Assembly (NCBI GenBank): GCA_001577345.1 | Contig: LSLI01000020.1 | Span: 1 to 35,184, forward strand | Length of the DNA stretch: 35,184 bases | Source: Candidatus Gallionella acididurans | GTDB taxonomy: Bacteria; Pseudomonadota; Gammaproteobacteria; Burkholderiales; Gallionellaceae | Direction of reading: 5' to 3' | Part shown: positions 1 through 35,184 of the stretch, piece after piece | How the letters are laid out: each line of letters begins with the position of its first letter | How positions within the stretch are numbered: the first letter of the stretch is position 1 | The notes under the pieces: generated by a model | Told to the model about the DNA's origin: nothing | Seen by the model: the letters and a program-made list of their open reading frames with translations, nothing else | Databases searched by the model: none | Translations under genes and position numbers: made by a program

Positions 1-565
1 GCATCACGCCGACCATGCGCGGATCCAGTTCCAAAGCCATGCGCAACGCGCGGCCAAATGCCTTGAATATGGTCTCTGCCTGATGGTGGGCATTTTCACC
101 CGAGAGATTGTCGATATGCAACGTCACAAGAGCGTGATTGACGAAACCCTGGAAGAATTCCTTGATCAGATCCACATCGAAATCGCCGACGTTGCCGCGC
201 ACGAATTCGCAATTGAACACCAGGCCTGGACGTCCGGAAATGTCCAGCACCACGCGCGACAGGGCTTCATCCAGGGGGATGTAAGCATGGCCGTAGCGGC
301 GCAAGCCTTTCTTGTCGCCAATGGCCTGATTAAACGCCTGGCCCAGCGTGATGCCGATATCTTCCACGGTGTGATGCGCGTCTATGTGCAGGTCACCCTT
401 GGCCAGAATATTCAAGTCCAGCAGGCCGTGCCGGGCGATCTGGTCCAGCATGTGATCGAGAAACGGCAGCCCGGTATCAAATTTGGCCATGCCGCTGCCG
501 TCAAGCCCCAGCTCAACCATGATCCGGGTTTCCAGGGTGTTGCGGGTTACTTTCGCGCTACGCAT
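1..565 (-). CDS. hisB: Imidazoleglycerol-phosphate dehydratase (partial, 3' end beyond window)
   Basis: HisB dehydrates imidazole glycerol phosphate to imidazole acetol phosphate in cytoplasmic histidine synthesis. The reverse-strand reading frame begins [15 protein letters not shown] and carries the two family signatures: [13 protein letters not shown] with [15 protein letters not shown] in the N-terminal half, and [23 protein letters not shown] in two parts further on, whose histidines and acidic residues bind the catalytic metal. The frame stays open to position 1 with about 188 codons visible; family members are about 195 residues, so only a handful of C-terminal residues are missing. An AGGG seven bases before the ATG supports this start. 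It lies 100 bases downstream of hisC on the same strand, so the two are probably co-transcribed. This is the monofunctional dehydratase form, without the phosphatase domain fused in enterobacteria. Identification is very secure. Confidence 0.95.
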
Positions 566-665
566 GACTTTGCCCTATGCGGATTGAATAATGGTTTCTT
601 GTAATACGGTAATAAATTTCATTTTTTGGTTTCGACATAAACTGAAGGTCAGTCTCCGCTGAAAC

Positions 666-1790
666 TCACTCTGCCTCATGAATACTTTCTTTCAGTGCAA
701 TCATGAATCGTTCATTTTCATCTGGCGTGCCCACAGTCACACGCAAGCAGCCTTTCAACATGGGATGCGCCCCATTCAAGTTCTTGATCAGCACACCGCG
801 CTGCTTCAATCCGCTGAATATCGCTGTCGCATTCGCGACGCGGAACAGCAGAAAATTGGCTTCGCTCTTGTAAACCTGCACGACAGGAATCAAACTCAAC
901 TGCTGATAAAGTTTCGCACGGTCCAGCTTGATTTGTTCCGCCTGTTGCAACAACATCCCGTGATGCTCCAGCAGCTTCTCCGCAACCAGCTGCGGCAACA
1001 CGCCGACATTATACGGCAAGCGCAGCTTTTCCAACTGCTCCAGCCATGCCGCGCTGCCGGCCAGAAAACCCAGGCGCAAACCGGCCATCCCCAGCTTGGA
1101 AAAAGTACGCATCACCAGCAGATTCGGGTATTGCAACAGGCGCGCGGCAAAACTGTCGCTGGCAAAGGCATGATAAGCCTCGTCTACCACCACCAACCCC
1201 GGCGACGCCTCGATTATCTGCGCCACGTCGTCGGCCGGGAACAAATTACCGGTGGGGTTGTTTGGATATGAAAGGAAAATCAAAGCCGGTCGTTCACGCC
1301 GGATCGCCGCGAGTATCGCAACCATATCCAATGAAAATTCTTCCGCCCCGGAATTGGCCACCCCCGGATTGGACAACAGGGGCACACCCACATAGCGCAT
1401 GCCAACGAAGGCCGCGATCATCCTGTACATCACAAACGAAGGCTCAACACTGAGCATTACCGCGCCCGGCTTGTTCACAGCCATCGCCAGCAACTGGATC
1501 AGTTCATCCGAACCATTGCCAAGCAACACATTCACCCCATCGGGCAAACCGGCCACCTCACGGATCCTTGCCTTGAGGGAAGCGGCGGCAGGATCGGGAT
1601 AACGGTTCAGGGCGGCGCCGGCGACCAGCTCCGCAATTTCACTGCGCAACTGGTCCGGCACGAGGTAAGGATTTTCCATCGCATCCAGCTTGATGTACCC
1701 TGAGCTGTCGGGCACATGATAAGCATGCAAATCAAGAATTTCCTGGCGCAGCAGCGTCGCCGCAAGAGTAGATGCCGAAATAGGAGGCAT
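666..1790 (-). CDS. hisC: Histidinol-phosphate aminotransferase
   Basis: HisC is a PLP enzyme (fold type I, class II aminotransferase) that converts imidazole acetol phosphate to L-histidinol phosphate. Visible signatures are the substrate-cap segment [10 protein letters not shown] near the N-terminus, [11 protein letters not shown], the NPNNPTG-type stretch [21 protein letters not shown] with the PLP-contacting Asp, and the Schiff-base lysine in [20 protein letters not shown] chose the ATG at 1788-1790 (MPPISAS...), giving 374 residues, the usual family length; the open frame continues upstream to 1928 but that extension looks non-coding and is GC-hairpin rich. No good Shine-Dalgarno precedes this ATG. 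It is followed by hisB and preceded by a sensor kinase gene on the same strand, 153 bases away. Function secure; the exact start is moderately sure. Confidence 0.94.
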
Positions 1791-1842
1791 GGAACGAAAT
1801 AAAACACAGTGTAATAGCAACGCCGCGAAGCTTATCACATTG

Positions 1843-1865
1843 CCGCCGACCGGGCCCGGTGGCGG
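1843..1865. other. GC-rich hairpin between the kinase gene and hisC
   Basis: CCGCC (1843-1847) pairs with GGCGG (1861-1865), enclosing the perfect 12-base palindrome ACCGGGCCCGGT at 1849-1860, with one bulged G. No T-run follows on either strand, so it is not a canonical intrinsic terminator. It sits in the 5' region of hisC and could act on hisC transcription or translation, but that is only a possibility. Confidence 0.4.
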
Positions 1866-1943
1866 AGACTGCCGAGACAGATTTTTTCGCCCGGCTGACA
1901 GCAGTTTCATGTCCCGGCAGGAATGCAAACTATTCCCGTGCCA

Positions 1944-3629
1944 TCACTTTGCCCCTTCTGCCGGCTTGAACTCAAAGCAAACCTTTCCGGGCTGGTTGCT
2001 TGTCAGCGCGAGCGTATATCCGAGCTGCGTGGCCCAGCGCGCGGCCTGGTACAGCCCGATCCCCAGGCCATTTTCAGATACTACTGCACCACGCAACAAA
2101 TTCGCGGCGATGTTTTTCGGCATCGGACTGCCGCTGTCGCAAACGCTCAGGCGCAATGGCTCAGTCCGGATTTCTATGAAAATAGTGATATCGGCTTCGT
2201 GTTGGCGTTTTCTCAAGGCGTTGTCGATCAGGTTGTCGAAGACGCAATCGAACATCGGCGCGGGAATCTGCCTGTCCGGCAAGCTGTCCGGCGCAAGCCA
2301 GCCTATCTCCTGATACTGGTTGCGCATCCGCAGGTTGTCCCACCAGGCATGAAGGGGAAGTCCGGGGGTTTCCCCTTCATGCAGCGGTTGCTTGAGCTTG
2401 AGCAACGTGGCCTCGATGCGCTGGGTTAGCAGCGGAAGCTGTTGCAGCAGCAGTTGTTGGGCATGGTCTTCGCGGCTTTGTGCAATCGAGGTGAGCGAGA
2501 GCAGCGATTGCAGCATGTTTTTCAAGTCGTGTGTCAGGCGCGACCCGGTCTCATACACGGCCTGCAAACGCGTAATGTCGCGCAAGCTTTGCTCGCGCTG
2601 CTTGGCCTGATAAAAATAACCGATCAGTTTTACCAGCAACTGTATATGCAGCAACAACGTGGGGTTGAACGGCTGCCTGGCATACATGGTCAGGCGCAAC
2701 TCGCCTTCCTGCATTGCCGCGGAGTAAGCGCTGATCTGTCCGACCTGCCCGGTTTCTCCGGGCGATTGCCAGGAAAAACCGGACAACCACGAAAAATCTT
2801 CCAGCATGGCCACGGCACCGCGCAAATAGGAAGTCACATTGGGCTCGCGCTGGGCAGTCTCGGTCAGCCGGGAGAGCCAGCTTTCAAACGGAGTACCGAC
2901 ATTCAACAGGTAGCGCGAAAACATGAACTGCAGGCCGCTGAAGCCGAAGCGCGGATTCCACAACCCGCCAAGCGCCAGCAACACCAGGCCGATCAGGAAC
3001 AGCGTGCGCAGCAAGGCCTCAAGATAATCCATCCGGCCCAGAGTCATGAATGCCAGCGCGCCGAGCACCACCAGCGTCAGCAGCATGAACAGCAGCAAAC
3101 TGTACACGAAGTCCACCGTCTGGCTGACATCGACCGTCTCTTTGTAAAACGGCAATAGCGCCATCAACAGCAGCAGCACCGGCAGCACATAATTGATCAG
3201 GATGAACCCCGAGTCTATCGAGGATTGCGCAGAAAATATATTCGGGACTACCCATAGCAGCAAGGCAGCCAGCAAATAGGCCAACAGCAATAAATATATC
3301 AGGCGCGTCGAGCGTTTACGAAAAACGAATACCCGCGCGCCAACCAGGCCAAACAGACCGGTCAGCCAGAAAGCCATTGCCCACCAGTCCAGCCAGAACA
3401 TCGCCACGACGGACGCCACTGTGATGAATGCCAGCGCCCCCCGCCCAACCTCGCGCTCGCCGCGCCACAGCGGCTGCCAGATCAGGAACAAGCCGAAGTG
3501 AGCCAGCAGCAGCGGATGCACCCACGGACTCTTGACGCCGACCACCAGCGCGCCGTGTAATAACGCCACCATTACCACCAACAGCCAGCGTCCGGTACGC
3601 AAGCGATTCCCGATGTTCAGTGTCGGCAT
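1944..3629 (-). CDS. Membrane-bound sensor histidine kinase
   Basis: A 561-residue two-component sensor kinase. The N-terminal ~225 residues hold about eight hydrophobic helices (residues 13-225). A linker of ~245-345 follows that resembles a GAF-like region, then a helix leading into the H-box GSRLTHDLKNMLQ with the predicted phosphoacceptor His367. The ATP-binding domain shows the N-box DNLIDNAL (465-472), G1 box CDSG (497-500) and G2 box GLGIGLYQA (521-529). Ligand and partner are unknown: no response-regulator gene is adjacent, so it is an orphan in this window. The multi-helix sensor plus GAF-like linker recalls PrsK-type kinases, but I cannot establish that from sequence by eye. It is divergent from the prepilin gene at 3861 and precedes hisC on the same strand. 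An AGGA about ten bases upstream gives weak support for the ATG at 3629. Confidence 0.85.
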   Translation of the reverse strand: MPTLNIGNRLRTGRWLLVVMVALLHGALVVGVKSPWVHPLLLAHFGLFLIWQPLWRGEREVGRGALAFITVASVVAMFWLDWWAMAFWLTGLFGLVGARVFVFRKRSTRLIYLLLLAYLLAALLLWVVPNIFSAQSSIDSGFILINYVLPVLLLLMALLPFYKETVDVSQTVDFVYSLLLFMLLTLVVLGALAFMTLGRMDYLEALLRTLFLIGLVLLALGGLWNPRFGFSGLQFMFSRYLLNVGTPFESWLSRLTETAQREPNVTSYLRGAVAMLEDFSWLSGFSWQSPGETGQVGQISAYSAAMQEGELRLTMYARQPFNPTLLLHIQLLVKLIGYFYQAKQREQSLRDITRLQAVYETGSRLTHDLKNMLQSLLSLTSIAQSREDHAQQLLLQQLPLLTQRIEATLLKLKQPLHEGETPGLPLHAWWDNLRMRNQYQEIGWLAPDSLPDRQIPAPMFDCVFDNLIDNALRKRQHEADITIFIEIRTEPLRLSVCDSGSPMPKNIAANLLRGAVVSENGLGIGLYQAARWATQLGYTLALTSNQPGKVCFEFKPAEGAK

Positions 3630-3860
3630 TTCGTCACCATCCTGTCAGCATCTCGTCAAGATTACCCCGGCCATGTTGCCGGTAACCATTCCTGCAGTCT
3701 CAGGCAGTTCGTTAAATAGCCCGATAGCCGCCGCCAACGCACTGGTTTGTTTTGGATTCTTAAAAAAGACGGTAAATAAACCGAATCCTTGCTAGAATCG
3801 GTACGTATCTTGCTCAATTTTGGCGTAGCTCCCACAATCATCGCATCGGAGGATAACATA

Positions 3861-4541
3861 ATGAAACGAACACAATCCGGGTTTACCCTGATCGAGATGG
3901 CCATCGTGCTGGTCATTATCGGCCTGCTGCTCGGCGGCGTGCTGAAGGGCCAGGAACTGATCAACAGCGCCAAGGTGAAGAACCTCGCTAACGATTTCAG
4001 GAACATACCGGTGTTCATCTACGGCTATCAGGACAAGTTCAAGGCGTTGCCCGGCGATGACAAAAACGTACTTACAAATTTGGGGGCCGCCTGTGTTTCC
4101 CCTTGCCAAGCAGGCAATGGCGATGGCGTTATCGGTGTTCCATCCGGAACCGATACTTGGCAATCAGTTACAGCAACCGACGAGACCCAGCAGTTCTGGA
4201 TACACGTCCGACTTGCCGGGTTCGCCCCAGGGGCGACCAGTGGCGCATCCGATTATCGTCCAACCAATGCTTCGGGCGGTGTGATTGGAATTCAAAGTGG
4301 CTCGACAACCACACCACCGATAAAAGACAATGCGAGCCTTCCAATCCGAGGCTCCTATGTGATTTGCTCGACCGGCATTTTGGGCAAGTTCGTGCAGCAG
4401 CTGGACACCACGATGGACGACGGCAACCCTGGCACGGGTTCGATGTTGGCTGCAACGGGTACTGGTTATCCTTTGACAGCAGTTGCAAACGCAGCCGCGA
4501 TTGATCCGGCTGCATCCTACACCGTCTGCATGGGCATTTAA
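3861..4541 (+). CDS. Type IV pilin-like / pseudopilin protein with prepilin leader
   Basis: A 226-residue protein with a class III (prepilin) signal. The leader MKRTQSG is followed by the cleavage/methylation motif G|FTLIEMAIVLVIIGLLLGG: Gly at -1, Phe at +1, Glu at +5, then a hydrophobic helix. PilD-type prepilin peptidase should cut after Gly7 and the mature protein should assemble into a pilus, pseudopilus or minor-pilin structure at the inner membrane. The globular part is Gly/Ser/Thr-rich with two cysteine pairs (CVSPC near residue 80; later single cysteines) and no recognisable adhesin domain. GGAGGA at 3848-3853 fixes the start at 3861; the frame is open further upstream but the ribosome site and prepilin leader decide. 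No other pilus or secretion gene is adjacent, so it is an isolated prepilin gene. It ends just before a strong terminator. Confidence 0.85.
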   Translation: MKRTQSGFTLIEMAIVLVIIGLLLGGVLKGQELINSAKVKNLANDFRNIPVFIYGYQDKFKALPGDDKNVLTNLGAACVSPCQAGNGDGVIGVPSGTDTWQSVTATDETQQFWIHVRLAGFAPGATSGASDYRPTNASGGVIGIQSGSTTTPPIKDNASLPIRGSYVICSTGILGKFVQQLDTTMDDGNPGTGSMLAATGTGYPLTAVANAAAIDPAASYTVCMGI

Positions 4542-4560
4542 CAAATCTCCGGCGTGACAC

Positions 4561-4588
4561 AAGCCCGCTGTACACAGCGGGCTTTTTT
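4561..4588 (+). terminator. Intrinsic terminator of the prepilin gene, overlapping the antiporter stop
   Basis: AAGCCCGCTG (4561-4570) and CAGCGGGCTT (4575-4584) form a perfect ten-base stem with a TACA loop, followed by TTTT. It lies 20 bases after the prepilin stop. The last U residues overlap the stop codon of the convergent antiporter gene (TAA on the minus strand at 4587-4589), so the hairpin may also limit transcription coming from the other side. Confidence 0.9.
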
Positions 4589-6560
4589 ATCGCCCTTTAT
4601 GCAGCCGCGACTCGGCCACCAGCAAGGCTTCCGGCAAACCCAGCAACACCAGGATATCCCCGGCTTGCAGCAGCATCTCCGCGCCCGGCTGCGCGCCGTG
4701 CACATGGCGGCGGCGCACCGCATTGACCTCAACGCCCAGCTCCGCCAGGCCAAGCTCGCCCAGCTTCCGGCCCACTGCCGCAGAATCATTTTTGAGCAAC
4801 ACGCTTGAAAAGCGCGGCTGCAAATTTTCACCGGCATCATCCGCGCCGTTTTGCGCAGTGCGGAAATAGCCGCTGAACGCCGCATAACGACCCGCGCGGC
4901 TTTCCTGGACACGGCGGATCACGCGGCTCAGCGGCACGCCGGACATCAGCAGCGCCTGCGAGGCCAGCATCACGCTGCCCTCGGTCACTTCCGCGACCAC
5001 CTCGGCAGCTCCGGCTTTCTTGAATTCATCGATATAGCTGTCGTCGGTGGTGCGCACCACCACCGGCAGATCGGGGCGCATCTGGTTTACATGGTGCAGA
5101 ATCTTGAGCGCGGAATGCTTGTCGTTGTAGGTGACCACCAGGGTTTTGGCGCGCATCAGCCCGGCGGCCATCAGCACTTCGCGCTTCGCGGCATCGCCGT
5201 AGACCACGCTCTTGCCTTCCGCTGCGGCCTCATGCACGCGGCGCGGGTCGAGGTCGAGCGCGATGAAACGAAAATTCTCCATGGCCAAGAAACGCGACAG
5301 CGCCTGCCCGCTGCGCCCGTAACCGCAGACGATGATGTGCGCGTCGCTGGACATGCTTTTCACGGCGATCTGGTGTATCAGCATCGCGCTGTCCATCCAC
5401 GCGGACGGGGTCAGGTTGCGCACGATGACTTCGGCATGCTGGATCAGGAACGGCGCGGCCAGCATCGAGATCAGCATCGCCGCCAGCACGTTCTGCATCA
5501 CGTCCGGCGGCAACAGGTTTACCCGGCCCGCCAAGGTCAGCAGCACAAAGCCGAACTCGCCCGCCTGAGCCAGCCCGAGGCCGCTGCGGATAGCCGCGCC
5601 CCAATCCCCGGCGAGCCAGCGCGCCAGCAGTGCTACCACGCCCGCCTTGAACGGCAGCAGGATCAGCAGGATCAGCAATACCCAGCCGAAACCGGAGAAC
5701 ACGCTGTGCAAATCGAGCAGCATACCTATGGTCACGAAGAACAGGCCGAGCAGCACATCGCGGAACGGCTTGATGTCTTCTTCCACCTGGATGCGGTATT
5801 CGGTTTCCGAGATCAGCATGCCGGCGACAAAGGCACCCAGCGCCAGCGAGAGCCCGGCCAGTTCGGTAAAGTAGGCCAGCCCCAGTGTGAACAGCAGCAC
5901 GTTGAGCATGAATAACTCGGAAGATTTTTGCATCGCAACCAGATGAAACCACGGGCGCAGCAGGCGCTGCCCGAAGATCAACAGCGCGGCCAATACCAGC
6001 GCGGCATTGAGCAGGGCGATGACTAGCGTGGCATAGATATGCTCTGTGCTGCTGGTTAACGCCGGGATGATGATGATCAGCGGCACCACGGCCAGATCCT
6101 GGAACAGCAATACGCCCATGATCTTCTGGCCGTGCGGCGTGTTCAGTTCGGCTCGCTCGACCAGCATCTTGCTGACGATCGCGGTGGAGGACATCGCCAG
6201 CACTCCGCCCAGTGCCAGCCCGGCGCGCCAGTCCAGCCCGAACAGCAGCGAGGTGAACATGACCAGCAACATGGTCGCCGCCACCTGCGCGGTGCCGAGC
6301 CCGAACACCAGTCGCTGCATGCTGCGCAGGCGCGCCAGGCTGAACTCCAGCCCGATGCTGAACATCAGGAAGACCACGCCGAATTCGGCAAGATGCCGGG
6401 TTTCCGGCGCATCTTGTATCCAACCCAGCGCATGTGGTCCGATCAGGATGCCGACCAGAAGATAGCCCAGCATCACCGGCAACTTCAGGATACGGCACAT
6501 CACGACCACACCCACGGCAACGGAGAGCAGGATCAGCAGAAGTTGCAGCGAGTCAGTCAT
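4587..6560 (-). CDS. CPA2-family monovalent cation:proton antiporter with RCK (TrkA-N/TrkA-C) domains, KefB/YbaL type
   Basis: A 657-residue inner-membrane antiporter of the CPA2 family, expected to exchange K+ (or Na+) for H+. The first ~385 residues are about twelve hydrophobic helices, including the KefB-like segments PVMLGYLLVGILIGPHALGW in parts, FLMFSIGLEFSL, the conserved FQDLAVVPL at 153-161, and AQAGEFGFVL. A cytoplasmic TrkA-N Rossmann domain begins about 408 with the nucleotide motif GYGRSG (413-418) followed by the acidic residues of DLDPRR. A TrkA-C domain occupies roughly 570-650. This layout is that of YbaL and KefB/KefC; no kefF/kefG-type ancillary oxidoreductase is adjacent, so glutathione-gated K+ efflux cannot be assumed. 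It is divergent from kdsD across 142 bases. Family is secure, the transported ion is not. Confidence 0.92.
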   Translation of the reverse strand: MTDSLQLLLILLSVAVGVVVMCRILKLPVMLGYLLVGILIGPHALGWIQDAPETRHLAEFGVVFLMFSIGLEFSLARLRSMQRLVFGLGTAQVAATMLLVMFTSLLFGLDWRAGLALGGVLAMSSTAIVSKMLVERAELNTPHGQKIMGVLLFQDLAVVPLIIIIPALTSSTEHIYATLVIALLNAALVLAALLIFGQRLLRPWFHLVAMQKSSELFMLNVLLFTLGLAYFTELAGLSLALGAFVAGMLISETEYRIQVEEDIKPFRDVLLGLFFVTIGMLLDLHSVFSGFGWVLLILLILLPFKAGVVALLARWLAGDWGAAIRSGLGLAQAGEFGFVLLTLAGRVNLLPPDVMQNVLAAMLISMLAAPFLIQHAEVIVRNLTPSAWMDSAMLIHQIAVKSMSSDAHIIVCGYGRSGQALSRFLAMENFRFIALDLDPRRVHEAAAEGKSVVYGDAAKREVLMAAGLMRAKTLVVTYNDKHSALKILHHVNQMRPDLPVVVRTTDDSYIDEFKKAGAAEVVAEVTEGSVMLASQALLMSGVPLSRVIRRVQESRAGRYAAFSGYFRTAQNGADDAGENLQPRFSSVLLKNDSAAVGRKLGELGLAELGVEVNAVRRRHVHGAQPGAEMLLQAGDILVLLGLPEALLVAESRLHKGR

Positions 6561-6685
6561 AGGGTTGCTGGAGCGGCATTTTTTCGATGGACGGATAATG
6601 CCCTAATTAGACCATCCTTTCAAAACTTCTCCGCCAGTCAGAAATTGCAGCCGGGGTCAAAATTTCGCTGGGGGTTAACACGCAC

Positions 6686-6694
6686 TGCTATAAT
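6686..6694 (+). promoter_or_regulatory. Extended -10 promoter element for kdsD
   Basis: TGCTATAAT at 6686-6694 is a perfect extended -10 (TGn plus TATAAT). The -35 region is weak. Transcription from it should start about seven bases downstream, near 6701, and the kdsD ATG is at 6703, so the predicted 5' leader is nearly absent. Confidence 0.6.
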
Positions 6695-6702
6695 CCCGTT
6701 CC

Positions 6703-7689
6703 ATGAACAAAACCATCTCCGCCACACCACGCGCCCTAGCCCTCGCCCGCGAAGTCCTGAACATAGAAGCTTCCGCTGTACAGGCTCTGAGTGAACGACT
6801 CGATGAGAATTTCTTGCGCGCGCTGGATGTCATCCTGCGTTGCGAAGGCCGCGTCATCGTGAGCGGCATGGGCAAGTCCGGGCATATCGCGCGCAAGATC
6901 GCCGCCACGATGTCCAGCACCGGCACCCCCGCTTATTTCGTGCATCCGGGCGAAGCCAGTCATGGCGACCTGGGCATGATCACCAGCACTGACGTGATCA
7001 TCGCGCTGTCCTATTCCGGCGAAAGCCAGGAACTTGTTGCGATCGTACCGGCTATCAAGCGCCAGGGCGCAAAACTCATCAGCATGACCGGCAACCCGGC
7101 TTCCACGCTGGCGAAGATTTCCGATGTGCATCTGAACGCCGCTGTCGACAAGGAGGCTTGTCCCATGGGTTTGGCGCCAACCACCAGCACCACCGCCGCA
7201 CTGGCCCTGGGTGACGCACTGGCGATGGCATTGCTGGACGCCAAGGGTTTCGGCGCCGAAGATTTTGCCCGCTCGCATCCGGGCGGCAATCTGGGACGGC
7301 GTTTGCTCACCCATGTGCGCGACATCATGCGTAGCGGAGAACGCCTGCCGATGGTAAGTGTAAACGCGATGCTGGGCGATGCGATCCTGGAAATTTCGAA
7401 AAAGGGTGTGGGCATGACCGCCATCGTCGATGACAGGCAGAATGTCCTGGGTATATACACGGATGGCGATCTGCGCCGCACGCTGGCCAGGAAACTGGAC
7501 TTCAACGCCACTCCGGTACGCGATGTGATGTCGTCCAATCCGCGCTGTATAGCCCCGGACAGGCTCGCCGCCGAGGCGGTGCAGGTGATGGAACAATACA
7601 ACATCAGCCAGATACTGGTGGTGGATGAACAAAATAAACTGGTCGGCGCACTGAACATGCATGATCTGTTACACGCAAAAGTGATTTGA
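6703..7689 (+). CDS. kdsD: D-arabinose 5-phosphate isomerase
   Basis: KdsD interconverts ribulose 5-phosphate and arabinose 5-phosphate, the first step of Kdo synthesis for lipopolysaccharide. The 328-residue protein has the expected SIS domain (about 30-190) with VIVSGMGKSGHIARKIAATM, the HPGEASHGDLGMI stretch and the phosphosugar site ALSYSGESQE, then two CBS domains (about 200-325; DIMRSGERLPMV and VRDVMSSNPRCI start each one). The start agrees with KdsD/KpsF relatives. Unusually, no Shine-Dalgarno is visible before the ATG and the only good -10 lies nine bases upstream, which suggests leaderless or near-leaderless translation. kdsC follows after a 113-base gap that holds a repeat element. 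Confidence 0.95.
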   Translation: MNKTISATPRALALAREVLNIEASAVQALSERLDENFLRALDVILRCEGRVIVSGMGKSGHIARKIAATMSSTGTPAYFVHPGEASHGDLGMITSTDVIIALSYSGESQELVAIVPAIKRQGAKLISMTGNPASTLAKISDVHLNAAVDKEACPMGLAPTTSTTAALALGDALAMALLDAKGFGAEDFARSHPGGNLGRRLLTHVRDIMRSGERLPMVSVNAMLGDAILEISKKGVGMTAIVDDRQNVLGIYTDGDLRRTLARKLDFNATPVRDVMSSNPRCIAPDRLAAEAVQVMEQYNISQILVVDEQNKLVGALNMHDLLHAKVI

Positions 7690-7728
7690 TGTTGCCTGTA
7701 GATTTTTATTGGCGCTTCGTTTTTTATA

Positions 7729-7785
7729 TGGAGTGCGCAGACATGTCTGCGCTTTTAATAAGCGGCGACACGTCGCCGCACTCCA
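7729..7785. repeat. 57-bp cloverleaf-like inverted repeat (MITE/REP-like element)
   Basis: Outer 9-base arms TGGAGTGCG (7729-7737) and CGCACTCCA (7777-7785) are perfect inverted repeats. Nested inside and overlapping them are two palindromes: GCGCAGACATGTCTGCGC (7735-7752, perfect) and GCGGCGAC-AC-GTCGCCGC (7762-7779), separated by TTTTAATAA. The whole can fold as a stem carrying two hairpins. It occupies most of the kdsD-kdsC gap and ends a few bases before the kdsC ribosome-binding site. This looks like a dispersed REP/MITE-class sequence rather than a terminator. Confidence 0.8.
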
Positions 7786-7802
7786 AAATACAGGAGTAAA
7801 CC

Positions 7803-8321
7803 ATGCTTACAAACCGCGCAAAATTGACAAGCCTGATCGCGTTCGATGTGGACGGGGTGATGACTGACGGCGGATTGTATTATTCCGATTCCGGCGAGGA
7901 ATTCAAGCGCTTTAATTCGCTGGATGGTCATGGCCTGAAAATGCTCCGTGCCAGCGGTGTGGAGATCGCCATTATCACCGGGCGCGCTTCACGCTGCGTG
8001 GAAGCGCGCGCGCATAACCTCGGCATCTCGCATCTCTACCAGGGAGTGGAAAACAAACTTGATGCCATGGTCGACCTGCTCAACAAGCTCAAACTATCGA
8101 GGGACGCCGCCGCCTACATGGGCGACGATATCGTCGACCTCACCGTGATGCGCCATGTCGGACTTGCCATCAGTGTGCCGGAAGCACCGCAACTGGTGCG
8201 CGAACACTCCGCCTATGTCACCCAGCGCAGCGGCGGGCACGGGGCGGTGCGCGAAGCATGCGAAATGATCATGTCGGCACAAGGCACGCTGGATGCCCAG
8301 CTGGCGCCGTATTTGCGATGA
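7803..8321 (+). CDS. kdsC: 3-deoxy-D-manno-octulosonate 8-phosphate phosphatase
   Basis: KdsC removes the phosphate from Kdo 8-phosphate to give free Kdo. It is a C0-type HAD phosphatase without a cap. The 172-residue length is typical. HAD motif I is FDVDGVMTDGGLYY with the nucleophile Asp and acid/base Asp; motif II is the Thr in IAIITGRAS; the lysine of motif III lies in the segment around NKLDAMVDLL; motif IV is YMGDDIVDLTVM. CAGGAG at 7791-7796 sets the start. The stop overlaps the lptC start (ATGA at 8318-8321), so kdsC and lptC are translationally coupled in the Kdo / LPS-transport operon. Confidence 0.95.
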   Translation: MLTNRAKLTSLIAFDVDGVMTDGGLYYSDSGEEFKRFNSLDGHGLKMLRASGVEIAIITGRASRCVEARAHNLGISHLYQGVENKLDAMVDLLNKLKLSRDAAAYMGDDIVDLTVMRHVGLAISVPEAPQLVREHSAYVTQRSGGHGAVREACEMIMSAQGTLDAQLAPYLR

Positions 8322-8899
8322 CACTTTCCTCACGTGTCCGTTACTGGCTGCCACTTTTGCCGTTGCTTGGCCTGCTGGGCGCCACCTATTGGCTGGACCA
8401 GCAGGTCCAGCCCGTACCCGCCAAACCGGATGCAAGCAAACGCCACGATCCGGATGCGATCATGGAAAACTTCTCCGCGACCAAGATGAATATACTGGGC
8501 GTACCGAGCTTTGTCATGGCCGCAAAAAAAATGCTGCATTATCCGGATGACGACAGCACCACCCTCGATGATCCGCACATTGACATGTTTTCCGCTGAAA
8601 ATCCCACCGTACATGTTGTCGCCAAGACCGGCACTGTTTCCAGCAATGGCGATGAGATATTTCTGCACGACAAAGTAGAGGTGATCCGCGATGCAAGCGC
8701 CCGCCAGGATGAACTCACGCTGCATACCGAATATTTGCATATCATCCCGGATAAAAACCTGACCGATACCGACCGCGCTGTCACTCTCGCAGATGCGCAC
8801 AGCACGATACATGCAATAGGCCTGGAAATGAACAGCCAGACACGCATCCTGAAACTGCTCTCCCAGGTTACAAGCGAATATGTACAGAACCGGCACTAA
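8318..8899 (+). CDS. lptC: LPS export ABC transporter periplasmic protein LptC
   Basis: LptC is the bitopic inner-membrane component that passes lipopolysaccharide from LptB2FG to LptA. The 193-residue protein has a short cytoplasmic start, one membrane helix (about 7-26, RYWLPLLPLLGLLGATYWL) and a periplasmic beta-jellyroll of the OstA/LptC fold. Typical features are DAIMENFSATKMN, the HYPDDDST segment and repeated beta-strand spacing. The start ATG at 8318 overlaps the kdsC stop; the open frame reaches back to 8258 but that part lies inside kdsC. The 3' end overlaps lptA by 20 bases. The family is divergent in sequence, but position and topology make this firm. Confidence 0.93.
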   Translation: MTLSSRVRYWLPLLPLLGLLGATYWLDQQVQPVPAKPDASKRHDPDAIMENFSATKMNILGVPSFVMAAKKMLHYPDDDSTTLDDPHIDMFSAENPTVHVVAKTGTVSSNGDEIFLHDKVEVIRDASARQDELTLHTEYLHIIPDKNLTDTDRAVTLADAHSTIHAIGLEMNSQTRILKLLSQVTSEYVQNRH

Positions 8900-9467
8900 A
8901 TTGTTTTGGGCAGCATTTTTGCTGGTCTTCCCACCCGCATGCCTTGCCGAACGAGCAGACCGGGACCAGCCTATCCACATGGAAGCCAATCAGGTGCTGA
9001 TGGACGACACACAGCAAATCAGCACCTTTACCGGCAATGTGCGATTGACCCAGGGCACTTTGCTGCTCACCGGCGACAAGATCGTCGTGTTAGAAGACAA
9101 GGACGGATTCAAACACGCCACGGTATATGGAAACACCGCCAAGTTCAGGGAGAAGCGCGACGGTTTTGACCAATACGTGGAAGGCTATGGCGACCGCATC
9201 GAATATGACACGCGCTCCGAGACGCTGCATTTGCACGAGAAAGCGCGGCTCAAGCGCGGTCTCGATGAGGTGAGCGGCGACAACATCGTTTACAACACCA
9301 ACACTGAAGTTTTCCAGGCGGACGGCCGCCCGGCAAGCAAGGGAAATGATCAGCCACAACGGGTACGCGCAATTCTGCAGCCCAAATCAAAAAAAGTTGA
9401 AGTGTCCCCGTATGCGCCGGCTCCGCTAATCATCACGCCCAGCAAGACTCTTACTCCCACGGAATGA
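8880..9467 (+). CDS. lptA: Lipopolysaccharide transport periplasmic protein LptA
   Basis: LptA forms the periplasmic bridge that carries lipopolysaccharide to LptDE in the outer membrane. The 195-residue protein begins with a signal peptide ([16 protein letters not shown], cleavage near residue 23), then the OstA-like domain: [33 protein letters not shown] and [24 protein letters not shown] are characteristic. The C-terminal tail ([14 protein letters not shown]...) is Pro-rich and probably disordered. It starts inside the end of lptC and its stop overlaps the lptB start (ATGA at 9464-9467), indicating tight coupling of the three lpt genes. Confidence 0.95.
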
Positions 9468-10192
9468 ACATGAGCGAACTTCGCGCAATCGGTCTGAACA
9501 AGAAATACGGCTCCCGCACAGTGGTGCATGATGCATCGTTGTCGGTAAAAAGCGGTGAAGTGGTGGGGCTACTCGGCCCGAATGGCGCGGGCAAAACCAC
9601 CACGTTCTACATGATCGTGGGACTGGTTGCTGTTGGCGGCGGCGAAATTTTCATTGACGGCCAAAATATCACCCATTTCCCGATCCACCGGCGCGCCCGT
9701 CTGGGGCTTGGTTATCTGCCGCAGGAAGCCTCTATCTTCCGGCGCCTGACCGTGGCGGAAAACATCCAGGCGGTGCTGGAATTGCAGGACCTTGCTGAAA
9801 GCGACCACCAGAGCCTTCTGGAAAAGCTGCTGGAAGACCTCCATATTTCCCATATCCGCGACAATCCCGCGGTCAGCCTTTCCGGCGGGGAACGGCGTCG
9901 CGTGGAAATCGCACGCGCACTGGCGACCGACCCGCGTTTCATTTTGCTGGATGAACCTTTCGCCGGCGTCGATCCCATCGCTGTGCTGGACATCCAGAAA
10001 ATCATCCGCTTTCTCAAGGAACGCAATATCGGTGTACTGATCACCGACCACAATGTCCGGGAAACCCTGGGCATATGCGATCGCGCCTACATCATCAATG
10101 CCGGTTCGGTAATGGCTGAAGGCAAGCCTGATGAAATCATCTATAATGAGGGCGTAAGGAAAGTGTATCTGGGCGAACACTTCAAGCTCTGA
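9464..10192 (+). CDS. lptB: LPS export ABC transporter ATP-binding protein LptB
   Basis: LptB is the cytoplasmic ATPase that powers lipopolysaccharide extraction with LptF and LptG, which are not in this window. The 242-residue sequence carries Walker [10 protein letters not shown], the Q-loop in [15 protein letters not shown], signature [15 protein letters not shown], Walker [14 protein letters not shown] and the switch histidine in LITDHNVRE. It ends with the family-typical [14 protein letters not shown]. Two in-frame ATGs (9464 and 9470) are possible; the first overlaps the lptA stop. rpoN follows after 43 bases, the classic lptB-rpoN neighbourhood. Confidence 0.97.
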
Positions 10193-10235
10193 CGCAAGGT
10201 TCCCCCGGATAAGACACCAAGCACGATACTACGCA

Positions 10236-11696
10236 ATGAAAGCCACTCTCCAACTTCGTGTATCCCAGCAACTGACGCTCACTCCCCAGTTGCAGCAGGC
10301 TATTCGATTACTGCAGCTCTCCACCCAGGACATGCACCAGGAAGTCGCACGCATGCTGGAAGAGAATCCCATGCTGGAAGCTGCCGACGAATCCGCCAAC
10401 AGCCTCTTCCCCGCCAATTCCCTGCCTTTGCCGCCGCACAGCAGTGCCAGCACATCCGGCGACGAGCCGGAACAATCCCGCAGTGACGATCGCGGTGCGG
10501 ACGACTTTGGCGCGGATCGGTTTGACAATGAACCGGCTGACTGGAATACCGGCGGCGGCGCCATGCGCAGCACCGACGACGAGGACGAGACATACCCCGA
10601 ACAAGCCGCGGAGCTCGCCAGTTTGCGCACCCATCTGCACAATCAATTGACCACCAGTTCACTGGACGACAAAGACCGGAAAGTAATCGGCTTGCTCATC
10701 GATGCGCTGGACGAGAATGGTTATCTGGAACAGGATCTTGACGAGCTGGTGACGCTGCTGCCAGCCGAACTGGGGATCACGCTGGACGACCTCGAGACTG
10801 CACTGGTGCAGCTGCAGCACCTGGATCAACCCGGGCTGGCGGCGCGCAATCTGGGCGAGTGCCTGGCGCTGCAACTCAAGGCCGTGCCGGAAGACACGCC
10901 GCACCGCGACCTTGCAATTCAGCTGGTAAGCCTGCATCTCGACCTGCTGGCCGCGCACGATTTTTCCAGAATCAAAAAACTGTTGCGCTGCTCGGACGAG
11001 GCATTGCGCGCCGCACAATGCCTGATCACGAACCTGAACCCGAAACCCGGCGCCGAATTCGGACTAAGCGTTGCCGATTACGTGGTGCCCGACGTCGTTG
11101 TGGAAAAACACAAAAACAAATGGCGCGTGCGGCTCAATGCGGAGGCGATGCCCAAACTGCGGGTAAACCAGATCTACGCCAACATACTGCAGCAGCGCGG
11201 CGATAAAAGTTCCTCGCAACTCGCCACCCAATTGCAGGAAGCCAAATGGCTGATCAAGAACCTGCAACAGCGGTTTGAAACCATTCTGCGCGTCGCCCAG
11301 GCCATAGTGGAACGGCAGGGTAACTTTTTCGAGCATGGCGAGATCGGGATGCGCCCGCTGGTATTGCGCGAAATCGCCGATGAACTGGAGTTGCACGAAT
11401 CGACGGTGTCACGCAGCACCACACAAAAATTCATGCTGACCCCGCGCGGCATCTATGAATTCAAGCATTTTTTTGGCAGCGGGCTGGCTACAGAAAGCGG
11501 CGGCACTTGCTCTTCCACTGCGATACGCGAATTGATAAAGCAGCTGGTCAACGCGGAAGACCAGCGCAAACCCCTTACTGACAGCCGCATGTCAGAAATC
11601 CTGGCACAGCAGGGCATAGTCGTCGCCCGGCGTACCATAGCAAAGTACCGGGAAGCATTACGCATACTCCCGGTCAATCTCCGTAAATCACTCTAA
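10236..11696 (+). CDS. rpoN: RNA polymerase sigma-54 factor
   Basis: RpoN directs RNA polymerase to -24/-12 promoters and needs AAA+ activators. The 486-residue protein shows region I, Gln/Leu-rich (LRVSQQLTLTPQLQQAIRLL and on to about residue 50), an acidic region II (about 55-130, rich in Asp/Glu/Ser), the core-binding region (about 130-310), a helix-turn-helix DNA-binding region around ELHESTVSRSTTQKFM, and the RpoN box ARRTIAKYRE at about 464-473, followed by a short Lys/Arg tail. Length is usual. It sits between lptB and hpf as in many proteobacteria. I did not find a convincing sigma-54 promoter inside the window. Confidence 0.97.
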   Translation: MKATLQLRVSQQLTLTPQLQQAIRLLQLSTQDMHQEVARMLEENPMLEAADESANSLFPANSLPLPPHSSASTSGDEPEQSRSDDRGADDFGADRFDNEPADWNTGGGAMRSTDDEDETYPEQAAELASLRTHLHNQLTTSSLDDKDRKVIGLLIDALDENGYLEQDLDELVTLLPAELGITLDDLETALVQLQHLDQPGLAARNLGECLALQLKAVPEDTPHRDLAIQLVSLHLDLLAAHDFSRIKKLLRCSDEALRAAQCLITNLNPKPGAEFGLSVADYVVPDVVVEKHKNKWRVRLNAEAMPKLRVNQIYANILQQRGDKSSSQLATQLQEAKWLIKNLQQRFETILRVAQAIVERQGNFFEHGEIGMRPLVLREIADELELHESTVSRSTTQKFMLTPRGIYEFKHFFGSGLATESGGTCSSTAIRELIKQLVNAEDQRKPLTDSRMSEILAQQGIVVARRTIAKYREALRILPVNLRKSL

Positions 11697-11710
11697 AAAA
11701 GGAGCACTCC

Positions 11711-12037
11711 ATGAACCTCCATCTAACCGGACACCATCTGGAAATCACCCCAGCCATTCGAGGTTATGCCGCCGAAAAATTCGATAAAATCAAGCGCCAT
11801 TTCGATAACGTCGTGATTGATGTGAACGTTATCCTCTCTGTTGAAAAACTGAAACAGAAAGCCGAAGCCACCATGCATATCAGCGGCAAGAATTTGTTCG
11901 TGGAATGCGATGATGAGAATCTTTACACGGCTATAGACATGCTGGTGGACAAGCTGGACCGCCAGGTGCGCAAACACAAGGACAAGCTGTCGGCGCAACG
12001 CCACGATGACTCCGGGAAACACGCTGTTGCCGAGTAA
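11711..12037 (+). CDS. hpf: Ribosome hibernation promoting factor (short HPF / RaiA family)
   Basis: Short-form HPF binds the 30S decoding centre in slow growth and promotes 100S ribosome dimers or inactive 70S. The 108-residue protein starts MNLHLTGHHLEITPAIRGYA and holds the beta-alpha-beta-beta-beta-alpha fold, with the basic helix LDRQVRKHKDKLSAQ near the C-terminus. AAAAAAGGAG at 11695-11704 is a strong ribosome-binding site. Gene position between rpoN and ptsN is conserved in proteobacteria. A strong intrinsic terminator follows immediately, separating it from ptsN. Confidence 0.94.
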   Translation: MNLHLTGHHLEITPAIRGYAAEKFDKIKRHFDNVVIDVNVILSVEKLKQKAEATMHISGKNLFVECDDENLYTAIDMLVDKLDRQVRKHKDKLSAQRHDDSGKHAVAE

Positions 12038-12045
12038 TCAATAAC

Positions 12046-12071
12046 GGGCGGGGTTGCACCCGCCCATTTTT
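12046..12071 (+). terminator. Intrinsic terminator between hpf and ptsN
   Basis: GGGCGGG (12046-12052) pairs perfectly with CCCGCCC (12059-12065) across a six-base loop, followed by ATTTTT. It lies nine bases after the hpf stop and 16 bases before the ptsN ATG, inside what would otherwise be a single operon, so full or partial termination here would lower ptsN relative to hpf. Confidence 0.85.
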
Positions 12072-12086
12072 ATCCGCTCCCTCAAA

Positions 12087-12548
12087 ATGAACCTGATCAG
12101 CAAAATCCTGCCGCCCGACAACATCCTGTTGGACACAGAATCCACCAGCAAGAAACGTGTCTTCGAACGCGTCGGATTGCTGTTTGAAAACAACCAGCAA
12201 ATCGGCCGCAGCCAGGTATTCGACAGCCTGTTCGCGCGCGAAAAGCTCGGCTCGACCGGTTTGGGACAGGGTGTGGCGATACCGCACGGCCGAATTGCAA
12301 AACTGCGCGACGCCACCGCAGCGTTTGTGAAAACTTCACATCCGATCCCATTCGATTCGCCTGACGGGCTTCCGGTTAACCTGATTTTCGTGCTGCTGGT
12401 ACCGGAACGCGCCACCGATCTGCACCTGCAAATTCTCGGGGAATTGGCGCAAATGTTCAGCGATGCCCAATTCCGCAATCTCCTGCTCGCCCGCGACGAC
12501 AGCGCCGGAATCCATCAGTTGTTCAACGACTGGAACAGCGTGACATGA
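12087..12548 (+). CDS. ptsN: PTS IIA-like nitrogen-regulatory protein (EIIA-Ntr)
   Basis: EIIA-Ntr is the terminal phosphoacceptor of the nitrogen phosphotransferase system and regulates potassium, nitrogen and envelope functions rather than sugar uptake. The 153-residue protein carries the PTS EIIA type-2 signature GLGQGVAIPHGRI, in which the histidine is the phosphorylation site. The start MNLISKILPP matches the family; the frame extends upstream to 12054 but that part is the terminator hairpin. Its neighbours hprK and rapZ form the usual betaproteobacterial regulatory cluster. HPr and enzyme I are not in the window. Confidence 0.95.
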   Translation: MNLISKILPPDNILLDTESTSKKRVFERVGLLFENNQQIGRSQVFDSLFAREKLGSTGLGQGVAIPHGRIAKLRDATAAFVKTSHPIPFDSPDGLPVNLIFVLLVPERATDLHLQILGELAQMFSDAQFRNLLLARDDSAGIHQLFNDWNSVT

Positions 12549-12712
12549 CATGTCATGAACCCCCTGCAGCCTGTTTGCAAAAATACGGGGCTGGCAAAAT
12601 GCGGCAAAGCGATCGGGCGGGCAAATGACCGGATGACGCCCCCGGAAACGAGGCTTCAGTGAATAACAATCTCAAGATTAAGGCGTCACCAAGGTAAATT
12701 ACAGGGGTCCCA

Positions 12713-13654
12713 ATGAGCCAGGTTAACGTGCGGCAATTGTTCGAAGACAAGCAGGAGAGACTGCAACTCAGCCGTGTCGCCGGGGCGGATGGCACGGAAC
12801 GCACCATGGACAGCGATGAGGTCAATACCTCCAACAAGGGACTCATCGGCCACTTCAACCTGATCCACCCGAACTGGGTGCAGGTACTCAGTGAAACCGA
12901 GCTGAATTATCTCCGCGATCTGAACTCGGATCAGCTCGACCATGCTTTCCGCCAACTCGAACAAAGCGGCACGATCTGTCTGATCGTGGCGGGCGCAAAC
13001 GACATTCCGGAGGAGTTGATCGCTTTCGCCAACCGGTCCCACATTCCGCTGTTCTCTTCACCCAAGGCCAGCGTGCATCTGATGTGGCTGATCCGTCACT
13101 ATCTGGCCAAGGAATTGGCCGAATCCACCACCCGACACGGCGTGTTCCTGGACGTGCTCGGCGTCGGCGTGATGATCACCGGCGAGAGCGCGGTGGGTAA
13201 AAGCGAACTGGGTTTGGAACTCATCTCGCGCGGCAGCGGACTGGTCGCCGATGACATCGTCGAATTGCACCGCATCGCACCGGACACGCTGGAGGGCCGC
13301 TGCCCGCAACTGCTGCGCGACTTTCTCGAGGTGCGCGGCCTGGGCGTGTTGAATATCCGCACCATGTTTGGCGAAACAGCGGTGCGGCGCAAAAAAAGCC
13401 TGAAACTCATCGTGCACCTGCACCGGCCGCCCGGCGGCGATGTGTCGCAGATGGAACGCCTGCCGATCAACGCAACGCACCAGGAAATTCTCGGCGTGAA
13501 TATCAGCACCGTGAATATCCCCGTGGTCGCCGGGCGCAACCTTGCGGTGCTGGTAGAGGCGGCAGCGCGGAATTTTGTCCTGAAGCAGCGCGGCATCAAC
13601 AGCATGGATGAGTTCATCGCCCGGCATGAACAACAGCTGCACGAAGACCAGTAG
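12713..13654 (+). CDS. hprK: HPr kinase/phosphorylase
   Basis: HprK phosphorylates and dephosphorylates the regulatory serine of HPr. The 313-residue protein has an N-terminal domain (1-130) and a catalytic domain with the Walker A motif GESAVGKS (157-164), preceded by the conserved His142 in [13 protein letters not shown], then the acidic [11 protein letters not shown] and the family signature [17 protein letters not shown] (204-220). It ends with the usual C-terminal helical part ([17 protein letters not shown]). An AGGGG about seven bases before the ATG supports the start. It is preceded by a 164-base gap after ptsN and followed immediately by rapZ. In proteobacteria this gene is typically part of a PTS-Ntr regulatory circuit. 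Confidence 0.96.
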
Positions 13655-13661
13655 CTGCGCC

Positions 13662-14525
13662 ATGCAATTATTTCTGATCAGCGGCTTATCCGGCTCCGGC
13701 AAGAGCATCGCGCTCAAGGTGCTGGAAGACAGCGGCTACTACTGCGTGGACAACCTGCCTGCCGACATGCTGGCAGCGCTGGTGGAACACCTGCAGCGCG
13801 CCGGGTACAGCAATATCGCCGTCAGCATCGACGTGCGCAGCGCCAACAGCGTGCAGCGTCTTCCACCCCTGTTGCAGCAGATCAGGCAACAGGGCGTGGA
13901 CGTGCACGTGTTATTCCTGGACGCGCAGACCGACACGCTGGTAAAGCGGTTTTCGGAAACACGGCGCCTGCATCCGCTCAGCGATACCACGCTTCTGAAT
14001 GGCGACAAGAAGGCCCGCACGCTTCCCGAATGCGTCAGCCAGGAGCGCGAATTGCTGGCCGAAATCAGCGACATCGGCCACCACATCGACACCACCGAGC
14101 TCAACGCCAATGCATTGCGTGCCTGGATCAAACAATTCATCAAACTGGATCGCGCGCGACTGACGCTGCTGTTCCAGTCGTTCGGTTACAAGCACGGTAT
14201 CCCGCTGGATTCCGACCTGGTGTTCGATGTGCGCTGCCTGCCCAATCCCCACTACAATCCGTTGCTGCAACCGCTCACCGGACGCGATGCCGCAGTAATC
14301 GACTTTCTCGACAAAATCCCCGGCGCACAGGCTATGTACGGCGACGTCCGCGACTTCGTCGAACGCTGGCTGCCGAGTTTCGTCGCCGACAACCGCAGCT
14401 ATCTGACCGTGGCCATCGGCTGCACCGGCGGACAACACCGATCGGTCTATCTTGCCGAAAAGCTCGCGCGTCATTTCGAGCATCAGCAGCAAGTGCTGGT
14501 GCGCCACCGCGAACTGACGCACTGA
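13662..14525 (+). CDS. rapZ: RNase adapter protein / nucleotide-binding protein RapZ
   Basis: RapZ (YvcJ family) binds nucleotides; in enterobacteria it guides RNase E to the small RNA GlmZ to control glucosamine-6-phosphate synthase. The 287-residue sequence has a P-loop GLSGSGKS (8-15) at the N-terminus, the conserved [10 protein letters not shown], the [10 protein letters not shown] segment, and the C-terminal motif [18 protein letters not shown] chose the ATG at 13662, which gives the family N-terminus [15 protein letters not shown]; a longer reading from 13608 would lie inside hprK. Only seven bases separate it from hprK. Whether RapZ acts on a GlmZ-like RNA in this organism is unknown. 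Confidence 0.95.
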
Positions 14526-14528
14526 ACC

Positions 14529-14909
14529 ATGTACAGCACGGCATTGCAGCACATCAGGCCCGGCGACTGGCTGACTTTATTGTGCGGCGGCATCTTCGTC
14601 GCAATGCTGACAATCAGCCTGTGGAACGGAGATCGCGCGGACAAGGCCATCATCCGCAGCGGCGGCAAGATATTCAGTGTAGTACCCTTGTCCAGGGACC
14701 AGCAGATCGAAGTGCGCGGCCCGCTGGGAATCAGCATCATCAGCATCAGGCAGCGCGAGGCGCGCATCGCATCCGACCCCAGTCCCCGCCAATACTGCGT
14801 GCGCCAGGGATGGTTAAAGCAGGCCGGCGAGATTGCGCTATGCCTGCCCAATCAGGTGAGCGTGGAATTGACAGGCAGCAAAAAGAGATATGACAGCCTC
14901 AACTACTGA
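14529..14909 (+). CDS. NusG domain II-containing membrane-anchored protein
   Basis: A 126-residue protein with one N-terminal membrane helix (about 13-32, WLTLLCGGIFVAMLTISLW) and a small beta-rich extracytoplasmic domain resembling the NusG_II family (PF07009): GKIFSVVPLSRDQQIEVRGPLG, then IRQREARIASDP, then YCVRQGWLKQAGEIALCLPNQVSVELTG. The paired cysteines (YCVRQGW and ALCLPN) and the IxCLPN-type ending are typical. Function of this family is not established; it often sits beside the Gx-transporter/heptaprenyl-diphosphate-synthase-component-I gene, as here, and near redox or cofactor genes. It starts three bases after rapZ and overlaps the next gene by 20 bases. Confidence 0.8.
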   Translation: MYSTALQHIRPGDWLTLLCGGIFVAMLTISLWNGDRADKAIIRSGGKIFSVVPLSRDQQIEVRGPLGISIISIRQREARIASDPSPRQYCVRQGWLKQAGEIALCLPNQVSVELTGSKKRYDSLNY

Positions 14910-15558
14910 GAAGCAGGATCAAGGTACAAGAAGCAAGGAGCCAGCAGAGAACACCGGCCCGGAATTACCTTGTGCCTTGCATCTTGAACCTTACCCCTCG
15001 ATTCTGTTAAATACCACCGCCGAGGATCACCACATCGCGCGCATGGCAGCGGTAGCGCTCGGCCTGACAGTTCTGGAAAGCGCCATCCCCTCGCCGTTGC
15101 CCGGCGTAAAACCGGGGCTGGCCAACATCGTCACGCTGATCGTGCTGGCCCGCTACGGCTGGCGCGCTGCCGCATGGGTGTCGCTGCTGCGCGTGATGGC
15201 CGGCAGTTTGCTGTTCGGCAACTTTCTGACGCCGGGATTCTTTCTCAGCCTGTCAGGTGCGGCGCTCAGTCTCGCCGTGTTGGCCCTGGTCCGGCATTTG
15301 CCCGGGCGCTGGTTCGGTCCGGTCAGCCACAGCATCTACGCAGCCTACGCGCATATCACCGGACAGCTGCTGGTGGTATACCTGTGGCTGATCCCGCATG
15401 CCGGCATAGCCTACCTGATCCCCATCTTTGCCACCGCCGCTTTGGTATTCGGCACGGTGAACGGGTTAATCGCGGCGCATTTCATGGATAATGACAGTAA
15501 TCCCCTCTCCCTCCGGGGGAGGGTTAGGGTGGGAGAATCCACTCTCAATGAGAACTGA
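14890..15558 (+). CDS. Gx transporter / heptaprenyl diphosphate synthase component I-like membrane protein
   Basis: A 222-residue polytopic protein of the Hpre_diP_synt_I family (PF07456). The family core runs from about residue 52 to 205 with about five helices: MAAVALGLTVLESAIP, the signature PGVKPGLANIVTLIVLARYGWRAA in two halves, then SLLFGNFLTPGFFLSLSGA. The name comes from a Bacillus-type prenyltransferase association, but membership alone does not show prenyl synthesis; transporter-like function is also proposed. The first ~40 residues are encoded by an inverted repeat and the last ~17 by a GC-rich dispersed repeat, so the real protein may start at the ATG at 15043. The family core is intact. 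ubiX follows four bases later. Confidence 0.75.
   Translation: MTASTTEKQDQGTRSKEPAENTGPELPCALHLEPYPSILLNTTAEDHHIARMAAVALGLTVLESAIPSPLPGVKPGLANIVTLIVLARYGWRAAAWVSLLRVMAGSLLFGNFLTPGFFLSLSGAALSLAVLALVRHLPGRWFGPVSHSIYAAYAHITGQLLVVYLWLIPHAGIAYLIPIFATAALVFGTVNGLIAAHFMDNDSNPLSLRGRVRVGESTLNEN
14921..14992. repeat. Imperfect inverted repeat inside the 5' end of the Gx-transporter gene
   Basis: The arm AAGGTACAAGAAGCAAGG (14921-14938) is the imperfect reverse complement of the arm at 14968-14992 (its reverse complement reads AAGGTTCAAGATGCAAGG and continues). About 29 bases separate the arms. The sequence is made of repeated CAAGG-like words unlike the surrounding code and lies at the start of the next reading frame, as a dispersed repeat would if inserted at a gene boundary. 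Confidence 0.65.
15499..15535. repeat. GC-rich dispersed-type repeat forming the gene's 3' end
   Basis: The run CCCCTCTCCCTCCGGGGGAG and the following GGGTTAGGGTGGGAG contain a six-base stem CCCTCC/GGAGGG. This word is of the widespread CCCTCTCCC...GGGAGAGGGTTAGGGTGAG class found scattered through many proteobacterial genomes. Here it is read in frame as NPLSLRGRVRVGES at the C-terminus of the membrane protein. Confidence 0.65.
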
Positions 15559-15561
15559 ACG

Positions 15562-16176
15562 ATGAAAACAATCACCCTGGCCTTTACCGGCGCATCCGGA
15601 CTGCCCTACGGCATGCGCCTGCTCGAATGCCTGCTGCAAAGCGGGGCGCACGTACATCTGGTGTACTCGCAGGCCGCGCAGATCGTCGCCAAGCAGGAAC
15701 TGGATTTCACGCTGCCTAACCGCCCGCAGGATGCCGGGCAGATGTTTGCGGAACGCTTCGGAAAATTCAGCGGCGAGCTGAAAGTGTTCGGCATCCAGGA
15801 CTGGTACGCGCCGATGGCCTCCGGATCCAATCCGGGCGACGCAATGGTGATCTGCCCCTGCACGATGGGCACGCTGGGCAAGATCGCGGGCGGCATCAGT
15901 GATGATTTGATTGCGCGTGCCGCCGACGTGATGCTCAAGGAAAAACGCACGCTGATCCTGGTGCCGCGCGAGACACCGTTCTCCGCGATCCATCTGGAGA
16001 ACATGCTCAGGCTGTCGCACGCCGGCGCCGTCATCATGCCGCCCAGCCCGGGCTTTTATCACCACCCGCAAAGCGTGCGGGACATCGTGGATTTTGTCGT
16101 CGCACGGATACTCGATCATCTGGGAATAAAGCAGGAATTGATGAAGCCCTGGGGTGTGAGTGGTGACCGGGAATAG
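15562..16176 (+). CDS. ubiX: Flavin prenyltransferase UbiX
   Basis: UbiX joins a dimethylallyl group to FMN to make prenyl-FMN, the cofactor of the UbiD decarboxylase in ubiquinone synthesis. The 204-residue flavoprotein starts MKTITLAFTGASGLPYGMRLL, with the FMN-binding TGASG loop. It continues with ASGSNPGDAMVICPCTMGTLGKIA in parts, the ISDDLIARAADVMLKE helix, LVPRETPFSAIHLENML and the C-terminal IMPPSPGFYHHP. These match the family throughout and the length is normal. It begins four bases after the preceding membrane-protein gene, so it is probably co-transcribed. No ubiD is seen in the window. Confidence 0.95.
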   Translation: MKTITLAFTGASGLPYGMRLLECLLQSGAHVHLVYSQAAQIVAKQELDFTLPNRPQDAGQMFAERFGKFSGELKVFGIQDWYAPMASGSNPGDAMVICPCTMGTLGKIAGGISDDLIARAADVMLKEKRTLILVPRETPFSAIHLENMLRLSHAGAVIMPPSPGFYHHPQSVRDIVDFVVARILDHLGIKQELMKPWGVSGDRE

Positions 16177-16706
16177 CCGCCAGCCGGGGATTTTCTGCTG
16201 GGCCGAGCGCCGCAGAATCGAAACATGCATGGCCATAGACAAGACAGCAACGCCGCCAGCAGCCTTCTATTTTTTCTTATGCAACGCTCAGCCATGAGTG
16301 GTTAATCGCTCAGGAGAGTAAATATCTGATAGCATAAAACCTGTTCGCAGGAAGAAGGGAATCCGTGGGATCCGCAATTACCACCAGATAAATGGTGGCA
16401 ATAGAATCCCAAAACAAACTCAGGGTGGCCAAACAGGATAGCCAATCAACCTGGATTTGGCTTGATCCCCCACTTGCATGCACAAATTACCCGGCCATTG
16501 CATAGCAACGGTACAAGCTCAAAGACGTTGCCTGAGTCATTTTGCGCATTGATTGCTGGGCGGAATATGAATAATTTGCATTCGCCATTCAAGATTCGGA
16601 GCCAATACAGGAAAGCCGCAGGCTATTGATCCGAATTCCATGATCCGAAAGGGTGCGCCGGATTGATTTTGTTTGTGCGCCTGACGATCTTCTCAAGGAT
16701 TCATCA
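16177..16706. other. Intergenic region without a supported gene
   Basis: About 530 bases between ubiX and the DUF900-like gene. Base composition becomes more A+T-rich to the right. I see no convincing reading frame, tRNA, terminator or repeat here; the only clear signal is AAGGA at 16695-16699, the ribosome-binding site of the next gene. Confidence 0.6.
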
Positions 16707-17642
16707 GTGAAAATTATTCAGTTGTGGTTCTTGATGGCCCTCATTCTGGCATTAACCGCATGCGGTGCAGCCCCGTCCAAACCAGCGCCTTCGGACATCA
16801 ATCATCCATCCTCCGCAAACACCGGCGGGGTGACAGTTTCCGGGCTTGAGTCCGGATCGGCTGTTGCTTCTGCTCCTGTTGCAGCAGCGAAAAAAAATTA
16901 CGCGCGAGTTCAAGTTTTCTATTTGGCCGATAAAAATGGCAATGGAAACACCCCAGCCTCCAGATTTTACGGTTCAGAGCGCTCGGATATCAGCTATGGA
17001 AAATGTTTGGTTAGCATACCGAATGACCATCAACCGGGCGAATTAGAATCCGCTTCCATTTTCAAGCTGGAATTTCACGAAGATCCAAACAAGCAAATTG
17101 TAATACTTAACGTCACAAGGAAAAACGGGAAGGCATATTTCGCCGAGATTGCAAAAAAAGTCGGGCGCTCAAAGCACAAGAGTGCTCTGATATACATCAG
17201 CAGTTTTAGCCTATCCATTGAAGATGCCGCAAGGCGAATGGCTCAAATTGCTTACGATTTGAAATTTGATGGAGTTCCGGTTTTGTATGGGCGGCCTCCA
17301 CAGGTCAATAAAACGGGTAACATTGCCGATGAAGACACCATCGATTCGATCCAAAGCCGCATGGAAACATTCTTGAACGGCTTTGCTTCAAAAACGGCTG
17401 CTAAAAATATTTACCTTATTGCCCATGACGTGGACAGTCGGTCATTAATGAACACATTGGATTCATTAACAAGGAAAAATCCGAAATATAAAAACCGGTT
17501 TAAAATGATAATTCTTGCGGCACCGGATATCGATGCCGATATTTTCAAGGATCAAATAGCCCCCGCTCTTAAAATCGCAATTGCACAGCAACTCACCAGC
17601 AAAGTGCGCCGGAAAAAAATTCAAGGGGGTTTGGCAAAGTGA
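16707..17642 (+). CDS. Lipoprotein with degenerate DUF900-type alpha/beta-hydrolase domain
   Basis: A 311-residue protein beginning at a GTG (16707) placed seven bases after AAGGA. The signal KIIQLWFLMALILALTAC has a lipobox LTAC, with Cys19 as the lipidation site. After a Pro/Ser-rich linker the sequence follows the DUF900 family (PF05990) order: RVQVFYLADKN, ERSDISYGKCLVSIPNDHQPGELE, IEDAARRMAQIAYDLKFDGVPVL, KNIYLIAH and IILAAPDIDADIF. The catalytic parts are changed. The family oxyanion motif HGYN is replaced by SSFS (165-168), and the nucleophile elbow AHSMGN reads AHDVDS, with Asp241 in place of the serine. The sequence ends about 30 residues after APDIDADIF, where the family usually continues to the catalytic His. 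It therefore looks like a pseudo-enzyme or a decaying gene. Codon use is more A+T-rich than in its neighbours. Confidence 0.7.
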   Translation: MKIIQLWFLMALILALTACGAAPSKPAPSDINHPSSANTGGVTVSGLESGSAVASAPVAAAKKNYARVQVFYLADKNGNGNTPASRFYGSERSDISYGKCLVSIPNDHQPGELESASIFKLEFHEDPNKQIVILNVTRKNGKAYFAEIAKKVGRSKHKSALIYISSFSLSIEDAARRMAQIAYDLKFDGVPVLYGRPPQVNKTGNIADEDTIDSIQSRMETFLNGFASKTAAKNIYLIAHDVDSRSLMNTLDSLTRKNPKYKNRFKMIILAAPDIDADIFKDQIAPALKIAIAQQLTSKVRRKKIQGGLAK

Positions 17643-17799
17643 AGCTTTCCGGCCACTCCTGCTTTTCCCTTCTCATTCCCCGCCTTGGCTTCCAATACCA
17701 TTCGCAGAAGCGTGCCGGGAATTGTGGATTCCGTGGGGCCGGATCACTTGGAAGTGAAGCGGGAGTTAAAGAAAAATCGGGATAAAAGAAGTTGCCGGG

Positions 17800-18834
17800 C
17801 TATCCCCGGCGAAGTTTATTCAACAGCGCTCGCACCGGAGTCGGTATCGCCGCCTGCAACGCGTCCTCCACACTCAGCCACACAATTCCCTCTTGCGCGG
17901 CACGCAAAGGTTTACGCGCGAGTTGGATATTCAGCGGCGTGATATGCAACTTGAAGTGAGTAAAGGTATGGGTAAATATCTCCAGCCTTTCTCCATGATC
18001 CGCGTCCATTCCGTTTGTCACGAACCAGTCCTTGGCCTGTTCCTCATTATCAAACTGCGGCGGACACCACAACCCGCCCCAGATGCCGCTGCCGGGCCGC
18101 TTCTCCAGCAGGATATCCCTGCCGTGCATCAGCAACAGGAACGTGGCGTTTCGTTTCGGCACGGCTTTGCGCTGTCGCGGCGTGGGTAGCTCGCTGACAC
18201 GTCCACTTTGAAATGCCACGCAATCACTGGACACCGGGCACACGCCGCACTTCGGCCTACTGCGCGTGCACAGCGTCGCACCCAGATCCATCTGCGCCTG
18301 TATGTAGGCGGCAATATCATGTTGCGGCAACAGCGCTTCGGCCTGTTGCCAGAGCCGGGCTTCCACTGCCTTCTCGCCGGTCGATCCGCTGATTCCGCAA
18401 TAGCGCGCCAGCACGCGCTTGACGTTGCCGTCGAGTATCGCGCGGCGTTCGTGCCAGGCCAGCGCGCAGATTGCCGCGGCGGTGGAGCGGCCGATTCCGG
18501 GCAGCTCCAGTATCTGCCCGAATTCGCGCGGAAATTCGCCGTGATATTTTTCCATGATGATCTGCGCGGCACGATGCAGGTTGCGGCCGCGCGCGTAGTA
18601 GCCGAGGCCGCTCCAGTGCGCGAGTACCTGCTCTTCAGTCGCGGCGGCGAGTGCCGCGATGGTCGGAAACAATGCGGTGAAACGCCGGTAATACGGAATA
18701 ACGGTGGCGACCTGTGTCTGCTGCAGCATGATCTCGGACAACCACACATGGTAGGCATCCGCGCCCTGCCAGGGCAGGTCGTGGCGGCCGTGCGTGTGCT
18801 GCCAGACAATCAGGCGGGACGAGAAGCTGTGCAT
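17800..18834 (-). CDS. mutY: A/G-specific adenine glycosylase
   Basis: MutY removes adenine mispaired with 8-oxoguanine or guanine. The 344-residue protein has the helix-hairpin-helix glycosylase core: WLSEIMLQQTQVATVIPYY with the catalytic Glu, the HhH loop LPGIGRSTAAAICALAW, and the catalytic Asp in RAILDGNVKRVLARY. The [4Fe-4S] cluster motif is complete: C-x6-C-x2-C-x5-C in CTRSRPKCGVCPVSSDC. The C-terminal NUDIX-like 8-oxoG recognition domain begins around KRNATFLLLMHGRDILLEKRP. It is 46 bases downstream of the asmA-like gene on the same strand, a pair often seen in betaproteobacteria. Confidence 0.96.
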   Translation of the reverse strand: MHSFSSRLIVWQHTHGRHDLPWQGADAYHVWLSEIMLQQTQVATVIPYYRRFTALFPTIAALAAATEEQVLAHWSGLGYYARGRNLHRAAQIIMEKYHGEFPREFGQILELPGIGRSTAAAICALAWHERRAILDGNVKRVLARYCGISGSTGEKAVEARLWQQAEALLPQHDIAAYIQAQMDLGATLCTRSRPKCGVCPVSSDCVAFQSGRVSELPTPRQRKAVPKRNATFLLLMHGRDILLEKRPGSGIWGGLWCPPQFDNEEQAKDWFVTNGMDADHGERLEIFTHTFTHFKLHITPLNIQLARKPLRAAQEGIVWLSVEDALQAAIPTPVRALLNKLRRG

Positions 18835-18880
18835 TCAACGACATTACAGGAACGGGTGATTGCGTCTGCATGACCCCCAA

Positions 18881-21223
18881 TCAATTGAACAGCCCTTTCA
18901 GTTTATCCTTGAGCTGATCCTGTAGCTGGTTCTTTAACTGCTGCTTTCTGGATTCGATTTTTTCATCCACTTTCTGCTTGACCGCCTCCTTGAGCATGGC
19001 GCCATAATCCAGGGTGTATTTCAGATCGGCATACGGACCGCTGACATGCACCGGCACGGTGAGGCCGTTTTTCCCGTCGGCTGTCCTGGCTATGGCAGCC
19101 TTGGCAAAATAGTCGACACTGTCATTGCCGATATTGATGTCGCCCTGCCCGCTGACCCGGACCAACTCGGTTCTCAGGGAAAGGTCATCGTTATGCGCCA
19201 CGCCGTTGGTCACCTTGAATGTCGCCTTGAATTCCTTGAATGTGGACTTCTCGCCGGAATTAGCCGCCAGCGATTCGCTGGTCACACCACCGCCCCCGCT
19301 CAACATGGCCTGGGCGGCAAGCAGCTTCTTGTCGATGTCGATGCCCTTGACTGCACCATCCGCCAGGTTCAGCGAGAAGTGGCCGTTGAGCGCCTTCTTC
19401 ATCGCGCCGACGGTGTTGCCGCGCGCGGTGAGGTTCACCCCGATATTGCCCTTGCCTTCCAGCATATCGAGATTGGCGGCGTCCTTCGCCAGCGGGGCGA
19501 CATTAACGCCGTTCAAATTCTGGATGATCGCGAGACTGGGAGTAGCTTGCGCGTTCAAACTGAGACTGCCGCTGGTGCTGCCCTGATACAGCTGGGCCGA
19601 GATCGGATTGATATTCACCAGCCCGTTAAGCGCTTTCACGTCTACCCGCAGCTGTGTGAATTTCACGTTCATCACTTTCAGCATGCCGATGCGCAGGCTG
19701 CCGTCCAGATTGAGTTTGCGCAGCGCGGACAGATCCAGCGGTTGCTCGGGTTCTTTGGCTGCCGACACGGCGTTCGCGGGAGATTTCGGCGCAGCTGAAG
19801 TTGACTTCGGCAGGTATAAATCGGCATCGAACTGGTCGATATCAGCATCGAATTTTATCGCCGGCTCGGCAAAACCCTGCACACCTAATTTTGCCTTGAT
19901 CTGACTTTGCAACAGGCCCCCGGCGAGATTCACCTGCACGCTCTGCTTCAATGCATCGACATGAACGCTGCCCTTCATCTCGCTGCTCACCGATTTGTTC
20001 GGCAACTTGTCGCCGGTGGCGTTCACCGTCACGCTGAGATTGCCCAAATCGAATTGCCGGGTTTTGATATTGCCGGTCAGCGGCGAACTGAGTTTGACAT
20101 TGAAAGCCTGGTCGGGCTGTTTCAGGTCCAGATCCAGGCTGAGCGCGCTGACCCTGAACGATTGCGCGTTGCCTTCCACACCGGGCAGCGACAGGCTTGC
20201 GGCGACATTACCAAAAGCGCCATCCAGTTTGGCATTCAGCGTCATCTTGTCGCCGGAGTATTTGTCCTTGGCAAGGCTCAATGACGGGGCATCCAGCCTG
20301 GCTTCAAACTTGTAGCCCTGGCCGCTTTGCTTAGCCTTCGCTTCGCTCACGTTAACCGACGCTGAAACTTCGTTTTCCCTGGCCTTGATGCCGCTAGCAT
20401 TCAGCACGAATTTTTTCGCGGCGAATTCCTGGGTAGCCATTTCGGCACTCACATCCCCGCTGGCTGTGACTTTCAAGCTGCCGATATCCAGGGCCGTACC
20501 GCTGGCCTGCAGCTCCAGATCCTGCAGCTGATATTTCTGCTTGTCCAGATCGAACGTCAACGTGGCCTTCAGTTGAGTATTGATATCCAGCCTGGGCTGG
20601 TTAGCCTGTATGCCGGCCGAAAATTCGATTTTGCCCGGCACACCGCTGGCGATGCGTCCGCTCTTGAAATTCAAATCCTTGATCGCGTATTGTGCGCCGC
20701 TGCCTTCATCGCTATAGCTGAGATTGGCTTTTTCCAGGGACACTGATGCGATGTCGAATTTGACCGGCGCTTCGGCTGTCTTCTGCTGCTGTTGTTCATG
20801 CTGTTGCTCCTGCTTCTGGCCGACAGGCCCCAGCAAGTCGTCGAAGTTGCTTGTACCATCCTTGTGCATGACCAGATTGGCTTGCAAACCGCTCACCGCC
20901 ACCTCATCCACCACCACCTGCTTGCGCAGCAACGGCATGATCGCAAGCGACACGCGCGCAGAATCGATGGCCGCAAATTCCTTGTCGCTTTTAAACTCGG
21001 ACAATGACACCTTGCTCAGGCTCGCGCCAATACTCGGGAAGAACGTGAGTTTGATGTCCCCATCCAGGCGTAAATTGCGCTGCTTGCTGTCCTTCACTAC
21101 CTTGATGATCTGGGCCTTGTAATCGTTGGGATTGAAGGTCGCCGCCACGTAAGCGATACCGGCCGCGGCAAGCACCACCACCACGCCTATGCCCAGCAAA
21201 CCATATTTAAGGATTTTGTTCAT
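18881..21223 (-). CDS. AsmA family protein
   Basis: A 780-residue inner-membrane-anchored periplasmic protein of the AsmA / bridge-like lipid transport class. It has an N-terminal helix (about 7-28, LLGIGVVVVLAAAGIAYVAA), then the AsmA N-terminal domain (FNPNDYKAQIIKVVKDSKQRNLRLDGDIKLTFFPSIGASL in overlapping parts, DSARVSLAIMPLLRKQVVVDEVAVSGLQANL). A long beta-rich middle follows, then the AsmA-like C-terminal domain with GSTSGSLSLNAQATPSL, GKGNIGVNLTARGNTV and SGQGDINIGNDSVDYFAKA. A short coiled-coil tail rich in Lys/Gln/Leu ends the protein. Family members are implicated in outer-membrane lipid homeostasis. It lies between hemN and mutY on the same strand. A Gln-rich stretch near residue 140 is notable. 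Confidence 0.9.
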   Translation of the reverse strand: MNKILKYGLLGIGVVVVLAAAGIAYVAATFNPNDYKAQIIKVVKDSKQRNLRLDGDIKLTFFPSIGASLSKVSLSEFKSDKEFAAIDSARVSLAIMPLLRKQVVVDEVAVSGLQANLVMHKDGTSNFDDLLGPVGQKQEQQHEQQQQKTAEAPVKFDIASVSLEKANLSYSDEGSGAQYAIKDLNFKSGRIASGVPGKIEFSAGIQANQPRLDINTQLKATLTFDLDKQKYQLQDLELQASGTALDIGSLKVTASGDVSAEMATQEFAAKKFVLNASGIKARENEVSASVNVSEAKAKQSGQGYKFEARLDAPSLSLAKDKYSGDKMTLNAKLDGAFGNVAASLSLPGVEGNAQSFRVSALSLDLDLKQPDQAFNVKLSSPLTGNIKTRQFDLGNLSVTVNATGDKLPNKSVSSEMKGSVHVDALKQSVQVNLAGGLLQSQIKAKLGVQGFAEPAIKFDADIDQFDADLYLPKSTSAAPKSPANAVSAAKEPEQPLDLSALRKLNLDGSLRIGMLKVMNVKFTQLRVDVKALNGLVNINPISAQLYQGSTSGSLSLNAQATPSLAIIQNLNGVNVAPLAKDAANLDMLEGKGNIGVNLTARGNTVGAMKKALNGHFSLNLADGAVKGIDIDKKLLAAQAMLSGGGGVTSESLAANSGEKSTFKEFKATFKVTNGVAHNDDLSLRTELVRVSGQGDINIGNDSVDYFAKAAIARTADGKNGLTVPVHVSGPYADLKYTLDYGAMLKEAVKQKVDEKIESRKQQLKNQLQDQLKDKLKGLFN

Positions 21224-21309
21224 GAATACCCCGTCAGTCAGTGGAAAATTACAGAGGGGCGAGGGTTCGCAAAATATCTGACTGTGCCCTGCCCATAAAT
21301 CCAGTCTAG

Positions 21310-22704
21310 CTAGATCACTTTGGAATAGAGCGCGTGCTCCTGCCGGGTACGCAAGTACTTGTCAAACACCATGCATATGTTGCGAATCAGCATACGTCCT
21401 TTGGGTGTCACTTTGATCTGCGACGAGGAAATCTCCAGCAGCCCTTCGCGTTCATATTCGCGCAGCTCCTCCAACTCGGCGGAGAAGTAATCATCGAACT
21501 TTATCCGGAAAGTGCTATTGAAGGATTCCTTGGCGAGCTCGAAGTGGCACATCAAGGCCTGAATGATAGAGCGACGCACCAGGTCATCTGCATCCAGCTC
21601 CATACCGCGCATGATGGGCAACACATCCTTGTCCAGTGCAGCGTAGTAGTCTTCCAGTTCACGATAATTCTGGCTGTAGGTCGGGCCGATTTTGCCGATG
21701 GCACTGAGCCCCAGCGCGACCAGATCGCAATCGGAATGGGTGGAATAGCCCTGGAAATTGCGGTGCAGCCTGCCCTGCCGCTGTGCCACTGCAAGCTCAT
21801 CCTCAGGTTTGGCAAAATGATCCATGCCGATATACACATAGCCCGCATGGGTCAGCTTGTTCACCGCCATGTCCAGAATATCCAGCTTTATTTGCGGGGC
21901 AGGCAAGTCCTCTTCATGGATGCGCCGCTGCGGCTTGAAAATGGTGGGCATATGCGCATAGTTATAGATGGACAAGCGGTCCGGATTGGCTGCAATAACC
22001 TTGTCCAGTGTCACACCAAAACCTTGCAGGGTTTGCCTGGGCAAGCCGTAGATCAAATCGATACTCACCGACTTGAAACCATGGGCACGCGCCGCATCGA
22101 TCACCCGCCGGGTTTCTTCTTCGCTCTGGATGCGGTTCACTGCACGCTGCACCTGGTCATCGAAATCCTGAACCCCGATGCTGATGCGATTGAACCCAAC
22201 CTCGCCGAGCAACGCGATAGTTTCATCGCTGACTTTGCGCGGATCGATTTCGATGGAATATTCGCCGCCTTCAACCAGCCTGAAGTGTTGGCGAATCGCG
22301 GTCATCACCTGGCGGATTTCATCATCGCCGAGGAATGTCGGCGTGCCCCCGCCAAAATGTAATTGCTCGACGACCTGATCAGGCCCGAGCAACAAGGCTT
22401 GCATGACCATCTCTTTTATCAGGTAGCGCACGTATTCGGCGGACTTGCTGCGATCCTTGGTTATCACTTTGTTGCAGGCGCAGTAAAAACACAACGTGTT
22501 ACAGAATGGAATATGGATGTACAGCGAGAGCGGGCGGGCGATGCCGCCAATTTCGCGTTTCGCCACCCACAGGCTATATCTGCCCGCATTGAAAGCTTCA
22601 GCGAAGCGATCCGCGGTGGGGTAAGAGGTATAGCGCGGACCGTTTTTATCCAGCCGACGTATCAGCTCCAAGTCAACTACAAGCTGGTTGACCGATTTAT
22701 CCAT
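21310..22704 (-). CDS. hemN: Oxygen-independent coproporphyrinogen III oxidase
   Basis: HemN is a radical SAM enzyme that decarboxylates coproporphyrinogen III to protoporphyrinogen IX without oxygen in haem synthesis. The 464-residue protein has RYTSYPTADRFAEAF at the N-terminus and the cluster motif CNTLCFYCACNK (C-x3-C-x2-C plus the extra Cys typical of true HemN). It continues with HFGGGTPTFL, EIDPRKVSDETI, ISIGVQDFDDQVQRAVNR and DLIYGLPRQTL, and ends with the C-terminal HemN domain. AAGGAGGG just before the ATG at 22704 decides the start over a longer frame from 22848. It is upstream of the asmA-like gene on the same strand, with 86 bases between. I found no convincing FNR box in the 5' region. 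Confidence 0.95.
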   Translation of the reverse strand: MDKSVNQLVVDLELIRRLDKNGPRYTSYPTADRFAEAFNAGRYSLWVAKREIGGIARPLSLYIHIPFCNTLCFYCACNKVITKDRSKSAEYVRYLIKEMVMQALLLGPDQVVEQLHFGGGTPTFLGDDEIRQVMTAIRQHFRLVEGGEYSIEIDPRKVSDETIALLGEVGFNRISIGVQDFDDQVQRAVNRIQSEEETRRVIDAARAHGFKSVSIDLIYGLPRQTLQGFGVTLDKVIAANPDRLSIYNYAHMPTIFKPQRRIHEEDLPAPQIKLDILDMAVNKLTHAGYVYIGMDHFAKPEDELAVAQRQGRLHRNFQGYSTHSDCDLVALGLSAIGKIGPTYSQNYRELEDYYAALDKDVLPIMRGMELDADDLVRRSIIQALMCHFELAKESFNSTFRIKFDDYFSAELEELREYEREGLLEISSSQIKVTPKGRMLIRNICMVFDKYLRTRQEHALYSKVI

Positions 22705-23411
22705 AAACCCTCCTTGATTACCGGGCATTATGCCAGTTGGCCACCTGAAACGCACCTTCTCGCCTGGCAAAACTTGCATCCCAACGGCAACAAGCTGTTT
22801 TTTTATACGCCACTGCGGGCAGCTCGAAGGTTTGCATCGCCACTCCACTCACTCTCCCCTAGTCTCCGGCAATCTTTTGGCCGTTTCCAGCTGGTTAATC
22901 AATTTCCCAAACAGAACCAACCTGATGCGTGCTTCGCTTCCTTAGTTGGCTCGCAAATTTTGGCATTGAATATGTACCCCACTTATTGGCAAGAGTGATT
23001 TTTATCGCTAGCGTGCACTAACACTGTGCCGGCACCATAGCCCACGTTATGCACACATCAAATTTTAAACGGGGTAGCTTGCTCAGGGATATCGTTGATT
23101 ACCTCGATATTGCCGAATAAATATCAGGCCGCGTGTATACTCGTTGCATGAAGAGAGATTGCTGACCACCCGACAGCGGCTTCCCGATCTCCCCAACAAC
23201 ATGGCTCGCGGCCAGCATTCATTTATGCGGCTCCCAAACGTTTTAATCGGATATACGACCACCAATTAAATGTGATTTGGTTGATCCATGTCAGTGCATT
23301 GATGCACGTTTGCAGTTATGTTACTCCGAGTTGTGCTGTGGGCTGAAAAAGCATCTTTTTTGGCGTATTTGCCACATTGACTGGGGACAGAACAATCAGT
23401 CCAGAGGGATC
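22705..23411. other. Long intergenic region at the composition shift
   Basis: About 700 bases between hemN (leftward) and the first small frame of the respiratory locus (rightward). A+T content rises across it. I found no supported gene: the longer open frames lack ribosome sites or protein-like composition. TATACT near 23135 could be a -10 for a rightward promoter, but no good -35 is placed correctly. Confidence 0.5.
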
Positions 23412-23498
23412 ATGGTTGGAGCCAATTTCGGATACGGCAGCATGAAACCAGGAAAGTTGCAGCCCGACAATATTGATCGCATGGCTTTAAGGCTGTAA
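23412..23498 (+). CDS. Possible 28-residue micro-ORF (low confidence)
   Basis: ATG at 23412 preceded by AGAGG with about five bases spacing; it reads MVGANFGYGSMKPGKLQPD and continues to a TAA at 23496-23498. It has no membrane helix and no recognised family. It could be a leader peptide for the downstream genes or chance. It is followed at once by an AAGGAG and the hairpin at 23508. Confidence 0.25.
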   Translation: MVGANFGYGSMKPGKLQPDNIDRMALRL

Positions 23499-23507
23499 AA
23501 AGGAGTT

Positions 23508-23532
23508 ATTCGTCTCGCGGCAGGAGACGAAT
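23508..23532 (+). other. Perfect 9-bp hairpin upstream of the small membrane-protein gene
   Basis: ATTCGTCTC (23508-23516) and GAGACGAAT (23524-23532) form a perfect stem with a seven-base loop GCGGCAG. No T-run follows, so it is not an ordinary terminator. The right arm includes an AGGAG that could serve a 23-residue frame starting at 23531. It may be a cis-acting RNA structure controlling the genes to its right. Confidence 0.5.
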
Positions 23533-23546
23533 GACACGTTGTTTTC

Positions 23547-23562
23547 TTGATGTTATTATCAA
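23547..23562. promoter_or_regulatory. 16-bp palindrome resembling a CRP/FNR-superfamily site (spacing off by two)
   Basis: TTGATGTTATTATCAA has the exact half-sites TTGAT and ATCAA of FNR/NnrR-type operators but six bases between them instead of the usual four. It lies 55 bases before the 34-residue membrane-protein gene and 242 before the cytochrome c4-like gene. It is a plausible operator by symmetry, but its identity is uncertain. Confidence 0.3.
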
Positions 23563-23616
23563 TTATGCCCTTAACATAGGGATTATTAATTATCTTCATT
23601 GACCGAGGAGCTGCAA

Positions 23617-23721
23617 ATGCTTGAACCTGATACAACAACCGCCGAAGTTCTTTTGATGTATATCGGTATTTTTGGATTTCTTTTTGGCTTGGCTTTTATT
23701 TTGATGAAGAAAAATTCCTGA
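23617..23721 (+). CDS. Small single-helix membrane protein (34 residues)
   Basis: An unreported-size frame with a strong GAGGAG (23605-23610) six bases before its ATG. The product is MLEPDTTTAEVLLMYIGIFG followed by FLFGLAFILMKKNS: a short polar N-terminus, one membrane helix of about 20 residues and a positively charged end, giving an N-out/C-in topology by the positive-inside rule. Such proteins are common as accessory subunits of terminal oxidases (CcoQ, CcoM, CydX type), and it precedes the cytochrome c4-like gene by 82 bases. No sequence family was recognised. The translation signals and composition make it likely to be real. Confidence 0.6.
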   Translation: MLEPDTTTAEVLLMYIGIFGFLFGLAFILMKKNS

Positions 23722-23803
23722 TTTTTTTGTCTGGCAAGGAAACGGGATAGCGTTGACCTGCACTAAATGCGGGTAGTTAAAATTTTAGAATGGGGAGGGG
23801 TAT

Positions 23804-24571
23804 ATGCGTAAATTATCCAATTGGGTGATTGTATGTTGGGGGACGGTCGCAATGCTGGCGTTTTCAGGCGCAAGCTTTGCTGAAGAAAGTGCTGTATCGG
23901 CAAATGTCACCAATGGAAAAAATATTTACGAGAATGGCAAGCCGGATGCTGGTGTCCCGGCCTGTGCAACATGTCACGGCGACAAAGCCATGGGCATGGA
24001 TGCAATGGGGACCCCCAGGCTTGCCAATATTGGATATGTGTACATCGTCAAGCAATTGACCAATTTTGCAGAAGATAAGCGCAAAGATCTGACCATGGAT
24101 CAGATGAATGGCATAGCAAAAGGACTGACCGTTCAAGACAGGCGCGATCTGGCTGCCTATGAAAACAGCTTCCCCAGGGATAGCGAGCTTTCCGACCTCA
24201 ACGCGCTCAAGGCGGACGGCACGGTCGTAGGTGAAGCCTACAAAGGTCAGATTCTCGTTAAATACGGCAGAGAAGGGAAGGCTGGCGCATGCCAATCTTG
24301 CCACGGCTCTAATGGACGCGGCGCGGATCCTGTTTATCCCAAGATCGGCCAGCAAAAGTATGTGTACCTGGTCAACCAATTGACGCATTGGCGTGATGGT
24401 TCCCGCGCTAATGATCCTATGGGTCAAATGCAAGCGATTGCACGAACATTGTCTGATGATGACATCCATAATGCTGCTGCCTACTTGTCGCAGGCACCAG
24501 CCAGGACCGAAGGAGACACATATGAGATCGATAACAAGACAGTTCTGAAAAACGTAACTATCGTCAAATAA
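23804..24571 (+). CDS. Diheme cytochrome c4-like protein
   Basis: A 255-residue periplasmic diheme cytochrome c. The signal peptide (about 1-26, ending SGASFAEES) is followed by two similar class I c domains with haem motifs CATCH (54-58) and CQSCH (163-167). The tandem layout, the C[AQ][TS]CHG(D/S) context, the paired IGYVYIVKQLTNF / QKYVYLVNQLTHW segments and the methionines near MDQMNGIAKGL and MGQMQAIARTL (axial ligands) are typical of cytochrome c4. Such proteins hand electrons to cbb3-type or other oxidases. GGGGAGGGG just upstream supports the ATG at 23804. It is the first large gene of the respiratory locus and is followed by two hairpins, the second a terminator. Confidence 0.9.
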   Translation: MRKLSNWVIVCWGTVAMLAFSGASFAEESAVSANVTNGKNIYENGKPDAGVPACATCHGDKAMGMDAMGTPRLANIGYVYIVKQLTNFAEDKRKDLTMDQMNGIAKGLTVQDRRDLAAYENSFPRDSELSDLNALKADGTVVGEAYKGQILVKYGREGKAGACQSCHGSNGRGADPVYPKIGQQKYVYLVNQLTHWRDGSRANDPMGQMQAIARTLSDDDIHNAAAYLSQAPARTEGDTYEIDNKTVLKNVTIVK

Positions 24572-24594
24572 GGTTTTCTTGTTCTTTTGATATT

Positions 24595-24620
24595 CCCGCA
24601 TCGTCAATAATCGGTGCGGG
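24595..24620. other. Stem-loop after the cytochrome c4-like gene
   Basis: CCCGCATCG (24595-24603) pairs with CGGTGCGGG (24612-24620) with one G-T wobble and an eight-base loop. No T-run follows, so alone it would stabilise the 3' end or pause polymerase; the next hairpin is the likely terminator. Confidence 0.55.
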
Positions 24621-24630
24621 CAGTTTAATG

Positions 24631-24659
24631 AAGACTGGTCGACTCAGGCCAGTCTTTTT
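24631..24659 (+). terminator. Intrinsic terminator after the cytochrome c4-like gene
   Basis: AAGACTGG (24631-24638) and CCAGTCTT (24649-24656) form a perfect eight-base stem with a ten-base loop, running into TTTTT. It separates the cytochrome c4-like unit from the cytochrome/subunit-I-like genes starting at 24728. Confidence 0.8.
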
Positions 24660-24727
24660 GCTTTGAGCGTCGTTGATGAAATACACTACGCTACTCGGAC
24701 TTTATATTGATTCAGGAATGGTGATAA

Positions 24728-25309
24728 ATGAAAAAAGGAGAGAAGATTCTTTTTGGGGTGGTTGCGTTGCTTGTTGTCATTACTGTGATTAACTTTACCG
24801 TATTGGAGACTGTCAGGCATAACACCAGTAAACCGCTGTTTCCAATACTGACGCATTTCGATTTTTCAGCTGGCGGGCAGCGTGGTTACGGGCTATATGA
24901 AAAGAACAATTGTTACGATTGTCATCATGCTGTTGGCAGTGGCACCAGCATGGGTGTAGGACTGGATGGCCTGGGCTCGAAGCATGACGTGAATTATTTC
25001 TACAACTTCCTGAAGCACCCGGAACAAACGTATGGCGCGAAGACAATGGATCATGGCGCACCCCCCAAGGATGCCGCTTATGTGTCCAACCTCCCGGATT
25101 CCGATTTGCATGACATAGCCACATTCCTTTCCGAGTTGAAATCAGATCAAGGCTCTTCTTCGTCATTCGAACCCCCCGAGGGCGAGTCGAGTTTCATTGA
25201 TGCCATGGTCGCCATGTGGACTCCGGACGGCTGGAGAAAAAAGTATACGGATATTCGCGATTGGATGAAGTCAAATTCACAAGAGGGACAGCATGAAAAC
25301 AAGCACTGA
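24728..25309 (+). CDS. Membrane-anchored monoheme cytochrome c, NorC-like
   Basis: A 193-residue protein with an uncleaved N-terminal helix (about 7-27, ILFGVVALLVVITVINFTVL) and one periplasmic c-type domain. The haem motif CYDCH is at 62-66 in the context GLYEKNNCYDCHHAVGSG, very like the NorC context of NO reductase (WEKNNCxxCH). Met107 in GAKTMDHGAPP is a possible sixth ligand, and DLHDIATFLSELK is the usual last helix. A C-terminal extension (about 140-193) with Trp residues (MWTPDGWRKKYTDIRDWM) is beyond the standard NorC length. It overlaps the next gene, a short NorB/CcoN-like protein, by 17 bases, so the two are translationally coupled and probably form a complex. NO reductase activity cannot be assumed. 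Confidence 0.85.
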   Translation: MKKGEKILFGVVALLVVITVINFTVLETVRHNTSKPLFPILTHFDFSAGGQRGYGLYEKNNCYDCHHAVGSGTSMGVGLDGLGSKHDVNYFYNFLKHPEQTYGAKTMDHGAPPKDAAYVSNLPDSDLHDIATFLSELKSDQGSSSSFEPPEGESSFIDAMVAMWTPDGWRKKYTDIRDWMKSNSQEGQHENKH

Positions 25310-25808
25310 GCAGAGCGCATTGCAGGACAAGGATTTCACCAGATATCTTTTGTGGTTTGTTTACGCGTGCATAATTTATAGCATCATTGGTTTTTCTTGG
25401 GGCGCAATTATGGGCGGCGTTCCCGCCTTCCGGCATTTTGTGGATTATAGCGCCCATGGACGCTTGATCACATTGGCACACGGGCACATCAACTTGCTTG
25501 GTTGGGTGGAAATGGCGATATTTGCCGCGCTTTACTATGTGGTACCCGTGGTTTCCCGCCGCTCGATATACAGCGTGCGCCTGGTTAAAATTCATTTCTG
25601 GATGCATAATTTTGGACTGATCGGGATGGTTGTTTTTTTCTTCACAGCCGGATTGGTCGGGGGCCTGAGTACGGGAGAAGATGCCGAAAAGCTGGTCAGT
25701 CACCTGCTTGCTTTTGTCGGAATATTTGGAATGCTAGTGCTTTCGGCAAATATTATCTGGGGTTACAACCTTTATAAAACCACCACAGGATGGCAAGACC
25801 GGAAATGA
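25293..25808 (+). CDS. Short subunit-I-like membrane protein (NorB/CcoN N-terminal type), copy 1
   Basis: A 171-residue, four-helix protein (about 17-42, 58-86, 99-125, 135-160). It resembles only the first part of haem-copper oxidase/NO reductase subunit I. Helix 2 contains LAHGHINLLGW (H63, H65) leading to YYVVP, as in the low-spin haem b ligand helix of the superfamily. Helix 3 starts KIHFWMHNFG (H101, H105) and helix 4 starts SHLLAF (H137). The CuB and high-spin haem ligand helices (VI, VII, X) are absent, so it cannot be a complete oxidase; bis-His haem b binding is possible. A GAGGG six bases upstream supports the start, which overlaps the preceding cytochrome. Its stop overlaps the next start (ATGA at 25805-25808). 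A paralogue is at 29160. Confidence 0.8.
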   Translation: MKTSTEQSALQDKDFTRYLLWFVYACIIYSIIGFSWGAIMGGVPAFRHFVDYSAHGRLITLAHGHINLLGWVEMAIFAALYYVVPVVSRRSIYSVRLVKIHFWMHNFGLIGMVVFFFTAGLVGGLSTGEDAEKLVSHLLAFVGIFGMLVLSANIIWGYNLYKTTTGWQDRK

Positions 25809-26302
25809 GCAAGAGACCGCTGCTGTGGTCCTGTCTGGGGATCGCTATATTGGGCTTGTTGGGTGGATGCGAACAAAGAATGGCCGCGGGCTTTGCCGTG
25901 GGTGAACGGGCTCCAAGCCTGCCCACCAAGACCTTGGCCGATGTAGGCGGCAACTTCAGCAAGGTTACTACTTATCGGCAGCCGGATCCCCGCATGTACC
26001 AATACTCGGTAGATCAGGCATTATTAACCGGAAAACCTATAGTTTTGGAGTTTGCAACTCCCGGACATTGCACAAATTGCGACGAGCAACTCCAGATGCT
26101 CAAAGCAATCATGGACAAGTATCAGAGTAAAATGATATTTATTCACATTGATGAGTATGAGAATCCACAGGCATATAAGGCTTATCAAGTCATGGGGGAT
26201 CCGTGGACATTTATCATCGACAAAAAAGGTATTGTCCACTTTGAGCGCGCCGGACGAATGTTGTACGGTGAATTGGATGATGCGATCAAGCAAACTTTGT
26301 AG
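25805..26302 (+). CDS. Thioredoxin-fold lipoprotein with CxxC motif
   Basis: A 165-residue lipoprotein: signal KRPLLWSCLGIAILGLLGGC, Cys22 as lipidation site. A thioredoxin-like domain follows, with the beta-strand KPIVLEFATPG and the redox pair CTNC (89-92), the helix DEQLQMLKAIMDKY, and the GDPWTFIIDKKGIV strand holding the cis-Pro. The usual WCxxC tryptophan is replaced by His. A periplasm-facing oxidoreductase or metal-delivery role in assembling the neighbouring cytochromes or copper sites (like Sco or TlpA proteins) is plausible. Sco-type histidine was not identified, so TlpA-like is my preferred label. The gene starts inside the stop codon of the subunit-I-like gene, so it is coupled to it. 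Confidence 0.78.
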   Translation: MSKRPLLWSCLGIAILGLLGGCEQRMAAGFAVGERAPSLPTKTLADVGGNFSKVTTYRQPDPRMYQYSVDQALLTGKPIVLEFATPGHCTNCDEQLQMLKAIMDKYQSKMIFIHIDEYENPQAYKAYQVMGDPWTFIIDKKGIVHFERAGRMLYGELDDAIKQTL

Positions 26303-26308
26303 CCGGAA

Positions 26309-26803
26309 ATGGTGACTGGTAACCGAGCAATGATAGACAAGCATTTAACAGAGTCAACCCAGTTTAGGTTCGTCAAGGATCGTAATGGCATGGTATGGGA
26401 TTTGATGCTCTACATACCAACAGTGGTCGCGCTTGGCTCCATAGCTAGCAGTTTTTGGTATGGCGATGATAACAGCATGGGATATTTATTCTTTTTTCTG
26501 GCCTGTTTCTTTTTCATAGCTGGATTTAATCGCGTAATGAAAACACGACTGATGCTTTTGCCGTCTGCTCCGGTTAGCCTGGAAATCGGCGAGCAGAACC
26601 TCGGTTTGGTGCAAAGAAACGGCATCCAGGTCAACCTGGTAAAAAACCTCCGCTATTACCCCGATTATTCGGGCAAGTCTTTTGGCATTTCCGGCCTGGA
26701 TGGAACAGGCAAGCAATTACAATTTGTAATTCACAAAGGGCAATTTACCAATTTTTCTCAATTTGAGTCTGCCCAAGCGCTGCTGAAGCGCTACGTTAAA
26801 TAG
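26309..26803 (+). CDS. Uncharacterised two-helix membrane protein with beta-rich C-terminal domain
   Basis: A 164-residue protein. After ~25 polar residues come two helices (about 34-51 and 59-74 by hydrophobicity, LYIPTVVALGSIASSFW and YLFFFLACFFFIAGF). A cytoplasmic-type domain follows with alternating strands (APVSLEIGEQNLGLVQRNGIQVNLV, then GKSFGISGLDGTGKQLQFVIHKG). This helical hairpin plus PH-like beta domain recurs in many uncharacterised bacterial proteins; I recognise no specific family. Two starts are possible, 26309 and 26330 (MIDKHLTES), neither with a good ribosome site. It follows the thioredoxin-like gene by six bases and ends the plus-strand cluster, convergent with the 70-residue gene. 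Confidence 0.6.
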   Translation: MVTGNRAMIDKHLTESTQFRFVKDRNGMVWDLMLYIPTVVALGSIASSFWYGDDNSMGYLFFFLACFFFIAGFNRVMKTRLMLLPSAPVSLEIGEQNLGLVQRNGIQVNLVKNLRYYPDYSGKSFGISGLDGTGKQLQFVIHKGQFTNFSQFESAQALLKRYVK

Positions 26804-26834
26804 AAACTAAAAGAATAGCTGTCTGCGAATCGCG

Positions 26835-27047
26835 CTACTTTTTCCCTGAGCGATTTTGAATCACATCCCACGCCATATATGCGGTTGCGGATGCAACAAC
26901 AAGACAAGCTCCGGCGATTAGCTGGTACTCTGTTTCCTGGCTGACCAGGCCCCCTACAAACATATGCACTGAAAAACCTGTTATGAATAGTGCACCGATT
27001 GCGGAAACCGAATAAATCAATATCTCGGTAACCATGCCTTTGATCAT
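26835..27047 (-). CDS. Small two-helix membrane protein (70 residues)
   Basis: A 70-residue protein with two hydrophobic segments (about 8-33 and 40-62), starting MIKGMVTEILIYSVSAIGAL and ending with the positive tail NRSGKK. Its ATG overlaps the stop of the upstream membrane protein (ATGA at 27044-27047), so translation is coupled. No family is recognised. Joint expression with the large polytopic protein suggests a small partner subunit. It ends 31 bases from the convergent plus-strand cluster. Confidence 0.65.
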   Translation of the reverse strand: MIKGMVTEILIYSVSAIGALFITGFSVHMFVGGLVSQETEYQLIAGACLVVASATAYMAWDVIQNRSGKK

Positions 27048-28489
27048 GGTTTTTGCCCGGGCACGGAACTCTTGATTGCAACGATTACCCCTCCTTGTTG
27101 CAAAGCGACGGTCTCTACTTTTCCTGCATCCATTGTGGCAAGATTTCGCGCAAGCGAAATGTTCTTTGGATCGCGCGGATCAAATATCAAATAATTGACA
27201 CCCCGCAACATTGCAAGCAAATCATCGCTATCCTTGGCGGGTGGTGGCAGCGGAAGCGCATCACAACGGCAGGCCAGCATGGTGAGCCCAGGCCACTGAC
27301 TGGCCACGCGAACCGGCTGCTTGGAGACGGAGGGGCCCTGCCCTGGCTCGCTACCAAGGAAACTTCCCCTGTCCTCGGCCAGGGTTTTGATCAGGTTGTC
27401 TCGCGGTGACAAATATCCGTCCAGCACCGTTTGGTAGTTTGCTTTATCAGCCAGCATGAACGTGGTCGAAAGAATAAAGAACAACGACATGGCGATGCCA
27501 CGCTGCCCCCAAAATCCACCCGATGTATTCGTGCTGGCCGGCAACAATAAAGGCAGGCCCCAATACAGGCAAACCGTCAGAGCAATAATGCTCCAGGTTT
27601 GGTCACCCGTAAGCGTGCCCGCGATGATTGCAATGAGCAGAGTCCGCCCGAAAATGTCGGCCCACAAGTTTCCAGCCTGTTTCCAGATTACCAGTAGCAG
27701 GATACCAAGTATCCCTGCCCCGCTAATCCAGCCAAAAACCCCAATATTCCTGGCGCTTGACGATCCTGACAACAAACCTGACAAGCTTCTCATCGGATTG
27801 CTGAACCATTCTATGTTATTCCATCCCAGTGTCAGTAAAAGTGCAAGCAGGACAACAAAGATTATTCCGCCGAAAAAATAATTCTTATGTTTTGCGTCAG
27901 ACGGGTTCTTATGCCATCCCCACAACAGCGCCAAAGGGTAAGCCAAACCGGCAGGGTGTAGCGTCACGCTCACCAGGCATAAAAGAATCTGGGAAAAATA
28001 CATCCCCCCGAATGCCTGGGGAGATTCACGGTACTTTTGATCCGCCCATGCGCCAAGCGCAAAAACGAAAAGAAGATAAGGTACGACGGAAATCGTGTCG
28101 ATTTGATCGATAAGTAACGGACAGATCAGCAACAGCCCGGATGCCAAAAGTGCGCTCTCTGCATTTCCGCTATGCTCTCTCCATCTATATGTTGCCCACA
28201 CTGCGCCCGACATCACAAACAACGTGAATATCTTCGCGGCGACTATATTGCCTACCCATAAATAGCCGACAGGTGCGAAGAAGAATGCGCGGAAATCTGG
28301 CAACCCCAGAGTTACGATCGGACTGACCACATCATCCGTTACTGACCAGACCAGTAATAATGCGCGCGCAGCTCCCTCATCGATACCATAAGGAGATTTG
28401 TTCAACAATATGAAGCTTAGTCCACCCCAAAGCAAAAATGCGGGGACAGCCCAGAATCTTTGTGGGATACGCGGTAACCAATTGTTCAT
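27044..28489 (-). CDS. Polytopic membrane protein, possibly GT-C glycosyltransferase-like
   Basis: A 481-residue inner-membrane protein with about ten hydrophobic helices in the first ~380 residues and a soluble extracytoplasmic C-terminal part of about 100 residues. The first loop carries the acidic pair in PYGIDEGAARALLLVW (Asp37-Glu38), in a position where GT-C enzymes such as ArnT/PMT have their catalytic Asp/Glu. This, the helix pattern and the Rossmann-less C-terminal domain suggest a glycosyltransferase of the lipid-linked sugar type, but I cannot prove it. The C-terminal part includes MLACRCDALPLPPPAKDSDD. I chose the ATG at 28489, preceded by GGTAGG; a TTG 33 bases upstream also opens the frame. 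It overlaps the 70-residue gene downstream. Confidence 0.6.
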   Translation of the reverse strand: MNNWLPRIPQRFWAVPAFLLWGGLSFILLNKSPYGIDEGAARALLLVWSVTDDVVSPIVTLGLPDFRAFFFAPVGYLWVGNIVAAKIFTLFVMSGAVWATYRWREHSGNAESALLASGLLLICPLLIDQIDTISVVPYLLFVFALGAWADQKYRESPQAFGGMYFSQILLCLVSVTLHPAGLAYPLALLWGWHKNPSDAKHKNYFFGGIIFVVLLALLLTLGWNNIEWFSNPMRSLSGLLSGSSSARNIGVFGWISGAGILGILLLVIWKQAGNLWADIFGRTLLIAIIAGTLTGDQTWSIIALTVCLYWGLPLLLPASTNTSGGFWGQRGIAMSLFFILSTTFMLADKANYQTVLDGYLSPRDNLIKTLAEDRGSFLGSEPGQGPSVSKQPVRVASQWPGLTMLACRCDALPLPPPAKDSDDLLAMLRGVNYLIFDPRDPKNISLARNLATMDAGKVETVALQQGGVIVAIKSSVPGQKP

Positions 28490-28887
28490 ATAATATTTAC
28501 CTACCGGCTGATAGGCAGCCAACTTTAGCAGACAGGAATTTACCGACTTTACAAATCAACAAACTAAAATCCAATGGGACTTGCGGCCGGATGGTCTGGA
28601 ATGCCCGCCCGGCTTCAGCCTAAGCCCCAGACCCTTCGTTCCGGCATAAAGCTGTTATCACGGCATTATTGCGCAATCAGGCATGAATTTAAAAAGTATT
28701 GTATCAGCAAGCAAGTTAATGCAGCAATACTATATGCCTAGTGGAGCCCCGTGTTCCATATGCATTGTGACGCATGCGAACAGAGTTGCACGGAATGCAG
28801 GATTCGGCTAGACTGCTAACCAGCTGGAGGGGAAGAGTGGTAGTTTCATTTAATTATGATATGTCATGTAACGAAGGGAAATACGCT
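28490..28887. other. Divergent intergenic region with a structured element
   Basis: About 400 bases between the leftward polytopic-protein gene and the rightward 39-residue gene. It should hold promoters for both. The notable content is the long hairpin-like element at 28586-28645. A fragment of open frame from 28774 into the small gene lacks a ribosome site and is not proposed as coding. Confidence 0.5.
28586..28645. repeat. 60-bp three-tiered hairpin element
   Basis: Three consecutive nested stems: GCCGGA (28586-28591) with TCCGGC (28640-28645); GGTCTGG (28593-28599) with CCAGACC (28627-28633); GGCTT (28611-28615) with AAGCC (28622-28626) around a CAGCCT loop. All are perfect. No T-run follows on either side. 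It is probably a dispersed palindromic element or a structured RNA rather than a terminator. Confidence 0.6.
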
Positions 28888-29007
28888 ATGTCAATTGAAC
28901 CAATTCAACTTTTAGTGCCCATTGGAATCTTTGTGTTGGGAATGCTGGTTTCTGTAAGCTTGAGCAATCTGGGTATAGAGCGCATCGTCGAGACAGACAA
29001 AAAATAA
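28888..29007 (+). CDS. Small single-helix membrane protein (39 residues)
   Basis: A 39-residue protein: MSIEPIQLLVPIGIFVLGML followed by VSVSLSNLGIERIVETDKK. The N-terminus is short, a helix spans about residues 8-28 and the charged tail is probably cytoplasmic. GAAGGGA eight bases before the ATG at 28888 decides this start over the longer frame from 28774. It has its own strong terminator 35 bases after the stop, so it can form a stand-alone transcript. It resembles in kind, not in sequence, the 34-residue protein at 23617 and the tiny subunits of oxidases. No family was recognised. Confidence 0.6.
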   Translation: MSIEPIQLLVPIGIFVLGMLVSVSLSNLGIERIVETDKK

Positions 29008-29041
29008 AATTAAGCGCTGCGTAGTTTCAAAGCTTGTTATG

Positions 29042-29070
29042 AAAATGTCCGGCAATCGCCGGGCATTTTT
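29042..29070 (+). terminator. Intrinsic terminator after the 39-residue gene
   Basis: AAAATGTCCGGC (29042-29053) pairs with GCCGGGCATTTT (29058-29069) across an AATC loop, with one G-T wobble, running into T residues. It separates the 39-residue gene from the second subunit-I-like gene at 29160. Confidence 0.88.
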
Positions 29071-29159
29071 GTTTGTGGTGGTTGAAAGTACCAGTTTCCA
29101 GTCTTTCCAAGTAGCCAGATCTATCCCGTTAGTCTAAATCTGTAAAAGCACCCTACTCT

Positions 29160-29678
29160 ATGAGCAAAGACATTCTTCACCAACAACTCTTAAAGTTTCT
29201 GCTGGTCTCTGTTTTCTCATTTTTCATCGGCACTATTCATGGCATGCTTCAAGTCATGCCTCCTATTCGTGCCTGGCTGGATTCGATTGGCAGCCCATAC
29301 GGCGGCCCCGGCCATATGATCGACCCATTGGCACACGCGCACATGAATTTGGTTGGGGGAGTGGTACTGCTGGCAATGGGTGTGACTTATTATTTGCTGC
29401 CGATCTTTACTGGAAAGAAAATATATTCCATCAGCCTGGTTAAGCATACTTTCTGGTGGGTCACCATAGGCGTTTATAGCTTCTATATCATACAAATGGT
29501 TTTTGGCATCTGGGAGGGTTTGTTATTGCATTCAGACCCGCAAGAGATTCCAGCCATCCATCGTTTATACGGTCCGGTTATGGCTGTTTCCGGCACCACT
29601 ATGGCAGTCGGCTTTTGCACTTACCTTGCAAATGTAATTCTCACCATAACGTCCCCCGGGGATCGCTCCACCCCGTAG
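29160..29678 (+). CDS. Short subunit-I-like membrane protein (NorB/CcoN N-terminal type), copy 2
   Basis: A 172-residue, four-helix protein (about 10-33, 57-82, 93-120, 136-163) paralogous to the one at 25293. Shared landmarks in the same order are LAHAHMNLVGG (H59, H61), YYLLP, KIYSISLVKHTFW (H96) and a histidine at the start of helix 4 (H134 in AIHRLYGP). As in copy 1, the later helices that carry CuB and the high-spin haem are missing. Differences include a longer periplasmic loop after helix 1 (GSPYGGPGHMIDP) and loss of the Trp after the His motif. No good ribosome-binding site is seen before the ATG. It is convergent with the lipoprotein gene at 29692, 13 bases away. Confidence 0.78.
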   Translation: MSKDILHQQLLKFLLVSVFSFFIGTIHGMLQVMPPIRAWLDSIGSPYGGPGHMIDPLAHAHMNLVGGVVLLAMGVTYYLLPIFTGKKIYSISLVKHTFWWVTIGVYSFYIIQMVFGIWEGLLLHSDPQEIPAIHRLYGPVMAVSGTTMAVGFCTYLANVILTITSPGDRSTP

Positions 29679-29691
29679 AAATTAAGAAGCA

Positions 29692-30081
29692 TCACCCTCC
29701 AGCCAGCTTAAACGGGAAGAGCAGTACCTTCTCCTCTGATCCCTCCTGAAGCCGAACTTGTACTGCAGCGGAATTGCTCTCTCCAATATCGACAGCACGG
29801 CGATACACGCCAATAAATCCATCCTGAATCGCCTGTGTCCACGGTTGTGACTCACCACCACGCAGTGACACGATTAAATTCCCCGTAGGCCTGCCATGCG
29901 GGCCGGTGACGATAACAACAATCTCGGACATGCCTGCAAGCGGGGGATTGGGATGAGTCTCAATGCGCACAACATTTTCCTTCCAATGCTGGGAGGGAAT
30001 CTGAAGGGGCTTGGTTTCGTCGTTACATGCGGCCAGCCCTACGGCAAGCAGGCTTGCCAGCATAGTCAGTATTATTTTCAC
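29692..30081 (-). CDS. YtkA/FixH-like lipoprotein
   Basis: A 129-residue lipoprotein: signal MKIILTMLASLLAVGLAAC with lipobox LAAC, Cys19. The mature part has the beta-sandwich pattern of the YtkA/FixH class: HPNPPLAGMSEIVVIVTGPHGRPTGNLIVSL in segments, then GFIGVYRRAVDIGES and VQVRLQEGSEEKVLLFPF. Such domains occur in proteins tied to copper handling and oxidase maturation. Here it ends a minus-strand run of CcoG, a two-helix protein and this lipoprotein, where FixH would stand in a fixGHIS cluster, but it is lipid-anchored rather than helix-anchored. Family assignment is tentative. Confidence 0.62.
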   Translation of the reverse strand: MKIILTMLASLLAVGLAACNDETKPLQIPSQHWKENVVRIETHPNPPLAGMSEIVVIVTGPHGRPTGNLIVSLRGGESQPWTQAIQDGFIGVYRRAVDIGESNSAAVQVRLQEGSEEKVLLFPFKLAGG

Positions 30082-30115
30082 GTTTCAGGCAGAAATTTAC
30101 GTGGCAGCACAGCCG

Positions 30116-30544
30116 TTACTTTTGCTTGTCCGCTTTGCTTTTATCCTGAACTCCCTTGTCGGTATCCAGCCTGCCCGCAGCAGGAGACCCGTACATGTAT
30201 ATCATGTAGTATATAAATATTGCACCGACTGAAATATATACCAGCGAGCCTAGGAACCCCGGATCTTTCACCCAGTCGGTCCATTTCACAACCACTCCTG
30301 GACGCAAACCCCAGAATGGAAAGCTGAGGCCAATGCCAACCAGCAACACAATAACCACCACGGCCATGAACCAATAAGGAACATTACGTTGTGATTCCGG
30401 AATCTTCTCCACCAATTCCCAGTCTTCCATGCCGCGCTTCTCCAAGCGTTCCTCGTCCGAGGCATAACCGTAGTTATCTTTGCGTAGCTCGCCCCATTGA
30501 GATTCATCATTCGCAACGCCCGATTTCTTACCAGTCTGTTCCAT
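30116..30544 (-). CDS. Two-helix membrane protein between CcoG and the lipoprotein, unknown family
   Basis: A 142-residue protein with a long charged N-terminus (about 1-52, rich in Glu/Asp/Lys), helix 1 at about 54-78 (NVPYWFMAVVVIVLLVGIG region), a loop with two Trp (VKWTDWVKDPG), helix 2 at about 98-119 and a Lys/Asp-rich tail. It has no haem or metal motif. AGGAG upstream suits the second of two adjacent ATGs (30544; the other is 30547). Position ten bases after ccoG and 34 before the lipoprotein marks it as part of that operon. Its topology recalls the membrane part of CcoP without the c domains, but I see no homology I would claim. Confidence 0.6.
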   Translation of the reverse strand: MEQTGKKSGVANDESQWGELRKDNYGYASDEERLEKRGMEDWELVEKIPESQRNVPYWFMAVVVIVLLVGIGLSFPFWGLRPGVVVKWTDWVKDPGFLGSLVYISVGAIFIYYMIYMYGSPAAGRLDTDKGVQDKSKADKQK

Positions 30545-30554
30545 CATATCTCTC

Positions 30555-31871
30555 CTATTCAACAAAATGCTGAACATTAAAACGTCCAATCCAGCCATCT
30601 TTGGAATGAACCACCACCACGAAAGGGTAAAGGCCACGCTTTAGGGCCGGCGACACGGTAAGGAATACCGATGTACGCCCAACCGATTTCAGGCTCACAT
30701 CGGGATTGCTCAGGGTAAAATCATTCGGCGGCAATCCTTCCACTGACATGGTCAGTTCGGTTGGACGATATCGCTTGCTGGAAACTTCAATTAGGTAATC
30801 GCCTCCCGAACGATTATGCGCCATTTGCTGGGTACCCACTGCTATATGGTATGGCTGGTATGACCAGACTCCCCAGGTAAACATGACGGCTCCCATGACT
30901 GCGAATGGTGCGGTCCAGCGAAACCTCGAAAGCAATAAAATGGAGTTGTCGCGAAACTCACGAACCTTGCCTGTTTTACGTTGCCCAAATTCAAACCGCA
31001 ACAAACCCACCCCGCCTTTCTTAGCCTGCAGGTTATTGCACGCATCGATACAGTCACCACAGTTAATACAGCTGTCATAAACCTCTGTCCTGCGTGGATC
31101 CAAGTCGATGAAGCAGGTTGTCACGCAATAATTGCATTTTGCGCATTCATCTGTTCGGTTGGAATCGTAAACCACGTGCAGCGTTTCCTTGGTTTTAAAA
31201 GAATGTTGCCAAACCTTATATACACAGGCGAAGCGGCACCAGAAATGCCTGAGCACAGCAACATCCAGAAAAATAATCAGCACCCATACCGAATAAATCC
31301 AGTACAAGGAAGCGGCTAACCTTGCATCCTCCCTGAGAGTTATGAAAGACCACACCACATCAGGCGGATAGAAGTACAGCAGGGGAAACAAAGCAAACAA
31401 CATTGCCGCGCATAAAAAAGAGAAGCCCAGCAACGACCAGTTTAATATCCTGTTTTTGGCGGCTGCCACTTTCGGCGCCTCGCCTGTCAAGCTGACTTCA
31501 GCACGCTTGCCAAGTAACTTGTGGGTCATATGGTTGGCCCATTCCGACAAGGTATTCTGCGGACACGCCCATCCGCAAAAAATTGTTCCCGCAACCGAAT
31601 AAAGAGCGACCAGCGCGCTGGCCAGCATAATCCACAAACCGGTTACCAAAAAGAAATCGGCGAACCATATTTGCCATCCCAAAACCACAAACGCGCCATT
31701 TTCAGGATCAATACGAAACAATCCGGAAACCGGTATCAGCACCAGCAACAACAGAATGGTCATCTGGACAATCCGTCGCTTCCAGCGATAGTTAGCCACT
31801 CCCCGACCACCGGCAGAACCGACGACTTTTATCGGAATGCTGGAAAGTGTTTTGTTGATATTCGAGGACAT
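30555..31871 (-). CDS. ccoG: Cytochrome c oxidase accessory protein CcoG (FixG)
   Basis: CcoG is a membrane iron-sulfur protein needed for cbb3 oxidase assembly; it is known to act in reduction of copper for the CuB site. The 438-residue protein has NapH/FixG-type helices and the conserved CGWACPQN (99-106), a helix block around 145-215 with HFWCRFAC, and two 4Fe-4S motifs: C243-x2-C246-x2-C249-x3-C253 and C268-x2-C271-x2-C274-x3-C278. The C-terminal third is the immunoglobulin-like FixG domain after a last helix (about 320-338). AAAGG six bases before the ATG supports the start. It is somewhat shorter than typical FixG. No ccoNO genes lie beside it in the window; it sits 35 bases downstream of the spermidine-synthase-like gene. 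Confidence 0.92.
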   Translation of the reverse strand: MSSNINKTLSSIPIKVVGSAGGRGVANYRWKRRIVQMTILLLLVLIPVSGLFRIDPENGAFVVLGWQIWFADFFLVTGLWIMLASALVALYSVAGTIFCGWACPQNTLSEWANHMTHKLLGKRAEVSLTGEAPKVAAAKNRILNWSLLGFSFLCAAMLFALFPLLYFYPPDVVWSFITLREDARLAASLYWIYSVWVLIIFLDVAVLRHFWCRFACVYKVWQHSFKTKETLHVVYDSNRTDECAKCNYCVTTCFIDLDPRRTEVYDSCINCGDCIDACNNLQAKKGGVGLLRFEFGQRKTGKVREFRDNSILLLSRFRWTAPFAVMGAVMFTWGVWSYQPYHIAVGTQQMAHNRSGGDYLIEVSSKRYRPTELTMSVEGLPPNDFTLSNPDVSLKSVGRTSVFLTVSPALKRGLYPFVVVVHSKDGWIGRFNVQHFVE

Positions 31872-31906
31872 ATGTGCCTTTTTGCGCAGTACCGGTTATA
31901 ACAAAT

Positions 31907-34552
31907 TCAAGGGGTCGCTCTCGCCTCGCTGTCCAGCGGCGAAATGGCAAGCAACCGCAGACGGTAACTTTCTGATTCTTTTGTGTTGCCCGCAGAACGC
32001 TCCAGATGCCAGATGGCGCGCAGGGCACCAACAAAATTCGGATTGAAGTCCAAGATTCGCTGCAATGCCTGGCGTGGGCTCAATCCGTGCTCGCCAGCTT
32101 GAGAAAGCGACATAAGCATGTTATCAGCTAGTGCATTAGCAATCCAGTGATCTTGGGGATTCGCCTGATAAGCCACCCAAATCAAATTACCGGCTTTTTC
32201 GGCATCGCCTTGAATCGAGGCTACCCATGCACGCACAATAAGCTCTGTCGCCACGTATGCGCGGCCAAACTGATTCATGTTTTCCGCGCCAATCCCCAAT
32301 ATTTTCATTGCGTTGTTAGCATCAGGATGCCGCTGCAATAACCATTGCATCAAGTTTGCGAGGTTAACTCTACCGTCATAGCGCGCCCTCGGCAGATTGA
32401 ATTCAATGTATGGCATCCACTCGTCCTGAACCGGTCCGCTGGTTTCAGGAATCGGGCCCCAATAGCGACCCAGCCAAGTCCATGCGCCCTCTCCACCCGT
32501 CGCCAGTCCCTGTTGCTTGACTGAAAGGTGATGCAGGTTTTCGAGCATGATATGGGCAGACATTTGCCTTTCAGGACCAACCAATGCCAGATGCATGCCA
32601 TCCATAAACATTTGGGCTTCTGGAAATACACGCTGAAAGCTGCGCAGAACCACCTGGAGCGATTGAATATCGAACTGGTTCAGCGCCAACCACTGTACGA
32701 ATACACCGTCAGCATTCAAGTGGTTTCTAGCCCGCTGGAAATGCTGCACCGACAACAAGGAACCCATCCCGGCCAGATCGGGATGGAACAAGTCTCCAAC
32801 GATCACATCGTAGTTATGTTGCGTGGTGCTTAAAAAATGCCTGGCATCATCCCTTTGGACCTGCGCCGTATCCATGACGTTGCCATTTACCAGCGAGAAC
32901 CAGTTCCTAGCCGCATAAATTGAGCCTTGGGATAGTTCTACAGCAGTACGCTGCAAATCCGGAAAGGGCAAGGATCCTGCCATGGATATTCCGGTTCCCA
33001 ATCCCAGAAATAATACACTGTGGGGGGCGGGATGCAGCAACAATGCAAGCCGCGCCTGATCCATTTGAATCTCGACTGCACTTGGTTCAGTCGAGGCATC
33101 CATGCGCTGTAAATCGCTCAGGAGTACGCGTTGGCCATCCTGTTGCCGTACTACTTGCGTCAAGGATATTGCGTCCTCGTACAAATACAAGTCTCGGCTA
33201 TTGGCTTCAATTTTCGGCAGCAATTCATGCACCGGCGGCATGTTGCGCAAAGGCCAGGCAAGCAACAACATGGGCAAAATCGCCACCCAAGCCAATCGCG
33301 GCCTGGCCCATAGCAAACCCAATGCAGCGATTACAAGCCCAGCCAACACAACCATTGCTTCACTGCCCAGCCATGGGATACACACTAAACAGGCAACAAT
33401 TGCTCCGATCCCGCCTCCGATACAGTTCGCGCCATATAACCATACACCACTCGACTCGGCGTTGCCAAGGCGGTTGGCCATCAATGGCAACCAAGCCCCC
33501 AGCACCAAGGTAACCGGCAGCGTGAATACGCCCAACATCAACGCTTGCAACCACATTGCGCCAAAAAATGACTGGAATTGCCTGCTCTCTATCCATGCCG
33601 AGGCGGACGGAAGCAAGTACATGCCAAGCAGCACGGCTCCTCCGGCCATGACCGGCATTAACACCGTCAGCCAGTTTTTCGGGTGGCGCGGAAGCAACAG
33701 GCTACCAAACGCAATCCCCAAGAGAAATACCGCCAGAATTACCCCGAGCACATATTCGGTACGCAACATGATCATGCCGTACAACCTGATCCAGCCGATT
33801 TCCAGCATGATGCTGCCGGCCCCGATCCCCCCATAAATGACCAACTCGAGTACAGGGGGCCGCGGCTGATTAATTTTCTCTGAGGAAGTGAATTTCTCAT
33901 CGCCGGCTCGTGCAAACCGGGACAAGATTAATGCGGCAATACCAACCATCAACCCTATGGAGGCTACCGACCTCACCGAATCCAGCCAGCCTAGCACCGG
34001 CAAACTCCATAATGGAAACAATGCCCCGACAACTCCCCCTATGGTGTTAAGCCCATACAGCTTTCCCATTGACAGTGGTGTATGCGCGACTACTTTCAGC
34101 ACCAGAGCAAACCCCAACCCCATGGCAAAAGCCGGAATTACCAGCAAACACAGGGCTTCGACTCCTTGCGTGAGATACCATTGCGTCAATGTCAGGTGAC
34201 TCGCAATACTTTCCATCCATCCGCTAAGCGAATGAAGCAGACCGGGCAACAGCAAGGCATAAAGAGCGATTGCTATCTCAAGCAGCGCAAACAAGCCCAA
34301 AGGCTTCTTGCATAGTTTTGCGTATCTCACTCCCGCCAGACTGCCCATTCCCAGTCCGAACATGAATGCCGCAACAGTTAGCACTACGCCGAATATGCTT
34401 ACGCCGAATTGCATGGACAACAAACGTGCCCATAGCACCTCATATGCAAGACTGGTCAAACCCGACAGGCTGTAAAGTATTGCTACCACCCACCACCATG
34501 AAATCTTGCTTGAACTGTTGGAATTCAAACAAGCGGGCTGGATGGATGACAT
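31907..34552 (-). CDS. Membrane-fused spermidine synthase-like protein
   Basis: An 881-residue fusion. Residues ~20-435 are about 12-14 transmembrane helices of the MFS-like type often found joined to polyamine synthase folds. Residues ~455-690 are a spermidine synthase-like Rossmann domain with the AdoMet-type loop FLGLGTGISMAGS (LGLGTG at 516-521), an acidic strand end (TAVELSQGSIYAARNWF) and RDDARHFL. The aminopropyltransferase catalytic Asp region (usually D-x-x-D-P) reads GDLFHPD (586-592), so real spermidine synthesis is doubtful. The C-terminal ~150 residues form TPR-like helices (AGNLIWVAYQANPQDHWIANALADN in parts). Substrate is unknown. It lies immediately upstream of ccoG on the same strand. 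The ATG at 34552 lacks a strong ribosome site. Confidence 0.8.
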   Translation of the reverse strand: MSSIQPACLNSNSSSKISWWWVVAILYSLSGLTSLAYEVLWARLLSMQFGVSIFGVVLTVAAFMFGLGMGSLAGVRYAKLCKKPLGLFALLEIAIALYALLLPGLLHSLSGWMESIASHLTLTQWYLTQGVEALCLLVIPAFAMGLGFALVLKVVAHTPLSMGKLYGLNTIGGVVGALFPLWSLPVLGWLDSVRSVASIGLMVGIAALILSRFARAGDEKFTSSEKINQPRPPVLELVIYGGIGAGSIMLEIGWIRLYGMIMLRTEYVLGVILAVFLLGIAFGSLLLPRHPKNWLTVLMPVMAGGAVLLGMYLLPSASAWIESRQFQSFFGAMWLQALMLGVFTLPVTLVLGAWLPLMANRLGNAESSGVWLYGANCIGGGIGAIVACLVCIPWLGSEAMVVLAGLVIAALGLLWARPRLAWVAILPMLLLAWPLRNMPPVHELLPKIEANSRDLYLYEDAISLTQVVRQQDGQRVLLSDLQRMDASTEPSAVEIQMDQARLALLLHPAPHSVLFLGLGTGISMAGSLPFPDLQRTAVELSQGSIYAARNWFSLVNGNVMDTAQVQRDDARHFLSTTQHNYDVIVGDLFHPDLAGMGSLLSVQHFQRARNHLNADGVFVQWLALNQFDIQSLQVVLRSFQRVFPEAQMFMDGMHLALVGPERQMSAHIMLENLHHLSVKQQGLATGGEGAWTWLGRYWGPIPETSGPVQDEWMPYIEFNLPRARYDGRVNLANLMQWLLQRHPDANNAMKILGIGAENMNQFGRAYVATELIVRAWVASIQGDAEKAGNLIWVAYQANPQDHWIANALADNMLMSLSQAGEHGLSPRQALQRILDFNPNFVGALRAIWHLERSAGNTKESESYRLRLLAISPLDSEARATP

Positions 34553-34705
34553 GGAGAAATGGATAGAGGTTTGACAGCCCGGATACCAGGCAAGACCGTT
34601 ATAGATCTAACAGGGATAGCCGGTAATCTGGGGATACTTTAATCGGAAGTTTCTTGCCAGAATCGTAACGCGCCGGGTAGCCGGATAACCGTGAAGCCAG
34701 ATAAA

Positions 34706-35080
34706 TTAAAATGGATAAAACCATACCAAACCCACGATCGCGTGAACTATCGCGAGCGATACGCTCAAGCCGGCAAACACCATGTGCGCCACGAATACCG
34801 GCTTGCCATATAAGCCCATGGCAACACCCAAACCACCGGTGATCAAAACCAGGGTTATAAGCACCACACCCAGCAAAAACATGATCTGCTGCTTTTCTTT
34901 AGGGCTTATTGCTTTATCACGTTCATCATTCCTGTGCTGCAAATTGAAAGCCTGGAGTATCTGGGCACTGTCACCGGACTGGGAAGCTTCCTCTGCATAC
35001 GCCGGCAACAAACCAAAAGTCGACAGCAATACTGCCAAAATAATCGCAACAAAACGAAGAATTAATGTTCTGGAAATCAT
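34706..35080 (-). CDS. Secreted/membrane two-helix protein with H-x13-H helix
   Basis: A 124-residue protein with a signal peptide (MISRTLILRFVAIILAVLLS... ending AYA|EE), a charged periplasmic segment and two helices near the C-terminus (about 69-91 and 97-122). The second helix holds two histidines 14 positions apart (H-x13-H in VAHMVFAGLSVSLAIVHA), the spacing by which one helix ligates two stacked b-type haems in cytochrome b-like bundles. That is suggestive only; the partner histidines would have to come from another protein or a dimer. I chose the ATG at 35080 because it gives a clean signal peptide; an ATG at 35098 is also in frame. It follows an incompletely seen gene by 24 bases (six if the earlier ATG is used). 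Confidence 0.6.
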   Translation of the reverse strand: MISRTLILRFVAIILAVLLSTFGLLPAYAEEASQSGDSAQILQAFNLQHRNDERDKAISPKEKQQIMFLLGVVLITLVLITGGLGVAMGLYGKPVFVAHMVFAGLSVSLAIVHAIVGLVWFYPF

Positions 35081-35104
35081 TACTGGAATTCTCAGCATAA
35101 GTTT

Positions 35105-35184
35105 TTATTTAACGGGTTCATGGTTGACGTCTTCGACTTGCTGCGCGGATTTGCGCGCTGCGTTGCGCCAGGCAATTACAGCCA
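35105..35184 (-). CDS. C-terminal end of an unidentified gene (partial)
   Basis: The minus strand is open from the window edge to a TAA at 35105-35107, giving 25 residues, AVIAWRNAARKSAQQVEDVN plus HEPVK. The sequence looks like a charged C-terminal tail following a helix end. It is immediately upstream of the H-x13-H protein gene and thus probably the preceding gene of that operon, possibly the main subunit of the respiratory locus. Nothing more can be said from 25 residues. Confidence 0.45.
   Translation of the reverse strand, partial: AVIAWRNAARKSAQQVEDVNHEPVK

Follow-up and report, generated by a model that had tools for sequence, protein, structure and literature searches.

A group of genes at the right-hand end of the DNA analysed here encodes c-type cytochromes, assembly-type proteins and two small membrane proteins that resemble part of subunit I of haem-copper oxidases. 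The question raised by this locus is whether these proteins form a respiratory complex of their own, as an earlier note on this DNA had proposed, or serve a full oxidase. The window, i.e., the whole stretch that was analysed, comprises bases 1-35184 of contig C20 of a 3.43-Mb genome.

Gene content of the window

Relatives of the locus were compared in 80 named loci, which are the best 80 of 217 relatives of the short1 gene (see below), each with stretches of up to 10 kb each way. The cluster is flanked by hemN (window 21310-22848) and by the gene of an Fnr-type regulator on another contig of the genome, C79 (7207-7968). A tiny single-helix protein of 40 amino acids (aa) (23599-23721, forward strand) has relatives in 19 of the 80 loci, where they precede the c4-type cytochrome gene. 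The latter (23804-24571, forward) encodes a periplasmic di-haem cytochrome c of 255 aa whose best match in the Protein Data Bank (PDB) is cytochrome c4 (E = 1.3e-20); both of its CxxCH motifs are kept in at least 97% of 72 aligned rows, and against the ccoP model it scores 42.5 of 179.95 bits, i.e., under the cut-off. NorC1 (24728-25309, forward) is a membrane-anchored mono-haem cytochrome c matching Pfam Cytochrom_C, and its similarity to NorC is weak (19.1 bits, E = 0.0082). The two c-type cytochromes, one of them NorC-like, that had been read from the sequence are therefore a c4-type protein and NorC1.

The NorC1 gene overlaps that of short1 (25293-25808, forward), which fits a tight pair. 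Behind short1 lie TrxLP (25790-26302, forward) and a conserved membrane protein of 164 aa (26309-26803, forward) that has no family match and follows closely behind short1 in 78 of the 80 loci. TrxLP, a lipoprotein whose lipobox was assigned by eye, carries a thioredoxin-like domain (Pfam AhpC-TSA/Thioredoxin), in line with its earlier description as a CxxC lipoprotein; both cysteines of the pair are kept in at least 97% of 81 rows, and the protein is likely a maturation factor. Two membrane proteins without a Pfam match, of 70 aa (26835-27047) and 492 aa (27044-28522), are encoded on the reverse strand. The larger is often, not always, found in the cluster, and its place relative to the oxidase genes shifts between lineages.

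The second of the two four-helix proteins, short2 (29160-29678, forward), is preceded by a tiny single-helix protein of 39 aa (28888-29007, forward; relatives in 13 of the 80 loci). All remaining genes are on the reverse strand. A 129-aa lipoprotein (29692-30081) had been likened to YtkA/FixH; it gave no Pfam or NCBIfam match to FixH or YtkA and has no convincing family match. The adjacent two-helix membrane protein (30116-30547) shares a 40-residue region of similarity with TM206 from the CcoN/CcoO operon (hhalign, 88%). It is followed by the predicted CcoG, a CcoG-like 4Fe-4S membrane protein (30555-31871) scoring 119.7 bits with the NCBIfam ccoG model, below the curated cut-off of 316.7, and by an 881-aa membrane protein with a spermidine-synthase-like domain (31907-34552; NCBIfam MFS_SpdSyn, 67.3 bits, cut-off 40), which lies inside the cluster in several lineages. 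TM130, a two-helix membrane protein of 130 aa (34706-35098), does contain the H-x13-H motif ascribed to it, but of the two histidines only H105 is kept in at least 97% of 24 rows. Several tiny membrane proteins are present, as had been noted, and profile comparison gave no signal of mutual relation among them.

The window holds the left part of an oxidase gene cluster

The gene cut by the right edge (35105-35182, reverse; last 25 codons and stop) had been suspected to encode the core subunit of the complex. It proved to encode a single-helix protein of ~80 aa, whose first 55 residues form the end of contig C79. In relatives such as L040, L041, L044, L047, and L049, the gene is whole, and the order is TM130, the ~80-aa gene, FGE, a 149-aa membrane protein, NorC2, a 92-aa protein, a further small gene, TM206, a CcoO-like gene, and a CcoN-like gene; in the genome of the window, the genes to the right of TM130 are on C79. 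Since the split gene is whole in relatives, the two contigs, C79 and C20, are very probably adjacent. The window accordingly holds the left-hand portion of a cluster that encodes a divergent cbb3-type oxygen reductase in which no CcoP was recognised.

The CcoN of this cluster, CcoNd, is full-length and divergent. It aligns with the CcoN chain of 3mk7 over positions 21-450 and keeps the equivalents of H60, H207, Y251, H257/H258, H345, and H347 of that structure; H64, H205, Y249, H255, H256, H343, and H345 of CcoNd are kept in at least 97% of 44 rows. The six haem/CuB histidines and the active-site tyrosine of the C family are therefore all present, and we take these residues to be the haem and CuB ligands and the active-site tyrosine of a cbb3 oxidase. 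Both core subunits score below the NCBIfam equivalog cut-offs (CcoNd, 230.7 of 583.15 bits; CcoO, 64.2 of 200.65 bits), and none of the eight proteins encoded at C79 8678-14621 was recognised as a CcoP. TM206 and TM173 had been considered for CcoP from a resemblance seen by eye; comparison of the TM206 profile with the PDB gave no CcoP. Judged by the organisms, the missing CcoP, and the literature, the oxidase is very likely the "distal" cbb3 form, described for Gallionellaceae and Zetaproteobacteria and for oxidisers of iron and nitrite.

The contig C79 holds two further genes of note. An FGE-like (sulfatase-modifying-factor) protein (13560-14621), with an N-terminal membrane helix assigned by eye, is encoded in the oxidase cluster and has near-full-length relatives in 26 of the 80 loci; many other loci are cut before the FGE gene. 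The gene of the Fnr-type regulator adjoins that of CcoN; the protein exceeds its NCBIfam subfamily cut-off and fits oxygen control. Elsewhere the genome encodes three other long PF00115 proteins (on C45, C34, and C85): the one on C34 is a canonical-type CcoN, and the other two, which are longer, were taken from length only as a quinol oxidase and a quinol NO reductase.

Profile comparison gave three pairs of paralogues: NorC1 and NorC2 of C79 (profile comparison, 99.3%), short1 and short2 (97.9%, in agreement with the mutual relation proposed for the two four-helix proteins), and TM173 and TM206 (88% over 40 residues). The pairs suggest that a second module has grown from oxidase-type parts.

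short1 and short2 resemble single repeats of CcoN

The haem-copper oxidase fold consists of 12 helices, which make up three related four-helix units. Both short proteins match PF00115 above its gathering cut-off of 34.8 bits, and both do so at the C-terminal end of the 436-position profile (short1, 58.4 bits at 306-406; short2, 43.1 bits at 308-410). Their NCBIfam matches also fall at the C-terminal end of ccoN. The resemblance to only the N-terminal part of NorB/CcoN that had been claimed is therefore not borne out, nor does N-terminal truncation account for the two proteins, since the PF00115 and repeat matches point to the C-terminal third repeat. The short1 profile does touch all three four-helix stretches of 3mk7 CcoN (best at 331-459, weaker at 12-107 and 162-246), and with one NorB (4xyd) its best stretch is N-terminal (12-149), which may explain the N-terminal reading.

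Profile-profile comparison (hhalign) with the individual repeats of CcoNd gave short1 scores of 51, 57, and 98 for repeats 1, 2, and 3. The controls reached at most 22.6 with column shuffles (60 each), 13.5 with reversed profiles, and 20.2 with windows of seven other families. With the repeats of 16 canonical CcoN sequences, the scores were 22, 53, and 87, against shuffled maxima of 18.1, 17.7, and 27.8 and reversed controls of up to 19.8. By this measure, short1 clearly matches the third repeat of CcoNd and of canonical CcoN alike, and likewise the second repeat, although in canonical CcoN the latter match spans only 34 columns (reversed control, 19.8). The match to the first repeat is clear for CcoNd and not firm for canonical CcoN (22.4 versus a shuffled maximum of 18.1). 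The repeats of CcoN hardly match one another (best score, 33.5; U1-P3, 33.0; P2-P3, 30.7). For short2, scores with the third repeat were 53 and 71, and the other repeats are less sure: U2 gave 42.9, and the weaker matches (U1, 24.3; P1, 28.6; P2, 31.3) were set aside because reversed U2 itself reached 29.1.

AF2 models of short1 (pLDDT 88.8) and short2 (pLDDT 83.1) have four long helices and one short one. In Foldseek searches, the best matches of the short1 model were CcoN chains (best E = 4e-5; query TM-score 0.76-0.80 for the first seven). The first six matches of short2 were CcoN chains too, with a best E of 1.5e-3 and none at 0.001 or below. Neither protein has the twelve helices, low-spin haem site, high-spin haem site, and CuB site of a full subunit I; of these features the HxH helix alone is present. 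Profiles and models together suggest that the two short proteins are related to CcoN as free-standing single repeats of the third-repeat type.

A tree was built from 14 of 81 short1 and 12 of 15 short2 sequences, 12 distal and 14 of 16 canonical third repeats, and 12 second repeats. Both short families fall outside the group that the distal and canonical third repeats form together (support 95/77), in a tree whose branches are long enough to draw a program warning and in which short1 does not form one side of a branch under that root. Origin of short1 and short2 as a recent partial copy of the neighbouring CcoN gene was rejected on this position.

The short proteins accompany the distal-type CcoN

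The prediction that the genes travel together was confirmed: they are found together in loci named Gallionella, Sideroxydans, Nitrotoga, Ferrovaceae, other gammaproteobacterial MAGs, and Zetaproteobacteria. Among the best 80 of 217 loci, NorC1 is directly upstream of short1 in 80, TrxLP is downstream in 79, and the c4-type gene is two positions upstream in 71; such orthologues with largely conserved neighbours are more than chance. CcoNd lies within the fetched stretch in 46 of these loci and short2 in 14. The closest relatives of short1 among the 80 come from genomes named Gallionella, Sideroxydans, or just Proteobacteria, and a 97%-identical one (L051) is from a MAG called Proteobacteria; we take the genome of the window to be that of a Gallionellaceae member.

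Co-occurrence was assessed in a family sample of 120 genomes, with cut-offs of E = 1.2e-64 or better for short1 orthologues and E below 1e-80 for CcoNd. Some match to the short1 query was obtained in 110 genomes, mostly to full-length CcoN. short1 itself was found in 39, short2 in 36, and CcoNd in 38 genomes (in G079 as a fragment at a contig end); all 38 have short1, and only one (G094) of the 82 genomes without CcoNd does (Fisher P = 1.4e-30, related genomes not being independent). A canonical CcoN alone, ~30-33% identical to CcoNd, is present in 64 genomes, and at these cut-offs they have neither short protein. The short1-positive genomes in which short2 was not detected (G002, G085, and G094) are all draft assemblies.

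The linkage extends to distant genomes. In the whole genomes of 35 of the 80 loci, CcoNd was found in 35 of 35, with 77-91% identity where full length, and short2 in 32: of 33 matches at E = 1e-10, that in G141 was short1 itself, and the short2 of G142 is split over two contigs. The lack of a short2 match in 3 of the 35 distant genomes and in 2 of the 38 CcoNd-containing family genomes may be due to assembly gaps. In a phylum sample of 398 genomes, short1 was detected in 45 and CcoNd in 42, with 39 having both, 6 short1 alone, and 3 CcoNd alone. The nine exceptions are all less than 90% complete; among the 338 genomes that are at least 90% complete and at most 5% contaminated, short1 and CcoNd occur in the same 25. 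This sample is narrow on its positive side, with 40 of the 45 short1 positives belonging to one family, f39, which coordinates shared with the distant-genome test suggest to be Zetaproteobacteria. A single TGA is present inside two of the phylum-sample short1 matches (G314:C196:5056-5562 and G278:C325:27508-28005).

These counts bear on several readings of the short proteins. The earlier note held that they form a complex separate from full haem-copper oxidases. That claim is unsupported: the cluster itself includes, on its right, a full-length CcoN/CcoO pair, and the short proteins hardly ever occur without CcoNd. The note had also named two findings that would speak against a joint complex: genes that do not travel together, or a canonical ccoNOP operon on the right combined with a lack of the short proteins in relatives. 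Neither was observed; the oxidase proved divergent, with no recognised CcoP, and relatives do have the short proteins. A modified version, in which short1, short2, and NorC1 constitute an independent complex (e.g., a cytochrome c:quinone or NO-related one) that shares only regulation or physiology with the oxidase, is in accord with the NorC1-short1 gene pair of all 80 loci, a pair that echoes NorC-NorB, and with the fact that the block can be far from CcoNO (~283 kb between short1 and CcoNd on one contig of G003, one of several genomes in which the blocks are apart). We consider it quite unlikely, as short1 without CcoNd was never seen in the well-assembled genomes of the phylum sample and was seen in just 1 of 39 short1-containing family genomes, and the short proteins have no second metal site for NO reduction.

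The idea that short1 and short2 are functionless, decaying fragments of a duplicated ccoN would account for a match to one third of CcoN and for the internal TGA in 2 of 45 phylum-sample matches. Yet short1 is 59-97% identical to the window copy over 33 aligned sequences, with many invariant residues, gene order is fixed, and the tree places both families outside the third-repeat group, unlike a recent copy of the neighbouring gene. This origin is highly improbable.

Conserved histidines and a proposed role in electron transfer

In short1, H63, H65, H101, and H105 are kept in at least 97% of 81 rows, and in short2, H52, H59, H61, H96, and H134 are kept in at least 97% of 15 rows. The HxH pair of short1 (H63/H65) aligns with H345/H347 of 3mk7 CcoN, which we take to be the ligands of haem b3 and haem b; H59/H61 is the HxH pair of short2. 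The repeat carrying the CuB ligands is absent from both proteins. Conservation of these histidines makes short1 and short2 candidate membrane b-type cytochromes with a putative haem b. A lone short unit has no counterpart of the helix-II histidine that is the partner ligand of the low-spin haem, so binding would need another, postulated ligand.

We propose, as a reading about as probable as not, that NorC1 and the two short proteins constitute an electron-transfer module of the b/c type, either as a component of the distal cbb3 oxidase or docked to it. Electrons from the periplasm would enter the c4-type cytochrome, a plausible and likely soluble donor that may be the published Cyc1, and pass to the haem c of NorC1 at the membrane surface. 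From there they would reach a haem b bound through the HxH motifs of short1 and short2, its site probably at the interface between two short units, and then the CcoN/CcoO core, where O2 would be reduced. TrxLP and the CcoG-like protein would serve assembly. For the module, haem binding, the partner ligand, complex formation, stoichiometry, and the direction of electron flow are all our inferences.

The same data could be read in another way, with short1 and short2 as haem-free subunits whose sole part in the distal oxidase is structural or in assembly, taking over the anchoring by CcoP/CcoQ. The strict linkage of short1 to CcoNd is equally expected of such subunits, assembly-type genes (CcoG, the CxxC lipoprotein) lie in the same blocks, and neither short protein has a complete CcoN haem site. 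On the other hand, the HxH pair, kept in at least 97% of rows in both families, has no evident role without haem, and short1 keeps H101 and H105 as well. A haem-free function is rather unlikely.

In neutrophilic iron oxidisers and Nitrotoga, the route of electrons to the oxygen reductase is largely unproven, and the electron-transfer module that we favour would be a concrete candidate for the missing step. The cluster could also act as a genomic marker of the distal cbb3 oxidase. Beyond this, four-helix units whose profiles match more than one CcoN repeat provide a handle on the origin of the 12-helix haem-copper oxidase core. In a bolder and unlikely version, short1 and short2 would be living single-repeat members of this fold, whose oligomers form a split, haem-b-bearing, copper-free oxidase-like ring that conducts electrons, and perhaps protons, between NorC1 and the distal cbb3 oxidase, a shape expected of the pre-triplication ancestor.

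Comparison with known systems

The oxidase core of the cluster corresponds to a variant described earlier from genomes. The "distal" cbb3 clade goes back to Ducluzeau et al. (2008), as cited in PMC7029218, PMC8788666, and PMC10734462. According to the available excerpts of PMC8788666, proximal and distal cbb3 oxidases differ in subunit composition, normalised expression of the distal form in Sideroxydans ES-1 is ~3-fold above that of the proximal one, and distal ccoNO levels on thiosulfate exceed those on Fe(II)-citrate, which argues that the cluster is not an iron-only device. The same source associates a Cyc1 homologue with the cbb3 cluster of ES-1, and excerpts of PMC5513912 suggest that a Cyc1 homologue interacts with cbb3 in Mariprofundus PV-1. 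For Ferrovum JA12, an excerpt of PMC4725956 describes subunits I and II alone, and cytochromes c co-localised with them. The available excerpts of PMC3770913, PMC8788666, PMC7029218, PMC10734462, PMC4725956, and PMC6050957 make no mention of short subunit-I-like proteins, nor do those of PMC4643136, PMC5513912, PMC5566968, PMC6443915, and PMC12607638. As far as we found, linked single-repeat, HxH-bearing proteins with a NorC of their own are undescribed.

Like the distal cbb3 oxidases portrayed in these excerpts, the cluster has full-length genes for CcoN-like and CcoO-like proteins and comes from the same groups of lithotrophs; it differs in the short subunits and NorC1 module, which are not mentioned for the distal form. 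The 20 conserved genes, of function unknown there, that excerpts of PMC3770913 report from Sideroxydans ES-1 and Mariprofundus PV-1 and as absent from Gallionella ES-2 resemble the cluster in conserved order, some haem proteins, mostly hypothetical products, and the same groups of organisms. By this description, rather than by locus numbers, they may be the cluster of the window.

Canonical cbb3 oxidases (ccoNOP; 3mk7, 8smr) have the ligands kept in CcoNd, and 8smr includes a cytochrome c4 chain, whereas here CcoNd and CcoO are below the cut-offs, no CcoP was recognised, and there are two extra single-repeat proteins. Like cNOR (NorBC), the cluster pairs a NorC-like cytochrome with a subunit-I-like protein; the NorC match is very weak, however, and short1 and short2, without the FeB/CuB-binding repeat, lack the FeB site of a NorB. 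DUF2871 (PF11070, 134 positions) is a small family. Its similarity to short1 is weak and covers most of the length (E = 0.0043; 17.7 bits, below the gathering score of 27.4), its profile matches the C-terminal part of the genome's CcoN very weakly (E = 0.08), and none of 14 control genomes had a match above the cut-off. DUF2871 may thus be another stand-alone single-repeat relative.
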